From the IMG/VR virus record IMGVR_UViG_3300027881_000017, positions 1-56,115 of that record: a stretch of DNA of 56,115 bases. The stretch is one strand, 5' to 3'. Every line of letters begins with the position of its first letter. Within the stretch, counting starts at the first letter, position 1. The translations under genes and the position numbers were made by a program. Below are positions 1 to 56,115 of this stretch, in pieces. The DNA comes from a virus. The notes under the pieces are model-generated. The model was not told the origin of the DNA and made no database searches. It saw only the letters and a list, made by a program, of their open reading frames with translations.

Positions 1-1505
1 TACCAGATGCTTTAGAGATTGACGTAAATGATTCGGCAATAGCGGTTGACGTTCCATCTTTACCAGATTATTTAGAAGTAAATGTTAATGAACAACCGGT
101 TGTTACCGATGTTCCGACAGCATCTTTGCCGGACGCATTAGAGATAGATATAAATGAACCGGCTGTTCCGGTAGATGTTCTTAATTATTCTGTTGTTGAA
201 CCTGGAAATAAAATAATAAATATTCCCGAACCGGCAGTTGTTTCAGATGTTCCGACAGTATCTTTGCCTGATGCCTTAGAAATCAATGTTTTAGATTCAG
301 TGGTTGCTACCGAAGTAATAACGATTAATGCTGATTTTAATATCGATGTTTCAGACCCTGCAGTTGCTACCGAAGCAATAACAGTTGAAGCCAATTTTAA
401 TATAGAAGTAAGCGATCCAGCGATTGCCGGGGAAGCGATTACGGTTAGACCGTCGATAGGTATTGATATAAGCGATGCTGCGGTTGTGACGGAAGCGGCA
501 ACGATCGATGCAGCGATTGGTGTTGATGTAAATGACCCGGCAATTGCAACTGAATCTCTTTCATTAGAAATAGGTAATTTACAAATAGATGTTATTGATC
601 CTGCACGTACGACAGAATCAATAACTCTTGCAGGACTTATAGGTGCCATTGATCTTAATATATCGGAATCAGTGATTGTCACAGATGTTCCTACAGTGTA
701 TTCTTCTGCCGTAGTAGTTATGTCACTTACTTCTGGCATTGAAGAAACTCTGGCTTTGGATTCTGGTATTGAAGAGACATTGGCTTTGACTTCTGGAATT
801 GCCTCCGGGGTAGAACTTGGTTATGGTATTTTTAATGGGGCGTCTTCTTTTGTTACTGTTGAAGATGATGATGTTTTAACTTTTAGTGCTACGCCGTTTA
901 GTTTTGCTGGATGGATTTGGGTTGATAGCAGCAATAATTTGATAATGCAAAAAGGAAACTCGTCTGGCGACAAAGAATATGTTATTTACATGGGTAGTTC
1001 TCATCAGGTAATTATTGAGTTATTTGACCAAATTAATGGTGGCGATATTGAGCAAACTACAAGCAGCACTTTAACGGCGGGAAGATGGAATCATCTTGTA
1101 GCCACTCATGATGGCGGAACGGCTGCTTCTGGCATAAAGGTGTATATTGACGGGGTTTTAGCGGGTGTATCTACAAATAAAGACACCGGTACGTTTGTTC
1201 AAATGCAGAATGTTGCTGGGGAGGGATTACAAATTGGGTCTGGATATAACACTTTCGGTCTTAGTATTTTTAAGTTCGACGGCAGAATGAAGAATATTAA
1301 ATTATTTAATATCGAACTTACTCAAGATCAAATAGATGAAGAATTTGCAATTGGAACAGTGAATGAAAATCTCGTTGCTCATTATAAATTATATAACGAC
1401 GTAAATGATTCTGGCCCAAATTCACTTGATGGTGTAAATACAGACGTAACTTTTGGTTTCACAGCATATCAATCTTTATTAGAAATTGACAGCAGTTTAT
1501 TATAG
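1..1505 (+). CDS. Repeat-rich tail fibre with C-terminal LamG-like domain (3' part)
   Basis: This is the 3' part of a gene that begins at 54633 and crosses the end of the window; removing the 123-bp overlap gives about 954 residues in total. The frame is open from base 3. Up to about base 700 it encodes imperfect repeats of roughly 18-22 residues with the pattern (I/V)xVxDxAVxT(D/E). About 830-1480 encodes a concanavalin A/LamG-type jelly roll (motifs such as FSFAGWIWV, GRWNHLVATHDG, KVYIDGVLAG, FDGRMKNIKLFN), a fold common in phage receptor-binding fibres. The next gene follows after 8 bases. A host-surface binding role is inferred from the domain and the position between tail-fibre-like and lysis genes. 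Confidence 0.8.
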   Translation, partial: PDALEIDVNDSAIAVDVPSLPDYLEVNVNEQPVVTDVPTASLPDALEIDINEPAVPVDVLNYSVVEPGNKIINIPEPAVVSDVPTVSLPDALEINVLDSVVATEVITINADFNIDVSDPAVATEAITVEANFNIEVSDPAIAGEAITVRPSIGIDISDAAVVTEAATIDAAIGVDVNDPAIATESLSLEIGNLQIDVIDPARTTESITLAGLIGAIDLNISESVIVTDVPTVYSSAVVVMSLTSGIEETLALDSGIEETLALTSGIASGVELGYGIFNGASSFVTVEDDDVLTFSATPFSFAGWIWVDSSNNLIMQKGNSSGDKEYVIYMGSSHQVIIELFDQINGGDIEQTTSSTLTAGRWNHLVATHDGGTAASGIKVYIDGVLAGVSTNKDTGTFVQMQNVAGEGLQIGSGYNTFGLSIFKFDGRMKNIKLFNIELTQDQIDEEFAIGTVNENLVAHYKLYNDVNDSGPNSLDGVNTDVTFGFTAYQSLLEIDSSLL

Positions 1506-1513
1506 GAGAGATT

Positions 1514-1810
1514 ATGGCAGATTATCATGTAGGTCAAGATTTTAGATTAGAACTTGAAACCAATGTTCCTCTGACGGGTGGAACTTTATTAATTAAGTTT
1601 ATAAAACCAGACAAGAAAACTGAAGGATCATTTTCTGCAACGATTAATGGATCAGATGCCAGCAAAATGTACTATGATGTTGATGGGGCGGCTAAAGATT
1701 TAGATCAATCTGGTGAATGGCGGTTTTGGGCGCATGTAGTTTTTGCTGACACAACGATTGGCATCGGTTCAACAGTTGAACAAGTAATAAAAGCAGAAGG
1801 GCAAATATGA
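1514..1810 (+). CDS. Small fibre-associated protein, BppU-N/Ig-like fold suspected
   Basis: 98 residues, with a GGAGAG ribosome binding site just before the ATG. It has the pattern of short phage proteins placed next to fibres (VGQDFRLELETNVPLTG, LIKFIKPD, GEWRFWAHVVF), mainly beta strand, resembling the N-terminal module of baseplate upper proteins. No signal peptide or membrane segment. Its stop overlaps the next start by 4 bases. A structural role beside the fibre is inferred from position and resemblance only. Confidence 0.5.
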   Translation: MADYHVGQDFRLELETNVPLTGGTLLIKFIKPDKKTEGSFSATINGSDASKMYYDVDGAAKDLDQSGEWRFWAHVVFADTTIGIGSTVEQVIKAEGQI

Positions 1811-2109
1811 AAAGTATAATTGGTTACTGGGAGGTTTGGCATTTTGCTTTAGCCATAATTCTTTTTATGTGGGTTTATATAGGCCGATTCCCTTTTGATT
1901 TATTTTGGAAAGTTATTGGTAGAGATCCGTTTAAACAATTAACTCTTTATATAGTAATGGGGATTGCTTTGCTGTGGGAAATCGGAGAAGCCTTTTTTGG
2001 GTTGGGTGCGTACTTGGATTTTAAACATTTTCTTTTAAACAGCTATAAAGATTTAGGCGTGGCGTTAATCGGGAGTTTAATATGTATAATTTTGTTCAAA
2101 GAAGAATAG
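1807..2109 (+). CDS. Small integral membrane protein of the lysis region
   Basis: 100 residues with about three hydrophobic segments (near 9-25, 43-62 and 82-97). The pattern LLWEIGEAFFGL followed by YKDLGVALIGSLI is reminiscent of the VanZ/DUF2238-type membrane fold. It starts inside the stop of the preceding gene (ATGA overlap) and is followed by a lipoprotein and an amidase. A holin-like or host-envelope role is possible but not shown by the sequence. Confidence 0.55.
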   Translation: MKSIIGYWEVWHFALAIILFMWVYIGRFPFDLFWKVIGRDPFKQLTLYIVMGIALLWEIGEAFFGLGAYLDFKHFLLNSYKDLGVALIGSLICIILFKEE

Positions 2110-2117
2110 GAGAGAAA

Positions 2118-2561
2118 ATGAAAAAGGTAATTGTACTTTTATTGGTGCTTGTAGTTGCTGCTGCTTGTCAGCCTACTATGAAACTTGGATTCAGATGGGA
2201 TAAAAACACAGAGGAGGATATGGATCACTATGATCTTTTTACTTTAACCTTATCCGATAGTGCTGGATTTTTTGCTTTGACAACCTGGCCTGCAGATACA
2301 TCTGTTAAAAATGTCTATGTAGATTCTATAATTCACATGCCAAATCTATTAGCAACGATGGCGCATATTTATAGTCCCATTGATTCCATGGTGTATGAGT
2401 GGAATAAGAGGATGGAACAAAAATACTTGCGTGGCTATATTTTGGCCGCAGATTCATCCGGCAATACTTCTGCCCTCGCACCGTCTATTAATATTATATA
2501 TGTTGGTGATCGAGATGGTCCTGATATACCGACTCAAAATTTTGTATTTCCGAGGAAATAA
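2118..2561 (+). CDS. FN3-like lipoprotein (paralogue of 40087-40467)
   Basis: I start it at the ATG at 2118, which has an AGGAGAG site upstream and gives a textbook lipoprotein signal peptide (MKK, hydrophobic core, lipobox VVAAAC, Cys about residue 18); the upstream ATG at 2082 would bury it. The mature part looks like one fibronectin type III domain: GFRWDKNTEEDMDHYDLF at its start and GYILAADSSGNTSALAPS near its end. A second gene at 40087 has the same plan. Lipoproteins of this kind can act in superinfection exclusion or as spanin partners; both are inference. It sits immediately upstream of the amidase. Confidence 0.65.
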   Translation: MKKVIVLLLVLVVAAACQPTMKLGFRWDKNTEEDMDHYDLFTLTLSDSAGFFALTTWPADTSVKNVYVDSIIHMPNLLATMAHIYSPIDSMVYEWNKRMEQKYLRGYILAADSSGNTSALAPSINIIYVGDRDGPDIPTQNFVFPRK

Positions 2562-3134
2562 ATGTCAGGATTTTTTAAAATAAAATGGTGGCCGAGAAAA
2601 ATTAAAGTTAAGATTAAGAAGGAAGTGCCTGTGATTAATTTTGACGAGTATTATCAGAGTCCTAATTTCAGCAAGCGTAAATCTGAAATCGATAGTATCA
2701 TTATTCATCATACTGCTGGTACGTTTCCTGGGTGCGCTAAATGGTTGAGCATGGCAGAGTCTAAAGTGTCTGCTCATATTGTAATAACTCAGGACGGCAA
2801 TACTTATAGATTGGTTGCTGAGCATAATCGAGCGTGGCACGCAGGCAGAGGATCTTTCGATGCGAACAAAGATGGCATAATCTCACCGGCAGAAAAGTTT
2901 TGGAACGACCATTCTATTGGTATTGAACTTGAGGCGGTGAAGCCGTATAGTTATTCCGAAGATCAATTGGACGCATTAACCAGGCTGGTTTATTATTATG
3001 TGTACGAATATCATAGTATTAAGATTGAACAAATTTTAGGCCATAAAGAAATTGCTCCTGACAGGAAAATTGATCCGGCTAATTTTGATATGGATGAGTT
3101 TAGAGAAAAAATAAACAGGTGGAAAAACGGATGA
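2562..3134 (+). CDS. N-acetylmuramoyl-L-alanine amidase (Amidase_2/PGRP), endolysin
   Basis: 190 residues. The Amidase_2 fold is clear: IIIHHTAG (His49/50), SAHIVITQDG (70-79), RAWHAG (90-95), SIGIELE (118-124), LGHKEIAPDRKIDP (159-172). The zinc and catalytic set matches AmiD-type enzymes: His49 or 50, His161, Asp171, with Lys169 two residues before the Asp. There is no signal peptide, so it needs a holin to reach the wall. Residues 100-111 (DANKDGIISPAE) fit an EF-hand calcium loop, unusual here. The first 25 residues are basic. It starts directly after the lipoprotein stop and overlaps the next gene by ATGA. Confidence 0.92.
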   Translation: MSGFFKIKWWPRKIKVKIKKEVPVINFDEYYQSPNFSKRKSEIDSIIIHHTAGTFPGCAKWLSMAESKVSAHIVITQDGNTYRLVAEHNRAWHAGRGSFDANKDGIISPAEKFWNDHSIGIELEAVKPYSYSEDQLDALTRLVYYYVYEYHSIKIEQILGHKEIAPDRKIDPANFDMDEFREKINRWKNG

Positions 3135-3493
3135 AAGAATATTTTGTTGTATGTTTACTCGCTATGTTGATTGGAACTTTAGACTACCTTTTGAAGGGCA
3201 CTGTGGTTTGGAAAGATTTGCCGAAACTTTTTCAAGGAATGAGTTGGCACAGCACAATGGCAGGGTTGTATTTCATTGTAGTTTTCTTTTATGCTTATTC
3301 ACATGGACAATGGATATTTTTAATTGGGTGGCTGGGGATTATAAACGAAGACTTTTGGTTTTGGATTATTCGTTGGGCAGTTGAAGATCGGATTAGTTTT
3401 ATTCCTGTGTTCAAATGGCTGACGCTCCGAATATATATATTCATATTGGCCGTATGCAATATTATAATGCTCATGGCATTTAACTTAACTTAA
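3131..3493 (+). CDS. Membrane protein of the lysis cassette
   Basis: 120 residues from the ATG at 3131, chosen because it overlaps the amidase stop (ATGA) and has AGGTGG 8 bases upstream. It has about four hydrophobic segments (near 3-20, 38-57, 62-80 and 96-115) rich in Trp and Phe. No family recognised. Its position between the amidase and a holin-like gene suggests a lysis or envelope role. Confidence 0.55.
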   Translation: MKEYFVVCLLAMLIGTLDYLLKGTVVWKDLPKLFQGMSWHSTMAGLYFIVVFFYAYSHGQWIFLIGWLGIINEDFWFWIIRWAVEDRISFIPVFKWLTLRIYIFILAVCNIIMLMAFNLT

Positions 3494-3503
3494 GGAGGTA
3501 TGT

Positions 3504-3857
3504 ATGTTTGCTCGTAGAATTTTTATAACCATCCTGGCAATCTTATTTATTTTTGCAGTCGGGATTTTATTTGCACAGGAATTTCCAGAGGAGGGATTTA
3601 ATTGGGCATCTCTTGGCGTGAACGTTGGAATAATTGGTGCGATCATCGCGATAGTACAGATCTTTAAAAAGTACATCCCGGTGAAGTTTGTTGTGTTTGC
3701 ACCGATCGTGTTATCTGTAGCAGCATTCTTTGTAATGGGCGGGGATCAGCCTACTGAAAATGTTTTATATTGGGCAGCCGCCGCAGGTTACTTATGGAAA
3801 ATTGCCAACAAGATAACGCCAGACGGGATACTTAAAACGAAAGCAGAATTGGAGTAA
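3504..3857 (+). CDS. Putative holin
   Basis: 117 residues with a strong AAGGAGGT site. Hydrophobic segments lie at about 5-24 (possibly cleaved after LFAQ), 36-53 and 62-79, followed by a charged C-terminus. Size, two to three membrane spans and position two genes after the amidase fit a holin, but no holin family signature is visible. The stop overlaps the next ATG by one base (TAATG). Confidence 0.5.
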   Translation: MFARRIFITILAILFIFAVGILFAQEFPEEGFNWASLGVNVGIIGAIIAIVQIFKKYIPVKFVVFAPIVLSVAAFFVMGGDQPTENVLYWAAAAGYLWKIANKITPDGILKTKAELE

Positions 3858-4417
3858 TGATGAATAAGCAGATCACTACATATTTGATTGTTGGTATACT
3901 TTGTATAGTAATTGGTCTGCTTCTGCATCCGGTATTTTTTGAGAAGACGGAGCCACCGATTGTAATACCAGTGGCTCCTGATTCTACCTTTATGACAGGA
4001 GCGCCGGATACAGTTTGGACAGAAGCAGAGATAATTTATGTACCAAAATATACTTACCGGGACACCGGCTCAACAAGATATGACACAGTGAGAGAAACAA
4101 CCTATGTTGCTGTCGAACGTACTGTGATTAATAGTTATAAATATTTTAAACATAGCGATTTTACGACAAGTAAAATTTGGACAAAAAGCGCAGGGGAAGT
4201 TTTTGATATTGATAATGAAGTAATTGTTGAATGGCAAGAACATTATGAAGCAGAATATGAACCACAAATAAAAGCAGATATTAAAAGACGCAATGAAAAT
4301 AATTTACTTAAAGCAACCGCAGCGATGGCCTTAGCAGCAGGTGGAGCAGCTACCGGAGAATGGGAAATTGCCTTGGTCGGAATTGGCCTGGGCGGAATTG
4401 TTATTATAGCATTTTAA
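3857..4417 (+). CDS. Bitopic membrane protein of the lysis cassette
   Basis: 186 residues. An N-terminal membrane segment (about 8-27) is followed by a Pro-rich linker (PPIVIPVAPDSTF), a charged extramembrane region (40-150) and a Gly/Ala-rich hydrophobic C-terminus (152-186). The end-anchored plan with a periplasm-sized middle could bridge the envelope like a spanin, but I do not recognise a family. Two in-frame ATGs (3857, 3860) are possible starts. Confidence 0.5.
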   Translation: MMNKQITTYLIVGILCIVIGLLLHPVFFEKTEPPIVIPVAPDSTFMTGAPDTVWTEAEIIYVPKYTYRDTGSTRYDTVRETTYVAVERTVINSYKYFKHSDFTTSKIWTKSAGEVFDIDNEVIVEWQEHYEAEYEPQIKADIKRRNENNLLKATAAMALAAGGAATGEWEIALVGIGLGGIVIIAF

Positions 4418-4427
4418 AGGAGTAAAA

Positions 4428-4793
4428 TTGGAAAAAAGAAGAGACGATAGTGGTTATAATAAACGACGGGTTTTTGATATTAAGACCATTATTGTAATAA
4501 TGACAGCCCTATTTGGTAGTAGCGGAATTACGGGGTTAACTTCGTATTTAACTGATCCGAATATAGAACTTCAGATGAAGGTGTCTGCTATTGAGCAAGA
4601 GGAGAAATTACACTATACAGAGATTACCGCTAAAGCGGAAAACCAAGATACGCGAATGGAAAATTATATAAAAGCGCACGACAACGAAGTTCAATTAAGG
4701 CAACAATTAACCGACCAGGAGTTTGAACATATAAAAGAATTACTCCAAGAAATAAAAACGGATGTAAAATCTATAAAGAATGGCAGGCCATAA
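4428..4793 (+). CDS. Membrane-anchored coiled-coil protein, i-spanin candidate
   Basis: 121 residues from a TTG start at 4428, chosen because AAAGGAG lies 5 bases upstream. It has a basic N-terminus, one membrane segment (about 18-42), then a long charged helix (50-117) with heptad-like spacing. This N-in, coiled-coil-out layout is that of Rz-type inner-membrane spanin subunits; the lipoprotein at 2118 could be its outer-membrane partner (inference). The stop overlaps the next start by one base. Confidence 0.5.
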   Translation: MEKRRDDSGYNKRRVFDIKTIIVIMTALFGSSGITGLTSYLTDPNIELQMKVSAIEQEEKLHYTEITAKAENQDTRMENYIKAHDNEVQLRQQLTDQEFEHIKELLQEIKTDVKSIKNGRP

Positions 4794-5740
4794 TGTATGA
4801 AATGGTTACATTGAAAGAAGTCAAGGCGTGGTTAGATATTGAGTTGACGAACTCAGATAGCAACGTGGCGCTTAATTATATGATTGATTCGGTGACGAAG
4901 TTCATCGAAACATATATAAATAAGCAAGTGATTACCAGGCCATATACCGAGTTCCAGGACGGGGATAGACAAAGGAATTTGCTAACTAAATTTTATCCGA
5001 TATACAGTGTTACAAGCTTGCATGATGACCCAGGTCATGATTACGGTTCTAATGAATTAATAGCAACTGATGATTATCGAGTATATTATGATCATGGCGA
5101 GATTAAACTCACAGAGGGCGAAGGCAAATTTTTTGCCGGCCAGCAGAACATTAAACTGGTATACCGAGCAGGATTGTCAAGGTATCAACTTGTAGATGAG
5201 GCAAACAACTATATTGATATTAAGGAAAGTTCTTCAGGCACAGATTATGCTATTGAGGTTGCGCCCGCCACAACTCCGTTCGGTAAGTTTGAAGGGTATG
5301 ATGCCGAAGGACTTGCGACAGCGATAGCTGCGGCCTTGAATGCTTCTGCGGATTTGGCTTTGGCTTATACTGTTTTTTATAACCAGTCAAGTAAAAAATT
5401 TACTTTTTCTTCAGGCACTGATTTCGATTTGAAGTGGTTCTCCGGTGCCAGCAGTTTAAAAAACATGGCAGAACTTTTAGGGTTCAGCACGAGTACAGAT
5501 ACGCAAGACGGGACAAGTCATTTAAGTATAGGGACAGATGCATTTACCGGTGTTCCAGATGATTTAAAAGTTGCTGCCCTTCAAATTATAGATTTCCTAC
5601 ACAATGAAAGTGCAGCGGGTAAAGGGAATTTGACTCAGAAAAAAACAATATTGCCTCACGGGGAAGGAACCATGGAATTTATAAAAGATATGCCAGTCGA
5701 GGCAAAGCGAATTTTAGATAGTTATTCAGGAGCAATATAG
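4793..5740 (+). CDS. Head-tail connector (gp6-like) with an inserted domain
   Basis: 315 residues. The N-terminal part (VTLKEVKAWLDIE, DSVTKFIETYINKQV, up to about 125) and the C-terminal part (DDLKVAALQIIDFLHNES, VEAKRILDSYSG) match the helical HK97 gp6-like connector, normally about 100-200 residues. Between about residues 128 and 245 sits an extra beta-rich domain (YDAEGLATAIAAALN, VFYNQSSKKFTFSSG, LGFSTSTD). A related domain occurs in the tail-tube protein at 7993. It forms the ring between portal and tail in the family. Confidence 0.72.
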   Translation: MYEMVTLKEVKAWLDIELTNSDSNVALNYMIDSVTKFIETYINKQVITRPYTEFQDGDRQRNLLTKFYPIYSVTSLHDDPGHDYGSNELIATDDYRVYYDHGEIKLTEGEGKFFAGQQNIKLVYRAGLSRYQLVDEANNYIDIKESSSGTDYAIEVAPATTPFGKFEGYDAEGLATAIAAALNASADLALAYTVFYNQSSKKFTFSSGTDFDLKWFSGASSLKNMAELLGFSTSTDTQDGTSHLSIGTDAFTGVPDDLKVAALQIIDFLHNESAAGKGNLTQKKTILPHGEGTMEFIKDMPVEAKRILDSYSGAI

Positions 5741-6243
5741 TGCCAGTAACTATGACGGTTGATCAAAAAGATATGATTCGAATGTTTCGTCGGCTTCAAA
5801 CTATTTCTCCAGAGATGGTTAGAATTGGTTTAATTGAATCCATGGAGCATGTTGGATTAAAAGCTGTGTCAAAATACATGAAAGTACGTTCCGTGGTGGA
5901 TGCCGCAACCGGCAGAACAGGAAAAAGAAAAAGCGCAGGAGAAAAATTAGGCGTAGTAACATCGCGGTTAGCACGTAGTATCTTGGGCAAAGAAAGCACT
6001 CACGGCCAAGAAAGCATAAGAAGGATTGTTTTTGATGGTAAAGATATGATTGCTGAGATAGGCAGTAAAGTTCCTTATGCCGCAATCCATGAATACGGTG
6101 GTAAGGCCGGTAGAAATAAGTCGGTTCGGATTCCTCAGCGAGCATATTTGAATCCAGCCATTGATGATAGCGATACAGCTATCTTTAAAATCATGAAAAC
6201 TAAACTCGACATAGCGGTAAGGATGGCTGAACGTGGCGTCTAA
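5740..6243 (+). CDS. Head-closure / tail-completion protein, HK97 gp10-like
   Basis: 167 residues from a GTG overlapping the previous stop (TAGTG). The C-terminal half has the signature AEIGSKVPYAAIHEYGGK and RIPQRAYLNPAI, typical of the HK97 gp10 / Mu gpG-type morphogenesis family. These proteins act at the head-tail joint. It lies between the connector and the tail terminator, the usual order. Confidence 0.78.
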   Translation: MPVTMTVDQKDMIRMFRRLQTISPEMVRIGLIESMEHVGLKAVSKYMKVRSVVDAATGRTGKRKSAGEKLGVVTSRLARSILGKESTHGQESIRRIVFDGKDMIAEIGSKVPYAAIHEYGGKAGRNKSVRIPQRAYLNPAIDDSDTAIFKIMKTKLDIAVRMAERGV

Positions 6244-6706
6244 AAGAGCACAGATTTTATCTGCAATAAAAACAAAATTACAAACGATAGCACACTCAGC
6301 TGGATATAACGATACAGTTAAAAAGGTTTCTTATGGTTACATTCCATATAGTAAAGTTAATCAATATCCAACTGTTTGCTTAATACCACTTGATGGAATT
6401 TTTGAGCCATTGACTAATGATGAATATACTTCTGGAACTGGAAGAAATACTACTGACGGCTGGCCGATTGCAGTGATCAGTTATGTGAAAAATAAAGTAG
6501 GCGAAGAAGAATTATCTGATAGCCGGGAAAATATGATTGAAGATGTAGCGAAAGCAATTATGCTTGACCGGCATCTTGGTCTTCCCGCTTTTGTCCATAC
6601 CACGTATTATGTTAGTTGTGAAGGGACATTAGATCTTGAGGATAGTGTGGCCACAATAACTCAAATTTTTAGTGTGAAATATGATTTTGATATAACAACA
6701 CCATGA
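6233..6706 (+). CDS. Tail terminator-like protein
   Basis: 157 residues from a GTG start that overlaps the previous gene by 11 bases. Size, order and features (N-terminal helix RAQILSAIKTKLQTI, YPTVCLIPLDG, then VSCEGTLDLEDSVATITQIFSVKYDF) fit phage tail-completion proteins of the gpU/DUF3168 type, which cap the tail tube. The call rests mostly on position directly before the tail-tube genes. Confidence 0.6.
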   Translation: MASKRAQILSAIKTKLQTIAHSAGYNDTVKKVSYGYIPYSKVNQYPTVCLIPLDGIFEPLTNDEYTSGTGRNTTDGWPIAVISYVKNKVGEEELSDSRENMIEDVAKAIMLDRHLGLPAFVHTTYYVSCEGTLDLEDSVATITQIFSVKYDFDITTP

Positions 6707-6924
6707 TAATAAAAAAGAAAATACAAGAAAAGATCAAGGCTGTTAGATGTTTTAATATTATATCTAATGACGGTGATCCTAAATTTGGTATGGAATGTGA
6801 ACGAAAACTATTATACAAAAATAGCCAAGGCGAAGTTGCAGGAGAGATAAAGTGCTTAAGATGTGGCGCGGTTTATGATATAAAAAACGGTGAATTAATA
6901 TTAATTAACAGTGGAGAAAAATAA
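6703..6924 (+). CDS. Small zinc-finger protein, Com-like
   Basis: 73 residues with Cys16, Cys31 and a CLRC pair at about 50-53. The pattern RC...CERKLLY...GEIKCLRCGAVYDI is like the Com zinc-finger proteins of Mu-like phages, which bind mRNA to switch on translation of a DNA-modification gene; the first Cys pair is more widely spaced here. It overlaps both neighbours by 1-4 bases. Whether it regulates a tail gene or has a structural role is open. Confidence 0.55.
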   Translation: MIIKKKIQEKIKAVRCFNIISNDGDPKFGMECERKLLYKNSQGEVAGEIKCLRCGAVYDIKNGELILINSGEK

Positions 6925-7979
6925 TGAGTACAGGTCAAGGCGTTGCTTCAAGATGCGCGCTTGGTAAAGAATCGAGTTTTGGAACCGCTGTAGCGGTCAC
7001 GGACATCGTTCCGTTTTCAAGCGAGAGTATAAACCGAGCAATACAGCAACTTGAAAAACAATATTTAGATGGCACAGTCGGCCGTAAGGGTTTAAAGAAC
7101 AGCGTCGTTAGTGTTCTTGGTGGATTGGAATGTGAGTTTATATGGGACGAAGAAAGTGGAGATCCTATCGGGCTTGAAAATTTCTTACGTGGATTTTTTG
7201 GAGCCAGTGCCAGAGATGCCGGTAATGGTTTAAACCAGTACAAAACGGCTAATGCGGTTGATGATTTTTACACTATTTGTTTTAATAAGCAAGTCAGTAA
7301 CTGGGAAATTGTTAGTGCAAAAATTAATACCTTAACGATCGCTGGAGAATCTGCGGGCAAGTTCACGCTGGCAGTAGAAATTATTGGATATGATTTATTA
7401 AGAACCGGTGATGGTGGAATTACAAATGCCATTGCAGCGGTAACAGGTCTTTCAAATACCGATGATCCTGCTGCTATGGTGTATGATGATTTGGTGTTTA
7501 GAATCGGCGATCAGGCAAATTCATTGGCTGCTGGCGATCAGTATAAGATTGATAGTTTTGAATTGGTTTGCAATAACAATTTGACAGAGCCGGAATTTTC
7601 AACTATTGATTCAGGCCATACAGACAGTTTGTTAACATTGGAACCGGTTCGCAATGGACAGCGAGAAGTGGATCTGAAAATTACTTTACCAAGATACGAT
7701 TCAGATCAAATTTTTACTTGGTTGAACAATGGGACTGCTCTGCAAGCAGATCTAAAAGTCGCCAGCGGTAGTTATGAATTTAATATGCTTCTGCCAAACG
7801 TTAAAATTGTGGGCGACCCAACGGCAAATATTGGCGGGGCAGAATTAATCAAACCGGAAATTAATATACAGGCACACAGGTTGGCGGCAAAACATGCTTA
7901 TATGACGTACCAGGACAGTGATACTATTGATGATGAGATTGGTATTGAGGCCAAGTCTGGTAGAACCACGCAAGCATAA
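6924..7979 (+). CDS. Tail tube protein (paralogue A)
   Basis: 351 residues. Start MSTGQGVASRCALGKESSFGTAV and the region LLTLEPVRNGQREVDLKITLPRY ... GGAELIKPEINIQA are shared with the next gene, and have the form of siphophage tail-tube proteins (beta-sandwich, GT-rich N-terminus). Probably the main tube subunit, since it lacks the large additions seen in its paralogue. A GGAG site precedes the ATG within the previous gene. Confidence 0.7.
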   Translation: MSTGQGVASRCALGKESSFGTAVAVTDIVPFSSESINRAIQQLEKQYLDGTVGRKGLKNSVVSVLGGLECEFIWDEESGDPIGLENFLRGFFGASARDAGNGLNQYKTANAVDDFYTICFNKQVSNWEIVSAKINTLTIAGESAGKFTLAVEIIGYDLLRTGDGGITNAIAAVTGLSNTDDPAAMVYDDLVFRIGDQANSLAAGDQYKIDSFELVCNNNLTEPEFSTIDSGHTDSLLTLEPVRNGQREVDLKITLPRYDSDQIFTWLNNGTALQADLKVASGSYEFNMLLPNVKIVGDPTANIGGAELIKPEINIQAHRLAAKHAYMTYQDSDTIDDEIGIEAKSGRTTQA

Positions 7980-7992
7980 GGAGAAAAAATAA

Positions 7993-10257
7993 ATGCCAGG
8001 ACAAGGTGTTACAAGTAAAGCGGCCTTCAAAATTGAAGGCACAACCGCATGGGGGACCAGCACAGATTGTGGTTCCGATGATCAAATTCACTTTATAAGC
8101 GAAAGTGTCAGCCATGCAATTGAACAGGCGCAAGCGATTCATAATGACGGGAATGTAGGTGCGAAAAGTTTATATCCAATCTTTAAAAAATACGGTGGCG
8201 ACGTATTGGTTGAAGCGCATTATGCTGGGTTAGAACAATTAGTTGCGATGGCGGTGGGGATGAGTCATCAAACATTGTCCCCTGTAAGTACAAGCACTTC
8301 TGCCAACGAGCATTATTTCTCACCATCAGCCGATATGAGCACCCGTGCTTTTAATGGATATGAAATGACATCGCCGTCAGGGAATGCTCAAAGACGTGGA
8401 TCATTATGCTTTGAAAAAGATACAAGTGTTTGGGAACTGGCGTCAGCTATGTGCAACGCTATGACTTTTGAGGCTGGTCCGGAACGTATTACATTCAGTT
8501 TTACTTTGGCTGGAAAAACAATAACCTTTGACAGTGCAACAAATCCTAATAGCGCTTCATGGTCTTTGCCAAGTAATACTGAACAAATATCTTGGGAAGA
8601 TATGACATTGTATCTCAAGGCCAGAGATCAATTTACAATTGCTGCTGCTAATGATACTTTTATTATTGATGACGGTGGCGGAGATGTTACTTTGGACATT
8701 GCCGATGGCACCTATACTGGGTACGAACTTTGCCAAGCAATAGTGGCTGCGGCAAATGCTGACGCTGATGTGGATGGTGTTTATAAAATGGAGTATGATG
8801 AACACCTTAGAAAATTTCGCATTTATACCACTGATGGTCAAACGTTTAGTGTATCTGGAGCAAGCATGCAGATGGCTGCTACTGTCGGGATGACTGTAGA
8901 TAGTTCAACAGCGATTGAAACGAGATCCGATTCAGCGGCAATTGTGGATTCTTTTGCAGCATTTACGACCACTGATAAAATAGGGGCTTCAAAAATTACT
9001 TGGGCATTGGAAAATAATCTGGACATAGAAAGTCAAGACAGCGAATCAGATCTTAATATTATTGAGCCTGAAAGGAATGGGATGAGGCGGCTGACCGGAA
9101 CTATTGAAATTCCAAGATATAAAAATGATACATTTCTTAAAGCAGTTAGTGGATACACAACGTATGAATTGTGGATTAATTTTACAGGATCTGCTATTGA
9201 CAGCGAATCTTATGAGATGAACATTCATATGCCAGCGGTGAGATTTACAAATGCAGATGCTCCAATAACTGGAGCAGAATTAATTAAACAAACGTTGGCT
9301 TTCGAAGCGGAAGTGCCGGACATAATCGATTGGGTCAATCATGCGTTTAATTCCTATCTTACAATTACGTCAGATACTACAACCAATAATATTATCGACA
9401 TTGCTGTTGGGCCGGATGGCATATATACCGCGCAAGGCGCCGGGACGATTGAAATTTGGAATCCGTTAGATGGTACTTTTAGCACAAGTACAGATACTGG
9501 AACAAATGCTTGGGGGGCTATAAAAGCATTTGGAAACAAGATGTTCGTTGGTGACTCCGCAGGTGAGATTTATGTTCAGGAAAATGGTGCATGGTCATCA
9601 AATTGTGATATTGGAGCAGGGGACGTAAGGAGGTTCGAAGGATTTAATGATGAATTCTTTTGCCTTGAAGGTTCTACCGGTAAAGTTTTTTATTATCCAG
9701 ACGAAGATACCAATTGGTCATTATCATGCGACACAACTTCTACAGATGCGAATGGGTTGATAACTTATAATGGAAATCTTTATATGGTTGGCAGCGATGG
9801 TTCTACTTTTACCAGGGTGTACGAGTTTGACGGTGCCACGCATTTAACCGGCTGGACAACCAGCACTGATATTGGTACTGGTTCTGCTATCCAGGCTGTA
9901 GCAATTCATGATGGTAAATTATATGTTTCTCATGCTGGCGTTTTAAATAGTTTTGATGGGACGACATGGACAGTAGTAGACGCTTCGATTGGTATTAGCC
10001 CTGAATCAATGCATAGTTGGAAAGGTCATTTAATTATGATCCCAACTGGGGCTGGTGCAGATCTTTACTATTATGATTTTAAAACAGGAGCAGCAGTTGC
10101 CATTAATAGTGGCTTAAATTTAAGCAGCGGCCAACCGTCGAAGATTATTGAAGGGAAGTTGTTTATGACGCAATCAGCGACTTCTATAAAGATACAAAAA
10201 CCAGTTCAAGAACTGTTAATGACAATTCAAAATCAAAACAGCACAAATCCATTATGA
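7993..10257 (+). CDS. Tail tube paralogue B with inserted domain and C-terminal beta-propeller
   Basis: 754 residues, about twice the length of its neighbour. Residues 1-450 align in plan with paralogue A (MPGQGVTSKAAFKIE; IIEPERNGMRRL; ITGAELIKQTLAFEAE). A beta-rich insert lies at about 212-312 (TLDIADGTYTGYELCQAIV, YDEHLRKFRIYTTDG), like the one in the connector at 4793. Residues about 455-740 hold repeated units with aromatic/Gly patterns (DIAVGPDGIYTA, IKAFGNKMFVGDSAGEIYV, LITYNGNLYMVGSDG, VAIHDGKLYVSHAG) that read as a six- or seven-bladed beta-propeller. It may form decorated rings of the tail or a carbohydrate-binding knob. Its stop overlaps a glycosyltransferase start. Confidence 0.7.
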   Translation: MPGQGVTSKAAFKIEGTTAWGTSTDCGSDDQIHFISESVSHAIEQAQAIHNDGNVGAKSLYPIFKKYGGDVLVEAHYAGLEQLVAMAVGMSHQTLSPVSTSTSANEHYFSPSADMSTRAFNGYEMTSPSGNAQRRGSLCFEKDTSVWELASAMCNAMTFEAGPERITFSFTLAGKTITFDSATNPNSASWSLPSNTEQISWEDMTLYLKARDQFTIAAANDTFIIDDGGGDVTLDIADGTYTGYELCQAIVAAANADADVDGVYKMEYDEHLRKFRIYTTDGQTFSVSGASMQMAATVGMTVDSSTAIETRSDSAAIVDSFAAFTTTDKIGASKITWALENNLDIESQDSESDLNIIEPERNGMRRLTGTIEIPRYKNDTFLKAVSGYTTYELWINFTGSAIDSESYEMNIHMPAVRFTNADAPITGAELIKQTLAFEAEVPDIIDWVNHAFNSYLTITSDTTTNNIIDIAVGPDGIYTAQGAGTIEIWNPLDGTFSTSTDTGTNAWGAIKAFGNKMFVGDSAGEIYVQENGAWSSNCDIGAGDVRRFEGFNDEFFCLEGSTGKVFYYPDEDTNWSLSCDTTSTDANGLITYNGNLYMVGSDGSTFTRVYEFDGATHLTGWTTSTDIGTGSAIQAVAIHDGKLYVSHAGVLNSFDGTTWTVVDASIGISPESMHSWKGHLIMIPTGAGADLYYYDFKTGAAVAINSGLNLSSGQPSKIIEGKLFMTQSATSIKIQKPVQELLMTIQNQNSTNPL

Positions 10258-11039
10258 AATTAAGCGTATGTTATATGGTTAAAAACGAGATTTTAAGTTT
10301 GCCTGAAAGCATTATGCACACCAAGGATCTTGCCGATGAGATTTGTGTGGTTGATACCGGCAGCACTGATGGCACTGTGGGATATTTGAAAGAAATGCAG
10401 AGTGAGAATACTCTAAAGTTTGCTGAGTTTAAATGGTGCGATGATTTTAGCGCTGCCAGAAATGCTTCGCTTGATATGGCTACTGGGGATTGGATTTTAA
10501 TTCTTGACGCTGACGAGTGGATTTATCTCGATCAATTTGAAACTATCCGTAAATTAATGTCTGACCCCAACATAGATATCTGGGAGTTTAGTATTCTTAG
10601 TTTTATGCAAGATCCGCATTGGGTAAAAAAACCCGTTGTCATTAAAGGTTTTGTCGAGCGGATGTTCCGCAATGGAAAGGGTTTTAAATACGAAGGAATA
10701 GTTCATAACAAATTAATGTTTAATGGCCAGCTTTCTAAGAATAGCAAGTGCGCAATTAATAATTTTAAGTTCAGAGAGAAGCGCACCTATAAAGAAAAGG
10801 CAGCGGCAAATAAAATACTACTCGATAAAAAAATCATTGACCAGGGATGGACTTTCTTGAACTGTGTTCATTACGCAGATATTTATAGGGGATTGTGGAC
10901 ATGGTTTGGCGATGTAAAAGATGGCAACAGAGCCGTTCATTATTTAGATATGGCATTAAAAATAAAACATGATCGAAGAATGGTTGAAACTAAGAACTCA
11001 ATATTACAAGGAGTGAGATATGCCAAGTCCCGGTATTAA
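10254..11039 (+). CDS. Glycosyltransferase family 2
   Basis: 261 residues, GT-A fold. Motifs: MVKNEILSLPESI (nucleotide-binding start), VVDTGSTDGT (about 34-43), FSAARNASLDMATGDW, ILDADEW (DxD-type metal/sugar-nucleotide motif, about 79-85). Similar to SunS/WaaE-like family-2 enzymes. The start overlaps the stop of the beta-propeller tail protein (ATGA), so the two are probably translated together; the tail protein is a plausible substrate (inference). Confidence 0.88.
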   Translation: MKLSVCYMVKNEILSLPESIMHTKDLADEICVVDTGSTDGTVGYLKEMQSENTLKFAEFKWCDDFSAARNASLDMATGDWILILDADEWIYLDQFETIRKLMSDPNIDIWEFSILSFMQDPHWVKKPVVIKGFVERMFRNGKGFKYEGIVHNKLMFNGQLSKNSKCAINNFKFREKRTYKEKAAANKILLDKKIIDQGWTFLNCVHYADIYRGLWTWFGDVKDGNRAVHYLDMALKIKHDRRMVETKNSILQGVRYAKSRY

Positions 11040-11277
11040 GGTGTTGGAAAAGAAAAAACTATCGAGCTTTGAATATTATGTAAAAATAAGATATAAGGGG
11101 CGGGATTACAGCGATGCTTTTTCTTTGCCTGGTAAAAAGAAATTTGCCAAAAACTATAAAGATAAAAAATCCATAGCTTATATTATTACAATGGCTATGA
11201 TAAATGCAGTAGAAAAACAAACGGCTGAAGCCGAGGAGGTTAAAGATGTCAACAGTCAAGATAATTCAGAAGGATGA
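11020..11277 (+). CDS. Small protein upstream of the tail chaperone
   Basis: 85 residues, AAGGAG site. Lys-rich (KVLEKKKLSSFEYYVKIRYKGRDY) with an acidic C-terminus. It overlaps the glycosyltransferase end and the start of the chaperone gene. No family recognised. Confidence 0.55.
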   Translation: MPSPGIKVLEKKKLSSFEYYVKIRYKGRDYSDAFSLPGKKKFAKNYKDKKSIAYIITMAMINAVEKQTAEAEEVKDVNSQDNSEG

Positions 11278-11614
11278 GAAATTAGTTCATATTGCAGGCG
11301 AAACCACTTTTTATTATAAAAGAATTTCCAGCGAACGAGCCAGCGCAATTAGGCGTAAACACACAAAGCGTGGCGAAATGGACGCTGGCTCCGCTGGATT
11401 TGAAATGCTACAAACTCATTTATTAGGATGGGAAAATGTACAAGATTGGGATGACAATCAAGTTGAGTTTACCGTTGAAAACATTAGATTAATTCCAGAT
11501 GAAATACTTGCTGACTTAATCGCTGCAATTAGTAGTAGCGATGGCGTATTAGCAGAATCGCCTAATATTGAAGATGCGGTTAAGAGCCCAAGCAAAACAG
11601 AAAAAAACTCTTAG
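11246..11614 (+). CDS. Tail assembly chaperone, short form (gpG-like)
   Basis: 122 residues with AGGAGG 6 bases before the ATG. Position directly before the tape measure, size, acidic helical C-terminus (IPDEILADLIAAISSSDG) and the frameshift site at its end identify it as the short tail assembly chaperone. Such proteins coat the tape measure during tail assembly and are absent from the virion. It ends at TAG 11612-11614, 4 bases after the slippery site. Confidence 0.75.
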   Translation: MSTVKIIQKDEKLVHIAGETTFYYKRISSERASAIRRKHTKRGEMDAGSAGFEMLQTHLLGWENVQDWDDNQVEFTVENIRLIPDEILADLIAAISSSDGVLAESPNIEDAVKSPSKTEKNS

Positions 11615-12015
11615 CGCATGTTCGGACTTTAGCGATATACAATTTTCCAATTGATGTATGTTCGGCATGCAGGTTCAGTCATTTTGAAAAAGGCAAGGAT
11701 GTTTCGTGTGATGATTGGCAAGAAATATGTTGTAAAACTGATAACCATATTCGAGATGAAAACGAATATATGGACCTGGACCAAATTGAGCGGGATGTCA
11801 TATATTTGTGGAACAAGATAACGTCTTTGTCCAGGTTGGAAAAAATTGAAAGAACTAAGGGAAAGCAATCCATGGTTTATTATATTAAGACCCTTGAAAA
11901 AATGGAAGTTGTTTTGGATAATACTGATTGGAGTGCGATGCATATAAGTAAACAGGGTGCTATTAATTTGATCTCATTAACTCATTCAGTTTACAACAAT
12001 GCGGTGTTAGGATAA
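11246..12015 (+). CDS. Tail assembly chaperone, frameshifted long form (gpGT-like)
   Basis: Join of 11246-11608 and 11608-12015 by a -1 shift, about 256 residues. After the slippery heptamer the -1 frame is open from 11584 to a TAA at 12013-12015, and continues LLAHVRTLAIYNFPIDVCSA. The T part carries a Cys-rich stretch (CSACRF ... CDDW ... ICC), then a helical region with DLDQIERDVIYLW. A start inside the T part (ATG 11770) would drop the Cys-rich segment, which argues for frameshift expression. Tail phages conserve this G/GT pair. Confidence 0.75.
11602..11608 (+). promoter_or_regulatory. Programmed -1 frameshift slippery site A AAA AAC
   Basis: The heptamer A AAA AAC sits in the correct zero frame (GAA AAA AAC TCT TAG) 4 bases before the short-form stop. 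A slip of -1 moves ribosomes from the gpG-like frame into the T-like frame, which is the frame that is open. This is one of the most efficient canonical slippery heptamers. Confidence 0.82.
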
Positions 12016-12016
12016 T

Positions 12017-14404
12017 ATGTCAAATGTAATAGTAAGAATTATTGCTCAAAACCTTATGAAAAAAGGTTTCTTGGCTGCCGGCGCCGATGTTAAAAAATTT
12101 GAAGCAGCCACGAAAGCAGCGACGGCAAGGCTGGGCAAGATGGCCATTGCTGCCGGTGTTGTTGGCGCAATAGGCATTGCAAAGTTTGCAAAGTTTGATA
12201 AAAGTATTCGCGAGATCGGAACACTGCTTGGCAGAGTCACTGATGAAGACATTAAAAGGATGGGCGAAGAGGTCAAGTCTATGTCCGCCAAGTTTGGTCA
12301 AAGCGTTGAGAAGATGGCCAAAGCGAAGTATGATATTATTAGTGCTGGATTTACCGATGCTGCTGAGAGTGCAGAACTCTTAGATGTTGCTGCCCGCCTT
12401 GCATCTGCTGGTGTTACTACTGTTGCTAAAACTGCCGACGTTTTGACTTCTGTTCTTAATGCTTATGGAAGAAGTGCTAAAGATGCAGAACATTTTAGCG
12501 ATGTTTTGTTTACCACTGTTCGTTTAGGCAAAACTACAGTTGATCAATTGGCGTCTGGTCTTGGGCGTGCTGCTGCAATAGCTCCTCAGGTTAACGTTAG
12601 CTTTGAAGAATTGTCTGCCGGCATTGCAACGCTAACTGCTGGCGGCCAGTCAACTGATGAGGTTATGACTTCAATGGTCGCTACAATGTCTGCCATGTTA
12701 AAACCTATGCCTGCTTTGAGCGCCAGGCTTAAAGCGTTGGGTTTTGATACTGGAAGTGCGGCGTTCGAATCTTTGGGTTTTGCTGGTACGTTAGAAAGAC
12801 TTACAGAGGAAATGACTGAAACTGAAATTGCATCGTTCTTCCCTAATATTAGAGCACTAAAAGGAATTTTCCCTTTAACGGGTACGCTGGCAGATAAATT
12901 TACAGAAAACGTAAAAGCGATGGATAAAACTGCTGGAGCAACTGATAAGGCTTTTGGTGTAATGGCAGATGGCATTGCATTTAGATTCAGCCAGATGGGA
13001 GCAGAAGCAGAGAACGCATTAATATCAATTGGTGAAAACTTATTACCAGTTGCTGAAGGATTGCTTTCATTGTTAGAGGGATTTACTAAATTAGATCCGG
13101 CAATGCAAACTGCAATTATAACTTTTGGTTTATTAACAATTGTGGTGGGTAGTTTCGCCACAGCGATTACAATAGCATTGGGACCAGTTGGATTATTATA
13201 TGCCGCTGCTGGAATCCTGGCTGCTGCAGTTGGAACTTATGTTGCTGTTTCAGTTACTGCTACAGAAGAAACTGGCAAACTTGGGGATGCCACAGAAACT
13301 GCTGCCGGCAAAATGAAAATAATGAAGAATAGATTAGATGAATTAAATATGCGACAGCTTGAGGTTAGGGTTATCCAGGTTACTAATGAGATAAAAAGAC
13401 TTGCCAAAAAATTTCAAGAAGGTGGAATGGGTGCTGCTGTATATTCCGCAGAACTACGAACTTTAAAGATTGAATTAAAAGCAACAAAAAAAGCATTAGA
13501 TGATTTTGATAAACGGGGAGCGGCAGCTGCTGATCCAGACCCAGAGGATAAAATCAAAGCTGGTCTTAAGTTTGCTACCTGGGAAGCATATTATGCTTCG
13601 CTTGATGAGGCAGCTCAAACAAAATTAGAAACAGAATTTGAAGCTTTTGATACTGTTTTGGAATACCAAGTAGCAACTGACCTCAGCAAATTAGAATCAG
13701 ACATGATGTACCAAAATACTGTCAAGGAGAACGCAAAGAAAAAACGAATAGCGATGTTAAAATTTCTTATCCAAGAAAGAATGGATAAAGAGGCTGCTAT
13801 AAAAAGACAAATCGAGCTTGATAAATTGGCAGCAAGAGCTAAAGTAATGGCAATAAGAACGGCATTAAATGATATTGCTTCTCTTTTTGGCAAACACACT
13901 GCAATAGCAAAAGGTGCATTAATGACTCAGGCCTTAATGGATACTTATGCTGCTGCGAACAGGGCGCTTGCTTCTTTGCCGCCGCCATGGAGTTTTATTG
14001 CTGCAGCGGCGGCGGTGGCTGCTGGATTGTCAAATGTCGCAAAGATATCAGCGATGGCCCGTGGCGGGATTGTTGAGCCAATAAGAGCACAAACCGGAAT
14101 AGTATCTGCGGGATTTGATTCGGTTCCAGCGTTATTGCGTCCAGGTGAAGCAGTGATCCCAACAGAAACCGCTCGTGACAACTTGCCCGCTATAAGGCAA
14201 TTAATTGCTGGACAAAGCATTAGCGATGGTGGCGGAGGCGGTGGATTGTCAATACAAATAGTGAATAATATTTCCGCTATTGATTCTCAGGGCGTTGCGG
14301 AATTTGTTGAAAGTGGAGATTTTAAAGATGCGATTGTGGATGCTATCAATGATGAAAAGATTAGATTAAATGCTGGGACAGAAACAGTGACAGGAGTATT
14401 TTAA
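12017..14404 (+). CDS. Tape measure protein, TP901 family
   Basis: 795 residues. Residues about 70-350 carry the TP901-type core (EVKSMSAKFGQSVEKMAKA, VLTSVLNAYGRSAKDAEHFSDVLF, GKTTVDQLASGLGRAAAIAP, LTAGGQSTDEVMTSMVATM). Hydrophobic segments lie at about 360-410, a charged helical stretch at 430-620, and a Gly-rich C-terminus. At about 1.5 angstrom per residue the tail would be near 120 nm (rule of thumb). Directly follows the chaperone pair. Confidence 0.9.
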   Translation: MSNVIVRIIAQNLMKKGFLAAGADVKKFEAATKAATARLGKMAIAAGVVGAIGIAKFAKFDKSIREIGTLLGRVTDEDIKRMGEEVKSMSAKFGQSVEKMAKAKYDIISAGFTDAAESAELLDVAARLASAGVTTVAKTADVLTSVLNAYGRSAKDAEHFSDVLFTTVRLGKTTVDQLASGLGRAAAIAPQVNVSFEELSAGIATLTAGGQSTDEVMTSMVATMSAMLKPMPALSARLKALGFDTGSAAFESLGFAGTLERLTEEMTETEIASFFPNIRALKGIFPLTGTLADKFTENVKAMDKTAGATDKAFGVMADGIAFRFSQMGAEAENALISIGENLLPVAEGLLSLLEGFTKLDPAMQTAIITFGLLTIVVGSFATAITIALGPVGLLYAAAGILAAAVGTYVAVSVTATEETGKLGDATETAAGKMKIMKNRLDELNMRQLEVRVIQVTNEIKRLAKKFQEGGMGAAVYSAELRTLKIELKATKKALDDFDKRGAAAADPDPEDKIKAGLKFATWEAYYASLDEAAQTKLETEFEAFDTVLEYQVATDLSKLESDMMYQNTVKENAKKKRIAMLKFLIQERMDKEAAIKRQIELDKLAARAKVMAIRTALNDIASLFGKHTAIAKGALMTQALMDTYAAANRALASLPPPWSFIAAAAAVAAGLSNVAKISAMARGGIVEPIRAQTGIVSAGFDSVPALLRPGEAVIPTETARDNLPAIRQLIAGQSISDGGGGGGLSIQIVNNISAIDSQGVAEFVESGDFKDAIVDAINDEKIRLNAGTETVTGVF

Positions 14405-14787
14405 TGAGCATAGTATTTACAAAAGCAGGCAGATCAAATTTAACTTTTGAGCGTGGAAGAATTGTTCCGTATTCTACTGTTGAATATACAATCAATCAAC
14501 AAATGGATTTAACAGAATCAAATACTCCAAAAGTTACTGACTATGGCGATGATTTAAAATTAATGAAATTAGTATTTAATCATCTTAGCAAAGACATGTA
14601 CAATGGAACGGTTAATGGTCTTGAAACATGGTTTAGTTCTTCTGAGGTAAATTGGGCTGAGAACAGTTTTACAATGACCGATGAAACCGGCGCCACCCAT
14701 ACAGTCAGGTTATGGCAAAAGAAGTTTGGAATGACAGCAGACCAGGGAGGACGATATGGTGTTTCAATTGTTCTGCTTAAGGAATAA
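14404..14787 (+). CDS. Minor tail protein (distal-tail position)
   Basis: 127 residues; start overlaps the tape measure stop by one base (TAATG). Mainly beta (LTFERGRIVPYSTVEYTINQ, WAENSFTMTDETGATHTVRLW, GGRYGVSIVLLKE). It sits where the distal tail or tip proteins are encoded. No firm family match from the sequence alone. Confidence 0.6.
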   Translation: MSIVFTKAGRSNLTFERGRIVPYSTVEYTINQQMDLTESNTPKVTDYGDDLKLMKLVFNHLSKDMYNGTVNGLETWFSSSEVNWAENSFTMTDETGATHTVRLWQKKFGMTADQGGRYGVSIVLLKE

Positions 14788-14789
14788 TA

Positions 14790-17201
14790 ATGTTATATAG
14801 TGTGCCCGCCCAAATAACTACCGAACAATTTAAGCAAGGTTATAAAATATTACTGCTGGTTGATTTCTCAGAACTTCCCGGCACTAATAACTATCGCAGA
14901 TTTAGCAACGGGGGCAAGTGGATAAGAGAGACTGGTACTGATGGAGTAGTGACTGGAAATAATTATTTTTCATCAGCAACCGCAAAGTTTCTACAATGGA
15001 ACACTAAAGAGGATGATGAACTTTTTATTGATGGTACTTGGGATACAGATATCGCAAGCTTAAATAGCGATACAGCGGCAGGTCTTGATGATTATGCTGC
15101 TAATGGGTCAGGATTAGATTGGATTTTATATCATAGGGTTTATGATTCTCTTAGAAAAAATATGCGGTTAAGTGTCAATGTTAAAATGCCCGAACTTATT
15201 AATGGCATGAGTTCTATTGGGTCTGCTAATGTTCAATTGGTTGATTTTAGAGGTACTATTGCTCTTCGCCTTTTATCTGATCCCGAAATTATTGGAACGG
15301 AAGTTAATGTATGGTTGCAGTTTGATGATGGCACTGCTTATGATTATGACGATGCTGTAAATATATATTCTGGTATCATTAGTAGTTATAATCAAAAACA
15401 AAATACTTTAACTGTTAAATTAAAGAATAAAGAATTAGATTTGGGCAAATTACCTGCAACTCTTCTTGGCGATACTTATTCTTTTTATGCTGGTCCATCT
15501 GGTTATACAGAACAAATTCAGTTTGGTGATTTTAATTGGGCAAATGATTTCCAATATTGGGCAGAGTGGAACGAACATAGATTGGCCGCAGTAATTTATA
15601 GCGGCAGAGACGTTCCTGCTGATCTTGATCATTTCCATGTCGCTAATCACGATATGACGGAATTTCCTACTGGTACAAATTTCAAAGAAATGATCACAGC
15701 TACTTCTAATGATTATAATCCTCCGTGGGCTTTCATAAGAGTTGAAAATAGTTGGTGCCCTTTTAGGCTTGGCTCTACTGAAACATTTGTAATGACTAAT
15801 TCTGAAAGTGAAAATTCCTTTACGAGAGATGATGCCGGTGCTCTAAGTTATACTATCGATCCATTTATAATGCATCATTTAACTGCTGAGTGGTCTACCG
15901 GTACAAATATTTATAATAATGATGTTGCTGGTTTTGCTAATTGTATTGATGGAGATTCAACGACTACTGATGCTATAACCGGCACTGAAAACTTAAGCGT
16001 TCAAACAATTGATAGAACCAATCTTGGTCAACTTGATCATGATGGTAGTAGGACGATATATTGGTTAGTTAGTTTTGGAGCGATAGATGTTACCGGTGCG
16101 CCGAGGTTGCGAGTTTATGATGTGGCGACTTCAAGTTTGCAGGTGAGTTTAACTTTACAAGGTGGGATGGCGGACACAAGCCAGCATGTTCAGGTTTTTA
16201 GTGCGACTGATCCAGATGATTATTTTGTTAATGTTGGCGGGTCTTCTGGGGGTGCTTATGTTGTGGTTAAAAACATTACTGTTTGGGATACTATACCAAG
16301 TGACTTTGACCAGGATTTGTTAAGCAATCCAGTTTTTTATTCTCGTGGTCAGGGACGCAATTATTCAAGCGTCTGGACTGGGTTGTCTGGCAGCAGGAAA
16401 ACTTCTGGAAATCTTATTGAGAATCCTGCTGATGCGATAGAAAGTATTTTGCGAGACGATCTTGGATATACTGGGATTTATAACGGCAATCCAGATACCA
16501 CAAAAGATAAAATTGAATGCGAGCAAAGTTTTGATGATACTTTTGATATATTTAATGCTGTTAGTATCGCTGCTTGTGGCAGTATTTATCAGCAGCAAGA
16601 TGCTGAGGTTTTATTAAAGCAAATATGCAAGATGTTTAATTTCAATCTAAACTTTACAATGCTTAGGCGTTGGCGGTTAGATTTTCCACAGGCTGCTGGT
16701 TTGGATTTTGAAAATAGTGCCAGCGGAACTCCAGATGCCGATGATATTTTCACCGATGACGAATCGGTTGTTGGCGGTTTTTTTAGCAATCATCCAATAC
16801 TAAAAGGCTCATTCCAATACAACAGAACAAAAGGCAATGAAAAATATGACGCATTGACAATAAGGTACGGCAGAGATGTCGGTACTTTTTTGAGCAGCGT
16901 TACGGTTGGGTCCGGCAAAACGCTGACGTTAAATAATTTTCTTATTTCTGATTCAACAAACGCTACTGCCTTGAGGGATCTTTTGGATGATTGGGTGCTA
17001 ACTAGCAAAGCATTGGTCTCGTTTAAAACATGGTACAATGCTATCCATTATGAAATCGGAGATGCAATAAATATCCAACACGCTGCCATGCGTGATGATA
17101 TGGTCGATGCCACGGTTGCTACTCAAAAATGGATGATCCTGGAAAAGACAATTCATTGGCATCCTCCCCATATTACCGTTAAGGCAATTGAGTTGGTTTA
17201 G
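14790..17201 (+). CDS. Tail tip / hub protein
   Basis: 803 residues, last gene of the tail cluster. The first 230 residues (KILLLVDFSELPGTNNYRR ... VNVWLQFDDGT ... IYSGIISSYNQKQNTLTVKLKNKEL) and the last 150 (LKGSFQYNRTKGNEKYDALTI, YEIGDAINIQHAAM, ILEKTIHWHPPHITVKAIEL) have the feel of tail hub / tip attachment proteins, while the middle (about 370-510) looks like an inserted beta domain. Probably contacts the cell or nucleates the tail; host-range involvement is inferred. Confidence 0.62.
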   Translation: MLYSVPAQITTEQFKQGYKILLLVDFSELPGTNNYRRFSNGGKWIRETGTDGVVTGNNYFSSATAKFLQWNTKEDDELFIDGTWDTDIASLNSDTAAGLDDYAANGSGLDWILYHRVYDSLRKNMRLSVNVKMPELINGMSSIGSANVQLVDFRGTIALRLLSDPEIIGTEVNVWLQFDDGTAYDYDDAVNIYSGIISSYNQKQNTLTVKLKNKELDLGKLPATLLGDTYSFYAGPSGYTEQIQFGDFNWANDFQYWAEWNEHRLAAVIYSGRDVPADLDHFHVANHDMTEFPTGTNFKEMITATSNDYNPPWAFIRVENSWCPFRLGSTETFVMTNSESENSFTRDDAGALSYTIDPFIMHHLTAEWSTGTNIYNNDVAGFANCIDGDSTTTDAITGTENLSVQTIDRTNLGQLDHDGSRTIYWLVSFGAIDVTGAPRLRVYDVATSSLQVSLTLQGGMADTSQHVQVFSATDPDDYFVNVGGSSGGAYVVVKNITVWDTIPSDFDQDLLSNPVFYSRGQGRNYSSVWTGLSGSRKTSGNLIENPADAIESILRDDLGYTGIYNGNPDTTKDKIECEQSFDDTFDIFNAVSIAACGSIYQQQDAEVLLKQICKMFNFNLNFTMLRRWRLDFPQAAGLDFENSASGTPDADDIFTDDESVVGGFFSNHPILKGSFQYNRTKGNEKYDALTIRYGRDVGTFLSSVTVGSGKTLTLNNFLISDSTNATALRDLLDDWVLTSKALVSFKTWYNAIHYEIGDAINIQHAAMRDDMVDATVATQKWMILEKTIHWHPPHITVKAIELV

Positions 17202-17203
17202 AC

Positions 17204-17236
17204 ATAAAAAAACCCCGACCATTTCTGGCCGAGGTT
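17204..17236 (-). terminator. Intrinsic terminator of the leftward operon
   Basis: On the minus strand a 10-bp stem (arms 17227-17236 and 17211-17220, two G:U pairs) with a 6-base loop is followed by a run of seven T (17206-17212 as A on plus). On the plus strand the same arms have two A:C mismatches and a weaker tail, so it serves chiefly the minus-strand genes, though it may also slow the tail operon that ends at 17201. Confidence 0.78.
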
Positions 17237-17241
17237 AATTT

Positions 17242-17448
17242 TTAAATATCGATCTTATCTATTCTCCTTGTCCCGTGAAGCTTGTTATCCTTTCTTGCCC
17301 GAGGATTTCTGTCTTTTATTTTACGCTCGCATTTATAACACGGGATGCCTGTTCCTTTTTTTGCGATCAAGTTCATCTTAAGTGGTTCGCCGCAGACAAT
17401 ACATTTATCCATTGGGCTTTTCTGTTTGTAATCATATGGTTTTTTCAT
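17242..17448 (-). CDS. Small zinc-finger protein
   Basis: 68 residues from the ATG at 17448, which has AAGAGGG upstream and overlaps the stop of a 30-residue membrane peptide gene (ATGA); a longer reading to 17598 is open but lacks such support. Two Cys pairs (CIVCGEP, CYKCERK) spaced by about 18 residues form a zinc ribbon, followed by a basic tail (KIKDRNPRARKDNKLHGTRR) suited to nucleic-acid binding. Last gene of the leftward operon. Confidence 0.62.
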   Translation of the reverse strand: MKKPYDYKQKSPMDKCIVCGEPLKMNLIAKKGTGIPCYKCERKIKDRNPRARKDNKLHGTRRIDKIDI

Positions 17449-17537
17449 AATAACCCTCTTACTATCTGAACCGCAAAATAAATTGCAGTCAGGGTCATAA
17501 ACATTATTGCCAAGATATAACCTAATCCTTTCTTCAT
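17445..17537 (-). CDS. 30-residue membrane peptide
   Basis: Reads MKKGLGYILAIMFMTLTAIY and on to VRGLL, a single membrane span with basic ends. AAAGGAAA lies 3-4 bases before the ATG and the stop overlaps the next gene's ATG (ATGA), so it is well placed for translation coupling. Function unknown. Confidence 0.55.
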   Translation of the reverse strand: MKKGLGYILAIMFMTLTAIYFAVQIVRGLL

Positions 17538-17690
17538 TTGATTTCCTTTCCATTTGTGAATAATAATTTTCTCCCACGGCTGTAAAACCTGCACTCAATC
17601 AAAGTCGACTCCGCCCAATGTCCCGCCAAGGTCGGGGTCGCTTGTGGCTATCGGTTTTCCTCTTTGATCTGTGGTGCTAATGAAAAGTAA

Positions 17691-18503
17691 TTATTCTGAT
17701 CCCATTAATTGTTGGCTGGTTTGAATCGAAGCGTCAATTGCTCTCCTGCGGTTTCGATTCTCCATTACGTGGGTTGTAAACCAAGTTACCATATTGTAGA
17801 AATCCCACATGGTTTTAAGTTCATCGTTTTTTAGTTTCTGCTGGTAGATATATCCAATTTTTTTGCTATACATTTTGCCGAGTTCCAATGAACGTAAAAC
17901 CACAGCCGCTTGAACTTTGTCAAAATCAAGCTTGGTTAGTTCTTCCCAGGAATTTGCAAGATCATTGTAGAATATTTCCTTGGCCATTTCAAAATTAACA
18001 ATAAATATATCCAGTAGATCTTCTTCACTTCCAACGTGGCTGTCACGCCATTCATACAATTTTTCTTTGGTCATTAAACCGTTCAAGCAGATCTTGCGCA
18101 ATCCGCCAATGCTCATTCCTTTGCTAATACCGTCACCATATCCGTTCCAAAGATCGCACATCAGTTCTATGTCATCTGTCATGCTACCATATCCAGTTTC
18201 GTATTCGCCGACGTTGGTTTTAATGTCTGGGAAACGATAATTTGCCCAGAACCGGCTTCCAGTTAAGTTGCATCCTGCTCCAGTTCGTGAAAATTTCACG
18301 TCGGTATCGTTCAGATATTTTTCAAACGTATTTACGAGAACATCATTCTGGACGATTTTGTACCGGTTAGATACGACCGATACCAGATTGCCCGTATTTG
18401 CGTTGAAAATAGCCTGTCTGGGGATCAAAACACCTGATTCGACTGCTTGTACTTTCTCAACCTTTAACGGGAAAAACGGATCAATCAGTTTTTCTTTGCT
18501 CAT
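17691..18503 (-). CDS. DUF932 / phage-plasmid-like protein
   Basis: 270 residues with AAAGGAG before the ATG. Recognised by ANTGNLVSVVSNRYKIVQND, GYGDGISKGMSIGGLRKICLNG and CDLWNGY, the core of the DUF932 family common in phages and plasmids; its function is unknown. After the TAA, the same frame stays open for 31 more codons (to 17595). The 5' leader contains a T-arm-like hairpin. Confidence 0.72.
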   Translation of the reverse strand: MSKEKLIDPFFPLKVEKVQAVESGVLIPRQAIFNANTGNLVSVVSNRYKIVQNDVLVNTFEKYLNDTDVKFSRTGAGCNLTGSRFWANYRFPDIKTNVGEYETGYGSMTDDIELMCDLWNGYGDGISKGMSIGGLRKICLNGLMTKEKLYEWRDSHVGSEEDLLDIFIVNFEMAKEIFYNDLANSWEELTKLDFDKVQAAVVLRSLELGKMYSKKIGYIYQQKLKNDELKTMWDFYNMVTWFTTHVMENRNRRRAIDASIQTSQQLMGSE

Positions 18504-18530
18504 GATTTACTCCTTTTGTTTGTGGTTTGC

Positions 18531-18571
18531 AGCACGGGCTGGAGTTGAACCAGCCCTGCGACCATCGTGCT
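18531..18571 (-). other. tRNA T-arm-like RNA hairpin in a 5' leader
   Basis: On the minus strand a perfect 7-bp stem (18550-18556 with 18536-18542) carries the 7-base loop TTCAACT, the T-loop pattern of tRNAs, and is enclosed by a 5-bp AGCAC/GTGCT pairing (18567-18571 with 18531-18535). No D arm, anticodon arm or acceptor partner is found, so this is not a tRNA gene. A 33-codon open frame (18507-18608) runs through it but lacks a convincing ribosome site. It lies 28-68 bases before the DUF932 start. Confidence 0.4.
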
Positions 18572-18723
18572 TGTTACCTCGAGTTGATACTGTAAAGAAC
18601 TTCGCCATTTTCTTTTTCTTTTTGTACATCGTATTTAGTCCGCATATTATGAAGATGGCGAGTAATGGTTCTGGACAATGCTTCTTTATCCTGGCATGAG
18701 ATGTATATGATTCATGCTTCGCC

Positions 18724-18765
18724 CGCAAGTGGCTAAATGCCCTATTTTAAGCCGCCACTTCGGCT
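18724..18765 (-). ncRNA. Pistol-ribozyme-like RNA (5' domain)
   Basis: On the minus strand: P1 of 5 bp (AGCCG 18765-18761 with CGGCU 18754-18750), a 6-base loop AAGUGG fully complementary to CCACUU (18732-18727), a 17-base linker UAAAAUAGGGCAUUUAG, and GCG after the pseudoknot strand. P1 length, loop length, linker length and the AAAUAG, UUnAG and GCG positions match the pistol consensus as I recall it. The P2/P3 half is uncertain: UGCC (18684-18687 on minus) could close P2 with GGCA, but the canonical G-U cleavage step is not there. It begins in the stop codon of the 18764 gene. Confidence 0.5.
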
Positions 18766-19303
18766 ATGTGTAATCACCGTTTAACAATGTTTCGCTGATT
18801 TCATCTGCGTTGAATTTTTGTCCTTTGTAATATACAGTATAAGTTCCATCTAATCTTACAAGAATGCCCATCGTCCTCTTCTCTTCTGTTTTAAATTTCC
18901 ACGCTACTTGCTTTCCTTTGCTTAATGCAGGATTTGGGTCTACGCCAAAAATTTCTTTAATTTTTTCTCCAGCAGATCTTAACAACTCGTCTTTTTTTAA
19001 CAATAAATCTTTACGAGTTGACGATTTTTTCTTGTTCGGTTTTGTTACTGCTTCTTTTTGGTGTTTTTGCAACTCTGAAACAAGATCGTCTTTTTTGACG
19101 TTGGCTAAATTGCCGGAAGTATAACCGCCCATAAAAGGCGTTAAAGCACGATTTAATTCCTGTTTAGTCATTGTTTCTAATTGCTGCGTGTTCATCTTGT
19201 TCTCCTTTTGTTTGGTTTTTGTTAAAATTGGAACTCTTGTAGCAATAGAATCATTGCCATAATAATCCTTCATTGCTCTTTCAACCGCTTGGCTAAAAGT
19301 CAT
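18764..19303 (-). CDS. Phage protein of unknown function, two possible starts
   Basis: 179 residues from the ATG at 19303 (AAAGGAAAAACA upstream) or 143 from the ATG at 19195, which has the stronger AAAAGGAG and the same AAACCAAAC leader as neighbouring genes; both may be used. Residues after 36 show a SAP/HeH-like helical pattern (MTKQELNRALTPFMGG, NVKKDDLVSELQKHQ), a Lys-rich linker, then a beta-rich end (GKQVAWKFKTEEKRTMGILV, DGTYTVYYKGQKFNADEI). No function assigned. Confidence 0.6.
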   Translation of the reverse strand: MTFSQAVERAMKDYYGNDSIATRVPILTKTKQKENKMNTQQLETMTKQELNRALTPFMGGYTSGNLANVKKDDLVSELQKHQKEAVTKPNKKKSSTRKDLLLKKDELLRSAGEKIKEIFGVDPNPALSKGKQVAWKFKTEEKRTMGILVRLDGTYTVYYKGQKFNADEISETLLNGDYT

Positions 19304-19332
19304 TGTTTTTCCTTTCTGTTTTAAATGAATAG

Positions 19333-19373
19333 CGGCTGGCGGGATGCGAAATCCCGCTTACGCTTTTCAGCCG
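19333..19373 (-). ncRNA. Nested intercistronic hairpin
   Basis: A perfect 7-bp inner stem (19351-19357 with 19339-19345, 5-base loop) is nested in a 6-bp outer stem (19368-19373 with 19333-19338) with a one-sided 10-base internal loop. The outer stem includes the UGA stop of the 19367 gene. No T-run follows, so it is not an ordinary terminator. It could protect or mark an mRNA end in the gap before the next gene. Confidence 0.45.
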
Positions 19374-19729
19374 TTCACAAATAAATTGCTATCAACTTTG
19401 CCACTGACGTCTACCCGTTTGAATTTTGACCGCTCTTTGATATATTTTTTAAACTCTTCTACATCCATATCGGTTTTGTTAGCATAAGTAATACAGGCTT
19501 CGATATCTTCTTTGGTTAATTTGATTGACATCAAGTACATTATTAACCAAGGATCTGCAAGCGAGTCAGCGCGAAGATGATCCTCACCAACCTTTAACGT
19601 GCCTTTAACCGTTACGGTAAATTCTACCGGATATTGCCCAGGTTTTACTTTTGCCCTGGCTGCTTTGTAGTCACCGTTAACTGCATTCTTTAATGCAATG
19701 ATTTCTACTGGTTTTAATTTCTTAACCAT
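19367..19729 (-). CDS. Phage protein of unknown function
   Basis: 120 residues, AAAAAGGAG leader. Patterns LKPVEIIALKNAVNGDY, YPVEFTVTVKGTLKVGED, LSIKLTKEDIEACI-like. The first half reads as a small beta domain and the second as helices. Seen between other early-region unknowns; no family recognised. Confidence 0.58.
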   Translation of the reverse strand: MVKKLKPVEIIALKNAVNGDYKAARAKVKPGQYPVEFTVTVKGTLKVGEDHLRADSLADPWLIMYLMSIKLTKEDIEACITYANKTDMDVEEFKKYIKERSKFKRVDVSGKVDSNLFVNG

Positions 19730-19747
19730 TACTTTCTCCTTTTTGGT

Positions 19748-20014
19748 TTAATACCATTTAATTTTTCCATCTAAATAATAGCCAACTAAATCCCAATCCT
19801 CATCGTAGAACGATGATTCAATTTTGCCATGAGTACCAATGTCCCACATTCTGTTTTTAAATTTTGTAAAAGCGCAATCTCTGAAAAATATTTGAAGATT
19901 ATATCTTTGACGCAGTTTAAAAACGATGATATTGGGATCATTAAAGAGCTTTCTTATAAGTTTTAATCGGCTCGGGGTAATATGGAGAGGTCTATCTCTT
20001 TTTTTAATTTTCAT
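19748..20014 (-). CDS. Small basic protein, unknown
   Basis: 88 residues from the ATG at 20014 (AAAGAG upstream); a longer reading to 20062 would overlap the preceding gene without better support. Basic N-terminus (MKIKKRDRPLHITPSRLKLIRK), aromatic C-terminus (DEDWDLVGYYLDGKIKWY). Follows the 20025 gene after 10 bases. No family recognised. Confidence 0.5.
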   Translation of the reverse strand: MKIKKRDRPLHITPSRLKLIRKLFNDPNIIVFKLRQRYNLQIFFRDCAFTKFKNRMWDIGTHGKIESSFYDEDWDLVGYYLDGKIKWY

Positions 20015-20024
20015 GTTAATCTCT

Positions 20025-20279
20025 TTATTTACCTGGCTCTGGTTCCCAGAAAAAACTATCAATGATTTTTTCTTCGTGTTCTGTAACCATCAATCGAATT
20101 ATTGCCTTTATTGTTTCATGGGGAAACAATGCCTCAATTTCTAAATCAACCATCGGCTCATTAACAATATCTCTTATTTTGTCTAACTGATCATAATAAG
20201 ACATGGCATAAAATTCATCCCACTTGGCATTAATCTCATCGTCCAAATGTTCTTTTTCACCCTGTAATATATTACTCAT
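20025..20279 (-). CDS. Small acidic protein, unknown
   Basis: 84 residues with the repeated leader ACAAAAACCACAAAGGAG. Acidic and helical (EHLDDEINAKWDEFYAM, MVDLEIEALFPHETIKA), ending in EPEPGK. Its mRNA leader contains the hammerhead-like RNA at 20302-20355. Function unknown; small acidic early proteins of phages often target host factors, which is only a general possibility. Confidence 0.52.
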   Translation of the reverse strand: MSNILQGEKEHLDDEINAKWDEFYAMSYYDQLDKIRDIVNEPMVDLEIEALFPHETIKAIIRLMVTEHEEKIIDSFFWEPEPGK

Positions 20280-20301
20280 TACTTTCTCCTTTGTGGTTTT
20301 T

Positions 20302-20355
20302 GTCTAAGACCCGCCCGAAGGCAGGTTTCGGATATTAAATCCTCATCGGTTAGAC
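20302..20355 (-). ncRNA. Hammerhead ribozyme-like RNA (type I)
   Basis: 54 bases on the minus strand in type I order: stem I GUCUAA, core CCGAUGA, stem II GGAU-UUAAU-AUCC, GAAA, stem III CCUGCC-UUCG-GGCGGG, then UC, and stem I closing strand UUAGAC. Stem I is 6/6, stem II 4/4, stem III 6/6 with one G:U, the A15.1-U16.1 pair is present, and cleavage would follow the C of UC. The single departure from the consensus core CUGAUGA is C for U at position 4, which should weaken but may not abolish activity. It starts 2 bases after the stop of the 20357 gene and ends just before the leader of the 20025 gene. Confidence 0.72.
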
Positions 20356-20356
20356 T

Positions 20357-20779
20357 TTATTCTTCTTCCATAAATTCAACTAAATCTTCAACATCAATTA
20401 TAAACTGTATAGTTGCTTTTGCTTCCGCAACTTCACGAGCAACCCTTACTGGTGAACTTGAACTATGATAATGACCAAATATTCCGTGAGCATTATTAAA
20501 GTGACGTTTTTTCCAAATCTTAGCGTTGACAACTAACCATATTTTAAATTCAGAAAGACGAGATGTTTTCTGAAACTCATCATAAATCATCAACCAATTT
20601 CTTAATGCTGTTTCTGCTTCCATTGTTGCATCGCCATATGCTTCAAGTTGCATTGCAATAGTAAGAAATTCACAGTCTTTAACTTTGTCTTGAAATTCCT
20701 GAATAGTCTTTTCTGCTTTTGAAATGTGGCGATTAATTAATTTTGCTGCGTTGTTTTTGCTTTCTCTTGATTGTACCAT
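20357..20779 (-). CDS. Helical protein, unknown
   Basis: 140 residues, CACAAAGGAG leader. Mostly charged helix (AAKLINRHISKAEKTIQEFQ, ATMEAETALRNWLMIYDEF) with a His-rich turn (HFNNAHGIFGHYHSSSSP) and an acidic end (DVEDLVEFMEEE). No family recognised. A hammerhead-like RNA directly follows its stop. Confidence 0.55.
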   Translation of the reverse strand: MVQSRESKNNAAKLINRHISKAEKTIQEFQDKVKDCEFLTIAMQLEAYGDATMEAETALRNWLMIYDEFQKTSRLSEFKIWLVVNAKIWKKRHFNNAHGIFGHYHSSSSPVRVAREVAEAKATIQFIIDVEDLVEFMEEE

Positions 20780-21253
20780 TTTGTTTCTCCTTTGTGGTTT
20801 GTGTAAAATAGCCGCCAGTCAGGTCTTAAAACCTGCAACCTAAAATACTTGTCATCGATAAAATCGATCGGCTTGATTTTGGTATCGCTGGCGAAAAAGG
20901 AGTCGGGTTGTTTTAAGGATTCCTCCAGGAAATCGGCCTATCATCCGATTATGTCGTCCTGATGTCTATCTTTGATTTCACCTGCCTTATCACGCATAGT
21001 ACCAATGTTTCATCAAAAGAGATTACTACTGGTTTTTGGAAGTGTTTCAGGCTTATGTCTGCTCTATTCATTTTTTCCCGAGCCAGGGATGTGGAGGAGT
21101 TTGGGGTCAGGTGCTCCCGTTGAACCTGTTTGGTGTTGTTCACCACCCAATAAGAATATACACAATAAATAGACAGAAGTAAACAAAAAAAATTATTTTT
21201 TTTTATCTACTTTCATTTACCTTGCTTAAGTAGAAGAAAAATAATAGTTTAGA
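20780..21253 (-). other. 474-bp non-coding, structured region
   Basis: No convincing gene. Seen: (a) a three-way-junction fold directly before the 20779 gene: outer 6-bp stem 20813-20818 with 20888-20893, arms 20820-20824/20831-20835 and 20854-20859/20863-20868; (b) a hairpin 20931-20936/20945-20950; (c) an H-type pseudoknot candidate, GGAG 21093-21096 with CTCC 21114-21117 crossing CAGGT 21108-21112 with ACCTG 21124-21128; (d) an AT-rich tract 21181-21253. It could hold a promoter for the leftmost genes, a small RNA, or a replication element. Confidence 0.45.
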
Positions 21254-21589
21254 TCAAAAAATATTTATTAACTTTTTTTGCTTTTTCTCAGACCATTTGG
21301 CTTTAAAGCCATCTCCCACAACATATCCGGTAATAAAGCCAAATTCTCTTAAGTCTTGAATATTGAATTTTTGGAGATCAGATGGTTCGTCCTTCCAGTT
21401 TCTTTTAATTTCAAGCCAGTACCTTGCGTTGCCGCCTTCATTAAAAGAAATTAAAACCATCAAGTCTGGCAAACCGGTTTCTTGGTATCGGCCACCGTGG
21501 ATTTTTATAAATCTGATTTTTGTGGATTTTAGAGGGAATCGTTCATGAACTATTTTTTTTATTAAACTAATATTCTTGTTTTGTAGCAT
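21254..21589 (-). CDS. VRR-NUC domain nuclease
   Basis: 111 residues, the size of stand-alone phage VRR-NUC proteins of the PD-(D/E)xK superfamily. Visible motifs: HGGRYQETGLPDLMVL (31-46) with Asp42, and YWLEIKRNW (58-66) giving ExK at Glu60/Lys62, then a Gln-containing helix (DLQKFNIQDLREFGF). The family includes Holliday-junction and structure-specific nucleases. Its start overlaps the end of the hydroxymethylase gene by 23 bases, placing it in the modification operon. Confidence 0.8.
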   Translation of the reverse strand: MLQNKNISLIKKIVHERFPLKSTKIRFIKIHGGRYQETGLPDLMVLISFNEGGNARYWLEIKRNWKDEPSDLQKFNIQDLREFGFITGYVVGDGFKAKWSEKKQKKLINIF

Positions 21590-22445
21590 TTTTTCTTATC
21601 CAATGTTTTTGGATTACCTCAAGTGCGTTATCTAAATATTCCGATTCGGTTAAAAAATTGATACGACTAAGCTGCTTTCCTGATCTTATTTGATTTTCAT
21701 AAAACCAAAATTCTTGTAGTTCCATCCCTGTTTTCTTGTAACTAAGATCCCATTTAAATTGAACATGATCATTAAATAATAGCCCCGCGTTTATTATCTT
21801 TTCTTTTTGCTCAATCATATCTGTATACAGATGCAAGCTGGTAACAACATGAGTATATATTCCGATCGGTATTTCAAGCCAACGAGCCATGACTTCTTGT
21901 ATAAATGTAAACTGGCTGATGTCATATGGAAATCCCCACATCGCATCGTTCGATCTCATGTATCCTACCATATCGAGTCCGTTTTCAGATACCTTAAAAT
22001 TTAAAGCGAGCGTGCAGGGGGTATTTTCTCGGTCGCCTCGATTGTCTTCAAGATAGTTATAAATATTTACCACCGCTTGCCTGGTTTGTGGATCCCGCTT
22101 TAAAAGGCTATATATATATGGAAGCTGCTGAGATATCCTGTAACCGTAGGATCCCGGGTCTATGAAGTTTGATTCTACAAATCTACTATAGTTTTTGTTA
22201 TATGACGTTATGATATTTGGGTAAAAGCCGACGCCGCTGATATATGATAATTTTTCAATAATATTAAACGCGTAATTAAGCCTTCGTTCTTTTAACGTTA
22301 TCAGTGAATCGGCGGGGTTAATCTCCACGACATATGGCGTGTCGGCTGCTTCGTAATAAATTAATCCTCTACTTGTTTTTTCTACGCTTGCTATTCCGAC
22401 GCAATCAGACAGCACCTTTAAATAAATTTGATTGATACTTTTCAT
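21567..22445 (-). CDS. Thymidylate-synthase-fold deoxypyrimidine hydroxymethylase (dCMP type predicted)
   Basis: 292 residues, AAAGGAAAAA before the ATG. TS-family landmarks: SYGYRIS (99-105), RQAVVNIY (122-129), NTPCTLALNF with catalytic Cys144, GYMRSNDAMWGFPYDISQF (161-179), THVVTSLHLY (198-207). In thymidylate synthases the FPFN Asn reads dUMP; here it is Asp175, as in T4 gp42, which uses dCMP. I infer a dCMP 5-hydroxymethylase making hydroxymethyl-dCMP with methylene-tetrahydrofolate. Neighbouring dCTPase-like, kinase-like and glycosyltransferase genes fit this. Confidence 0.75.
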   Translation of the reverse strand: MKSINQIYLKVLSDCVGIASVEKTSRGLIYYEAADTPYVVEINPADSLITLKERRLNYAFNIIEKLSYISGVGFYPNIITSYNKNYSRFVESNFIDPGSYGYRISQQLPYIYSLLKRDPQTRQAVVNIYNYLEDNRGDRENTPCTLALNFKVSENGLDMVGYMRSNDAMWGFPYDISQFTFIQEVMARWLEIPIGIYTHVVTSLHLYTDMIEQKEKIINAGLLFNDHVQFKWDLSYKKTGMELQEFWFYENQIRSGKQLSRINFLTESEYLDNALEVIQKHWIRKNATKQEY

Positions 22446-23358
22446 TTACTTTTTCCTTTATTAATTTTGCATATTCGAGAATTTTATCATGTTTAAATCT
22501 AAGATAGTATTGCGGATGCGGAATGAGTTCATGTCTTATATTACACCTTTTTAATAAGTCAGCTGCTTTTTTCCCAAGAGCAATTACAATGCCTGGTTTT
22601 ATAGCAGCATTTTCGTTGTGCACCATCTCTTTATTAACAAAATCGTTTGATGTTTTTATTGCGTTTGTAATATAAAAATCTTGTTGATTTAATTTGGTCA
22701 ATTCTAATACCTGGTGCAAATATGCGCTTGAGTTAGAGTGATATGCAAATGCTTGTTTTCTGCTCGTTCCAATATATGATCCATCTCCATATTGATTGCC
22801 CACAAGCATGATTTTACCTCCATAAATGTTTCCAGAACATTCATACGAGGACATAGCAGCACTCCTACGACATAAAGAATCATAAAATGATAAAACATAT
22901 TCGATGAACCTATTATTGTGGTAAAGTGGCATAGAGATCATCGGTAGAATTGTCTTTTGTATAGTAGTTTCAAATAATTTTATTTCTTGTTGTATTTGAT
23001 CTTTTTTTATAAAGTTTTCATTTAGTTCGTCATGTTTTTTTCTTAAAAAATCAATGTTCGCCGAACAACATAATAACAATGCTCCTTTTGCTAATAAAAT
23101 TCTTTCAATCAAATGTTGTTCCCATGTTTCAAACGGTTTCCGTCCAGGTTTCAAGTGTGGGTATACGCAGTTCCCAAGATGAAATCGATCAAGTACTGTT
23201 CGCAAGCTTCGTGTTAATGCTTTTTCTGCATAATATTTTAATGGTTCGATGTTTTGAGGAGGCGGCCCTTCATGGACATGGTGGTAGTTTAAAATCCTTG
23301 CTAATTTTTTTGCAAGAGTTGTTTTTCCTGAATTGTTTGGTCCTTCAATTATTATCAT
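22405..23358 (-). CDS. P-loop dNMP kinase fused to a uracil-DNA-glycosylase-fold domain
   Basis: 317 residues. N-terminal half (1-165): Walker A GPNNSGKTT (6-14), LDRFHLGN (56-63, the DR(Y/F)H motif of thymidylate and nucleoside kinases). C-terminal half (181-300): LVGNQYGDGS (185-194) at the place of the UDG GEAPG loop, AFAYHSNSSAYLHQVL, FYITNAIKT (228-236), IVIALGKKAADLL and IPHPQYYLRF (279-288), the pattern of family-4-like UDGs. The catalytic acidic residue of ordinary UDGs is not evident. The kinase would phosphorylate hydroxymethyl-dCMP; the second domain could check or exchange bases. The fusion inside a modification operon is the oddest gene here. Confidence 0.7.
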   Translation of the reverse strand: MIIIEGPNNSGKTTLAKKLARILNYHHVHEGPPPQNIEPLKYYAEKALTRSLRTVLDRFHLGNCVYPHLKPGRKPFETWEQHLIERILLAKGALLLCCSANIDFLRKKHDELNENFIKKDQIQQEIKLFETTIQKTILPMISMPLYHNNRFIEYVLSFYDSLCRRSAAMSSYECSGNIYGGKIMLVGNQYGDGSYIGTSRKQAFAYHSNSSAYLHQVLELTKLNQQDFYITNAIKTSNDFVNKEMVHNENAAIKPGIVIALGKKAADLLKRCNIRHELIPHPQYYLRFKHDKILEYAKLIKEKVNEKYQSNLFKGAV

Positions 23359-24470
23359 AAGGCCTCCTTTAATAAAAGTTCAATCTCGCTTAATTCTTTG
23401 TTGAGATCCAATGAACTTGATAGTTTTTCTTTAAGTTGTGGCATTATTTTATTTCTTGTTGTTAAGTTTTGCTTGATTTCGTTTGAGTCATTGACTAAAA
23501 GATATTTTTCTATATCATGTGATCCACCATAGCCTTCAAGAGAAAAATCGGAACTTTGAAAAAACATATTTTTATCAATAAAACAAGGAATGCCTGAAAA
23601 TATTGCATGATAGTGCCGTAAGCAATATGAGGATAGTTTCATATATCTTTCTTCATATATTTGTACTGTGAATGCGTATTTGTTTATAATATTTTGTTGA
23701 TTGTTAAACAATATGTAGTTTTTATATATAAAACTGTAATTTGGCCAAAACCTATTTCCGTAATGATCTATTCTTTTTTCAATTTTTTTCAACAATCTAT
23801 CAACAGAGTGATTTCTTCCTTCTCTAATGTTTCCTACATATACTCCTTTGTTTTCATAGTCTTTAATTATTTTCATATCTTTTAAATAGTAGCATTCAAA
23901 TCTGCATAAATCAACAAATCTAAATGTATATAATTTTTCTTTAGTTTGATAAAATGTCATCGTGTCGTTTTGCTTTTCACGATATTTTTTCACATGCGCT
24001 GCATTACACCAAATTATTATTTTTTTTATATTTTTAAATATTTCTTCTGGTTTGGTTTCTAATTTTTCTTTATAATGTTGTTTAGATTCCCAACCAAACA
24101 ATTTCTCTGCATTGTAAATTAGATATAAATCGGGATCATTTTGTGAATATATTATCGAACCGCTCCATCTTGAAATAACGTTGTATGCATCGATTATATA
24201 ATCACAAGATAATAAATTTGCCCATCTGCCGTTAATGATAAATAAAATATCGTATTTTTCGGGATCAAATTTCGACCAATGTTGATAACTTACATTTCTA
24301 ACAGTTGAAAACAAGTCATCGTTTTTCAAGTCTATCGGCGTAAAAAAAGTTATTTTGTGGTCTCTTTTTCCAAGTAATTTTAATAACGTTGTCTCTATTG
24401 TATACATTTTCTTACTATCAGAAAATATGAACAGTTTTCTTGGGCACACTACAGCTATTTTATATGGCAT
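23355..24470 (-). CDS. GT-B glycosyltransferase, DNA beta-glucosyltransferase-like
   Basis: 371 residues, GGAGG before the ATG. Layout follows T4 beta-glucosyltransferase: KIAVVCPRK start with a short-chain selection helix, DPEKYDILFIINGRW (69-83), then KGVYVGNIREGRNHSVDRLL (208-227) where T4 has its GGSFRSGQRES UDP-contact segment, HYGN, and an SSYCLRHYHAIFSGIPCF region like the C-terminal UDP-sugar site. Predicted to transfer a sugar to hydroxymethylcytosine in DNA. Unlike the other glycosyltransferases here it sits in the early operon with nucleotide enzymes. A protein or glycan target cannot be excluded. Confidence 0.6.
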   Translation of the reverse strand: MPYKIAVVCPRKLFIFSDSKKMYTIETTLLKLLGKRDHKITFFTPIDLKNDDLFSTVRNVSYQHWSKFDPEKYDILFIINGRWANLLSCDYIIDAYNVISRWSGSIIYSQNDPDLYLIYNAEKLFGWESKQHYKEKLETKPEEIFKNIKKIIIWCNAAHVKKYREKQNDTMTFYQTKEKLYTFRFVDLCRFECYYLKDMKIIKDYENKGVYVGNIREGRNHSVDRLLKKIEKRIDHYGNRFWPNYSFIYKNYILFNNQQNIINKYAFTVQIYEERYMKLSSYCLRHYHAIFSGIPCFIDKNMFFQSSDFSLEGYGGSHDIEKYLLVNDSNEIKQNLTTRNKIMPQLKEKLSSSLDLNKELSEIELLLKEAL

Positions 24471-25563
24471 TTTTCCTCCAGTTTTTTGTATAGTCTGTTA
24501 CGTTTGGAATGTCATCAAAAAGAATGATTTCTTTATTTTGATTAATTAAAAAATCGTAACATTGCTCTGCTACGTAAGTTCCTACGTTTGCTGGGATTGC
24601 CTTTCCTACCTCAGCCATTTGTTTGTCAATGTTTATAGTTGGTGAAAATTTAAAGTTATCTGGCAATGACATCGCTCTTGCACGTTCACGTATACTAAGT
24701 TGACGATTTAATATAGGATGAATATATTTGTCAGCGGTTAGTATAACTGGGCAAGGTTTGTTATATCGCAATTTCGTGTCCGCATAAAATCCAAATATTT
24801 TTTTTCTTTTTTTCTCTATCCGCTTGTTTAAAAAGTAATCACTTAAATGCTGGTCTTCTAAGTCGTTTATACTTTCTCCTTGTTTTAAATGTTTCCACAT
24901 ATTTAACATAGATGTTTTTCTTATTTCTATCTCATGATTATATATAAATTTCTTTCCAACTTTTTGTTTAAATCCCTTGTTTACCGGAATTTTTTCAAGA
25001 TCAGAAATGATGTCTTGAAGCACCAATGCTTTTTGTTGTTTTGGAATATCAAATTTTATATAATCTTTTTTACTTGCTGCAAAAAAAACCCGTGGGCGAT
25101 TCTGTGCAACTCCATGATTAAGGGCATTAGTAAGAAATATATTTATTTTATAATCTGATAAAATATTTTTTGATATATCTAAAATTAATTCTTGGCCTTT
25201 TTTATATAAGCCTTGGACTGACTCAAGTACTATAATTTTCGCGTTTAGTTTTTTTCCTGTTTCACAAAGTTCGTATATATATTTATTCCATTTTGAATCT
25301 AATCCTCTGTCATACGTGTTGAGTATGCTAAATCCAAAGCAAGGCGGATTGCCATAACAAATATCGCATCCTTTATAATTGTTTACTGGCCATTTGTCAA
25401 CATAGACAGGTACGTTAGGAAAATTTAACTTAAACGTATCTACGCCAAAGTTTTTAAAGTCGGGATTTTCAAAGTGTGCAATAATATCAAAATATTTATT
25501 TATGCCTACAGAAAAATGACCAGAAAAAACTGAAATACCGACCGCTGTTGGTTTAGTATCCAT
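24460..25563 (-). CDS. C5-cytosine DNA methyltransferase
   Basis: 367 residues. Motif I FSGHFSVG (13-20), motif IV GNPPCFGFS (71-79) with catalytic Cys75, motif VI LESVQG (113-118; ESV in place of ENV), motif VIII AQNRPRVFF (153-161), motif IX/X LSIRERARAMSLPDNF and EVGKAIPANVG near the C-terminus. A full-length, probably active enzyme of the Dcm/HhaI type with a short target-recognition region (about 190-280). It overlaps the glycosyltransferase by 11 bases. It may protect cytosines, or prefer the hypermodified genome's residual C. Confidence 0.88.
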   Translation of the reverse strand: MDTKPTAVGISVFSGHFSVGINKYFDIIAHFENPDFKNFGVDTFKLNFPNVPVYVDKWPVNNYKGCDICYGNPPCFGFSILNTYDRGLDSKWNKYIYELCETGKKLNAKIIVLESVQGLYKKGQELILDISKNILSDYKINIFLTNALNHGVAQNRPRVFFAASKKDYIKFDIPKQQKALVLQDIISDLEKIPVNKGFKQKVGKKFIYNHEIEIRKTSMLNMWKHLKQGESINDLEDQHLSDYFLNKRIEKKRKKIFGFYADTKLRYNKPCPVILTADKYIHPILNRQLSIRERARAMSLPDNFKFSPTINIDKQMAEVGKAIPANVGTYVAEQCYDFLINQNKEIILFDDIPNVTDYTKNWRKNAI

Positions 25564-25984
25564 CTTCTTGCCTTCTAATATTTTCTTTTAGTTTAACTAA
25601 GTAATAATCTTCTATCTCGTCGAACGGCATATTCCAAATAAACGCAAGGTTAAATATAAAGTGTAGTAAATCAATGATTTCAAATTTAATTTCTTCTGTT
25701 TCCAGTTTATGCTCAGTATAATTCTTCCAATGTTTCCATGGAAGCCAGCCCATTATCTCAGAACATTCGTCGTGAATTGCATGGATAATTTCTTTAGTTA
25801 CTCTTAATTTTTCACCTCCAACTAAATCATCTATAGATTTTCTATTTGAATTAATAATTCCTTTTCTGATCATCATCGGTATGATATGTTTATCAATATA
25901 TTTTTTATGTTCTTCAAATATCTCGATCATTGGAATATTGAGTGGTTTCTTCGGCGTCAAATGTTTCATTGTCTTTTTCTCCAT
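25553..25984 (-). CDS. All-alpha NTP pyrophosphatase, dimeric dUTPase/dCTPase-like
   Basis: 143 residues, GGAGGG before the ATG. Metal-binding pattern of the family: IHDECSEIMGWLPWKHW (69-85, ExxE) and EIKFEIIDLLHFIF (98-111, ExxD), closing with VKLKENIRRQEDGY, characteristic of dimeric dUTPases. T4 gp56, which destroys dCTP and dUTP so that only hydroxymethyl-dCTP is used, belongs to the same superfamily; that role fits the neighbouring hydroxymethylase. Confidence 0.78.
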   Translation of the reverse strand: MEKKTMKHLTPKKPLNIPMIEIFEEHKKYIDKHIIPMMIRKGIINSNRKSIDDLVGGEKLRVTKEIIHAIHDECSEIMGWLPWKHWKNYTEHKLETEEIKFEIIDLLHFIFNLAFIWNMPFDEIEDYYLVKLKENIRRQEDGY

Positions 25985-26486
25985 AATTTCCCTCCATCCT
26001 GTCGATTAATGAATAAAACTCAGGACTACTGTTTTCAGGTTCTAATGTTAAATTTTTTATATCATCGATCTCTTTTTTTGTTAACTCCCAAATATCTTGC
26101 ATTATTTGAATTGGAAAATTCACCATATTTTTTCCGTTTTGCGTTTTAAGAATTTCAGCATATTTCATTAAAGCTGAAATTGGTTTACCATATGCTTTTT
26201 TATTCTTATAGTCAACGAATATTATCAGAATATCTTTAGGATATTTTATATAAATATTATAGATGTTTTCTGTAAATCCTATTTTTCCATTACTCATAGG
26301 TTCTTGAGTTTTAATTTGAACTAACGTAGTGTTTCCTGTTTCTTTGTTTATCAGTACGTAGTCTATCGGTGAATATCTTTGCTTTACTTCTGCTACGTCA
26401 TATCTACCGTCATGTAAAAAATGTTCTTCAAATAATTTTTCTCCTAAATTACCTTTTGCTTCTTTTCTTTTAGTTTCATCATTCAT
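25914..26486 (-). CDS. PD-(D/E)xK nuclease, HJR/REase-like
   Basis: 190 residues. The first 110 residues carry GNLGEKLFEEHF (12-23, conserved Glu), SPIDYVLINKETGNTTLVQIKT (39-60) with Asp42 and QxK at Gln57/Lys59, and DILIIFVDYKNKKAYG. This is the group of Holliday-junction-resolvase-like and type II restriction-like endonucleases. The C-terminal 70 residues are acidic. It overlaps the dCTPase-like gene by 71 bases. It may resolve replication or packaging intermediates, or attack unmodified DNA. Confidence 0.68.
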   Translation of the reverse strand: MNDETKRKEAKGNLGEKLFEEHFLHDGRYDVAEVKQRYSPIDYVLINKETGNTTLVQIKTQEPMSNGKIGFTENIYNIYIKYPKDILIIFVDYKNKKAYGKPISALMKYAEILKTQNGKNMVNFPIQIMQDIWELTKKEIDDIKNLTLEPENSSPEFYSLIDRMEGNYGEKDNETFDAEETTQYSNDRDI

Positions 26487-26707
26487 TTTTTCACCTCGTA
26501 TTGTTTTAACAATTGTTGAAATTTATTGTTTAATGGTTTATCAAATTTCTGCTCAAATATCTCCAGTTTTTCTTGTATGTTTTTTTTGTCCCATTCATCG
26601 AAGTGGTTATTAAAATACTTAATTGCCCGCTTACAGGCAATTCCTTCTTTAGTTTTCCATAAGATATTTAACAGTGGTTTTATCGTATTCTTTTTATGCG
26701 TTTCCAA
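26483..26707 (-). CDS. Small helical protein, unknown
   Basis: 74 residues from a TTG start with GAGGAGG 10 bases upstream; it overlaps the preceding gene by 28 bases and the next by 4 (ATGA). Basic helices (NILWKTKEGIACKRAIKYF, KNIQEKLEIFEQKFDKPL). No family recognised. Confidence 0.5.
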   Translation of the reverse strand: METHKKNTIKPLLNILWKTKEGIACKRAIKYFNNHFDEWDKKNIQEKLEIFEQKFDKPLNNKFQQLLKQYEVKK

Positions 26708-26952
26708 GGGGCAGCAACCTCCTCTTTTATAAAAATTGCCATCGCAATTTCTTTATTTAAATGAACCGGAAAACATCGGTTAATGTGGTCTTCAACGTTG
26801 TCCAAAGTTTTCCTATAAAAAATCCCTGTCCAATCTTCCCAGTGAGTTATTGATTTGGATTTGCAATATTTAGAATCCGATCGATTTACTCTAACGATAA
26901 AAGCAGGGAAATTATTTTCTATTCTATCTTGTGCGCTACCCATATCGTTCAC
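26680..26952 (-). CDS. Phage protein, unknown
   Basis: 90 residues, starting at GTG 26952 or at the ATG three codons later (MGSAQD). Contains FPAFIVRVNRSDSKYCKSKS, HWEDWTGIFYRK and a short basic end. It overlaps the upstream stop, so translation is probably coupled. No function recognised. Confidence 0.5.
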   Translation of the reverse strand: MNDMGSAQDRIENNFPAFIVRVNRSDSKYCKSKSITHWEDWTGIFYRKTLDNVEDHINRCFPVHLNKEIAMAIFIKEEVAAPWKRIKRIR

Positions 26953-27271
26953 TTACTTTCTTGCTTTCGGTTTCACCAAGGATGAATTCAACATCTACCA
27001 CGTCGCCATCATTTAAATCGTCCCAATAATCCCTTATGTGCTTGTGGGCAATTGGCATTGTCCGAGCTCCATTACCCCAACTAAATTCATCGTAGTTTGC
27101 AGTAATATCACCAACCATTTTTATTACAATTTTATAATCTCCTCTGCCAGACGTTCCAAACCCCGCCCTACTCAACAAATATTTTTGTTCCTCAGATTCT
27201 GCACAAACATCAATAGCCATTACCGGCATGAAGGTTGCTTTATCTCGAATCTCTAACATTTTAATTTCCAT
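26936..27271 (-). CDS. Conserved phage protein, unknown function
   Basis: 111 residues, AAAGGAGAAACT before the ATG. The pattern MLEIRDKATFMPVMAID, LLSRAGFG, RTMPIAHKHIRDYWDDLNDGDVVDVEFILGE...SER is one I know as a recurrent unannotated family in siphophage replication regions. Probably a small beta domain. Encoded just downstream of the primase-helicase. Confidence 0.6.
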   Translation of the reverse strand: MEIKMLEIRDKATFMPVMAIDVCAESEEQKYLLSRAGFGTSGRGDYKIVIKMVGDITANYDEFSWGNGARTMPIAHKHIRDYWDDLNDGDVVDVEFILGETESKKVSERYG

Positions 27272-27287
27272 TAGTTTCTCCTTTATA

Positions 27288-27312
27288 GAGGACGGCTACC
27301 CCAGCCGCCCTC
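27288..27312 (-). ncRNA. Stable hairpin upstream of the 27271 gene
   Basis: 10-bp stem (27303-27312 with 27288-27297, one G:U pair) and a 5-base loop in the 108-base gap between the primase-helicase stop and the next ATG, 3 bases before the AAAGGAG. No T-run, so probably an mRNA-stability or translation-control element. In the same gap the primase frame stays open for 20 codons after its stop, ending RIANDLIKQIFREDLS. Confidence 0.45.
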
Positions 27313-27379
27313 GTTGTTATTATGACAAATCCTCACGGAATATTTGCTTGATCAAGTCATTGGCAATTCTCACCCTCCG

Positions 27380-30214
27380 TTAAAATGGCAATTCATCTTC
27401 TTCTTCCTCTAACCTTTCGTCAACTTTGTCAGCATCAAACAGTTCGCCGTTTTTATGTGTTCTTAAAAATTCAGAAAATGCTCTGGTCTTTTCATATCCG
27501 CCGCTAATCCGTTTTAATGCTTTGTTGATCAGTAATTTGTTTAATAGTTTTCTTGTATCTCCCCTGTTGCCCAGATCAAACATTTCTTGTAAATCTGTCT
27601 GGCTTATTTTTTCAATTTCTAATAGTTGATCTATTACATATCTCTTGTCAACAAGAAGTTCTTTTATCTCGTCTTCGTTTAATATTTTTTTACGCGTCTT
27701 TTCAAGCCGGCTATATTCATCGTATCCCATTACCGGTTTGTCGAATATCTTACATAGGTAATTGTAGGCAAATTCTACATGAATTTTATTTACAATAAGA
27801 TTTCTGCCGTCATGGCTAAATACCATCGCTGCTGTTGCTACCGCTATTTTTGCCAATCTTACCCTTTGTGAGTTTGGTATCATTAAAGGGATTGATTCAT
27901 CATATTTAAATGCCATCCATTTTGTGCACTGATATATGTGGTTCATCGCTTCTTGAGTAAATGTTATTTGCTCTTTTTTTAATGTCCAGGCAAACATAAT
28001 AAGATCTCGGAAATCGTCGCCGACATATTTAAATGTCTTAGGCGCTTTTATTGGCGTGTTAATTATATCCATTGACACGTCGTCTATGCCCAACAATAAA
28101 ACTAAATCGAATCTACTCATATCTTCTTTTTGACCAACCAGTTCTGGGAATGCTCTGACTCCCTGACTATAATCGCCGAGCATTTTATTATGTTCTTCTT
28201 TGGTTCCACGTGGATTACTTAACCATATGAGCCGAGTACGCGCCCATGTTTTTTCTGTCCTGATTTTTGTTATCTCTGCTCTACCGCTGGATCTAATGCC
28301 GGATAATTTCGCAATTTCCCATAGAGCCAGTCCGCTCATCTCATCAACAGCTACCAATCTTTTATCATTTAATGGAATACGCCCCCAGGTTAAGTGCCAT
28401 CGGCTGCCCATCTGTTGGAGCCCACCAACCAATCCGGCAAACGAGGCACTTTCACCAAGGACCAATTCTCCAAGTTTAAAATATTCTATTAATGATTTTA
28501 TCATTTCTGTTTTTCCGGTTCTTGTATCGCCAAGCACAAGGCTTTCAAGATATCCTTTATCTAATTGCTTGTCTTCAAAACTCCACACCAATGGGCTACA
28601 ATATGTCAAAAGCGTTAATGTAAATAAATCTTCACGACCTTTTAATCCAGTAACGTGCATGACAGTACTTTCGTATATATCCTGGATTTTTTCTTCAATA
28701 TTATCTGTTTGAAATTTTTCTAATTTTTTTACAGTTTCATCGGTAAATTCGTAACTGTCGATTGCGGTCATGCTCGGCTTAGCGTTAAATATTAAATGTG
28801 TTCCTTTTTGTGTCTTTGGATGGGCGATGGTTTTTGCTTCCATGTCATATGATCTATTTGCTTCAATGTTGTGGCCAATATAATACGATCTTCTGGTTTT
28901 AAATTGTTCGTCCTGATTTATGTCAGTCGTGTATTCTATCTCCGTTGTAAGCACAACCTCTTCGATATTAAAACTTTTCTTTTCTTCGATATTAACTATA
29001 TTACATCTTTGTGGTATACCAAGTATTTCTTTCAGCCCGGTTGTTTTTTCTTTTTTAGTTACGTCGCACAACAACAGTATATTTTCATCGCTTTTTTCAA
29101 TTACTGCTTTAATGTCGCCACTGTCAAAATTCATCGGACATACCGGACATGCTTTTTCACTATAATTTATGCTGCAAGTTGCGTGTATTTTTTGTGGTAC
29201 AATATATGCCTCAATGTCTTTGCCTGAAATAAGCGCGCTTGTTCTTATAAATTTATTATTATATTTTCCATGATCTGCTTGTGCTAATGATACTTCGAAA
29301 AACTTATCTTCATCTTCGTCCTTCAAAATATACAGCGGCATGCTTTTTAATAATTTTATTAAATCTTTTTTTTGCGCACCATTTATAATATAATCTGTCA
29401 AGTCTCCACCAGGATATTGCTCAATATCAAGTGGTAAGTTTATTATTTTTATAGCGTCGGCGAATTTACTTAGTAGTTTTGCGACTCTTTGGCTGCCGGC
29501 CTTACCTGCTTCGTCTATGTCATAGCAAATCATGACCTTCTTGCCACTGAAATATTTTGCCCATTCCGCCGGAAAAGTGCTTACCCCGGTTGTACCTGTA
29601 ATTGCGTTATAGCCCAACTGGTTCGCCAGAATACAATCCATTTCTCCTTCACAAAGCATAACCGTATTTTTGTATAAGTTTTCTGCTGGAAATAATCTTG
29701 CAGCACCATACCCACTTTTCCAGCTTGCGACCTTTGGCTTTCCTTTCTCTGGTCTTGGATCGTGAATTCTGATATTTACTATTTCGCCATATATATCATA
29801 TATTGGGATTGTAAATTTTTGATTAAACGCCCCAATTTTATACTTTTTTACTGTTTCTATTTCTAACCCTCTTTTGCGCTTTAACCAATTAATAGCTGTT
29901 TCGTTTTTAATTAGTTCTTGATGCATTGTATCTATTTCTGATTTATCAATTTTTTTCTGTTCTGTTTTAATGTTGTTTTCAGCAGCAATCTGCTTTAAGT
30001 CTAAATTTTGCTTTTTACACCATGTAAGAAAATTACCCTTTTCGTTGCAAGTGTGGCAATAATACATGCCCGTCGCGGCGTTGATGCTCATGCTGGCATG
30101 CTCGTCTTCGTGGAACGGGCAATTTATGATTATTTGGTTTGGACCAGTACTCTTTCCACGCGGGTAAAAATCAATAAAGTGTATTTTTGAAAGAAGCTCA
30201 TCGACCCAGTTCAT
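27380..30214 (-). CDS. DNA primase fused to MCM-like AAA+ helicase
   Basis: 944 residues. Residues 28-60: CHC2 zinc finger (Cys32, His35, Cys53, Cys56). About 180-275: TOPRIM with VMLCEGEMDC (Glu) and ICYDIDEAGKAG (DxD). About 550-740: AAA+ with Walker A LGDTRTGKTEM (near 560), ESASFAGLVGG, Walker B RLVAVDEMSGL (near 620), sensor-like RLIWLSNPRG and SRFDLVLLLGIDD, the arginine-finger motif of MCM proteins. The C-terminus looks winged-helix-like (YVIDQLLEIEKISQTDLQEMF) with an acidic tail. DnaG-type primases usually pair with RecA-fold DnaB helicase, so the MCM-type partner is notable. It would prime and unwind at the phage fork. Confidence 0.85.
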   Translation of the reverse strand: MNWVDELLSKIHFIDFYPRGKSTGPNQIIINCPFHEDEHASMSINAATGMYYCHTCNEKGNFLTWCKKQNLDLKQIAAENNIKTEQKKIDKSEIDTMHQELIKNETAINWLKRKRGLEIETVKKYKIGAFNQKFTIPIYDIYGEIVNIRIHDPRPEKGKPKVASWKSGYGAARLFPAENLYKNTVMLCEGEMDCILANQLGYNAITGTTGVSTFPAEWAKYFSGKKVMICYDIDEAGKAGSQRVAKLLSKFADAIKIINLPLDIEQYPGGDLTDYIINGAQKKDLIKLLKSMPLYILKDEDEDKFFEVSLAQADHGKYNNKFIRTSALISGKDIEAYIVPQKIHATCSINYSEKACPVCPMNFDSGDIKAVIEKSDENILLLCDVTKKEKTTGLKEILGIPQRCNIVNIEEKKSFNIEEVVLTTEIEYTTDINQDEQFKTRRSYYIGHNIEANRSYDMEAKTIAHPKTQKGTHLIFNAKPSMTAIDSYEFTDETVKKLEKFQTDNIEEKIQDIYESTVMHVTGLKGREDLFTLTLLTYCSPLVWSFEDKQLDKGYLESLVLGDTRTGKTEMIKSLIEYFKLGELVLGESASFAGLVGGLQQMGSRWHLTWGRIPLNDKRLVAVDEMSGLALWEIAKLSGIRSSGRAEITKIRTEKTWARTRLIWLSNPRGTKEEHNKMLGDYSQGVRAFPELVGQKEDMSRFDLVLLLGIDDVSMDIINTPIKAPKTFKYVGDDFRDLIMFAWTLKKEQITFTQEAMNHIYQCTKWMAFKYDESIPLMIPNSQRVRLAKIAVATAAMVFSHDGRNLIVNKIHVEFAYNYLCKIFDKPVMGYDEYSRLEKTRKKILNEDEIKELLVDKRYVIDQLLEIEKISQTDLQEMFDLGNRGDTRKLLNKLLINKALKRISGGYEKTRAFSEFLRTHKNGELFDADKVDERLEEEEDELPF

Positions 30215-30345
30215 TCAACTTCCTTATTTTAAATGCGCCTACACTAATAACACCTGCCGGTATTATTACTATCCCTCAAACCCCCAAGCGCTTTTGCCGT
30301 TGGCCAACGGCATGCTCACTTGCTCTCCCTCGGCGCAAGGTTTAA
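30215..30345 (-). other. 131-bp structured gap before the primase-helicase gene
   Basis: Contains a perfect 16-base palindrome GCCGTTGGCCAACGGC (30296-30311) and a 10-bp hairpin with a 4-base loop (30259-30268 with 30245-30254), 30 bases before the primase ATG, whose AAGGAAGTTGA site is clear. No gene of useful length. The elements could control primase translation or bind a replication protein. Confidence 0.45.
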
Positions 30346-31194
30346 CTATTCTTCATCGTCTGCAAATGGATTTTCTTCGTCTTCGTTAAATTTGCCTTTG
30401 TCCTCATCCTCTGGCTTGGATTTCTTTTCAACGTTTCTCTGTTCTGCTTTTATTTCGTCTTCGTCCTCATGGACTTCAACCTGGGTTGATGTTATTAACT
30501 TGTAAAACTCCTCTCCTTTTTTTATTTCGTTTTTTTCTGCCATTCCTCCCGGTGCTATTTTGAATTGAAAATAAGTACCTTTGACATTTTCCTTAAAATC
30601 TGTCGAAAGATTATAGGCGAAATGCCAGCTATTTTTTTGCGCTTTTTGCGCATCAAAATAAATCATATTTCTTAATTGCTTGCCCGCACCCATCGATGTT
30701 CTACCGAACGACGCGGTTAATGGTATCGGAAAGTCATATCCTCTAACGATGCAAAAACTGTTTATTAATTCAGTACATGGAGGCGGAATGCCCTTGCCTG
30801 TTTTTTCATCTATCGGCCACGGATTTGGATTAAACTCACAGCCAATGCAATTCCCGCCAGGTTCGCCCCTGCCTGTTTTTCCATTAAGTGATTGACATAA
30901 TAAACCGCCTCCTTCGCCGAAATCCCGAAACATTAGTCGTGTCGGATGGAATTTTAAAGGAATAATAGTAAGGGATTCATCTGTCTCGCATATTACCTCT
31001 TTTGTTACGCTGTTAACAACCTCCCCTGGCTTGGCGGTTTTATCATCAATTTCCACACTGTTCTTTTGGACAAGTTTTAATCGGGGGATTGTTAACATGT
31101 CCTGAGTGATGCCTTCAAGGCCGGCAATTACTCCGTCTTTCGTTTTGACGACTGCCGTATCGCTGGGTTTTTTTACTACATCTTTGTTTGCCAT
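30346..31194 (-). CDS. Probable single-stranded DNA binding protein
   Basis: 282 residues. Begins with a Lys/Thr-rich tail, then DMLTIPRLKLVQKNS, PGEVVNSVTKEVI, LTIIPLKFHPTR, a Cys cluster (LCQSLNGKTGRGEPGGNCIGCEF split over 99-120, and PPPCTELI), and ends in a strongly acidic tail with NPFADDEE. The acidic C-terminus and the position between the SNF2 helicase and the primase fit a phage SSB; the Cys cluster suggests bound zinc. No OB-fold alignment can be run here. Confidence 0.6.
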   Translation of the reverse strand: MANKDVVKKPSDTAVVKTKDGVIAGLEGITQDMLTIPRLKLVQKNSVEIDDKTAKPGEVVNSVTKEVICETDESLTIIPLKFHPTRLMFRDFGEGGGLLCQSLNGKTGRGEPGGNCIGCEFNPNPWPIDEKTGKGIPPPCTELINSFCIVRGYDFPIPLTASFGRTSMGAGKQLRNMIYFDAQKAQKNSWHFAYNLSTDFKENVKGTYFQFKIAPGGMAEKNEIKKGEEFYKLITSTQVEVHEDEDEIKAEQRNVEKKSKPEDEDKGKFNEDEENPFADDEE

Positions 31195-31196
31195 AA

Positions 31197-31565
31197 TTAA
31201 ATTCTCCTTAAGTTAAGTTTTGGTTCGGTATATGATTTTACTCCCGGTGGGAGTTTGTTTGTGCTGTCTAACATTTCTTTAATTGCAGCAGAGCTAACCC
31301 GTTTTTGCATCATCTCGTATTTACCGTTTTTAACTACCCAGTTGGCAAATAACTCAAGGTCTTCAACTCCTGGATAAAATCCTATACTTATGCTGGCGCT
31401 GGCCTTAATTCCTTTTACGGCTTTAACGTCTTCAGCCTGCATGTGTGATATAATATCTATTTGTATAATATCAAAATCTTTTTGAATATCTGAGACAATT
31501 TCCTTTGCTTTTAATTTTTTCTCTCTTAATTCAAAAAGTTTATCAATTTTTTCACCTAATGTCAT
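31197..31565 (-). CDS. Conserved phage protein next to the SSB-like gene
   Basis: 122 residues. An N-terminal charged helix (EKIDKLFELREKKLKAKEIV), then VKGIKASASISIGFYPGV, MMQKRVSSAAIKEMLD, PPGVKSYTEPKLNLRRI. I know this pattern as a frequent unannotated neighbour of phage recombination and SSB-like genes. It has 3 bases between its stop and the next ATG. Function unknown. Confidence 0.6.
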   Translation of the reverse strand: MTLGEKIDKLFELREKKLKAKEIVSDIQKDFDIIQIDIISHMQAEDVKAVKGIKASASISIGFYPGVEDLELFANWVVKNGKYEMMQKRVSSAAIKEMLDSTNKLPPGVKSYTEPKLNLRRI

Positions 31566-32011
31566 ATTTTAAACTCCTTTTTTACATATTTTTTATTTTT
31601 TGCATCCCATAATAACAACCATGCGCTCCCAAACTTACCACAGATCGCTCCCATTACAAAATTTAACGGCAGCCCGCCACTCAATAATATATAATCTTCC
31701 TTGTGGTTATAATGATAGGTTCCCAGTATATCTTTTAAAGTATATAGCAACCGATCTAAATTAAAAACGTCTACATTCCCTTCTGTAACCGGAATTAGCA
31801 TCCCGTATTGTTTGGCATCGCTCATATCTTTGCCAACATGATTAACTACAAAAACCCGACTATCTTGCATAGGTACAACCTCCTTTCTTTTACATATTTT
31901 ACATATTTGAATTTCCGTACTTTGGAAATTTTTATGATAAGTTATTTTACAGTGAATACAGGTGAAGGCGTCGGTGCTCAATAACTTTTTCTTATGTGTA
32001 CTTGTCTCCAT
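31562..32011 (-). CDS. Conserved phage protein with N-terminal zinc finger
   Basis: 149 residues from 32011, or 102 from an internal ATG at 31870 that has a much stronger AAAGGAGG site. The internal start gives the common phage family with VFVVNHVGKDMSDAKQYG, LLYTLKDIL, DYILLSGGLPLNFVMGAI and LLLWDAKNKKYV. The extra N-terminus holds two Cys pairs (CIHC, CKIC), a real-looking zinc finger, so two products are possible. Function unknown. Confidence 0.62.
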   Translation of the reverse strand: METSTHKKKLLSTDAFTCIHCKITYHKNFQSTEIQICKICKRKEVVPMQDSRVFVVNHVGKDMSDAKQYGMLIPVTEGNVDVFNLDRLLYTLKDILGTYHYNHKEDYILLSGGLPLNFVMGAICGKFGSAWLLLWDAKNKKYVKKEFKI

Positions 32012-32169
32012 GTCTTCTCCATCAATACGTTTCTAATGCATTGCCGAGTAACGTCGTAGTGATTTGCAAGCACTAATATTAACCGTTCCTGTTCTGCTTT
32101 TATTTTTATTACTTTTGCCGGCGTTAGTTTTTTATTTGTTGGCGTGCGATCTTTCCTAAGAAATCCCAT
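31978..32169 (-). CDS. Small helix-turn-helix protein
   Basis: 63 residues. LTPAKVIKIKAEQER, VLANHYDVTRQCIRNVL and TWRQV form the short HTH often found in phage homing or regulatory proteins. It starts one base before the stop of the 32169 gene and overlaps the next gene by 34 bases. Probably binds DNA; no regulon can be named. Confidence 0.55.
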   Translation of the reverse strand: MGFLRKDRTPTNKKLTPAKVIKIKAEQERLILVLANHYDVTRQCIRNVLMEKTWRQVHIRKSY

Positions 32170-32420
32170 TACAGTTCCTCTATTTCATTTAAAGTTACGA
32201 ACAATTTTTCTATGTCTTTAATCACTTTTTCTGCTCCTGGCTTGCCTATTATTTCTTCCTTCATAGTAGTGAGAATTTCTTTGTGTACTAATGCTAATTT
32301 TTTATCTGGTAGCATTTTTGTAGCAAGATGCATTAATTTAATAGATCCGGATATTCTGGCGTCTTCAAGACAATCCATGGTTATTTTAACCATGTCGCTT
32401 ATTGCTTCTGGAAGCTCCAT
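32169..32420 (-). CDS. Small helical protein, unknown
   Basis: 83 residues, almost entirely helical (MELPEAISDMVKITMDCLED, LALVHKEILTTMKEEI, AEKVIKDIEKLFVTLNEIEEL). It shares a single base with each neighbour (TAATG-type overlaps), a sign of tight translational coupling with the SNF2 helicase gene. No family recognised. Confidence 0.52.
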   Translation of the reverse strand: MELPEAISDMVKITMDCLEDARISGSIKLMHLATKMLPDKKLALVHKEILTTMKEEIIGKPGAEKVIKDIEKLFVTLNEIEEL

Positions 32421-34027
32421 TATAATGCCCCTTTCAATTCGTTAATATCTAATTTCCTGTTGACATCTTCTTTCTGTTTTAGTTTCTTATATATATAATT
32501 TTCAACTGTCCCTTTCGTTAGTAAATGGTAGACCGTCATTTTATTTTTCTGTCCAATTCGTTCAATTCGTTGCATGCTCTGGATATAATTCTCCAGATTA
32601 AAGTCCTGTTCATAATAAATTATATTAGAACAGAACTGTAGATTTAATCCGTGACCGGCAGATGCTGGGTTGGCAATAAGAATTTGGCAGGCACGTGGGT
32701 TTGTTTTTTTATGTTCAAATACTTCTAATGCGACGCTTTTTTCTGATCCAAAATATGCAATCGACTTTCCGTTTAATTTTTCTCTTATGTGCTCTATTGT
32801 TCTATTAAAATGAGCAAATACTATGCATTTCTTATCACCGATTTGATCCAAGATTTCAAACATCGCGGCGTCTTTTGGATTACTATTTGATATTGGAAAT
32901 GACTTTTCGTTCATATATATAAACCCACTGGCAATCTGTCTTAATTTCATTAATTTCGTTATAACGAAAGGAGCGGTTACTGCGTTATTTTCATTTAACC
33001 AGACAATGCATTCGTTTTTCATCTGCTCATAAACTTCCTTTTGCTTGCTAAGCATCTCAACTTTACGGATCTCTTCCACCAGCGGTGGTAAATCAATGCA
33101 TTCGCGTTTATGATGCTGTATGCTTACACCGGCTGCTTTTCTTTTGAATACATCCAATGCCTCTGGTTTGGGAAACCATTCATAATTCAAATAGCCGCCC
33201 TGGGTAAAATACCGGTGACGGAACGCATAAAACACTTCGCCAAATATATTTGGCTGGACAAACTTGTACTGGTTAAATGCGTCCTGCAGGCCGTTCGGCG
33301 CCAGCGTACCGGTCATGATGCTTCTATAGCTAACCATATCTCTTAGCTTCATGATCGCTTTGCTGCGCTGTGCATTCGGCGATTTGATCCGGGTTGATTC
33401 ATCTAATATAATTGCCTTCCATTTGATTTGCATTAATTCATCTAATACTCGAGGAACCATCTCGTAGTTGATTATATATATGCGTTGATTCCAAAATATT
33501 TCGTGGCATTCATTATCTGCCCAACAATCCATAGTTGTATTTAATACTTTTTTAACTTTAGCAGATCCTTCATTTAAAATTATTCCAGTCAATTTACATT
33601 CATCAAGTTGCTTCTCCCATACCGGCTCCATGATCGATTTCGGGCATATAACCAATACCGGCCAATCGTTTCGCTCAAGCATCAATTCGATCTGGACCAA
33701 CGTTTTGCCGGTCCCGGGCTCGCTCAGGTCGGCAAAGTATTTTGTCTTGCGAGCAACTTGAACGCTTTCTTTTTGATGCTTATACAGATTTTTTAAAACC
33801 AGGTCGGTCGCCGGAATTCTATCAGAATCTTCTATACGACTTATCACAGGCTGTGGCAAGGAAATGCCAAGGAGGGAATTTGCGAGGACTACGGTGTCTT
33901 CGTCATATGGAATCGACCATAGCTTTTGTTTGGGGTTCCAGCGCCAACCTGGAATTTGCTTAATTACTTCTTTCTGGTCATAAGGCACTTTTATATATAC
34001 CCTATTTCCTTGAATTAGATGCGTCAT
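32420..34027 (-). CDS. SNF2-family DNA helicase/translocase
   Basis: 535 residues. N-terminus YIKVPYDQKEVIKQIPGWRW is like the HARP module of SMARCAL1-type enzymes. Motif I LSEPGTGKTLVQ (near 108), Ia VLVICPKSI, II ILDEST, III MTGTLAPNG, V ANPASAGHGLNLQ, VI QSMQRIERIGQKNKMTVYHLL. Phage SNF2 proteins of this length help fork restart or recombination. AAAAAGGAG precedes the ATG; its stop touches the next start. Confidence 0.9.
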   Translation of the reverse strand: MTHLIQGNRVYIKVPYDQKEVIKQIPGWRWNPKQKLWSIPYDEDTVVLANSLLGISLPQPVISRIEDSDRIPATDLVLKNLYKHQKESVQVARKTKYFADLSEPGTGKTLVQIELMLERNDWPVLVICPKSIMEPVWEKQLDECKLTGIILNEGSAKVKKVLNTTMDCWADNECHEIFWNQRIYIINYEMVPRVLDELMQIKWKAIILDESTRIKSPNAQRSKAIMKLRDMVSYRSIMTGTLAPNGLQDAFNQYKFVQPNIFGEVFYAFRHRYFTQGGYLNYEWFPKPEALDVFKRKAAGVSIQHHKRECIDLPPLVEEIRKVEMLSKQKEVYEQMKNECIVWLNENNAVTAPFVITKLMKLRQIASGFIYMNEKSFPISNSNPKDAAMFEILDQIGDKKCIVFAHFNRTIEHIREKLNGKSIAYFGSEKSVALEVFEHKKTNPRACQILIANPASAGHGLNLQFCSNIIYYEQDFNLENYIQSMQRIERIGQKNKMTVYHLLTKGTVENYIYKKLKQKEDVNRKLDINELKGAL

Positions 34028-34167
34028 TTTAGTTTCTCCTTTTTATCCCAGCATTCATCACAAACAGTAAACGTTATATTCCCAACGGGTTCACCGCATT
34101 TTATGCATTTATTTTTCATGCAAGCACATTTCTTTTTTTTCTCTTTACAATTAGGACAAGGTTTCAT
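34024..34167 (-). CDS. 47-residue double zinc-finger protein
   Basis: Encodes MKPCPNCKEKKKKCACMKNK followed by CIKCGEPVGNITFTVCDECW, giving paired CxxC knuckles in a Lys-rich protein. ATG at 34167 overlaps the previous stop (ATGA), and its own TGA overlaps the helicase ATG. Likely nucleic-acid or protein binding; function unknown. Confidence 0.6.
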   Translation of the reverse strand: MKPCPNCKEKKKKCACMKNKCIKCGEPVGNITFTVCDECWDKKEKLK

Positions 34168-34343
34168 TTTCTCTCCCAACTTATTACTTTTAAATATGAT
34201 CCCATTAGGGCAGGATCATGATACGAACTAACCTTTACGTTAATGTCTGCCAATTTTTTTAATTCAAATAATGCTGGATATGCCGTATCAACCAACATCT
34301 TTTCTATCGCGTTTAAAGCATGTTCGATATTTTTATCTGTCAT
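34164..34343 (-). CDS. 59-residue protein, unknown
   Basis: Helical start (MTDKNIEHALNAIEKMLVDT) and SSYHDPALMGSYLKVISWE at its end. Both ends overlap neighbours by ATGA, so it belongs to a chain of coupled small genes (34024-34471). No family recognised. Confidence 0.52.
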   Translation of the reverse strand: MTDKNIEHALNAIEKMLVDTAYPALFELKKLADINVKVSSYHDPALMGSYLKVISWERK

Positions 34344-34471
34344 TTTTTGTCTTTCGTTTCAAGTTTTTTTAATATTCTATCTACTTTTTTATGAAGCGGT
34401 AAGAGCCAAAGTACAATTATAACAATAATGCAAAGTGACCAAATTATAATAAGAAAATCTTCATTACTCAC
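34340..34471 (-). CDS. 43-residue membrane protein
   Basis: From a GTG at 34471 with GGAGG 7 bases upstream, overlapping the previous stop (GTGA). One hydrophobic span (about residues 6-24, LIIIWSLCIIVIIVLWLL) then a basic helical tail ending KKLETKDKK. Function unknown. Confidence 0.55.
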   Translation of the reverse strand: MSNEDFLIIIWSLCIIVIIVLWLLPLHKKVDRILKKLETKDKK

Positions 34472-34824
34472 AGCGATTCCTCCAGGATTTCAAAAGCTTT
34501 TGGGATTGCAGATTGCCACGCTTCGGTGCGGGTTTTGAAACCCGTGATAATTTCGTGCACTTTGCTGTATGTTTTAATTTCATGTCCAAAGAACCCCGCA
34601 TTGTTACAAAATGGAGTTATATAAATCCCCTGCTCGTCAAAGAATAATAGCAGGTGTCCGATTAGGGATGCAAGAGATAAAGATAAAACATATAATTCAA
34701 ATTCAGCCGTTTTGTTAAGTTTTAGATATTTATTTTTTAGAATATTGTCCCATTCTCTTGAATAAATATTTTGTATAAACTTCGCCCACGCTTTCGGGCA
34801 TTTCTTTTCTATCTTTTCGAACAT
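34468..34824 (-). CDS. Phage protein, unknown
   Basis: 118 residues from the ATG at 34824 (GGAGAAATA upstream; TAATG overlap with the preceding gene) rather than from 34863. Contains KKCPKAWAKFIQNIYS, LSLASLIGHLLLFFDEQGIYITPFC and AWQSAIPKAFEILEESL. The pattern of a short phage protein with aromatic core; no function recognised. Confidence 0.55.
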   Translation of the reverse strand: MFEKIEKKCPKAWAKFIQNIYSREWDNILKNKYLKLNKTAEFELYVLSLSLASLIGHLLLFFDEQGIYITPFCNNAGFFGHEIKTYSKVHEIITGFKTRTEAWQSAIPKAFEILEESL

Positions 34825-35045
34825 TATTTCTCCAATGCTTTTTGTGCCCACCCCTCTATCCAACTTAAAATTAAATTTAGACTCTCGTTTGGAGTTGTAT
34901 ATCTTTTTTCACCTATGCCCAATATTTTTCTTTCATTACAATATTTTTTTATTTTCTTCAAAGCTGCTTCCAGTTCTTTGACTTTATCATGTTCAATTCT
35001 AAAATTATGTTCAGCGCTTTCCGCTCGTTGTTTATAATCACTCAT
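34824..35045 (-). CDS. Coiled-coil protein, unknown
   Basis: 73 residues, GGAGGG upstream. First half is charged helix (QRAESAEHNFRIEHDKVKEL, EAALKKIKKYCNE), second half is WIEGWAQKALEK-ending amphipathic helix. Possibly a dimerising accessory protein. Confidence 0.5.
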   Translation of the reverse strand: MSDYKQRAESAEHNFRIEHDKVKELEAALKKIKKYCNERKILGIGEKRYTTPNESLNLILSWIEGWAQKALEK

Positions 35046-35060
35046 TCTTTACCCTCCAAT

Positions 35061-35177
35061 TTAGAACTGCCGCTTGGACTTCTTGCGGCCCTGGGATGCT
35101 AAAGCAACCGCAATAAACCAAAGAGCGATTATCACAAAACCGCCAATAAGACCTAATATAATAGTTAAAGTATCCAT
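35061..35177 (-). CDS. 38-residue membrane protein
   Basis: GGAGGG 5 bases before the ATG. One span (TLTIILGLIGGFVIIALWFI region, residues 3-27) followed by a basic tail (GRKKSKRQF). Small phage membrane peptides can modify host envelope functions; nothing more can be said. Confidence 0.55.
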   Translation of the reverse strand: MDTLTIILGLIGGFVIIALWFIAVALASQGRKKSKRQF

Positions 35178-35186
35178 TAAACCCTC

Positions 35187-35381
35187 CTATGTAATTGTAC
35201 ATAAAGATTTTTTGCAATTGACGATATCACCAACTGTAAGATCGTCGGTAAAATGCGCTACCATTTTTGCGGTTCCGGCAACTATCTCGCCTTTAAACCA
35301 CTCTGGACTTTCTTCTATAAGCTTGATATTGAACAGACCTTTTCTGCGATGGTTAATCGTATAGATTTCTCCAATGGTCAT
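35187..35381 (-). CDS. Small beta-rich protein, unknown
   Basis: 64 residues, GGAGG upstream (also coding for the previous peptide). MTIGEIYTINHRRKGLFNIK, WFKGEIVAGTAKMVAHF, VGDIVNCKKS read as a small SH3-like barrel. Start overlaps the previous stop by TAATG. Confidence 0.52.
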   Translation of the reverse strand: MTIGEIYTINHRRKGLFNIKLIEESPEWFKGEIVAGTAKMVAHFTDDLTVGDIVNCKKSLCTIT

Positions 35382-35467
35382 TAGATCCTCCTGGACGTTA
35401 TAATATACAATACATATGAAATGGGAATGATAACAATAATGGTGATAAAAATGAGGTAAGGTAACAT
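35381..35467 (-). CDS. 28-residue membrane peptide
   Basis: MLPYLIFITIIVIIPISYVL is a single membrane span, followed by a basic end TSRRI. AGGG about 11 bases upstream is a weak site; the stop overlaps the next ATG (TAATG), which supports it. Function unknown. Confidence 0.45.
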   Translation of the reverse strand: MLPYLIFITIIVIIPISYVLYIITSRRI

Positions 35468-35583
35468 GTGAGTTTACCCTGGTTTTAATTTTTAATTTTT
35501 AATAAAACCGGCGACACCACTCTGGACAAATAAATGCCGCCGGTTAGGCGGATCGACACCGCCTGGTGACCTTTCGGGGTCAG
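35468..35583 (-). other. 116-bp structured intercistronic region
   Basis: Three stems on the minus strand: GACC/GGUC (4 bp, loop CCGAAA), GGCGG/CCGCC (5 bp, 7-base loop) and AACCGGCG/CGCCGGUU (8 bp, perfect, about 24-base loop) followed by UUAUU. Two segments beginning CCAG and containing GGTGTCG are imperfect copies of each other. Could be an attenuator or another ribozyme-like element; I cannot assign a class. Confidence 0.4.
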
Positions 35584-35982
35584 CTAATTTGTGCTGTCCT
35601 CTTTGTCTATCGCCTGCAGAATTTCTATAATATCGTTCTTAATTTCTTTTTTAAGATTCTTGCCCACCTTAACCGTCTCTTCAACTCGCTCAAAAGTTAT
35701 CTTGTCAGCAATATACATTTGCAGCAGTGTCGTTTTGTCCGGCACAAAAACTGCAAGAAATACGCAAATCAAGAACGGCATAAATAGTTTCTTGAAAACG
35801 TTTTGACACTTTTTATAGTCGTCATTATCTTTGCCGTACTCTATGAGATTTACCGTCGCGCCTATTTTGGAAATAACCGAGCCAATGCCCAGCAATACAG
35901 AACAGACGCACGCAGCAATAACTACATTATTAACAACCTGCAGCATATAAATAAAAAATGGGCTTACGATGGATTCATCCAT
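35584..35982 (-). CDS. Membrane protein, unknown
   Basis: 132 residues, GGAGG upstream. Two membrane spans (about 8-38 and 66-84, LFMPFLICVFLAVFVP), then a charged coiled-coil-like C-terminus (FERVEETVKVGKNLKKEIKN). Start lies inside the end of the zinc-finger gene upstream. No family recognised. Confidence 0.58.
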   Translation of the reverse strand: MDESIVSPFFIYMLQVVNNVVIAACVCSVLLGIGSVISKIGATVNLIEYGKDNDDYKKCQNVFKKLFMPFLICVFLAVFVPDKTTLLQMYIADKITFERVEETVKVGKNLKKEIKNDIIEILQAIDKEDSTN

Positions 35983-36208
35983 TGAACACCTCCATTACTT
36001 TACGTTTCATTAAAGCATCACAACGATAACACATCTTTGGCATTATAGCGATCGGATGATTACCAAATTTCAAATACGTCGCTGGCTTCAGATGTATCTT
36101 CTGGGCAATGCGATGGCCCTTCTCATCCTTCGTCGGAAATTCGGTTCCGCATATCCCACAAGTGTATTCGCCGTTCTTGCTTTGATGTTTTCCAAGTTTT
36201 TTAATCAT
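35975..36208 (-). CDS. Small zinc-finger protein
   Basis: 77 residues. TCGICGTEFP and MCYRCDALMKRK give two CxxC knuckles about 40 residues apart, with basic surroundings. Same plan as each half of the 36244 protein. Probably binds nucleic acid or a host enzyme. Confidence 0.58.
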   Translation of the reverse strand: MIKKLGKHQSKNGEYTCGICGTEFPTKDEKGHRIAQKIHLKPATYLKFGNHPIAIMPKMCYRCDALMKRKVMEVFNG

Positions 36209-36243
36209 GGTCTAATTTAATCAATTTTTATTAAAATAAAAAA

Positions 36244-36771
36244 TTATTTTTTATCAATTAAATCTTTTATCTCTTTCGCTATTTTCCGTTTACAGCTATA
36301 ACAAAACATCGTGATTGAAAATACCTCAGATTGAGCAAACATTATATAATCCCTGTTGCATAAGTTTTCTCTGAACTTATCATATCTTTTATGGCATAGG
36401 TTGCATTCGTATTTACCATATTTCTTTGCTATCATATTATCATAAATTTTTTCTGCTTTTTCGACTGTTTCCTTGTCGGTTCCAAATGGATTATCAAATG
36501 CCTGGTCATGCGCTAATTTTCTTAGTTCTCGTTCTTCTTTTAATAAAATCAGTTTGTCATCGTTGCGGTCCTTTTTTACTATTTTTTCGATCTTTTTTAA
36601 TAGTTTTTTATCACATGAGTGACAGATTTTTCCGCAATCGACGATGTCAAAATTCCTGAAGCTAATTTTCCGGTTTGGTTTTATAAATTTTTTCTCCGGA
36701 GTCTTTTCCCAAAAATTAGCAAAAACGGGGAACTTTTTGGCGCAAAATTCGCATTGGTAGAACTTGTTCAT
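36244..36771 (-). CDS. Duplicated zinc-finger protein, first gene of the leftward operon
   Basis: 175 residues. Two copies of one module: CEFCAKKFPVF ... KICHSCDKKLLKKI (1-70) and CNLCHKRYDKF ... MFCYSCKRKIAKEI (120-172), joined by a charged helix with a gap of about 50 residues. As the first leftward gene next to the divergent AT-rich region it is likely to be expressed earliest and could be a regulator (inference). Confidence 0.6.
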   Translation of the reverse strand: MNKFYQCEFCAKKFPVFANFWEKTPEKKFIKPNRKISFRNFDIVDCGKICHSCDKKLLKKIEKIVKKDRNDDKLILLKEERELRKLAHDQAFDNPFGTDKETVEKAEKIYDNMIAKKYGKYECNLCHKRYDKFRENLCNRDYIMFAQSEVFSITMFCYSCKRKIAKEIKDLIDKK

Positions 36772-37122
36772 TTTAAATTCTCCTATGTTATTGTTTTTTA
36801 ATGACTTAAAAAGATAAGCAAGTTAATCCTTTGTTTTTATTGAACTTACATTTAGTTTTTGGTAAGAGAGAATTTTTTTAGTATTTTATTGTTAAATATA
36901 ATATAAATATTATAAAATAAATAAATATATAATTATTTTTTTTTAAAAAAAAAAATTTATATATCTTTATAATTTTCGTTTTTTGTTTACGGAACAGGGT
37001 GTGATATTAAAAAAGTTTTTTTAATTAATGATTTTGTGTAAAAAAATTATTTTTTAAATTGTTATTTTTTATTAAATTAACACGATGAAAATATTATAAA
37101 ACATTAGAGAATGTTATAAAAC
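36772..37122. promoter_or_regulatory. AT-rich divergent control region
   Basis: 351 bases with no gene, separating the leftward early operon from the rightward packaging operon. It is nearly all A and T between 36860 and 36980 and at 37010-37080, with long homopolymer tracts. Likely holds divergent promoters and perhaps a replication origin; only one plausible promoter can be pointed to. Confidence 0.55.
36983..37010 (+). promoter_or_regulatory. Sigma70-type promoter candidate for the terminase operon
   Basis: TTGTTT (36983-36988) and TATTAA (37005-37010) separated by 16 bases, in the least AT-biased part of the region. Fair match to -35/-10 consensus, but AT-rich DNA yields chance matches. 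Confidence 0.3.
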
Positions 37123-37124
37123 AT
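37094..37124 (+). repeat. Direct repeat TTATAAAACAT overlapping the terminase start
   Basis: The 11-mer TTATAAAACAT occurs at 37094-37104 and again at 37114-37124, 20 bases apart (two helical turns); the second copy includes the first two bases of the small-terminase ATG. Could be an operator bound by a dimeric HTH protein. Confidence 0.4.
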
Positions 37125-37731
37125 GAGAAAAAACGAAAAAAAGCGGTCTGAACAGGTGATTTTGTATAACAGAAGAACTATTGCTCGACAATATTTAAAA
37201 GGTAGAAACCAAGAAGATATTGCTGAAATGGTTAACCTGACTCAAGCGACAGTTAGTAAAGAAATCGATGCATTAAAAGAACAATGGGTGCGATCGACCG
37301 AAGTCGATTTTGCCGAAGCACAAGGCGCTGCGCTTAATAAAGTTGATGCGATGGAGCAAGAAGCACTTAATCAATATAAAAAAAGCAAACGAGCAAAAAA
37401 GACAACTACTCAGAAAAAACAACCTGCGGCAATGCCTGACAACGAAAATCCAGAGGTCACAAGTGAAGGAGAAATCGTTGCTCCCATAATAACCGAATAT
37501 GTTATAGTTGAGGAAACGATCAGAAAAGAAGAAGGCACCGGCGATGTTAAATGGTACGACCAGGTAATGAAATGCATCGACATGCGATTAAAGATTTTAG
37601 GTTTATATAACCAGTCAAGCAAGGAGCCATCTATTGGACCATTCATCCCAACTGGAATTGCTAAAGAAACTACCAAAAGTAAAGTTGCACTCTTTCTCGC
37701 AGTCTTTAAAGAGTGGGACGACGCATCTTAA
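37123..37731 (+). CDS. Terminase small subunit
   Basis: 202 residues. HTH near the N-terminus (RTIARQYLKGRNQEDIAEMV, NLTQATVSKEIDALK; about 17-52), central basic helix with a Lys-rich stretch (KKSKRAKKTTTQKKQ), and a helical MKCIDMRLKILGLY segment as in many phage small terminases. Followed in overlap by the large subunit. The HTH recognises the pac/cos site; it might also bind the repeats over its own start. Confidence 0.72.
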   Translation: MRKNEKKRSEQVILYNRRTIARQYLKGRNQEDIAEMVNLTQATVSKEIDALKEQWVRSTEVDFAEAQGAALNKVDAMEQEALNQYKKSKRAKKTTTQKKQPAAMPDNENPEVTSEGEIVAPIITEYVIVEETIRKEEGTGDVKWYDQVMKCIDMRLKILGLYNQSSKEPSIGPFIPTGIAKETTKSKVALFLAVFKEWDDAS

Positions 37732-39199
37732 AATAGCTGAAAAGTTTTTTTTAGATGATAATATCTGGTGGATTCCTCGCCCTGGGGCACAGGTATTCGC
37801 TTATTTTCACCTTGCCGATGAAATATATTATGGAGGTAAGGCTGGCGGCGGCAAGACAGATTTATTGCTTGGCTTATCATCATTAGAGCACAGACGATCA
37901 CTTATATTAAGACGGATATATCCGCAACTAGAAGCAATGATATTTCGAAGCCAGGAAATTTTTAGTGCAGCAGGGTTATATAACCTTTCGAAAAACTTCT
38001 GGCATTTTCCTTCAAGGCCGGGCAGCGTTAAAAGATTCTTACAATTTGGAGCAGTGCAATATGATCGAGATAAACTTAACTATCAAGGCCGACCTTTTGA
38101 CTTTATTGGATTTGATGAGATTACTCAATTCCTGTTTTCCCAATTTACATATATCAAAGGATGGAATAGAAGTGTGGATTCAACTCAAAGATGTAGAATC
38201 ATCTGCACTGGGAATCCGCCAACTGATCAAGATGGGGCGTGGGTAATTGATTATTGGGCTCCATGGTTGGATAGGACATATCCTAGTCCGGCAGAGCCCG
38301 GTGAACTTAGATGGTTTATAATGAAGGGCGATCAGAGCGTAATGGTCGATGGTCCGGAGCCGCAAATTGTTGATTGGTCACCTGAGCCCATATATCCGCT
38401 TAGCAGGACATTTATTCCCGCTGAGATGCTACCTGAATTAGTTGAATCTGGATATCGAACAAAGCTACAAGGCCTGCCGGAACCGCTCAGATCTCAGTTG
38501 CTGTATGGGGACATGGGGCTGACGCAAGATGATGATATATGGCAGATCATTCCTACCGAGTGGGTCCGAGCAGCGATGGCAAGATGGCATGATATGGAAA
38601 TCCCAAAGGTCGAAGACAAAGAAGGGAACCTTATAAATCATCCGATGAATTATGTTGGTGTCGATGTGGCCAGGGGAGGCAAGGACAATACGGTCATTGC
38701 GCCGAGGTATGGTAATTATATCGATGAGCTAATAAAACTTCCAGGCAAGCAGACACCAGATGGCCAATCAGTTGCAGGGCAAGTTGTAAAGGTAGTGGAA
38801 AAAGGCACTGTGATATTGATTGACATTATAGGTGTAGGGTCTTCGCCGTTTGACTGGCTGGCTGAATATGGATATCCGGTGATCGGATTTAACAGTTCGG
38901 AGAAATCAAATGCTACGGATAAGAGTGGTCAACTCACGTTTAGAAATATCCGTGCTGAGGCGTGGTGGAAAGCCAGGGAGATGCTTGATCCTGACAGTGG
39001 AGAGGAAATTGCTTTGCCCGACGATCGTATGTTATTACGTGAACTCACTACTCCCCGGTGGAAGCCTACAGCTTCAGGTATTCTTGTCGAAAGCAAAGAA
39101 GAGTTGATGAAGCCAGATCGGTTAGGCCATTCACCGGATCATGCCGATGCTGTGGTAATGGTATTACATGGTCAACCAAGATTGGGATTGATTGGATGA
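37634..39199 (+). CDS. terL: Terminase large subunit
   Basis: 521 residues from a TTG at 37634 with AAGGAG 7 bases upstream; it overlaps the small subunit by 98 bases. ATPase: Walker A GGKAGGGKTDLLLG (near 66-79), Walker B FDFIGFDEITQF (near 150). RNase-H-fold nuclease: YVGVDVARGGKDN (Asp), VILIDIIGVGSSPFDWL (Asp), HSPDHADAVVMVLHG (Asp). Complete motor; drives DNA into the prohead through the portal. Confidence 0.93.
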   Translation: MDHSSQLELLKKLPKVKLHSFSQSLKSGTTHLKIAEKFFLDDNIWWIPRPGAQVFAYFHLADEIYYGGKAGGGKTDLLLGLSSLEHRRSLILRRIYPQLEAMIFRSQEIFSAAGLYNLSKNFWHFPSRPGSVKRFLQFGAVQYDRDKLNYQGRPFDFIGFDEITQFLFSQFTYIKGWNRSVDSTQRCRIICTGNPPTDQDGAWVIDYWAPWLDRTYPSPAEPGELRWFIMKGDQSVMVDGPEPQIVDWSPEPIYPLSRTFIPAEMLPELVESGYRTKLQGLPEPLRSQLLYGDMGLTQDDDIWQIIPTEWVRAAMARWHDMEIPKVEDKEGNLINHPMNYVGVDVARGGKDNTVIAPRYGNYIDELIKLPGKQTPDGQSVAGQVVKVVEKGTVILIDIIGVGSSPFDWLAEYGYPVIGFNSSEKSNATDKSGQLTFRNIRAEAWWKAREMLDPDSGEEIALPDDRMLLRELTTPRWKPTASGILVESKEELMKPDRLGHSPDHADAVVMVLHGQPRLGLIG

Positions 39200-39402
39200 C
39201 CGATACGGAGAAAATGCGGATAGGGATCAAAGATTCTGATCAACTGTCGCAATTTATTAAGGATGTAATTGTCATGCCGATGGAACACAAGATAACTGGC
39301 AATGTAACTATCCATTTTTTAGAAGGAGAAATAAGAGCCGTAGAAATAAATCAGCATACCAGAGTGCTTAGTCAAATAACTTTCTTTAAGGAGGTAAAAT
39401 GA
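39196..39402 (+). CDS. Small protein downstream of terminase, unknown
   Basis: 68 residues from the ATG at 39196 that overlaps the terminase stop (ATGA). IKDSDQLSQFIKDVIVMPME, GNVTIHFLEGEIRAVEINQH. A short alpha/beta protein, possibly a regulator; no family recognised. Confidence 0.55.
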   Translation: MTDTEKMRIGIKDSDQLSQFIKDVIVMPMEHKITGNVTIHFLEGEIRAVEINQHTRVLSQITFFKEVK

Positions 39403-40082
39403 TAAATGTAATAATTCCTAACTATGGGCATGAATGTTACTTGCCAGATCTAATCGCTTCGCTGACTCATCAAGACAATGCAAATTGGATAGCAACAATA
39501 TATAACGACGATGACCGACCAGGCAAGGAACTTGGATATGTGTTTGATGAGCATTGGGTTTATTGTAAGGACGACAGGAAGAGGATAGGGCAAGCAGCAA
39601 GATTTAACCAAGGGATTGTAAAAGCGGATAATGAATGGATTTCTTTTATGGGCGCTGATGATATTGCGATGCCATGGAAGATAAGTTCTATATTGGATTA
39701 TGCAGAAAATGCTGATGTCATTTATACTGACGCTGTTCAGTTGATGCTAAACGACACAAGGTTGTATATCAAAAGCGATAAACCTATTGAACAGATTTGT
39801 GATCAAAACTTTATAGTAGCGTCTACCGTAGCGGTTCGTCGGCAGTTTTTATTAGATCATATCATACGGTTTGACGAGAAGTTGTCATATGGAGAGGATT
39901 GGTTGTTTTATAATCAACTTGCTATTGCCGGAGCAAAGTTTAAGTACCTGCCCTGGCCTACCGTATATTACCGGGATTATACTTCGAATATCATGATTAG
40001 GGGCAGACCGGAATGGCACCAAAGGAAAAAACAAATTTATGATAAGATTCAGCAGTTATATACTAATATTAAAGGAGGATAA
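39399..40082 (+). CDS. Glycosyltransferase family 2
   Basis: 227 residues, AAGGAGG upstream. GT-A pattern: VIIPNYGHECYLPDLIASL, IYNDDDRPG, AARFNQGIVKADNEWISFMG, ADDIAMPWKI (metal-binding acids), then LSYGEDWLFYNQL (catalytic base ED). First of a block of sugar genes between terminase and portal. Confidence 0.85.
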   Translation: MINVIIPNYGHECYLPDLIASLTHQDNANWIATIYNDDDRPGKELGYVFDEHWVYCKDDRKRIGQAARFNQGIVKADNEWISFMGADDIAMPWKISSILDYAENADVIYTDAVQLMLNDTRLYIKSDKPIEQICDQNFIVASTVAVRRQFLLDHIIRFDEKLSYGEDWLFYNQLAIAGAKFKYLPWPTVYYRDYTSNIMIRGRPEWHQRKKQIYDKIQQLYTNIKGG

Positions 40083-40086
40083 AATT

Positions 40087-40467
40087 ATGATTTTACGAGC
40101 ATCGTTATTGTTAATGTCACTGGTGTTAATTGCCAGTTGTCAGACCACAGCACCAAGAGGGTTTGTTTGGGATTATGACCATGCTGCAAATGGTCCAGCA
40201 TATCAAGACTCGATTCAGTTCAAGTTGTATTATGGTCAGTCTGCACAAGACACTTTGTTCATGTTACTGGACAGCACTGAGGCGCTGGATATAGATATTC
40301 GATCTCATAGATGGCTGTATTCAAATCAAGACAGGTGGTTTTATTTGATTGCAGAGAGCATGAGAGACAAGGCAACGTCACTATCGTCTAATATTGTTCA
40401 GATATATTTCCCGAAGATAATAAATCAAGACCCAGTTAATTTTGAAGCAGTCAAATTTAAATTTTAA
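40087..40467 (+). CDS. FN3-like lipoprotein (paralogue of 2118-2561)
   Basis: 126 residues from the ATG at 40087 (AAAGGAGG upstream). Lipobox LIASC at residues 15-19; then GFVWDYDHAANGPAYQDSIQ, FKLYYGQSAQDTLFMLLDS and a closing strand WFYLIAESMRDKATSLSSN, the same single FN3-like domain as the lipoprotein in the lysis cassette (GF-W-D start; A-S-D closing segment). Likely exported and anchored to the outer membrane. Possible superinfection exclusion protein. Confidence 0.62.
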   Translation: MILRASLLLMSLVLIASCQTTAPRGFVWDYDHAANGPAYQDSIQFKLYYGQSAQDTLFMLLDSTEALDIDIRSHRWLYSNQDRWFYLIAESMRDKATSLSSNIVQIYFPKIINQDPVNFEAVKFKF

Positions 40468-40506
40468 TTCTAACCCATAACCGGCTAAAAGCCGAAGGAG
40501 AAAATT

Positions 40507-40818
40507 ATGCCATTAGTAAAGAAATCCAAGAAGCAAGTAATTGAAGCAGGGGTAGATCTCCCGATCAAGCCTGAACATGTAAAGTTGTTTAAGGATTTAA
40601 TCAAAAGAGAAGCAGATATTAAGTTTGCTCTTGGTAGTATGTCCGAAATGCTGAGGGAAAGGCACGAGATGTTCTGGGATACGGTTAACGAGTTATATCC
40701 GGAGATAAAAGATTGGATTACTACAGCAGATCTGGAGGAAGAATGTTTCCATGTGCTGTACGAAAAAACTAAGGCATGGAGTAAGCGACATACGAAAGAA
40801 ACAGCGGGGGTGAACTGA
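40507..40818 (+). CDS. Small helical protein, unknown
   Basis: 103 residues, GAAGGAG upstream. Helical and charged (KPEHVKLFKDLIKREADIKF, LRERHEMFWDTVNELYPEIK). Its length and content recall small phage proteins encoded near sugar genes, with no function known. Stop and next ATG share one base. Confidence 0.55.
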   Translation: MPLVKKSKKQVIEAGVDLPIKPEHVKLFKDLIKREADIKFALGSMSEMLRERHEMFWDTVNELYPEIKDWITTADLEEECFHVLYEKTKAWSKRHTKETAGVN

Positions 40819-41027
40819 TGGATACTTGTAAATGCGACAATTGCGGAAATGATATGCCAAAAATATTTGGCAGAACAGTAGCGGTGGTGGAAATAAAGAA
40901 AGATGATCATATTGATATGGTCGTTACTTACAGAAGATGGCGGTCCTTAGAGCCTGGGAAAGAGGCTGATATTTGCGAGGAATGCCACAGCAAGTTCATT
41001 AGAAAATTTAAGCAGGAGACGCAATGA
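40818..41027 (+). CDS. Small zinc-finger protein
   Basis: 69 residues with CKCDNCGNDMP near the start and ICEECHSKFIRKFK near the end, a two-knuckle zinc ribbon separated by a beta region. One of at least seven small CxxC proteins in the genome. Overlaps both neighbours. Confidence 0.58.
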   Translation: MDTCKCDNCGNDMPKIFGRTVAVVEIKKDDHIDMVVTYRRWRSLEPGKEADICEECHSKFIRKFKQETQ

Positions 41028-42052
41028 AAAAGATACTTATAACCGGAGCGCCGGGATTCGCTGCAAGTCATTTGGTAAAACGTTTATTAAGCGAAGATGT
41101 TTTATCAAAAGATAGTATTGAAATCCATGGCACCAAGCGGGTCCGGTCGGACATGTACCGGCTGGAAAAGAAGGGCCTAATTGGTGAGATCAATTTTCAC
41201 TTAATAGAATTAACAGATGCTCATAGTGTATATAATGTAATAGCAAAAGTAATGCCGGATCAGATATATCACCTGGCGGCTCAGGATTATGTTGAGTCAA
41301 GTTGGGAGGCGCCGCATGAAACATTCCATACTAATATCGATGGAACGATAAATCTATTTGAAGCGGTACGGAGATGCTATAATCCAGAACCAGAAAAATG
41401 GATTTCAACAGGACGAGATATGCCGATATTTATAGAATATCCTAAGATCTTGGTCACTTCAACCAGCGAGACTTACGGTCTGCATAAGGAGGAGATATAT
41501 GAAGGAACAGAACAGCATCCCAACAACCCGTATGGGATTAGTAAGCTGGCTCAAGATATGTTGGCCCGTCTTTATAGTAGGAGTTATAATATACCTGTTG
41601 TTATCACACGTTCCTTTAACATCACCGGCTGGGGCAGGAATGATCCTTTTGTTGATAGTGATTTCGCTCGACAGATTGCTGAGATAGAAAAGGGTGCTGG
41701 TAGAGAGGCCGTATTGAATCATGGTAATCTTGATAGCAAGCGGACGTTCTTTGATGTTAAAGATGCGGTGCGGGGATATTACCTGGCCATGGAAAGCAAG
41801 TACAAGGATGGCGATGTGTTCTGTTTTGGCACAGATACAAGTACCAGCATCAAAGATTTACTTGGTATATTGTTTTCACTTACTGATGTAGAAATCAGGA
41901 GCAACGAACAACAGGACAGATTGCGCCCGGTAGACACATCTGATATGAGATGCGATGCTTCAAAGGCAAAGCAATTATTGGGATGGGAACCAACGATACC
42001 GCTTAAACAATCTTTAGAGGATCTGCTTAACTACTGGAGGGAGCGATTATGA
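41024..42052 (+). CDS. NAD-dependent sugar epimerase/dehydratase (GDP-mannose 4,6-dehydratase-like)
   Basis: 342 residues, extended short-chain dehydrogenase fold. ILITGAPGFAASHLVKRL (4-21, nucleotide-binding loop, GxxGFxxSH variant), IYHLAAQDYVESSWEAPHET, VTSTSETYG with the Ser/Thr, NNPYGISKLAQD (YxxxK), NITGWGR, DSKRTFFDVKDAVRGY, and the C-terminal RPVDTSDMRCDASKAKQLLG. Makes an activated deoxy sugar, presumably the donor for the phage's own glycosyltransferases. Confidence 0.88.
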   Translation: MKKILITGAPGFAASHLVKRLLSEDVLSKDSIEIHGTKRVRSDMYRLEKKGLIGEINFHLIELTDAHSVYNVIAKVMPDQIYHLAAQDYVESSWEAPHETFHTNIDGTINLFEAVRRCYNPEPEKWISTGRDMPIFIEYPKILVTSTSETYGLHKEEIYEGTEQHPNNPYGISKLAQDMLARLYSRSYNIPVVITRSFNITGWGRNDPFVDSDFARQIAEIEKGAGREAVLNHGNLDSKRTFFDVKDAVRGYYLAMESKYKDGDVFCFGTDTSTSIKDLLGILFSLTDVEIRSNEQQDRLRPVDTSDMRCDASKAKQLLGWEPTIPLKQSLEDLLNYWRERL

Positions 42053-42360
42053 AATTAGGTGATAGAGTAAAAGACAAAATTGATGGATTTGAAGGGATCA
42101 TTGTGGCAAAGTGTCATTACCTTAACGGCTGTATCCAATATCAAGTACAGCCGGAATACTTGGATGAACATAAAGGCATTAAGCCAGAATGGATAGATGA
42201 GGACCAATTAGAATTGTTAATGGAAGATGCGTTAACACCAAGCACAGACAGAGAGTTTGGCGAATTCCTGGATAAGCCTAAAGACGAGAATGCAGATCTC
42301 AGCAATTATAGCACTGGTGGTCCACGAAAGAACTTGCCAAAGGGGATGCGTCATGATTAA
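42049..42360 (+). CDS. SH3/KOW-like small protein
   Basis: 103 residues; MKLGDRVKDKIDGFEGIIVA, KCHYLNGCIQYQVQPEY and EWIDEDQLELL make a short beta barrel followed by a polar tail. This pattern is frequent among unannotated phage proteins. ATGA overlap with the dehydratase. Confidence 0.6.
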   Translation: MKLGDRVKDKIDGFEGIIVAKCHYLNGCIQYQVQPEYLDEHKGIKPEWIDEDQLELLMEDALTPSTDREFGEFLDKPKDENADLSNYSTGGPRKNLPKGMRHD

Positions 42361-43201
42361 CTGTCTAATATTCACTAAAAACAGAGCATGTCAGTTACAC
42401 TTACTTATGGAGAGCATAAATGAATTTTTCCATACGGGATTGGATATTCATATCCTGGTCAAATCCACTGAGCAAAAATACAGAACCGGATATGGGCGTT
42501 TTCTCAAAGCCAATGAAGGTTTCTATTGGTACGAAGAATCGCCAAATGATTTTAAAGATCAAGTTATGGCAATTGTTAGCAGGTTTAATCACCCTTGGAC
42601 TTTGTGCTTTTGTGATGATGACGTGGTTGTTGATCATGTTGACGTGGTTTCTTTCCTGAAGTATATAACATATGACGTTAATGCTTTGTCTTTAAGGATG
42701 GGAACTCATATTGACTACTGTTATCCAAAAGACATGAAGATGGTTGCTCCATCCTTTACAGTTGCTTCGGAGCTAATTAAATGGAGGTGGGTTGACTATC
42801 AACGTGGATTAGATTGGGGTTATTCAATGTCTCTTGCCGGTAATATATATAGAGCAGAATGGCTAAAAGATATATGGCTGCAGATCCCGTTCACTTCGCC
42901 GAACTTAATTGAAGGGCTGATGGCAATGCGAGCACCGGCACATAGACCCTGTCAACTATCGTTTTCAAAGCAGCGGGTCTATAATGTAGCGAACAATTTG
43001 GTCCAAGATGTTTGTGCCAATAGGCATGAAGGCGATCCATGGATGTTGCCCGATGTTCTTAACAAGCAATATCTTAAAGGAAAGAAGATTGATTTATCTA
43101 AAATAGCCGGGAAGGTATATAATAGTGCCAATGGGCCAGCGATATATGAAATGATTAATCAACGAGGAGAGCACCGTGAGCAGATGGGTTTAGACAACTG
43201 A
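42353..43201 (+). CDS. Glycosyltransferase (GT-A type)
   Basis: 282 residues from the ATG at 42353 (AAGGGGA upstream). INCLIFTKNRACQLHLLMES is the usual GT-A start, TLCFCDDDVVVDHVDVVSF carries the DxD-like acids, then a Trp-rich acceptor half (WRWVDYQRGLDWGYSMSL). It closes the sugar block; a small hairpin overlaps its stop. Confidence 0.72.
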   Translation: MINCLIFTKNRACQLHLLMESINEFFHTGLDIHILVKSTEQKYRTGYGRFLKANEGFYWYEESPNDFKDQVMAIVSRFNHPWTLCFCDDDVVVDHVDVVSFLKYITYDVNALSLRMGTHIDYCYPKDMKMVAPSFTVASELIKWRWVDYQRGLDWGYSMSLAGNIYRAEWLKDIWLQIPFTSPNLIEGLMAMRAPAHRPCQLSFSKQRVYNVANNLVQDVCANRHEGDPWMLPDVLNKQYLKGKKIDLSKIAGKVYNSANGPAIYEMINQRGEHREQMGLDN

Positions 43202-43232
43202 GCATGCTAAGGTTGTCCATATGCAAAAAAAG

Positions 43233-43290
43233 GTTCGGTGGAAATGCGGTACGCCGCAAGTGGTGGGCTCGAATCCCACCCTCCCTCTTC
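43233..43290 (+). other. tRNA-like remnant (UACG hairpin plus T-arm)
   Basis: A GCGG-UACG-CCGC hairpin (43246-43257) is followed by a 6-bp stem (43262-43267 with 43275-43280) enclosing the 7-base loop CTCGAAT, a tRNA T-loop sequence. Upstream GGTTCGGTGGAAATGCGGTA resembles a leucine/serine tRNA D arm. No anticodon arm or 5' acceptor partner is present, so no functional tRNA is called. It may be a tRNA relic, an old attachment site or a tRNA-mimic RNA. Confidence 0.42.
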
Positions 43291-43310
43291 ATTATAAACA
43301 AGGAGGAGAT

Positions 43311-43394
43311 ATGCAGAATTTTTGTAACTCCTGCGAGCACTATCATGATGCGAATCAGATGTGTCCGCAAAGTTACCAGATATTAGGGGATTGA
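43311..43394 (+). CDS. 27-residue Cys/His peptide
   Basis: MQNFCNSCEHYHDANQMCPQ and seven further residues. A perfect AAGGAGG 5 bases before the ATG supports translation. CxxC, two His and a third Cys suggest metal binding. Too short for a family call. Confidence 0.55.
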   Translation: MQNFCNSCEHYHDANQMCPQSYQILGD

Positions 43395-43492
43395 AGGGTG
43401 GGCAAAAAAAATCATAAAAACATTTTTATTCTGAGCATCTTTTTATTATATTAACCGCATACATGTGAATTTGCTCGGCCAATCTTACAAAG

Positions 43493-43533
43493 ATGCCATT
43501 AAGTGAATCTATTTACTTAGTGGCATTTTTTTT
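43493..43533 (+). terminator. Strong intrinsic terminator before the portal operon
   Basis: 12-bp stem ATGCCATTAAGT/ACTTAGTGGCAT (43493-43504 with 43515-43526, one G:U pair), 10-base loop, then eight T. It ends 12 bases before the ATG at 43545, so no promoter fits between them. Confidence 0.82.
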
Positions 43534-43544
43534 ATGGAGGAAAC

Positions 43545-43796
43545 ATGAGCGAAGTTCAATTTTTTATTTTCTTTTTATTTGTAGTTTTAATCTTCTTTGG
43601 TATATCAATTTCCGCAGTAACCACCTGGATTAGATCTTTTGCAAAAATGAAAGAGATTTTAAAAGATCCAAACAAGCACTGGTCATTTAAAGGTTTTATT
43701 TATTACGGTGTTTTCTTTACTATATTCATTACATTTTCAGTTTTTGTTTCATTAGTTGTTGGTATGGGCATTTGGATCTGGAGCATAAATGTTTAA
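43545..43796 (+). CDS. Small membrane protein upstream of the portal
   Basis: 83 residues, GGAGG upstream. Two membrane spans (about 5-28 and 52-78) joined by a basic loop (FAKMKEILKDPNKHW). Overlaps the portal start by 8 bases. Function unknown. Confidence 0.58.
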   Translation: MSEVQFFIFFLFVVLIFFGISISAVTTWIRSFAKMKEILKDPNKHWSFKGFIYYGVFFTIFITFSVFVSLVVGMGIWIWSINV

Positions 43797-45885
43797 GTTC
43801 ATAGATCAGATTGTAAAAGACTATGAACCAAAACAGAAAACTGTGGCAGAGGTATTGTTCAATCTCGGGGCAACGACCGGATACGATACGAGCACAGATC
43901 AGTTCGCCGACCAGCAAAGCCTCAATAGTATTTATAGCAACATCACTTGGGCGTATCGCTCAATAGCATTTATTGCTTCGAACCTTGCTCGAATTCCCTG
44001 GATATATAAAAAGAACGACGAGGATATAACCGACACTATTGTTGATGATATATTCCAGAACCCAAACCCAATGCAGACTCGATATGATTTTTTCCTTGAG
44101 TCTATTAGCCGATTAGAGTTACAGGGTGAGATGTTCTGGGAATTATTTCGCGGCACTGGCGCCGTTGGCAGGCAAGTGCTTGCCATATTCCCAGACTGGC
44201 GCAGCGAAGAAGTTACGGTCATCCCGGACAACAAGAAATATGTTATTAAAGGATACAAGCGGAACATCAACGGCAAGGTGGTTGATTTTGACGCCGATGA
44301 AGTATTTTATCTTAAGCATTTTAATAGTTTAAATCCTATTCGCGGGATGAGTCCTTTATTCCCTGCCAGGCACGCTGCGGGCACAGACCTTAATGCTACT
44401 TATTATACTAAACAATTTTTCAAACAGGGCGCCCGACCAAGCGGTATGCTAACTACGGAGCAGAAATTAACTGAACCGGAGCAGCGTCGCCTCGAAGAAT
44501 ACATCAAGAAGAAATATCAATCGGTCAATCAGATGCATGAGATCATGGTTATGTGGGGCGGGTTAGAATTTACACCGTTGAACACGATGAACATGACTGA
44601 CATGCAGTTTACTGATCTGAAGAAAATGACCCGCGAAGAAATTATCTTAGCATTTGGATTATCGCTTGAAGTAATGGGGCTCGGGCAAAAGACATTTGAG
44701 AATGTGCAATTTTACAGGCGGCTGGCGTGGACAGAAACGATGCAGCCTCTTATGGATAAATTTTTAGCGCTGTTAAATAAAAATTTGGCTGAAGAATTAT
44801 ACCAAATAGAAGGCATAACAGTCGAAGCAGATTATAATAATGTTGAAGCATTAAGAGAAGAGAGGTCTAAGAAAGTAATTGATTTTGAACGTGGGTTCAA
44901 GACGGGCGCAATTACGCCAAATGAAATGCGCGAGATTGTATTTGGTCTCGATCCAATTAGTATCCCTGAAATGGACAGCACGTATCTTCATCTTAATGTT
45001 GCTAACCCGGTAGATTTACCAGAGATCCAGATGCCAGAATCGGTGCCAGGAACAGAAGCGGTGTCGGCAGGATTTCAACCACTCGGTAAAAAGGGACTGA
45101 GTTATGATGATCGTACAAAAATATGGTATAGCCGGGTAAAAAAATATGAGCAATATGAGCCGTCGTTTAAGACAATGGTTAATAAGATCTTTGATCAAAT
45201 CATGGCTGATGTGAAGAAGAGAGCAAGCGGTTTATTAAAAGGGCTATATGCAAATCAAGCAATTGACAAGGCTGAAGAGGAAGGGATTACTATTCCACCT
45301 TCACTCGTTATAAAGATAAAAAAACTATATGACAATAAACGCTGGGAAAAGGAATTTGCGAGAAAAGGTGAGCCAGTTATACTTGATACAATGGCTTCGG
45401 TTGGCGGGCAGTTATTACAGTCTGAGGGAGAGGTATTTAATTTAGTACATCCTGAAGTTAAAAAATTATTAGGTGAAAGAGTAAAACAGTTTAGTGCTTT
45501 TGTCAGCGACACAACATCAGATGACATCACCCGGATTGTAATAAGGACGCTACAGGAAACTGCAGATCTTAGTATTGCAGAACAGACCAGGGCTATCCAA
45601 AAAGTATTTGATGCGTATCACGTTATGGCGAAGACGAGCCGGGCTGCGACCATAGCCAGAACAGAAGCGATGGGCGCTGCCAACGCTGGTACTCAAGCGG
45701 CGTTGGTTCAGGGCGGATTTTTGCGCAAGATGTGGATCACATCCAGGGACGACCGGGTTAGGGACGAGCACCAAATCGATGGAGAGGTGGTTAATGTCCA
45801 AGAAAGTTTTTCGCTTGGCGTGGCATTTCCTCAGGCAATAAATGAGAGATGTATTATAATAGATACGTTAGAACCAGTAACTTAG
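43789..45885 (+). CDS. Portal protein fused to a MuF-like minor head protein
   Basis: 698 residues; HK97-type portals are about 400-450. Residues 1-400 are portal-like (YSNITWAYRSIAFIASNLAR, PNPMQTRYDFFLESISRLEL, MSPLFPARHAA, QFFKQGARPSGMLTTEQ, GLSLEVMGLGQKTFENVQFY). Residues about 450-698 end in the MuF/SPP1-gp7 signature AATIARTEAMGAANAGTQAA, KMWITSRDDRVRDEHQIDGE and ERCIIID. Two steps of head morphogenesis thus sit in one chain, giving 12 copies of the MuF domain at the portal vertex. Confidence 0.88.
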   Translation: MFKFIDQIVKDYEPKQKTVAEVLFNLGATTGYDTSTDQFADQQSLNSIYSNITWAYRSIAFIASNLARIPWIYKKNDEDITDTIVDDIFQNPNPMQTRYDFFLESISRLELQGEMFWELFRGTGAVGRQVLAIFPDWRSEEVTVIPDNKKYVIKGYKRNINGKVVDFDADEVFYLKHFNSLNPIRGMSPLFPARHAAGTDLNATYYTKQFFKQGARPSGMLTTEQKLTEPEQRRLEEYIKKKYQSVNQMHEIMVMWGGLEFTPLNTMNMTDMQFTDLKKMTREEIILAFGLSLEVMGLGQKTFENVQFYRRLAWTETMQPLMDKFLALLNKNLAEELYQIEGITVEADYNNVEALREERSKKVIDFERGFKTGAITPNEMREIVFGLDPISIPEMDSTYLHLNVANPVDLPEIQMPESVPGTEAVSAGFQPLGKKGLSYDDRTKIWYSRVKKYEQYEPSFKTMVNKIFDQIMADVKKRASGLLKGLYANQAIDKAEEEGITIPPSLVIKIKKLYDNKRWEKEFARKGEPVILDTMASVGGQLLQSEGEVFNLVHPEVKKLLGERVKQFSAFVSDTTSDDITRIVIRTLQETADLSIAEQTRAIQKVFDAYHVMAKTSRAATIARTEAMGAANAGTQAALVQGGFLRKMWITSRDDRVRDEHQIDGEVVNVQESFSLGVAFPQAINERCIIIDTLEPVT

Positions 45886-45895
45886 GAGAACAAAA

Positions 45896-46264
45896 ATGAA
45901 GAGAGCGCAATTGGCTCAATCAAGAGTATCGGGCACAGACGCCTTAAAGATATTTAATATTTCTGACATGGCAGAAAACCCGGCAAGGGTAACAATTGAG
46001 CAAATCGTGGTTTGCAACACTACCGGAACGGACCTTACTTTCGATGTTTATCATGACAAGGACGGAGTTACCTACGATGAAACAACGGCAATATTTTTTG
46101 AGGAAACATCTTGTGGGGCAAGCAACATCGGTATCGGTCATGATAAAACAAAAATTTACGATGTTAACATCGGCGTTGAGAATGAATCGGAGAATATTGC
46201 CGCTAAGTCCAGCCTGTCAAAAGGACTCACTTATACTTTATATGGTCAACTTATAGAAGGGTAA
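45896..46264 (+). CDS. Small virion-type beta protein, unknown
   Basis: 122 residues, TAGGAGA upstream. ARVTIEQIVVCNTTGTDLTF, VYHDKDGVTYDETTAIFFEE, LSKGLTYTLYGQLIEG suggest a small beta sandwich. Between portal and protease; may be a head decoration or accessory protein. Confidence 0.55.
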   Translation: MKRAQLAQSRVSGTDALKIFNISDMAENPARVTIEQIVVCNTTGTDLTFDVYHDKDGVTYDETTAIFFEETSCGASNIGIGHDKTKIYDVNIGVENESENIAAKSSLSKGLTYTLYGQLIEG

Positions 46265-46269
46265 AATGA

Positions 46270-47415
46270 ATGAAAAAATTTCCATTTAAATCAGCCTCAA
46301 TAGATGTCGAGAAAAAGATTAATCTTGAGAAGGGGATAATTCCTTTTATCCTGACATCTAAAACTGTAGACAGAGACAGCGAGGTTATATTACCAGATGG
46401 CGGTGATGTAGAAGAGTTTAAAACTAATCCAGTTTTTTTATGGGCGCACGATATTTGGTCACCGTCGATTGGCAAAGTATTAACTAAGACAATGAATATT
46501 AATCATTTAAGAATGAGCGCAGATGTTCAATTTGACCTGGATGATCCTTTCGCTGCATTGATATTTAATAAATATGCTAAAGGGCATTTAAATGCAGGGA
46601 GTATTAGATTCCGGCCTACGCAAGTCAGCCCCGATCCAGTTATGAAAGGCCAAAAAGGTGTAACGATCGAGAAATGGAAACTGTTAGAGTTCAGCGCAGT
46701 ACCGGTCCCGGCCAATCCTCAGGCCTTAGCTCAGATACAGAAAGGTTTTGAAGAGATAGATGACCATAGGGTGAAAGAGTGGGGCAAACAACTAAGTGAG
46801 ATGGAACCGTCCAACGCGGCGAAAGAAATTACTGAGGAAAATCTTAATCTTGTTGACCTCTATATTAAAATGATAAATACAGGGAAGGGCGATGACGCTC
46901 CTGAGCAAAAGCAAGGCAGGTTGACCAGGGATGAGCCGATACCATTTCAAGCAACTTTCGATGCAAATGGAAACGAGGTATCTCAAACATCTTCATCTAA
47001 CCCAACCGCAGATATTAAATATGTTCAAGTTGAAGAAGATACGTTTAAACTTACTGATCACGTAATGGATCAAATTGAAGCAAGCGTCCTGGCTGGTATT
47101 CAGAAAGCAATGAACCCGCTGCTCATGGATGAGTTTAAATATGTAGACAAAGACGGAGAGCCCCAGTGGGTATTATTGGCAAATGCTATGATAAATTTAT
47201 TTCACAATAAAACACTGCCGGATTATCAGAAGAAATATGTGTATGACCACCTGGCCGCAAATTACAAAAAGTTTGACCGCAAGCCACCAGCGTTTGAAGA
47301 ACAGCCGGATCCACAGCCAGACCCGGATCCCAATCCGCCAGAAGAGAATATTGTGATAAGTAATGAAAGTATTGAGAAAATTATAGATTCAGTAAAAGAG
47401 AAAATGAAAGAATAA
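46270..47415 (+). CDS. HK97-type prohead protease with long C-terminal extension
   Basis: 381 residues; the protease itself is about 160-200. Domain marks: IPFILTSKTVDRDSEVILPD (24-43), NPVFLWAHD with His60, GHLNAGSIRFRP with Ser111, LLEFSAVPVPANPQALAQI. The remaining 200 residues are acidic with YVYDHLAANYKKFDRKPPAF and a Pro/Asp-rich linker before a helical tail, and may act as an internal scaffold. Start at 46270 has AGAAGGG 8 bases upstream; another ATG at 46266 is out of frame. Confidence 0.85.
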   Translation: MKKFPFKSASIDVEKKINLEKGIIPFILTSKTVDRDSEVILPDGGDVEEFKTNPVFLWAHDIWSPSIGKVLTKTMNINHLRMSADVQFDLDDPFAALIFNKYAKGHLNAGSIRFRPTQVSPDPVMKGQKGVTIEKWKLLEFSAVPVPANPQALAQIQKGFEEIDDHRVKEWGKQLSEMEPSNAAKEITEENLNLVDLYIKMINTGKGDDAPEQKQGRLTRDEPIPFQATFDANGNEVSQTSSSNPTADIKYVQVEEDTFKLTDHVMDQIEASVLAGIQKAMNPLLMDEFKYVDKDGEPQWVLLANAMINLFHNKTLPDYQKKYVYDHLAANYKKFDRKPPAFEEQPDPQPDPDPNPPEENIVISNESIEKIIDSVKEKMKE

Positions 47416-47520
47416 ATTGTTTTAAGCAATATATATTTGAGTGTGATTGATAAACCTTTCTAAAAAGTTAAGAATCAGCAAAGCTCAAGAACTAATACTA
47501 ATTAACAGGAGAAAAGGCAA

Positions 47521-49065
47521 ATGGAAGAAATCAAATTAACGGATGAGCAGTTAGGTAAAATCACTGCTTCTATCGTTACTGAGATTGCCGAAGCCAAGGA
47601 AGCCGGACATGATCTGAGCGATGCCGAAACTAAAGCCAAAATAGAGAAGATGGTAGCTACGCAGATGGCAGTAGCACAGGAGAAATCTAACCTGGAACGC
47701 AAAAGCGAATTTACCACTACGGATTTCGTCAGCCCAGAAGATCAGGAAAAGGCTTACAAAGCAGAGTTTGAAGGCGTTGATGCGATGAACAAAAAAGAGC
47801 GAGAAGCAGTGCAAGAAACAAAAATGCTCACATCTTCAGATCGTCTTGAACTCCGTGAAGGCAAGGCAATCGGACAGCGAGTAGAAGAGTTTAAAAAACT
47901 CAACGATGATGCATATTTAATTACGACAATGCTTGTTGGTGCAGCGAGGAAAAAGGAAACCGGAGATGAGTCTCAGTTAAGTATTTATCGCAGGACTGAT
48001 ATTTACAAACAAATTGAGAACAAACTGAAAGATGATAAAGAATTGCGCAAAGCATTAGCCGTCGCTACATCGGGTAGCGGGGCGGAATGGATTCCAACCG
48101 GCTTTAGTTCACAGGTTCTGGTTACGATAGAACTACAGCTAAAAATCGCAGCGTTATTTAACCAGATAGCGATGCCGACCAGTCCTTATACATTACCGGT
48201 TCAGACCAGTAATGCTGAGGGATATTTAATTCCGGAATCGACTGCTGACGAAGCAACTAAGATTAAAGCGTCAACTCCAGGAACTGGGAACAGTTCGTTT
48301 GTTGCAAGGAAACTTGCTGATCGCGTATTGTTTTCGGAAGAGATTAACGAGGACAGCATAGTTGCAGTTGGTCCTTTTACGTTGGCAGAAATGGGCAAAG
48401 CGATTGCCCGTGCCCAGGAAACATCATTGATAAATGGCGACAGAACTGGTGCGGCTGGTGTTCCAGGAAGTCATCAGGACAATGCTGGTACGGCGTTATT
48501 TTCCAGTACATATGATGCGAGATTAGCGTATGATGGCCTACGTTATTTTGCCTTGAATCAGGCTGACACATCCACTAAAGATTTTTCGAATGCAGTACCT
48601 TCGGATGCTTTGATGGGTGCGATCAGATTGCTGATGGGTAAACACAGCGTGCTGCCGTCAGATGTTGCCTGGGCAATGAGTGTAAATTCATATTTACAAT
48701 GTCTGTTCAATTTGAGCAACATTACAACCCTGGAGAAATACGGGCCACAAGCTACGATTCTTTCAGGCGAAATGATGAAGTATCAGAACATACCGGTAAT
48801 TGTATCTGAATATATATTTAGTAACCTCAATGCTTCCGGCGTGTATGATGGTTCAACAACGGACCGGTCGATGATCTTGTGCGTATATCGTCCAGGTTTT
48901 TTAATTGGTAACCGTGGTGGCGTTACATTAGCGACGGCCAATGATATCGAAACTGACCAGGTAATAATGGTTGGCAAAAGACGTACCGATTTCATTGACC
49001 CTTACGGCGCAACCACCAGCGGTAATGTTCAATGCGCTGGAGGCATAAGCGTTAAAACCACATAA
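47521..49065 (+). CDS. Major capsid protein, HK97 fold
   Basis: 514 residues. An acidic-basic helical N-terminal region (1-165; ASIVTEIAEAKEAGHDLSDA) is probably the delta/scaffold domain removed by the protease. The capsid fold follows: GSGAEWIPTGFSSQVLVTIE, IPESTADEATKIKASTPGTG, ARKLADRVLFSEEINEDSIV, DVAWAMSVNSYLQCL, GRRTDFIDPYG-like end. Preceded by a 105-base gap with AGGAG. Confidence 0.88.
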   Translation: MEEIKLTDEQLGKITASIVTEIAEAKEAGHDLSDAETKAKIEKMVATQMAVAQEKSNLERKSEFTTTDFVSPEDQEKAYKAEFEGVDAMNKKEREAVQETKMLTSSDRLELREGKAIGQRVEEFKKLNDDAYLITTMLVGAARKKETGDESQLSIYRRTDIYKQIENKLKDDKELRKALAVATSGSGAEWIPTGFSSQVLVTIELQLKIAALFNQIAMPTSPYTLPVQTSNAEGYLIPESTADEATKIKASTPGTGNSSFVARKLADRVLFSEEINEDSIVAVGPFTLAEMGKAIARAQETSLINGDRTGAAGVPGSHQDNAGTALFSSTYDARLAYDGLRYFALNQADTSTKDFSNAVPSDALMGAIRLLMGKHSVLPSDVAWAMSVNSYLQCLFNLSNITTLEKYGPQATILSGEMMKYQNIPVIVSEYIFSNLNASGVYDGSTTDRSMILCVYRPGFLIGNRGGVTLATANDIETDQVIMVGKRRTDFIDPYGATTSGNVQCAGGISVKTT

Positions 49066-49080
49066 AGAAGGAGGCATCTT

Positions 49081-49479
49081 ATGTATGTATTTTCAGGAAG
49101 TCCAAAGAGCCTTAGTGATCTTGATACTTCTTTTGGGTGGAAAGCGCCAGGAACGCAAGTAGACTTAAAAGATGCCATTCAGGAACTGCAGGGCTTGCAC
49201 ATGTCTGTAGCAGTTGGCGCCGGTGCTTCTGCGTTGTTAGAACTTCAGGGTTCTGGCGCGGAGTCCAAAGCCGCTGCTTTAATAACGCAAGATGATGTTA
49301 TCGTAGGCGTCCTTGAATTCGTTGGTCAGGGAGGCACATCGGGAGTTACATGGTTCTCGATGAGGGGCGATGTCAGAATTGCGGCCACTCCAGGTTTTAT
49401 TTCTATCAGTGGTGGCGCAACAACGGCAAATCAGATTTTGGTTCTCTGGTATGACAAAACAGGGTACAGTGCATATTAA
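49081..49479 (+). CDS. Probable head decoration protein
   Basis: 132 residues, AAGGAGG upstream. Ala/Gly-rich, beta (VDLKDAIQELQGLHMSVAVG, LLELQGSGAESKAAALITQD, MRGDVRIAATPGFISISGGA). Size and position right after the capsid gene fit a trimeric decoration protein; inference from context. Confidence 0.55.
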   Translation: MYVFSGSPKSLSDLDTSFGWKAPGTQVDLKDAIQELQGLHMSVAVGAGASALLELQGSGAESKAAALITQDDVIVGVLEFVGQGGTSGVTWFSMRGDVRIAATPGFISISGGATTANQILVLWYDKTGYSAY

Positions 49480-49782
49480 ATGGAATTTTTCGAATTAGAT
49501 AAACGAGTACCTATCTTACAACGGGAACTTCTCGGAGGCGTAAAAACCTCCGAGTATTCCTGTACTATTTACAAGAATTCAGACGGGCCATTTTTCATAG
49601 TTCGTATTAACGATCGAGAATTCATGGTTCGGGTCGGCAGTATTTTTAGAACAATAATTGACGTTGCAAAAATTAAACCTTTACAAAAGGTAAAAAATGA
49701 AAATCACATTAGTGATGGTTCTGAAGGACGAAGCAAGAACCATAAGGAAAGCGATAGAGTCCGTGCTCCCCATAGTGGATGA
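49480..49782 (+). CDS. Small protein between decoration and sugar genes, unknown
   Basis: 100 residues, start at the ATG directly after the previous stop (TAAATG). MEFFELDKRVPILQRELLGG, GPFFIVRINDREFMVRVGSI. Its last 29 codons overlap the glycosyltransferase in another frame, so the C-terminus is less certain. Confidence 0.5.
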   Translation: MEFFELDKRVPILQRELLGGVKTSEYSCTIYKNSDGPFFIVRINDREFMVRVGSIFRTIIDVAKIKPLQKVKNENHISDGSEGRSKNHKESDRVRAPHSG

Positions 49783-51730
49783 GGCGGTAATCGCAATTGA
49801 CAAAAGTACGACAGACAAAACCAAAGAAGAAGCTCACAAGGTTTTAGGCAATAAATATACTCAATGGTATGAGTTTGACTTTGAGGACGATTTTTCTAAA
49901 GCAAGAAACGAGTATATTGCCAAAGCCAACCATGAATGGGTTCTTATTTTGGATGGTCATGAATATATTGACCAGTCTTGCCTGCCTTTCCTTAAAGAAA
50001 TAAAAAAGAATCCGCCCAAGAATGTTCAAATTTTTGATTTCAACATTTATGAACCCAGGGATGGAAGATATTTTCAGCAGCCTCGCCTTTTCAAATCTGC
50101 AATAAGATACGAGCTGCCGATTCATAATATGATACGGCAAAGGGATTATCGGCTTTCTATGCCCCAAGTCACTATTTGGCACAATCAACCTGATGATAGA
50201 TATAAGGCAAGACGTGAGCAGCGTCGAAAAATGAATTTAAAAGGGCTAACAGAAAAAGCAAACAAGGGCGATGTTCGCAGCATGTATTATTTAGCTGATG
50301 CTTTTTATGAATTAGGCGATTTGAAAAATGCAGCACATTGGTTTAAGAAGTATATTCCGAAGAGTGATTTTCCACACGAGAGATATACAGCCAGAATCAG
50401 GATGGCTGTAATCACTGAAAGATTAGGCGACGATGAACAGGCTGAGAAATACGCCATGTATTGTTTCGACGATGAAGTGAATTTAAATGAGCATTTGATA
50501 TTTCTCGGAGATTTAAAGTATAAACAAAAAAATTATTATCGGGCAATTTATTTTTACAGATTGGCCGCAGTAATAAAGATCCCTGAAATGTTTTTGATAG
50601 TTAGCAAAGCGTGCTATACTTGGATTCCTTGGTACAAATTAGCGATGGCATACGGGATGATGAATGATTTAGATGGTGTTAGAGAATGCATCATCAAAGG
50701 AAAACAACTTGCGCCGGAGCGGGATGAGTTTTTTGAATTAGAGGACCAGATTCAAAAAACAATAAAAGTGCATAATCTTAAAAAGAAAGGCAAGGTCTAT
50801 ATAGTTGCATCTTTGCCTCGATTTATTGAGCCGATCTTTAAAGATTTTGTAGAGAAGGGTGATTATTATGTCAGGTTTGATCAACAATTTAATCCTTATA
50901 ATGCTGAAAATGCCGATGTAATATTCTGCGAGTGGGCAGATCACAATGCGATAGCAGTTAGTAATTTTAATAGTAAGGCCAAAAAAATAATTCGGATTCA
51001 TGCCTATGAAGTGTTCAGTGATTTTATTGATAAAATTAATTTTCAAAATATTGACGCTCTTGTTTTTGTAGCCAATCACATTAAAAAGTATTTTATGAAA
51101 AGGGCACACGGGATAGATGACATCAAGACCACTGTAATAAGTAATGGGGTGGATCTTAATAAATTTACCATACCATCTAAAAAAAAGCCCAACAATAAAA
51201 TAGCGTATGCCGGATATATTTCTAATAAAAAAGGCGCAGTGTTACTTTTGCACACAGTGCATAATTTTCCAGAATATGAGTTTCATGTCGCTGGGACATT
51301 CCAGGAGCCAGATGTTCAGGAGTTGTTTGAGCGAAGAAAATCAGAGAATTTATTTTTATATCCATGGCAAGAGGATTTGAATAGTTTCTTCGCTGATAAG
51401 ACTTACATAATTAATACTTCGCCTCGGGAAGGCTGCCCGGTTGCAGTTCTTGAAGGAATGGCTGCCGGTTTAATGCCATTAGTGTTTCGTTGGGACGGGG
51501 TTGATGATATGTTTTCATGGGGCTGGTCAAGTTTAAAAGGACTACAAGAATTGTTATATCGTTCTGTAGATTTCAAGGCAAACAGAGCGCATATAGAACT
51601 TAAATTTGATTTCAAGGAAAAGAAAACACAGATTAAAAATTTAATCGATTCACATATAAAGGAGAAAGATGATGTCAGAGAAAATGATCAAACTGCAGTT
51701 CAGGCCGTCAAAGAGCCATCGCACTCATAA
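49697..51730 (+). CDS. Bifunctional glycosyltransferase: GT2, TPR and GT-B domains
   Basis: 677 residues. Residues 1-165: GT-A (LVMVLKDEARTIRKAIESVL, IDKSTTDKTKEEA, ARNEYIAKANHEWVLILDGH). 185-360: TPR-like helices (DVRSMYYLADAFYELGDLKN, YYRAIYFYRLAAVIKIP). 365-660: GT-B/GT4 (IIRIHAYEVFSDF, ISNGVDLNKFTIPS, IAYAGYISNKKGAVLLL, PREGCPVAVLEGMAAGLMPL). Could build a disaccharide on one acceptor. Encoded inside the head module. Overlaps both neighbours. Confidence 0.85.
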   Translation: MKITLVMVLKDEARTIRKAIESVLPIVDEAVIAIDKSTTDKTKEEAHKVLGNKYTQWYEFDFEDDFSKARNEYIAKANHEWVLILDGHEYIDQSCLPFLKEIKKNPPKNVQIFDFNIYEPRDGRYFQQPRLFKSAIRYELPIHNMIRQRDYRLSMPQVTIWHNQPDDRYKARREQRRKMNLKGLTEKANKGDVRSMYYLADAFYELGDLKNAAHWFKKYIPKSDFPHERYTARIRMAVITERLGDDEQAEKYAMYCFDDEVNLNEHLIFLGDLKYKQKNYYRAIYFYRLAAVIKIPEMFLIVSKACYTWIPWYKLAMAYGMMNDLDGVRECIIKGKQLAPERDEFFELEDQIQKTIKVHNLKKKGKVYIVASLPRFIEPIFKDFVEKGDYYVRFDQQFNPYNAENADVIFCEWADHNAIAVSNFNSKAKKIIRIHAYEVFSDFIDKINFQNIDALVFVANHIKKYFMKRAHGIDDIKTTVISNGVDLNKFTIPSKKKPNNKIAYAGYISNKKGAVLLLHTVHNFPEYEFHVAGTFQEPDVQELFERRKSENLFLYPWQEDLNSFFADKTYIINTSPREGCPVAVLEGMAAGLMPLVFRWDGVDDMFSWGWSSLKGLQELLYRSVDFKANRAHIELKFDFKEKKTQIKNLIDSHIKEKDDVRENDQTAVQAVKEPSHS

Positions 51731-51959
51731 CGATGTGTGGAATGTCTTTATCGAAGATGGTCAGGTTGGTGAATACCCGGCAGATGTGGCTAAACAAAAA
51801 TTGGTGGATTTTCCTCTAAACTTTACAGAGTATAAACAAGAGGCGCAGCCAAAAAAAGTAGCCAAACCACAACCCAAAATCGAGAAGCCAGCAGAGAAAA
51901 AGGTTGAAGACGAGCCGGATAAAGGTTTGAAAGAATCTAAAACGAAAACTAAGGAGTAA
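51669..51959 (+). CDS. Lys/Pro/Glu-rich small protein
   Basis: 96 residues from ATGATG with AAAGGAGAAAG upstream; starts inside the glycosyltransferase end. The first half is folded-like (HNDVWNVFIEDGQVGEYPAD), the second is low-complexity (KPQPKIEKPAEKKVEDEPDK). Function unknown; possible virion accessory. Confidence 0.55.
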   Translation: MMSEKMIKLQFRPSKSHRTHNDVWNVFIEDGQVGEYPADVAKQKLVDFPLNFTEYKQEAQPKKVAKPQPKIEKPAEKKVEDEPDKGLKESKTKTKE

Positions 51960-52171
51960 TGATGGTACGTACCGAATTCAGAATAATTTTAACAGTTACT
52001 TGTGATAACGTTGCAGATCGAGATGCTGTTTATAGTTTTTTACGTCAGACTTATATTGACCGCAGGGACGGAGTAGGTTTGCCTGCAGGTCTTACTGCTG
52101 CCCACATGACAAAAGATGAATATGCGATTACTGATGTAAGGGCAACCGAAGATATGGGTTCGGCTGTTTAA
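51959..52171 (+). CDS. Small conserved phage protein, unknown
   Basis: 70 residues, TAATG overlap. FRIILTVTCDNVADRDAVYS and AAHMTKDEYAITDV give a ferredoxin-like alpha/beta pattern. No function recognised. Confidence 0.55.
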   Translation: MMVRTEFRIILTVTCDNVADRDAVYSFLRQTYIDRRDGVGLPAGLTAAHMTKDEYAITDVRATEDMGSAV

Positions 52172-52786
52172 ATGGCGAATGGATTTCAATTAACTAGGCC
52201 AGCATCACATGGTGCGCAGCAAATGAATGCCAGTGCTCAAGTGGTCGTTGGGACTGAGTTTACTTGCCCCGGATCAGGTACTCAAAATGTCTCAGAAATG
52301 GGACATTTCGGAGATACGGATGGTGGTGATGCATTGTTTAATCTTAGTATTTATACTGACGATGTGACAAATGATTGCCCGGAGGATCAAGTTTCAGGTT
52401 CGATTGTCGCAGGTTTGGCAATGCCTGAAGCCGGGACAGAAATTTATGGTGCTATAGATCCAGTTGTTGAACTTACGGGTGGGGTTATTTATTGGCTTTG
52501 TTCAATGTCTTTAGATGGTGATTTAAATTATGATAGGGATAATTCAGGTGGGAATTCCAAACAGGGTTTTACATCTGGTAGTGTTTGGCCGAGTGGGGCA
52601 GATTGGGAAGGCTATAATAATAGAAATTGGGATATGGGAATCTGGGCTATTTATGAAGCGGCGGCAAGTGATCCACAAATAAATGTAAATGAGCAACCTT
52701 CAGCGGCAGATACAGTCATTTCTGCTTTAGGAGATTTGGGAGTCGATGTTGCTGATTGTTCAAAACCAATAGACAAAGTAATGTAG
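52172..52786 (+). CDS. Virion/fibre protein ending in a DVxD-type repeat
   Basis: 204 residues; ATG right after the previous stop. A beta sandwich with aromatic loops (HFGDTDGGDALFNLSIYTDD, GGVIYWLCSMSLDGDLNY, GADWEGYNNRNWDMGIWAIY). The last 35 residues, INVNEQPSAADTVISALGDL then GVDVADCS, are a worn copy of the repeat of the big fibre at 54633, so the two may have exchanged sequence or bind each other. Confidence 0.58.
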   Translation: MANGFQLTRPASHGAQQMNASAQVVVGTEFTCPGSGTQNVSEMGHFGDTDGGDALFNLSIYTDDVTNDCPEDQVSGSIVAGLAMPEAGTEIYGAIDPVVELTGGVIYWLCSMSLDGDLNYDRDNSGGNSKQGFTSGSVWPSGADWEGYNNRNWDMGIWAIYEAAASDPQINVNEQPSAADTVISALGDLGVDVADCSKPIDKVM

Positions 52787-52795
52787 GAGATTAGG

Positions 52796-53317
52796 ATGGA
52801 AAATTATGGATTTAACGAAAATCCGGACACTTCGCTTGCGCCTTTGGCGGATGCGGTAAAAGTCCGAGGATTTTTCAGACTGCAAATTGAAGACGGTCCA
52901 ACCGGAAAAATTGTAGGTGATAGTGGCTGGAAAAGCAACATGATTACGAATACAGGATTTCAACATTATATGGTTGAATTAATGTCATCTGAGGCTGGTT
53001 CCAGTAAAGTAACTCATTGTGCATTAGGTAAAGGGACTGAGCCAGGGGTCGCTGGTACATCTTTAGAATCTGAGCATGAAGTCAGAGAAACAGTTGTTTT
53101 GGCTTCAAATGGAAGTAAGACATTTCAAGCGACTTGTACTTTGGCATCAGGTATTTCATTTGTTACGAATGCGCAGACTTTGCAGAATGTGGGCTTGTTT
53201 GCGACATCGACGAAAGATGGTGGATCAATATTATGCGGAAATACTTTTGCAACCAGTTCAGTTAATGTAAATCAAAATGTCAATGTAACATATCAGATTC
53301 AATTTGCAACTTCATAA
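52796..53317 (+). CDS. Structural protein, likely tail-fibre or head-fibre related
   Basis: 173 residues, TAGGAGA upstream. WKSNMITNTGFQHYMVELMS, THCALGKGTEPGVAGTSLES, FQATCTLASGISFVTNAQTL, VGLFATSTKDGGSI are typical of a phage fibre module I have seen next to receptor-binding genes. Function by analogy. Confidence 0.55.
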   Translation: MENYGFNENPDTSLAPLADAVKVRGFFRLQIEDGPTGKIVGDSGWKSNMITNTGFQHYMVELMSSEAGSSKVTHCALGKGTEPGVAGTSLESEHEVRETVVLASNGSKTFQATCTLASGISFVTNAQTLQNVGLFATSTKDGGSILCGNTFATSSVNVNQNVNVTYQIQFATS

Positions 53318-53330
53318 ATAGGAGTTTTTA

Positions 53331-53828
53331 ATGACAAATAAAACTGTTAAAACAGTACTTGAAAAAAATTCTGGTATTCGGTTGGATATTGGATGCGGAG
53401 CAAATAAAAATCCAGGGTTTGTCGGAATGGATAAAAGAAAATTGACCGGCGTAGATATCGTTCATGATCTTGAAAAATTTCCTTATCCTTTACCAGATGA
53501 AACTTGTTTAGTAATAATGGGGTCTCATATTGTTGAGCATATTAAGCCGTGGCTTATGATTGATTTTATGAACGAACTCTGGAGAATAACCAAACCAGAA
53601 GGACAATTAGCTTTTTCTCATCCTTATGCTTGGTCGTTTGGTTTCGTTCAAGATCCGACACATTGTAATCCATGTAACGAAGCAACGTGGCAATACTTTG
53701 ATCCAGGATATCCATTATATGGTATTTATACTCCATCTCCTTGGATTATTGAAAAGGGTTTTCCGGTTTGGCAAAATACAGGAAACATGGAAGTTGCTTT
53801 TCGGAAAGGAGTTCAAAATGGAAAATAA
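53331..53828 (+). CDS. SAM-dependent methyltransferase
   Basis: 165 residues, GGAG upstream. Motif I RLDIGCGANKNPGFVGMD (17-34), DIVHDLEKFPYPLPDET, SHIVEHIKPW, WRITKPEGQLAFSHPY. Class I fold, short form of the type-11 family. Its position between fibre and glycosyltransferase genes suggests methylation of a sugar or virion protein, not DNA. Confidence 0.8.
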   Translation: MTNKTVKTVLEKNSGIRLDIGCGANKNPGFVGMDKRKLTGVDIVHDLEKFPYPLPDETCLVIMGSHIVEHIKPWLMIDFMNELWRITKPEGQLAFSHPYAWSFGFVQDPTHCNPCNEATWQYFDPGYPLYGIYTPSPWIIEKGFPVWQNTGNMEVAFRKGVQNGK

Positions 53829-54636
53829 ATTAAAAGCCGGGACTCTTATCAAGAACTTAGAGGATTCAACAAGAAGGATTATGATGGGCATTCCAATGAC
53901 AGGACTTTTAAGGTCTGAATGGGTGTTAGCAAGATATGGTCAAGTTATTCCTTGTAATTGGGGCATGGTTGAATTTTATCAATTTATCGATCAATGGAGT
54001 CCGTTGAAACATACGGTCGCAGATGCTCGAAATATCATAGCATGCGCTGCGGTGGAGAAAGGTTTTGAGTGGTTATTCTTTGTCGATCATGATGTCGTTT
54101 TGCCGCCATCAACGATTTTGTATATCAATGATCAAATGCATCGAAATGATGTGCCTGTTTATAGTGGGCTTTATTTTACTCAAAGTAAACCATCTGAACC
54201 ATTAATTTATCGAGGTCGAGGAAATAGTCATTTTAAAGGATGGAAGTTGGGTCAAAAAGTTTGGGTCGATGGCGTTCCGATGGGATGCACATTAATTAAT
54301 GTCAGGTTGCTCAAGGCATTATATGATGAGTCTGAGGAATATATGGCAGGTGCTACAAAGACTCGAAGGATTTTTATTACACCAAGATCTACTTATTATG
54401 ATCCTGAAAAAATGGGTTGGTTTAATTCAACCGGCACAGAAGATCTTCAATGGTGTACCAGAGTGATGGAAGGTGATTTTTTCACAAAGGCCGGATGGCC
54501 AAAATTCGCAAAAAAGAAATATCCTTTTCTTTTGGATACTGCTATTTTCTGTAAACATATTGATTGGAGTGGTGTTCAATATCCAGCAGAAGGTGAAGAG
54601 GGTGAATACGTAAAAATAAAGGATCGTATTAAATGA
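53818..54636 (+). CDS. Glycosyltransferase-like protein (GT-A)
   Basis: 272 residues from the ATG at 53818 (AAAGGAG upstream, overlapping the methyltransferase stop by 11 bases); an open frame continues upstream to 53626 but only as a shadow of that gene. ARNIIACAAVEKGFEWLFFV then DHDVVLPPSTILYI (DxD-like), VDGVPMGCTLINVRLLKAL, FNSTGTEDLQWCTRVM, DTAIFCKHIDW. Ends by ATGA overlap with the long fibre gene, which is its likely partner in expression. Confidence 0.75.
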   Translation: MENKLKAGTLIKNLEDSTRRIMMGIPMTGLLRSEWVLARYGQVIPCNWGMVEFYQFIDQWSPLKHTVADARNIIACAAVEKGFEWLFFVDHDVVLPPSTILYINDQMHRNDVPVYSGLYFTQSKPSEPLIYRGRGNSHFKGWKLGQKVWVDGVPMGCTLINVRLLKALYDESEEYMAGATKTRRIFITPRSTYYDPEKMGWFNSTGTEDLQWCTRVMEGDFFTKAGWPKFAKKKYPFLLDTAIFCKHIDWSGVQYPAEGEEGEYVKIKDRIK

Positions 54637-56115
54637 GTGCTGTAGGAACTGATGTTGTACTTATTGCATTATCGACTTTAACAATTAACGTTTCAGATGC
54701 GGCGGTTGTAACAGATAATGTTGCTGTTGAAATGGCTGTTCCTGTTTCAGTTGTCGAGGTTCCGGTTGCTGTTGATGCTGTTATTGCTGTATCGATGTCT
54801 GATATGGGAATTTCAGTTAATGATCCAGCGGTAATAGCAGACGTTCCGAGTCCAGCCTTAGGCGATCTAACAATTGATGTTTCTGATGCTGCAGTTGTGA
54901 CGGATAGTTCATCCGGGGTTATTGTTTTTGGAATTGATGTTTCAGATCCTGGAGTTGTTTCAGATTTGCCGACAGTATCTGTTGCAGATTATGAAATAAA
55001 TATTAATGACCCAGGAATTGTGGTAGATGTCCCGGCTGTTTCTTTACCCGATGCTTTAGAGATTAATGTCAACGATTCTATTACGGTAAGGGATGTTTCC
55101 GATTTCAATGAACGGTATGAGAATCCTTCAGGTTATGATCAGACTTGGGCGGGTGCTACTGTTGGTGCAGGTTCTACCTATGATCCAAATCAAATCACCG
55201 ATAGTGTGTCTGGTGCTCCTGCTTCTTGGGGGGATGAGTGTTTACAAATTGTTACAGCCTCTGGAGAAAACTGTAGAAATAGATCTCTTGTTTATGATCC
55301 TGCTTATCAAAGCGTTGTTTATTCAAAGTTTGAAGTTATTATTGAAAGCGAAAGCCTGTCTAATGACACTCTTAGACGCTTATCTTTCCTAACCAATTCT
55401 ATTGGTTTTAATGTTTGTGAAGTAAGACTTAATAAAGATGGAAGCGGTAATTTACGCTTTAGATTCACAATTTCCAGAGATGGTTCAACTTGGATTAGTC
55501 ATTATAGTATAAACACGGTGTCTGTAGATACGCTTTACAGAATAGAAATAAAGTATGATGCTGATAATGATGCTTGGGCTTGGAGAATTGATGGTGTAGA
55601 TCAGCCCAATGATATTGATAGTAGTGATCCTATAGAATCTGAAGGCACATTAACAACTGGTAGGAAAGATGATATACGTCAATTATATGTTGGGGCAGAT
55701 ATCTCGGATAGTGGTAGTGCCATTACTTGTTACATTGATAATGTTGTTGTAAACACTGAGGAGTGGATCGGTGATTGGGTAGGTGTTGGTGTTGAGGTTA
55801 TAGCGGCTGATCTTGAAATTGATGTTAATGAGCAACCAGTTGTTACTGATGTTCCAACAGCGTCGTTACCAGATGCTTTAGAGATTGACGTAAATGATTC
55901 GGCAATAGCGGTTGACGTTCCATCTTTACCAGATTATTTAGAAGTAAATGTTAATGAACAACCGGTTGTTACCGATGTTCCGACAGCATCGTTACCAGAT
56001 GCTTTAGAGATTGACGTAAATGATTCGGCAATAGCGGTTGACGTTCCATCTTTACCAGATTATTTAGAAGTAAATGTTAATGAACAACCGGTTGTTACCG
56101 ATGTTCCGACAGCAT
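54633..56115 (+). CDS. Repeat-rich tail fibre (5' part, continues at base 1)
   Basis: Starts at an ATG overlapping the glycosyltransferase stop (AAGGA upstream) and stays open to the window end. Residues 1-150: repeats such as INVSDAAVVTD, INVNDSITVRD. About 155-390: a concanavalin-like jelly roll (ENPSGYDQTWAGATVGAGST, SKFEVIIESESLSNDTLRRL, YRIEIKYDADNDAWAWRIDG, RQLYVGADISDSGS, YIDNVVVNTEEW). Then almost identical 42-residue repeats (LPDALEIDVNDSAIAVDVPS + LPDYLEVNVNEQPVVTDVPT + AS). With the part at 1-1505 the protein has two lectin-like domains linked by repeats. Confidence 0.82.
   Translation, partial: MSAVGTDVVLIALSTLTINVSDAAVVTDNVAVEMAVPVSVVEVPVAVDAVIAVSMSDMGISVNDPAVIADVPSPALGDLTIDVSDAAVVTDSSSGVIVFGIDVSDPGVVSDLPTVSVADYEININDPGIVVDVPAVSLPDALEINVNDSITVRDVSDFNERYENPSGYDQTWAGATVGAGSTYDPNQITDSVSGAPASWGDECLQIVTASGENCRNRSLVYDPAYQSVVYSKFEVIIESESLSNDTLRRLSFLTNSIGFNVCEVRLNKDGSGNLRFRFTISRDGSTWISHYSINTVSVDTLYRIEIKYDADNDAWAWRIDGVDQPNDIDSSDPIESEGTLTTGRKDDIRQLYVGADISDSGSAITCYIDNVVVNTEEWIGDWVGVGVEVIAADLEIDVNEQPVVTDVPTASLPDALEIDVNDSAIAVDVPSLPDYLEVNVNEQPVVTDVPTASLPDALEIDVNDSAIAVDVPSLPDYLEVNVNEQPVVTDVPTA
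55867..56115 (+). repeat. 126-bp tandem repeat and 123-bp terminal overlap
   Basis: The 126-bp unit beginning TACCAGATGCTTTAGAG runs 55867-55992 and again 55993-56115 (123 bases, cut by the window end). Bases 1-123 are identical to the second copy. Unit length is a multiple of 3 and encodes 42 residues, so copies can be gained or lost without breaking the frame. Confidence 0.9.

Follow-up and report, generated by a model that had tools for sequence, protein, structure and literature searches.

A U4C type I hammerhead ribozyme at a gene junction of a phage operon, and a family of phage hammerheads in the same position

Introduction

Can the gaps between the genes of a phage operon carry RNA elements that divide its message into separately controlled units? 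The question is raised by the 56,115-base IMG/VR phage contig analyzed here over its whole length (the window), which has genes for tape measure, portal, terminase, primase, and helicase. On its minus strand, from about position 20,900 down to 17,691, lies an operon of small genes whose functions are unassigned except for a DUF932 protein. According to the original prediction, five starts in this operon are introduced by nearly the same leader, the gaps before four of these leaders hold structured RNAs, and the mRNA may thus cut or fold itself into units. The coordinates of the features are collected in Table 1.

Table 1 Features of the operon and its gene gaps (window coordinates)
Feature	Coordinates	Strand	Remarks
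Three-way fold (candidate)	20813..20893	-	Operon 5' leader, before 20779
Leader AAACCACAAAGGAG of gene 20779	20787..20800	-	
Gene upstream of the hammerhead	20357..20779	-	140 aa; 1 nt between its TAA and the ribozyme
Type I hammerhead, U4C core	20302..20355	-	C4 at 20348; cut predicted at 20308/20307
Leader AAACCACAAAGGAG of gene 20279	20286..20299	-	
Gene downstream of the hammerhead	20025..20279	-	84 aa; ATG 22 nt past the ribozyme and 28 nt past the predicted cut
Leader AAACCAAAAAGGAG of gene 19729	19736..19749	-	Abuts the previous stop codon; gap without RNA element
Bulged hairpin (candidate)	19333..19373	-	Spans the TGA stop of gene 19729
Leader AAACCAAACAAAAGGAG of the 19195 start	19202..19218	-	
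Pistol-like RNA	18693..18765	-	Begins within the TAG stop of the 18764-19303 gene
T-arm-like hairpin (candidate)	18531..18571	-	Lies in a possible ORF of 40 codons
Leader AAACCACAAACAAAAGGAG of gene 18503	18510..18528	-	
DUF932 protein	17691..18503	-	Near the operon 3' end

Results

Leaders of the form AAACCA(N)AAGGAG precede the starts at 20779, 20279, 19729, 19195, and 18503. Five near-identical leaders lie inside 2.4 kb, whereas none of 300 dinucleotide shuffles of the window has more than two, which bears out this part of the original prediction; the arrangement of RNA elements before four of the five is consistent with it as well, the 19729 leader being the one that sits directly on a stop codon. 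The same leader is also found in unrelated phages; taken alone, it is thus an ordinary, strong site of initiation that a genome uses repeatedly. The exact leader was rejected as a marker of relatives, since it retrieved unrelated phages without the hammerhead. Matches to the Rfam preQ1-II and freshwater-2 models, which were far under the cut-off and driven by the AAAGGAGAAA leader, were likewise set aside.

Searches for related phages covered several collections. Viral contigs were queried with DUF932, the 20357 gene, the tail protein, and the helicase and gave no close relatives; in INPHARED, DNA of the operon, the tail protein, and DUF932 had 0 matches. Alignment of the primase led to distant relatives only, none with the operon genes, and the best of them (the contig of L022) is without the operon. 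Among the viral contigs, INPHARED, and the primase relatives, there was thus no relative carrying the genes of the operon. The protein encoded upstream of the hammerhead is without a Pfam or PHROGs match.

The gap between genes 20779 and 20279 holds an element with three stems of 6, 4, and 7 pairs, all 17 of them standard. Stem I (GTCTAA/TTAGAC) is open; it encloses the core stretch CCGATGA, stem II (GGAT/ATCC) closed by the loop TTAAT, GAA, stem III (ACCTGCC/GGCGGGT) closed by the loop TTCG, and then C17. The core is intact at C3, G5, A6, G8, A9, G12, A13, A14, A15.1-U16.1, and C17, and its sole deviation is the C at position 4. The element is a U4C variant of the type I hammerhead ribozyme and is predicted to cleave itself. 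The covariance model R1, built from 57 other phage hammerheads with the window copy and every U4C copy left out, scored it at 50.7 bits (E 2.9e-13), and the runner-up in the window reached 13.3 bits. A descriptor allowing any base at position 4 found this one site in the window; in 400 shuffles, the strict descriptor, with the stems as seen, had 0 matches, and the version with relaxed stems had 1. What had been described as a hammerhead-like RNA is therefore confirmed at exactly the coordinates first given, and the case for it is strengthened. Hairpins are common in this phage, and a gap might fold like a hammerhead by accident, but the score from an independent model, the 0 of 400 shuffles, and the exact fit to the position rule of the family described below make a chance resemblance very unlikely.

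The Rfam hammerhead models, including RF00163, do not report this element. Because Rfam also misses the hammerhead of another phage contig (L047), whose core is intact, its silence on the window copy is uninformative, and nearly all members of the arrays described below are missed by the Rfam hammerhead models at the curated cut-off as well. A type II lookalike at 28406 was rejected, having a non-consensus core and lying inside the primase gene.

The U4C change bears on how fast the ribozyme would be. A viroid hammerhead with this change is considerably weaker in vitro, yet active enough for infectivity (PMC3088659). U4C recurs in other phages, namely, in 1 of the 14 hammerheads of the L158 array, in L155, L172, and L159, and in L112; a scan with the U4C pattern gave 16 contigs, mostly with matches that have no fold. 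None of the A4 or G4 copies among the matches listed passes the stem test. U4C is probably a tolerated and likely slower variant, so that cutting at the window copy would probably be slow or partial, and only some transcripts may be split. An alternative reading, to which we give a limited but real chance, is that an active ancestor has decayed, the U4C ribozyme now being too slow and serving as a hairpin spacer that keeps the ribosome-binding site open, or as nothing. It agrees with the considerably lowered cleavage of U4C hammerheads in vitro (PMC3088659), with the other gaps of the operon, which have no secure ribozyme, and with the pistol-like element, which looks incomplete as well. However, the remaining core and every stem pair are intact, which is unusual in a decaying element, and U4C occurs inside an array of otherwise intact cores and in more than one phage.

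Viral contigs were scanned with a pattern combining the hammerhead core and a ribosome-binding site (RBS), with positions 3 and 4 left open, which yielded at least 119 stretches. All three stems were found in 65 of the 124 pattern matches listed, with C3-U4 in 60, C3-C4 in 5, and other letters in none. A wider search of the same listed loci found at least 131 type I hammerheads, at least 107 of them unique. R1, for which 57 of these had been used, gave at least 140 matches in 100 loci, PaP3 included, nearly all of these loci having been fetched by the core-plus-RBS pattern; on 1.53 Mb of other phage DNA it gave a single match, that in L047. To avoid circularity, position was assessed on the 59 R1 matches that had not been chosen by the RBS pattern. 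Forty-seven of them are located −12 to +6 nt relative to a stop codon, and 45 have a start codon 12 to 30 nt downstream; both spacings hold for 38 of the 59, compared with 14 of 2,240 positions drawn at random from the same strands. The median distances in the family are −1 nt for the stop codon and 21 nt for the start codon, and the window copy conforms, with +1 and 22 nt. The published phage hammerheads also obey the stop rule (HF2, PaP3, and a Bcep176 candidate at about +2 nt). In bacterial genomes (257 Gb), 52 contigs matched the pattern and 5 had a model-supported hammerhead, which makes the junction layout mainly viral in the collections searched.

Near-identical blocks (GGCTAACTGATGAGCTC...) occur at different junctions and in different phages (L111, L116, L153, L173, and L206), and the leader, as noted above, is common to unrelated phages. 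Both observations would suit a reading in which ribozyme-plus-leader blocks are recombination sites for gene swapping and cleavage is incidental. We find it improbable, because recombination needs sequence identity and not a catalytic core, and because the letters of the stems vary widely with pairing kept: 270 cells have both sides changed, versus 66 in shuffles, although this count is partly inflated, since the members were picked for their stems and pairing in the alignment (A2) is in part there by construction.

In several phages the ribozyme stands at most junctions of an operon. L158 has 14 hammerheads on one strand within 6.4 kb, nearly one per gene junction, and further arrays have 9 (L152), 8 (L198), 7 (L157), and 6 (L111). 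In L186, three type II hammerheads, which pass the Rfam cut-off, are mixed with three of type I at neighboring junctions. An mRNA that cuts itself between genes, as had been proposed for the window, is thus well supported as a phage arrangement and, in the window, for one gap. In the window itself, R1 has one match where an array would have several in the operon, and we therefore do not class the window as an array. The proposed organization exists, with a hammerhead in one gap of the window and at most junctions in other phage operons; its extension to the remaining gaps of the window is not supported. We found no published description, in open-licence papers, of one-per-junction arrays at a fixed position, and we claim no priority.

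Nearly all genes of L158 have a hammerhead on both sides, and an RtcB-type ligase is encoded by HF2, a virus with a junction hammerhead. A gene between two hammerheads might accordingly be excised, and an RNA ligase might then seal its 5'-hydroxyl and cyclic-phosphate termini to give a circular message. Such RNA circles are very improbable here, as RtcB genes are absent from the window and from 14 further phage contigs with hammerheads (several of which are partial), and the window, having one secure ribozyme, has no gene flanked by two.

Among the other gap elements, the pistol-like RNA comprises P1 (AGCC/GGCT), an 8-nt loop, a 7-bp pseudoknot (AAGTGGC/GCCACTT), an A-rich linker, P2 (GGCA/TGCC), and an A-G and GCG core, with counterparts of the pistol core residues A32, G33, G40, C41, and G42 (PMC6154101). 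The Rfam Pistol model (RF02679) scores it at 20.0 bits, under the cut-off of 34.5. A descriptor of the pistol core is unique in the window and has 5 matches in 400 shuffles and 0 in 3.45 Mb of other loci (both strands counted), counts that are generous because the descriptor was written after the site had been seen. There are no complementary strands that could form P3 between the GCG core and the 3' strand of P2, and for this reason the cut site cannot be placed and the element is not classed as a pistol. The predicted likeness hence holds from P1 to the core and fails at P3 and at the Rfam cut-off. The mixture of ribozyme types in L186 makes the element more plausible than its score alone would.

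The remaining three candidates fold as had been predicted, without being convincingly beyond chance. The nested hairpin at 19333-19373 is stable (fold z about −2.5 to −2.8), and the T-arm-like hairpin lies within a possible ORF (18507-18629) that runs into the next RBS; a bulged-hairpin descriptor covering both has about 40 matches in the window and is thus no evidence for either. A tRNA identity for the T-arm-like hairpin was rejected, as ARAGORN finds none. The three-way fold in the 5' leader has a z of −1.6, and 8% of shuffles fold equally well. The expectation of a functional RNA in every gap is accordingly secure for one gap of four. We consider it doubtful that this phage is one of those whose operons would cut themselves at nearly every gene junction and that it uses a different RNA in each gap, namely, the U4C hammerhead, a P3-less relative of the pistol, and, in the folds at 19333-19373 and 20813-20893, cutting RNAs of two kinds not described before.

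Discussion

The layout at this junction suggests that the hammerhead probably serves to split the polycistronic mRNA in the 20779/20279 gap. The transcript would be cut after C17, at 20308/20307. The upstream message would then carry a 2',3'-cyclic phosphate and terminate in the ribozyme hairpins immediately after its stop codon, and the downstream message would start with a 5'-hydroxyl and a 28-nt A-rich leader (UUAGACAAAAACCACAAAGGAGAAAGUA) in which the ribosome-binding site is unpaired. Such pieces, protected at the 3' end and opening with a short, unstructured leader, could allow neighboring genes to decay and to be translated independently. Splitting of this kind would explain both halves of the position rule together, the hairpin-capped 3' end accounting for the one and the leader with its free ribosome-binding site for the other.

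The idea that elements of this kind are undescribed in phages is not supported: single hammerheads in phage gene gaps have been published for HF1/HF2, PaP3, and Bcep176 (PMC3088659), and ribozymes are known to cluster (PMC10085705). Among the closest counterparts of the window copy are the phage junction hammerheads collected here (L109 to L227), which are likewise of type I, flush with a stop codon, and about 21 nt before a start codon. In some of them, stem II with its loop, or else stem I, is the same as in the window copy; the stem II and loop sequence GGATTTAATATCC also occurs in the L114, L158, and L198 hammerheads, whose other stems differ. Unlike the window copy, nearly all have U4 and many stand in arrays, and none is accompanied by the genes of the window operon. 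Many phage hammerheads that are missed at the curated Rfam cut-off are recovered by R1.

The pistol ribozyme (RF02679; PMC4604425) is like the second element in P1, the 8-nt loop, the pseudoknot, the A-rich linker, and the A-G/GCG core, but its P3 is connected to P2 by a 2-nt junction of fixed length, where the cut falls, whereas the window element is without a recognizable P3.

In bacteria, self-cleaving ribozymes are enriched near Mu-like phage genes and near each other, for a biological reason that is unexplained (PMC10085705). The fixed position at successive junctions suggests such a reason, namely, that long phage messages are cut into single-gene units, each capped by a hairpin at its 3' end and starting with a short open leader.

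The published phage hammerheads resemble the window copy in their placement. The PaP3 hammerhead lies in a gene gap (PMC3088659), and its R1 match (44035-44112, minus strand) starts at the end of orf67; for Bcep176, a published hammerhead (PMC3088659), we find a type II candidate at about 12168-12237 that shows the A6C change reported for it and lies 2 nt downstream of a stop codon. Both differ from the window copy in having other core changes (A6C in Bcep176) and in being single copies. The HHphage RNA of HF1/HF2 (PMC3088659; HF2, NC_003345) is, like the window copy, a hammerhead variant in a gene gap, just after a stop and before a start: in HF2, a gene ends at 10290, the ribozyme occupies 10292-10359, and the helicase starts at 10371. 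It differs in being annotated as type II with core insertions, in belonging to an archaeal virus, and in being a single copy. A transcript 5' end of HF1/HF2 is reported to map within 3 nt of the hammerhead cut site (PMC3088659); among published data, this is the best hint of cutting by junction hammerheads in vivo.

Features of the window operon

For the gene whose 3′ end lies at 18764, two starts are in frame (see table), and it is the inner one, at 19195, that is preceded by the repeated leader AAACCA(N)AAGGAG. The gap ahead of the DUF932 gene possibly contains a 40-codon ORF, which would enclose the T-arm-like hairpin and have its 3′ end within the ribosome-binding site (RBS) of the DUF932 gene. 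The operon likely terminates at a hairpin past ORF 17242-17598.

Features of the window and of other viral loci
Locus	Feature	Position	Strand	Remarks
Window	Terminator-like hairpin and T run	17211-17236	-	Strong
Window	Putative basic ORF, MYKKKKKMAKFF...	18507-18629	-	Long gap
Window	Two in-frame starts	19303 and 19195	-	RBS at each
L047	Type I hammerhead	19346-19401	+	Core intact
L107 (HF2)	RtcB-type RNA ligase gene	37516-38880
L152, L157, L198	Arrays		-	7-9 hammerheads per array
L158	Array	2292-8607	+	14 type I hammerheads, single strand
L186	Hammerheads	3517-5251	+	Three type II, three type I

Hammerheads in other phage operons

The densest array among the matches listed was that of L158, in which nearly every junction between small genes of unknown function carries one type I hammerhead. 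In the L186 phage, neighboring junctions within a single operon carry both types, II and I. Some hammerheads of L152, L157, and L198 have very large stem III loops, which could house a regulator.

At its curated cutoff, the Rfam hammerhead model RF00163 reported only four type I hammerheads among the dozens present in 14 array-bearing loci; the loci named for these reports were L152, L198, L157, and L128. The L047 hammerhead, directly preceded on its 5′ side by a stop codon, was not reported by Rfam.

HF2 has both a junction hammerhead and an encoded RtcB-type RNA ligase, which could rejoin the hammerhead ends.

Follow-up and report, generated by a model that had tools for sequence, protein, structure and literature searches.

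A 54-nt element lying on the minus strand between two small phage genes is quite probably a genuine type I hammerhead self-cleaving ribozyme in which the core base U4 is naturally replaced by C, and it would be one member of a large intercistronic set in phages, as judged from its sequence and that of its relatives. U4 has been treated as obligatory in hammerhead searches; here the U4C mutant is a recurring natural form. The window, by which we mean the whole stretch of 56,115 nt that was analysed, is the record of an uncultivated tailed phage in which portal, terminase, tape-measure and replication genes are present.

Fold, core and gene junction

Read on the minus strand with its 5′ end at 20355, the element is GUCUAA-CCGAUGA-GGAU-uuaau-AUCC-GAA-ACCUGCC-uucg-GGCGGGU-C-UUAGAC, the ribozyme strand being that of both flanking genes (Table 1). 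When compared with the CUGANGA / GAAA / UH core, every position is matched except U4, which is C in the window; the core thus reads C3 C4 G5 A6 U7 G8 A9 and G12 A13 A14, with C at H17 and a departure at position 4 only. The topology is type I, with stem I open and stems II and III closed by loops. The initial annotation had placed a near-canonical hammerhead at 20302-20355, a position that proves exact, on the minus strand and with the hammerhead as the minimum-free-energy (MFE) fold, and the type I order, GAAA, UC step, UUCG cap and single C-for-U change that it described are all confirmed in the sequence. Its stem lengths of 6, 4 and 6 bp hold for stems I and II but not for stem III, which has 7 bp counting A15.1-U16.1 (6 beyond it). 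It was also right that the element begins in the intergenic space after a stop codon, although the distance is a single base (20356, next to the stop codon at 20357-20359) and not two.

Table 1. Coordinates of the ribozyme, its parts and the flanking genes in the window
Feature	Position	Strand	Detail and basis
Type I hammerhead ribozyme, C4 core variant, 54 nt	20302..20355	(-)	MFE fold, covarying relatives
Stem I 5′ strand, GUCUAA	20350..20355	(-)	6 bp with 20302-20307, from sequence
Core C3-A9, CCGAUGA	20343..20349	(-)	Sequence; variant base C4 = 20348
Stem II, GGAU/AUCC, 4 bp, loop UUAAU	20330..20342	(-)	Sequence; consensus in relatives UNANU
Core G12 A13 A14	20327..20329	(-)	Sequence
Stem III, ACCUGCC/GGCGGGU, UUCG tetraloop	20309..20326	(-)	Sequence and MFE fold
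Predicted cleavage site, after C17 (20308), before U (20307)	20307..20308	(-)	Triplet GUC; inferred from hammerhead architecture
Stem I 3′ strand, UUAGAC	20302..20307	(-)	Sequence; would become the 5′-OH end of the downstream mRNA
Upstream gene, 140 aa	20357..20779	(-)	No family match; TAA stop 1 nt before ribozyme
Downstream gene, 84 aa	20025..20279	(-)	No family match; ATG 22 nt past ribozyme
Shine-Dalgarno AAAGGAG of downstream gene	20286..20292	(-)	Sequence; within the 28-nt post-cleavage leader (20307-20280)

The MFE fold has a free energy of −18.1 kcal/mol (z −2.76), a value reached by 1 of 200 shuffles, and the hammerhead is retained when 30-100 nt of native flank is included. A plus-strand reading was ruled out, as it folds more weakly and lacks the hammerhead order. 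Chance assembly had been called very unlikely, and this is borne out by simulated sequence of the window's composition: a descriptor allowing at most one core mismatch, stems of at least 5, 4 and 5 bp and short loops found no match in 200 Mb, which puts the chance of such a pattern in the window below ~6e-4.

No orthologues of the flanking proteins were found in viral contigs or in the loci of relatives, blastn gave no match in named phages, and a scan with another window protein (uracil-DNA glycosylase/thymidylate-kinase-like) found no relative either; with neither flanking gene yielding a homologue, the window copy stands without an orthologue among the compared loci. The description of these genes as early is plausible, as they are small orphan genes within a minus-strand block for replication and nucleotide metabolism. 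Several of the orphan genes nearby share near-identical leaders (AAACCACAAAGGAGAAA...ATG; window 20280-20301, 19730-19750 and 20780-20800), but only one of them has a ribozyme. Upstream of the 140-aa gene, ~470 bases (20780-21253) hold no clear gene and are perhaps a leader or promoter region; the minus strand of 20780-20990 is moderately structured (z −1.76). Within the window there is also an ORF (22405-23358) whose N-terminus matches thymidylate kinase and whose C-terminus matches uracil-DNA glycosylase; it adjoins a thymidylate-synthase-like gene, and the content of the two suggests a putative modified-base metabolism.

Relatives, covariation and Rfam scores

A first pattern scan, for the C4 core with a UUCG loop, returned 104 stretches, among which two loci (L082 and L083) alone had three paired stems, different from those of the window; the remaining matches, in which the stems are absent, were treated as chance. 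A second scan that dropped the UUCG loop found further C4 copies and, among the matches listed, canonical U4 copies in the same loci. A model (R1) was built from 11 sequences, and because the window copy is one of them, its R1 score of 64.4 bits (E 1.4e-14) holds by construction. R1 matches number up to nine per phage record (G017, the record of L310). Eleven base pairs have changes on both sides, a number reached in 0 of 500 shuffles but biased because the rows had been chosen for pairing, and compensatory changes occur in all three stems. For a fair test, DNA patterns therefore fixed the core and the closing pairs only and left the rest of the stems free, the retrieval patterns demanding the other core bases, AA/UU in stem I and C15.2-G16.2. 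Full pairing was found in 29 of 38 matches to the C4 pattern (shuffled mean 1.35) and, among the matches listed, in 139 of 154 matches to the U4 pattern (shuffled mean 1.04). The paired stems are thus backed by covariation. The initial annotation had pointed to covariation in related phages as a check, and C4 hammerheads with different, fully paired stems are indeed present at stop/start junctions in many phages, some of them adjacent to a canonical U4 copy of the same phage. Paired C4 copies occur as well in three contigs assigned to bacterial metagenome-assembled genomes (MAGs), and two of these contigs have several R1 matches. GroEL-linked matches in a Cellulophaga phage and a spring metagenome podovirus were set aside, as they have no R1 match.

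The search with Rfam hammerhead models, the other computational check proposed, did not report a match: scans of the window gave no hammerhead call, including for Hammerhead_1 (RF00163). The RF00163 gathering cut-off is 34 bits, which the window does not reach, and the best U4 relative (L234) scores 31.3 bits; in seven loci comprising phage and MAG contigs (L297, L310, L312, L265, L329, L463 and L467), none of ~30 type I copies passes Rfam gathering. Because its score falls under the cut-off, the window copy is not filed as a member of RF00163 as curated. It has the strand order of that family, its three stems, its core except position 4 and its GUC triplet, and differs from it by C4, by lacking both a closed outer stem I and an internal loop and by the sub-gathering score. 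A large type I set at phage gene junctions, with the upstream stop often inside the ribozyme, has in this way been missed by Rfam thresholds.

A common architecture and the status of C4

The shared architecture was assessed on 185 unique strong-stem copies among the matches listed (159 U4, 25 C4 and 1 judged spurious). Among these listed matches, 163 of 185 have a stem I of exactly 6 bp; an A precedes the stem in 170, and A follows it at the first position in 156 and at the second in 141. Five-base loops II follow U-N-A-N-U (U1 in 146/146, A3 in 134/146 and U5 in 116/146), and most loops III are either GNRA or UUCG. The invariant 6-bp stem I, the A flanks and the UNANU loop suggest a possible tertiary contact between loop II and the flanks. 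In the window copy, inspection by eye gave no support for base pairing between loop II and the flanks, and stem I offers neither a closed loop nor a bulge through which the classical loop I-loop II contact could form, which makes a tertiary contact a guess.

The placement is equally regular. An upstream stop lies at the 5′ edge of the ribozyme, abutting or overlapping it in most copies; stem I often supplies it as UAA, and in 25 U4 copies among the matches listed core bases U4-G5-A6 form it as UGA, so that core and coding sequence overlap. Across the set the AUG typically follows the cut by about 23-28 nt. The ATG lies a median of 26 nt past the cut in U4 copies (among the matches listed) and 23 nt in C4 copies, and 24 of the 25 strong-stem C4 copies have an ORF ATG within 50 nt of the cut. 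A combined Shine-Dalgarno and ATG test was passed by 91 of 185 ribozymes (among the matches listed) versus 4.6% of random positions in the same loci, and in all 38 multi-copy loci among those matches the copies lie on one strand. The window copy conforms to the set: stem I is 6 bp long and flanked by A, loop II follows UNANU and loop III is UUCG, a stop codon sits at the 5′ edge, and the cut is followed by an AUG at a distance in the range of about 20-30 nt.

Paired C4 copies, ~50 in phage and metagenome contigs, fall into 24 groups by flank similarity. Intact, covarying stems are found in 31 of 39 unique C4 matches versus 0 of 26 unique matches to the same pattern with A or G at position 4 (Fisher p 1.8e-11). 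C4 is kept between orthologues with flank identity as low as 72.6%; in 17 orthologous pairs U4 occupies the same site as C4 (flank identity 74-92%), and at L167 and L191, where a single phage has both U4 and C4 copies, these resemble duplicates, with stems I and III shared or similar. The number of flank groups, the retention between orthologues and the U4/C4 exchange indicate that C4 arises repeatedly and persists, and the presence of C but not purines at this position points to a specific chemical tolerance. One apparent U4A copy (L314) was rejected as chance, since it falls within an ORF and departs from the architecture of the family. Several U4/C4 exchanges (L167, L191, L279 versus L355) coincide with a change at position 7, from CUGACGA to CCGAUGA, which may be chance or a preferred route; C4 is found with all four bases at position 7, so that a C4-U7 coupling is no rule.

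Predicted mRNA processing and its alternatives

In the minus-strand polycistronic mRNA, stems I-III would close the core and the RNA would cut itself after C17 (20308), most likely separating the two coding regions 28 nt before the downstream start codon. From the architecture we infer that the upstream mRNA would be left with a compact, structured 3′ end and a 2′,3′-cyclic phosphate, an end that is known hammerhead chemistry, and that the downstream mRNA would begin with a 5′-OH and a short 28-nt leader bearing the ribosome-binding site. U4-G5-A6 forms the U-turn of the hammerhead core, with position 4 as its turning base. A protonated C would replace U at this turning base, at a probable cost in rate; C4 would be tolerated because protonated C can stand in at this position, and N3 protonation in the U-turn would explain why C, and not purines, is found there. 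In the neomycin riboswitch U-turn, a U-to-C change is accommodated via N3 protonation (PMC6061696). As far as the account in PMC3088659 goes, U4C strongly lowers hammerhead activity in vitro, and a viroid hammerhead with U4C was slow in vitro and active enough in vivo (Ambros and Flores 1998, via PMC3088659). The viroid hammerhead as described there carries the identical single core substitution to that of the window, although its context is circular RNA replication whereas that of the window is a phage mRNA junction. By analogy, C4 probably slows the predicted cleavage.

The lowered activity that this source describes for U4C, together with the single hammerhead copy in the window phage, which has no canonical U4 sister, could also mean that the hammerhead is inactivated, and is either decaying or kept as a structured spacer or stabiliser of the mRNA 3′ end. 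We consider this improbable, since C4 recurs in 24 flank groups with stems paired as well as those of U4 copies, persists across large divergence while switching with U4, and has no paired counterparts with a purine at position 4. The recurrence of the entire architecture bears still more heavily on the idea of an ordinary UUCG intercistronic hairpin, serving stability or ribosome-binding-site accessibility, with the other stems and the core assembled by chance. Such hairpins are common in phage intergenic regions, and the stem III hairpin alone matches intergenic DNA of Stenotrophomonas phages (L478); however, three stems and core jointly have no chance equivalent in the 200 Mb of simulated sequence, and independent copies keep the whole architecture with another loop III, e.g., GNRA, which leaves very little room for this explanation.

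Alternatively, the C4 hammerhead might be slow or conditional, responding to pH, Mg2+, a protein or a translating ribosome, and thus act as a regulatory switch and not in constitutive processing. That the upstream stop touches or runs into the ribozyme in most copies would fit such a switch, since a terminating ribosome would cover stem I, as would the protonation that C+ in the U-turn requires; the same data are, however, explained by constitutive slow cleavage, and we regard a switch as unlikely. A somewhat broader proposal, that C4 hammerheads form a distinct phage subclass, made slower and pH- or translation-dependent by a protonated cytosine in the core U-turn, which sets the fraction of each polycistronic mRNA cut at a given junction, is tentative and on the doubtful side. 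The reading we prefer is still that of a genuine, naturally C4-bearing hammerhead at an mRNA junction.

Intergenic phage hammerheads and the idea that they process mRNA are known already (PMC3088659; PMC6155905). Perreault et al. 2011 described hammerheads in phages and prophages, including HF1/HF2 HHphage, PaP3, Bcep176 and clustered prophage copies, with clusters flanking single genes, and proposed mRNA processing (PMC3088659). Like that of the window, these are intergenic in phages and some lie close upstream of a start codon; unlike it, they carry other core variants (A6C, insertions). The 2011 survey, the largest published, discarded core mutants such as U4C unless activity had been shown (PMC3088659). 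Among the open papers searched, we found neither a recurring, persistent phage C4 nor an Rfam-sub-threshold set with stop/start placement. The intercistronic type I set bears on the question of what prokaryotic hammerheads do. Hammerhead_II (RF02276) copies in the Streptomyces phages R4 and Diane are likewise found mainly at junctions within a block of genes on one strand, but they are of type II topology and recognised by Rfam, whereas that of the window is type I and below the Rfam cut-off. R4 (L476, NC_019414) has eight and Diane (L477, NC_054663) nine type II hammerheads over the RF02276 cut-off, mostly at junctions of small genes, and both phages are cultured.

Follow-up and report, generated by a model that had tools for sequence, protein, structure and literature searches.

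The window analysed here is the whole 56,115-nt stretch of virus record IMGVR_UViG_3300027881_000017, which carries a 123-bp direct terminal repeat and is therefore probably a complete genome. The ORF listing of the window showed seven ORFs with overlapping ends on the minus strand at 21254-26486, as described in an earlier sequence-only reading, and five of the seven labels proposed there were retained. The two nuclease labels fared less well. The first gene of the operon (25914..26486) was annotated as a putative PD-(D/E)xK-type nuclease, its sole support being a D...QIK-like motif recognized by eye; Pfam, PHROG and other libraries gave no relevant match, the tail-chaperone matches being irrelevant. 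The VRR-NUC label given to the gene at the opposite end (21254..21589) is likewise weak, with a match to the PHROG 'endonuclease' family (E 1.1e-5) but a Pfam VRR_NUC score (E 0.074) under the Pfam cut-off. PADLOC returned no defence system in the window, only generic methyltransferase, kinase P-loop and helicase matches.

The five remaining genes have better-defined affiliations. The product of 25553..25984, proposed earlier as a counterpart of the T4 dCTPase, matched Pfam dUTPase_2 (PF08761, E 9.3e-11), and T4 gp56 was matched by a profile built from related phage proteins (E 4e-23 by hmmsearch in a two-sequence search; 99 % by hhalign), which assigns this all-alpha hydrolase to the gp56 family. 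The thymidylate synthase (TS)-fold product of 21567..22445 matched Pfam TS (E 8.8e-17) and had the CMP 5-hydroxymethylase MilA as its closest PDB structure (9e-23). It carries Asp175 (codon 21921..21923, at the position of Escherichia coli TS Asn177) in place of the Asn of uracil-type enzymes, together with Arg122 and Ser165; these three match the residues that set dCMP recognition in MilA and T4 gp42 (PMC5175136, PMC6400193). The dUMP hydroxymethylase gp29 of SPO1, in contrast, aligned with Asn at the specificity site. Catalytic Cys144 and Glu64 and the ribose-contacting His205 and Tyr207 are also present and were invariant (n=56). The Asp175, Arg122 and Ser165 signature marks the enzyme as dCMP-type and a predicted hydroxymethylase, in agreement with the original label. 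In a published metagenomic study, contigs with modified cytosine had Asp at this site and unmodified ones Asn, and phosphoribosyl-ATP pyrophosphohydrolase and dCMP deaminase were co-occurring genes (PMC8670742). Loci related to ours contained the same two partners, with dCMP deaminase in most of the operons, although an HMM search did not find dCMP deaminase near the TS gene in the window.

Upstream of the TS gene, 22405..23358 encodes a 317-aa protein with matches to both Pfam UDG (5.1e-10) and Thymidylate_kin (3.8e-7), bearing out the proposed fusion of a kinase to a uracil-DNA glycosylase (UDG)-superfamily domain. Its AlphaFold2 model was confident (pLDDT 90.4, pTM 0.88). Residues 1-168 (22855..23358) form a P-loop deoxynucleotide-kinase domain of the YorR/thymidylate-kinase type (PDB 3kb2, Z 19.6; 2axp, Z 19.5), and residues 169-310 (22429..22854) resemble UdgX (6l6s, Z 14.6) and family-4 UDG (1vk2, Z 14.1). 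The likeness to these glycosylases lies in the fold and in the motif II His and Arg; the fusion differs in its divergent motif I, in being joined to a nucleotide kinase and in having no conserved set of the four Fe-S cysteines of family-4 UDG and UdgX. The UDG half contains Asn188 (motif I), Asn232, His281 and Arg287, the last three of which were kept in 50/56, 48/56 and 47/56 non-redundant fusions, respectively. Motif I has an acid (D/E) in 44/56 fusions; since it is Asn in this phage, the activity of the domain here is uncertain. An Asp-type TS gene lay on the same strand in all 56 fusions, within 300 bp in 54, the Asp count being alignment-based. In one retrieval, TS within 300 bp accompanied 39/41 fusions and 3/20 kinases lacking the UDG domain (p 3e-10), the kinase-only loci being an imperfect negative control as some carry other TS types. 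The UDG domain lies beyond the T4 gene set, as previously noted, but is a recurrent operon component rather than a peculiarity of this phage. Our literature search found no kinase-UDG fusion in phage DNA modification, though an earlier mention is possible. The 2013 computational survey of DNA-base-modification systems by Iyer and colleagues would be the likeliest place for one.

The 371-aa product of 23355..24470 had no relevant match in Pfam, PHROG, NCBIfam or phages when searched alone, and direct searches of phages, viral contigs and genomes found no relatives. It was recovered through intermediate sequences, an iterated profile reaching it at E 1.4e-12 before inclusion. A profile of its relatives built without any T4-type beta-glucosyltransferase (BGT) matched PDB 1bgt at E 1.4e-19. 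Against the BGT profile, the protein ranked first relative to 400 controls, a ranking that leaves out the BGT of Lactobacillus phage ATCCB, itself a profile member. By alignment, T4 BGT residues Glu22, Asp100, Arg191, Arg195, Tyr261 and Arg269 are kept, whilst the Glu272 position is occupied by His288. The presumed functional residues of T4 BGT, namely Asp100, Glu22 and the donor-binding arginines, have Asp112, Glu26, Arg216, Arg219 and Arg285 as their counterparts here; the first of these (codon 24135..24137) was Asp in 29/29 aligned sequences. An AlphaFold2 model of this protein alone had a pLDDT of 33, and the fold assignment rests on the profiles, which identify it as a divergent relative of the T4 GT-B enzyme, in line with its beta-glucosyltransferase-like label. 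BGT-family genes were found beside Asp-type TS genes in about 20/114 non-redundant loci, with ends often overlapping or touching. A glycosyltransferase-like cluster in L008, L038 and L048 did not match the window protein. Elsewhere in the window, an NDP-sugar epimerase/dehydratase on the plus strand (41024..42052; PF16363, 4.7e-63; PHROG nucleotide-sugar epimerase) may possibly be the source of the sugar donor.

The product of 24460..25563 has a C5-cytosine-methyltransferase (C5-MTase) fold (Pfam E 8.2e-32), so the label holds for the fold, but altered motifs set it apart from ordinary methyltransferases. The Cys75 nucleophile and QNRPR (QxRxR) are kept, and in place of the canonical FxGxG, PCQ, ENV and GNA are FSGHFS (motif I), NPPCF (IV), ESV (VI) and GKAIP (X); the four phage controls used for comparison were canonical at PCQ, ENV and GNAVP. 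At least 14 relatives encoded next to an Asp-type TS share the altered AdoMet (motif I), PCQ and ENV motifs, and a TS gene lay within 3.5 kb for 16/21 relatives. Like the UDG domain, this enzyme is an addition to the T4 scheme, but one that recurs in such operons. It probably modifies cytosine further, with a change in the cofactor or substrate that it uses.

Several functions may be weighed for these two additional components. The retained Cys, QxRxR and fold of the C5-MTase-fold protein, and its good matches to type II methyltransferases, would fit a conventional, solitary 5mC methyltransferase that the phage merely happens to carry; we consider this unlikely given that the changes in motifs I, IV, VI and X are shared among relatives and that most of these lie close to TS genes. 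A comparison with CmoX, the DNA cytosine carboxymethyltransferase of Synechococcus phage S-B43, is suggested by the structure of SpCmoX (8yf3) among the PDB matches, by the absence of Gln after PPC, and by a basic residue at the position of HhaI Asn304. This is Lys321 in the window (codon 24601..24603) and Lys, Arg or Gln in relatives, several having Arg; the equivalents are Arg350 in CmoX and N374K in the engineered carboxymethyltransferase M.MpeI (PMC12783734). A CmoX-like enzyme using Cx-SAM is nonetheless improbable, as CmoX has canonical motifs I (FAGGGG) and VI (ENV) and SPPC where our enzyme has NPPC, acts on a GC target motif and is accompanied by CmoA and CmoY, whereas CmoA was found in neither the window nor 14 related contigs by a search that detected the S-B43 positive control, and the tree places the window subfamily apart from CmoX. 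A class-I methyltransferase beside many such operons was examined as a candidate CmoA, but its profile matched UbiG/Hen1 instead. For the UDG half, a catalytically dead reader or a structural part of the kinase is a serious possibility, consistent with the loss of the motif-I acid here, the variability of that motif across the 56 fusions and the missing Fe-S cysteines; conservation of Asn232, His281 and Arg287 and retention of the acid in most fusions argue against it. More speculatively, the C5-MTase-fold subfamily, which derives mainly from Asp-type TS operons, might be non-methylating, acting on 5-hydroxymethylcytosine or with a non-SAM donor and so adding a hypermodification beside glycosylation, with the kinase-UDG fusion policing hydroxymethyluracil; we regard this combination as rather unlikely.

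Comparison with characterized phages clarified which parts are shared. As in T4 (gp56, gp42, gp1 and b-gt), there is a gp56-family hydrolase, a dCMP-type TS fold, a nucleotide kinase and a BGT-family glycosyltransferase, here in one operon. The kinase, unlike that of T4, is of the YorR/TMK type and fused to a UDG domain, the glycosyltransferase is very divergent, a C5-MTase-fold enzyme is added and no alpha-glucosyltransferase homologue was identified. The gp27-gp31 module of Stenotrophomonas phage AXL3 shares the overlapping order of kinase-UDG fusion and Asp-type TS, with an NTP pyrophosphohydrolase upstream, but includes a dCMP deaminase and a class-I SAM methyltransferase; neither a BGT-family nor a C5-MTase-like gene was seen in the AXL3 stretch. 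Of 37 enzymes tried on AXL3 DNA, only two cut it, and their sites consist of A and T alone (PMC7504290). Altered C and altered G would both fit this result, and the digests do not tell them apart. ATCCB shares an Asp-type TS beside a BGT-family glycosyltransferase (TS/beta-glucosyltransferase/UDP-galactopyranose mutase), and differs in its separate kinase without UDG and in its mutase.

Taken together, the gp56 family membership, Asp-type TS, BGT relative, 56/56 linkage and AXL3 restriction resistance support the T4-like scheme of the sequence-only reading, and we consider it likely that the operon makes and sugar-decorates 5-hydroxymethylcytosine that replaces cytosine in the phage DNA. Judging by its family, the hydrolase would convert dCTP to dCMP, and from its signature residues the TS-fold enzyme would add the hydroxymethyl group to dCMP. 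The kinase half may then phosphorylate hydroxymethyl-dCMP, host enzymes would complete the triphosphate and the replication polymerase would insert hydroxymethyl-dC instead of C. After replication, the BGT-family enzyme would move a sugar, from a presumed donor, onto the hydroxymethyl group in DNA. Our tentative first choice for the UDG half is excision of uracil or 5-hydroxymethyluracil arising from deamination of (hydroxymethyl-)dCMP or from use of dUMP by the hydroxymethylase. CTAG (0.06), AGCT (0.37) and CGCG (0.36) were strongly depleted in the window but not in the T4 and AXL3 stretches compared, which argues mildly against complete, long-standing protection; restriction pressure therefore seems not to have been fully removed.

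A thymine hypermodification pathway like that of SPO1 or ViI, in which hydroxymethyl-dUMP would be the product of the TS-fold enzyme, with roles for the kinase and the UDG domain as well, could draw on the dUTPase name of the hydrolase family, the presence of SPO1-like dUMP hydroxymethylases among the best phage TS matches and the dCMP deaminase of most related operons. It is highly improbable, however, given that the TS next to each of the 56 fusions has Asp at the specificity position and SPO1 gp29 has Asn, and given the proximity to MilA, the cutting of AXL3 DNA at A/T-only sites and an operon glycosyltransferase in an hmC-directed family. The TS-fold enzyme might alternatively be a dCMP methyltransferase giving 5mC DNA, with the glycosyltransferase acting on another target, as Asp at 177 governs base preference and not the choice between hydroxylation and hydride transfer (PMC6400193). 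We judge this very unlikely: BGT-family genes recur beside Asp-type TS, and hydroxymethyl is favoured over methyl because the glycosyltransferase requires a hydroxyl acceptor, which a methyl group cannot provide.

With the hydroxymethylcytosine pathway as the preferred reading, the analysis connects the restriction resistance published for the cultured phage AXL3 with a specific set of genes that dozens of uncultured viruses also carry, and the module may therefore serve as a metagenome marker for modified cytosine. The T4 glucosyltransferase family is also broadened to take in members invisible to ordinary searches. The kinase-UDG fusion and the unusual C5-MTase relative, which go beyond the T4 set, turn up again in dozens of unrelated viruses, and both this fusion and the altered-motif family are candidates for novel DNA chemistry or for a step that controls nucleotide quality. 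Should the C5-MTase-fold enzyme prove to be non-methylating and the fusion to police hydroxymethyluracil, these viruses would possess a cytosine-modification system richer than that of T4.

The virus record, at 56,115 bases, is probably a complete phage genome, because it carries a direct terminal repeat of 123 bp. The minus-strand operon extends from 26486 to 21254, with plus-strand terminase, portal, capsid and tape-measure genes on either side, and the ORF positions bore out the overlapping gene ends described in the sequence-only reading. Elsewhere, three minus-strand genes adjacent to one another (30346–32011) were similar to the cyanophage Pam3 gp34, gp33 (below the cut-off) and gp32 families.

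The TS-fold enzyme (21567–22445, minus strand; Pfam thymidylate synthase, 8.8e-17) had the CMP 5-hydroxymethylase MilA as its nearest solved structure (9e-23), with true thymidylate synthases far behind (1.8e-9). Its specificity residues were located by alignment to published determinants: an Asp aligned with Asn177 of the E. coli enzyme selects cytosine, and an Arg and a Ser aligned with Lys133 and Ala176 of MilA select deoxyribose (PMC5175136, PMC6400193). The window enzyme carries Asp175, Arg122 and Ser165 at these sites and agrees with T4 gp42 at 8/8 compared sites, whereas the dUMP hydroxymethylase SPO1 gp29 has Asn in place of the Asp. A metagenomic association study found that Asp at this site goes with modified-cytosine contigs (PMC8670742). 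In a search of two sequences, a profile of the hydrolase (25553–25984, minus strand; dUTPase_2, 9.3e-11) and its phage relatives picked out the dCTPase/dUTPase T4 gp56 (4e-23). An hhalign comparison of the hydrolase family with gp56 gave 99%, and both proteins have RQ-x-x-GY at the C-terminal end. Both enzymes stand as the proposed counterparts of gp42 and gp56.

Queried alone, the glycosyltransferase (GT; 23355–24470, minus strand) had no relevant match in any library searched. Scored with a profile built from seven phage beta-glucosyltransferases (BGT), with 250 other ORFs and 150 shuffles as controls, it ranked first (33.7) once the enzyme of Lactobacillus phage ATCCB, a profile member, was set aside; shuffles averaged 15.4 (sd 2.4, maximum 24.1), and the second-ranked ORF (33.4), from viral locus L080, itself turned out to be a BGT relative. 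Intermediate relatives were drawn from neighbours of the closest Asp-type TS genes in scanned viral contigs, and a profile including them recovered the window GT at 1.4e-12 before its own inclusion. Conversely, a profile of the window GT and nine relatives, containing no T4-type BGT, matched T4 BGT structures at 1.4e-19 (next unrelated match, 0.05), substantiating the BGT-like label. In the alignment, T4 BGT Glu22, Asp100, Arg191, Arg195, Tyr261 and Arg269 are retained and Glu272 is replaced by His.

The ATCCB, L080 and L157 loci encode UDP-galactopyranose mutase alongside TS and GT. In L080 (7995–12749), separate kinase and UDG genes are followed by the mutase, a BGT-family GT and an Asp-type TS, a gene row that suggests a furanose on hydroxymethylcytosine. 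The window has an NDP-sugar epimerase/dehydratase (41024–42052, plus strand) among its structural genes, as well as a GT2 glycosyltransferase (39399–40082, plus strand) and a 677 aa GT2-TPR-GT1 protein (49697–51730, plus strand). The epimerase/dehydratase product may be used by these two glycosyltransferases rather than the operon GT, and all three genes possibly serve virion glycosylation.

An AlphaFold2 model of the kinase-UDG fusion (22405–23358, minus strand) built with 42 sequences (pLDDT 90.4, pTM 0.88) resembled YorR (Z 19.6) and thymidylate kinases over residues 1–168, and UdgX (Z 14.6) and family-4 UDG (Z 14.1) over residues ~169–310. Scanning viral contigs with a profile yielded numerous relatives. 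Collapsing the fusions at 90 % identity, loci from the closest-TS contig scan included, left 56; all 56 had a same-strand TS, within 300 bp in 54, and the TS specificity residue was Asp at every one. In the kinase-UDG scan alone, TS lay within 300 bp of 39/41 fusions vs 3/20 UDG-less kinases (p 3e-10, for loci not independent in descent); this linkage was not built into the scan, since its query was the kinase-UDG alignment, without TS. A dCMP deaminase was near 39/43 loci of the first fusion set; upstream there was often a hydrolase of the PRA-PH or dUTPase_2 type.

Active-site residues of the UDG half were largely kept among the 56 fusions (Asn 50, His 48, Arg 47, motif-I acid 44, the last being Asn in the window phage), and residue counts revealed no conserved set of Fe-S cysteines. 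Where retained, the uracil-type Asn is compatible with excision of U or 5hmU. Our best guess for the UDG half is quality control, because deaminases and imperfect hydroxymethylases would yield 5hm-dUMP. Two further families were observed: a 156-aa family lacking a Pfam match directly upstream of the kinase-UDG gene at 21/43 loci (e.g. L003:11459–11941), and a UbiG/Hen1-like class-I SAM methyltransferase, a candidate hydroxymethylcytosine modifier, adjoining Asp-type TS at 24/114 non-redundant loci (e.g. L001:10602–11426, L088:7830–8594).

The C5-cytosine methyltransferase label held for the fold: the enzyme (24460–25563, minus strand) shares homology with the methylases HaeIII and HhaI, but motifs I, PCQ, ENV and X are altered. 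It and its relatives near Asp-type TS lack the FxGxGG glycine pair of motif I; PCQ has become PCA in relatives and PCF in the window enzyme, ENV is ESV in nearly all of the family, and the motif X Asn is replaced by Lys, Arg or Gln. Phage control methyltransferases were canonical at PCQ, ENV and GNAVP in 4/4 cases and at motif I in 3/4. A TS gene lay within 3.5 kb for 16/21 relatives. Engineers have altered two positions, HhaI Asn304 and the Gln that follows PPC, to make room for bulkier donors. The motif X Asn is Asn304 in HhaI; at its position CmoX, a DNA carboxymethyltransferase occurring naturally in Synechococcus phage S-B43, has Arg350, and engineered M.MpeI N374K has Lys (PMC12783734). 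Unlike the window family, CmoX has motif I and ENV intact, and a search of the window and of 14 related contigs, some of which are fragmentary, found no CmoA. Judged by these shared motif changes, the CmoX comparison and the absence of CmoA from the contigs searched, the family is a distinct subfamily, although the enzyme may be a simple methyltransferase.

CTAG, AGCT and CGCG occurred across the window (1–56115) at 0.06, 0.37 and 0.36 of expectation, unlike in the T4 and Stenotrophomonas phage AXL3 stretches. Complete, long-standing protection would not predict such depletion, which counts mildly against it; the depletion could instead stem from a recent acquisition, from modification that is only partial or from a composition resembling the host's. 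AXL3 has the same kinase-UDG/TS pair, plus a pyrophosphohydrolase and deaminase. Its DNA resisted 35/37 enzymes, being cut only by TasI and Tru1I at A/T-only sites, and its authors were unable to name the modification (PMC7504290); the kinase-UDG/TS module offers an explanation, namely modified cytosine.

In sum, the T4-like cytosine pathway holds up as a prediction from sequence, through the TS residues, the gp56 family, the BGT profiles and the kinase-UDG/TS linkage. The UDG domain and C5-MTase, proposed as additions to that scheme, do lie outside T4's set and recur at related loci; what extends beyond T4 is a recurrent kinase-UDG fusion and an altered C5-MTase-fold family.
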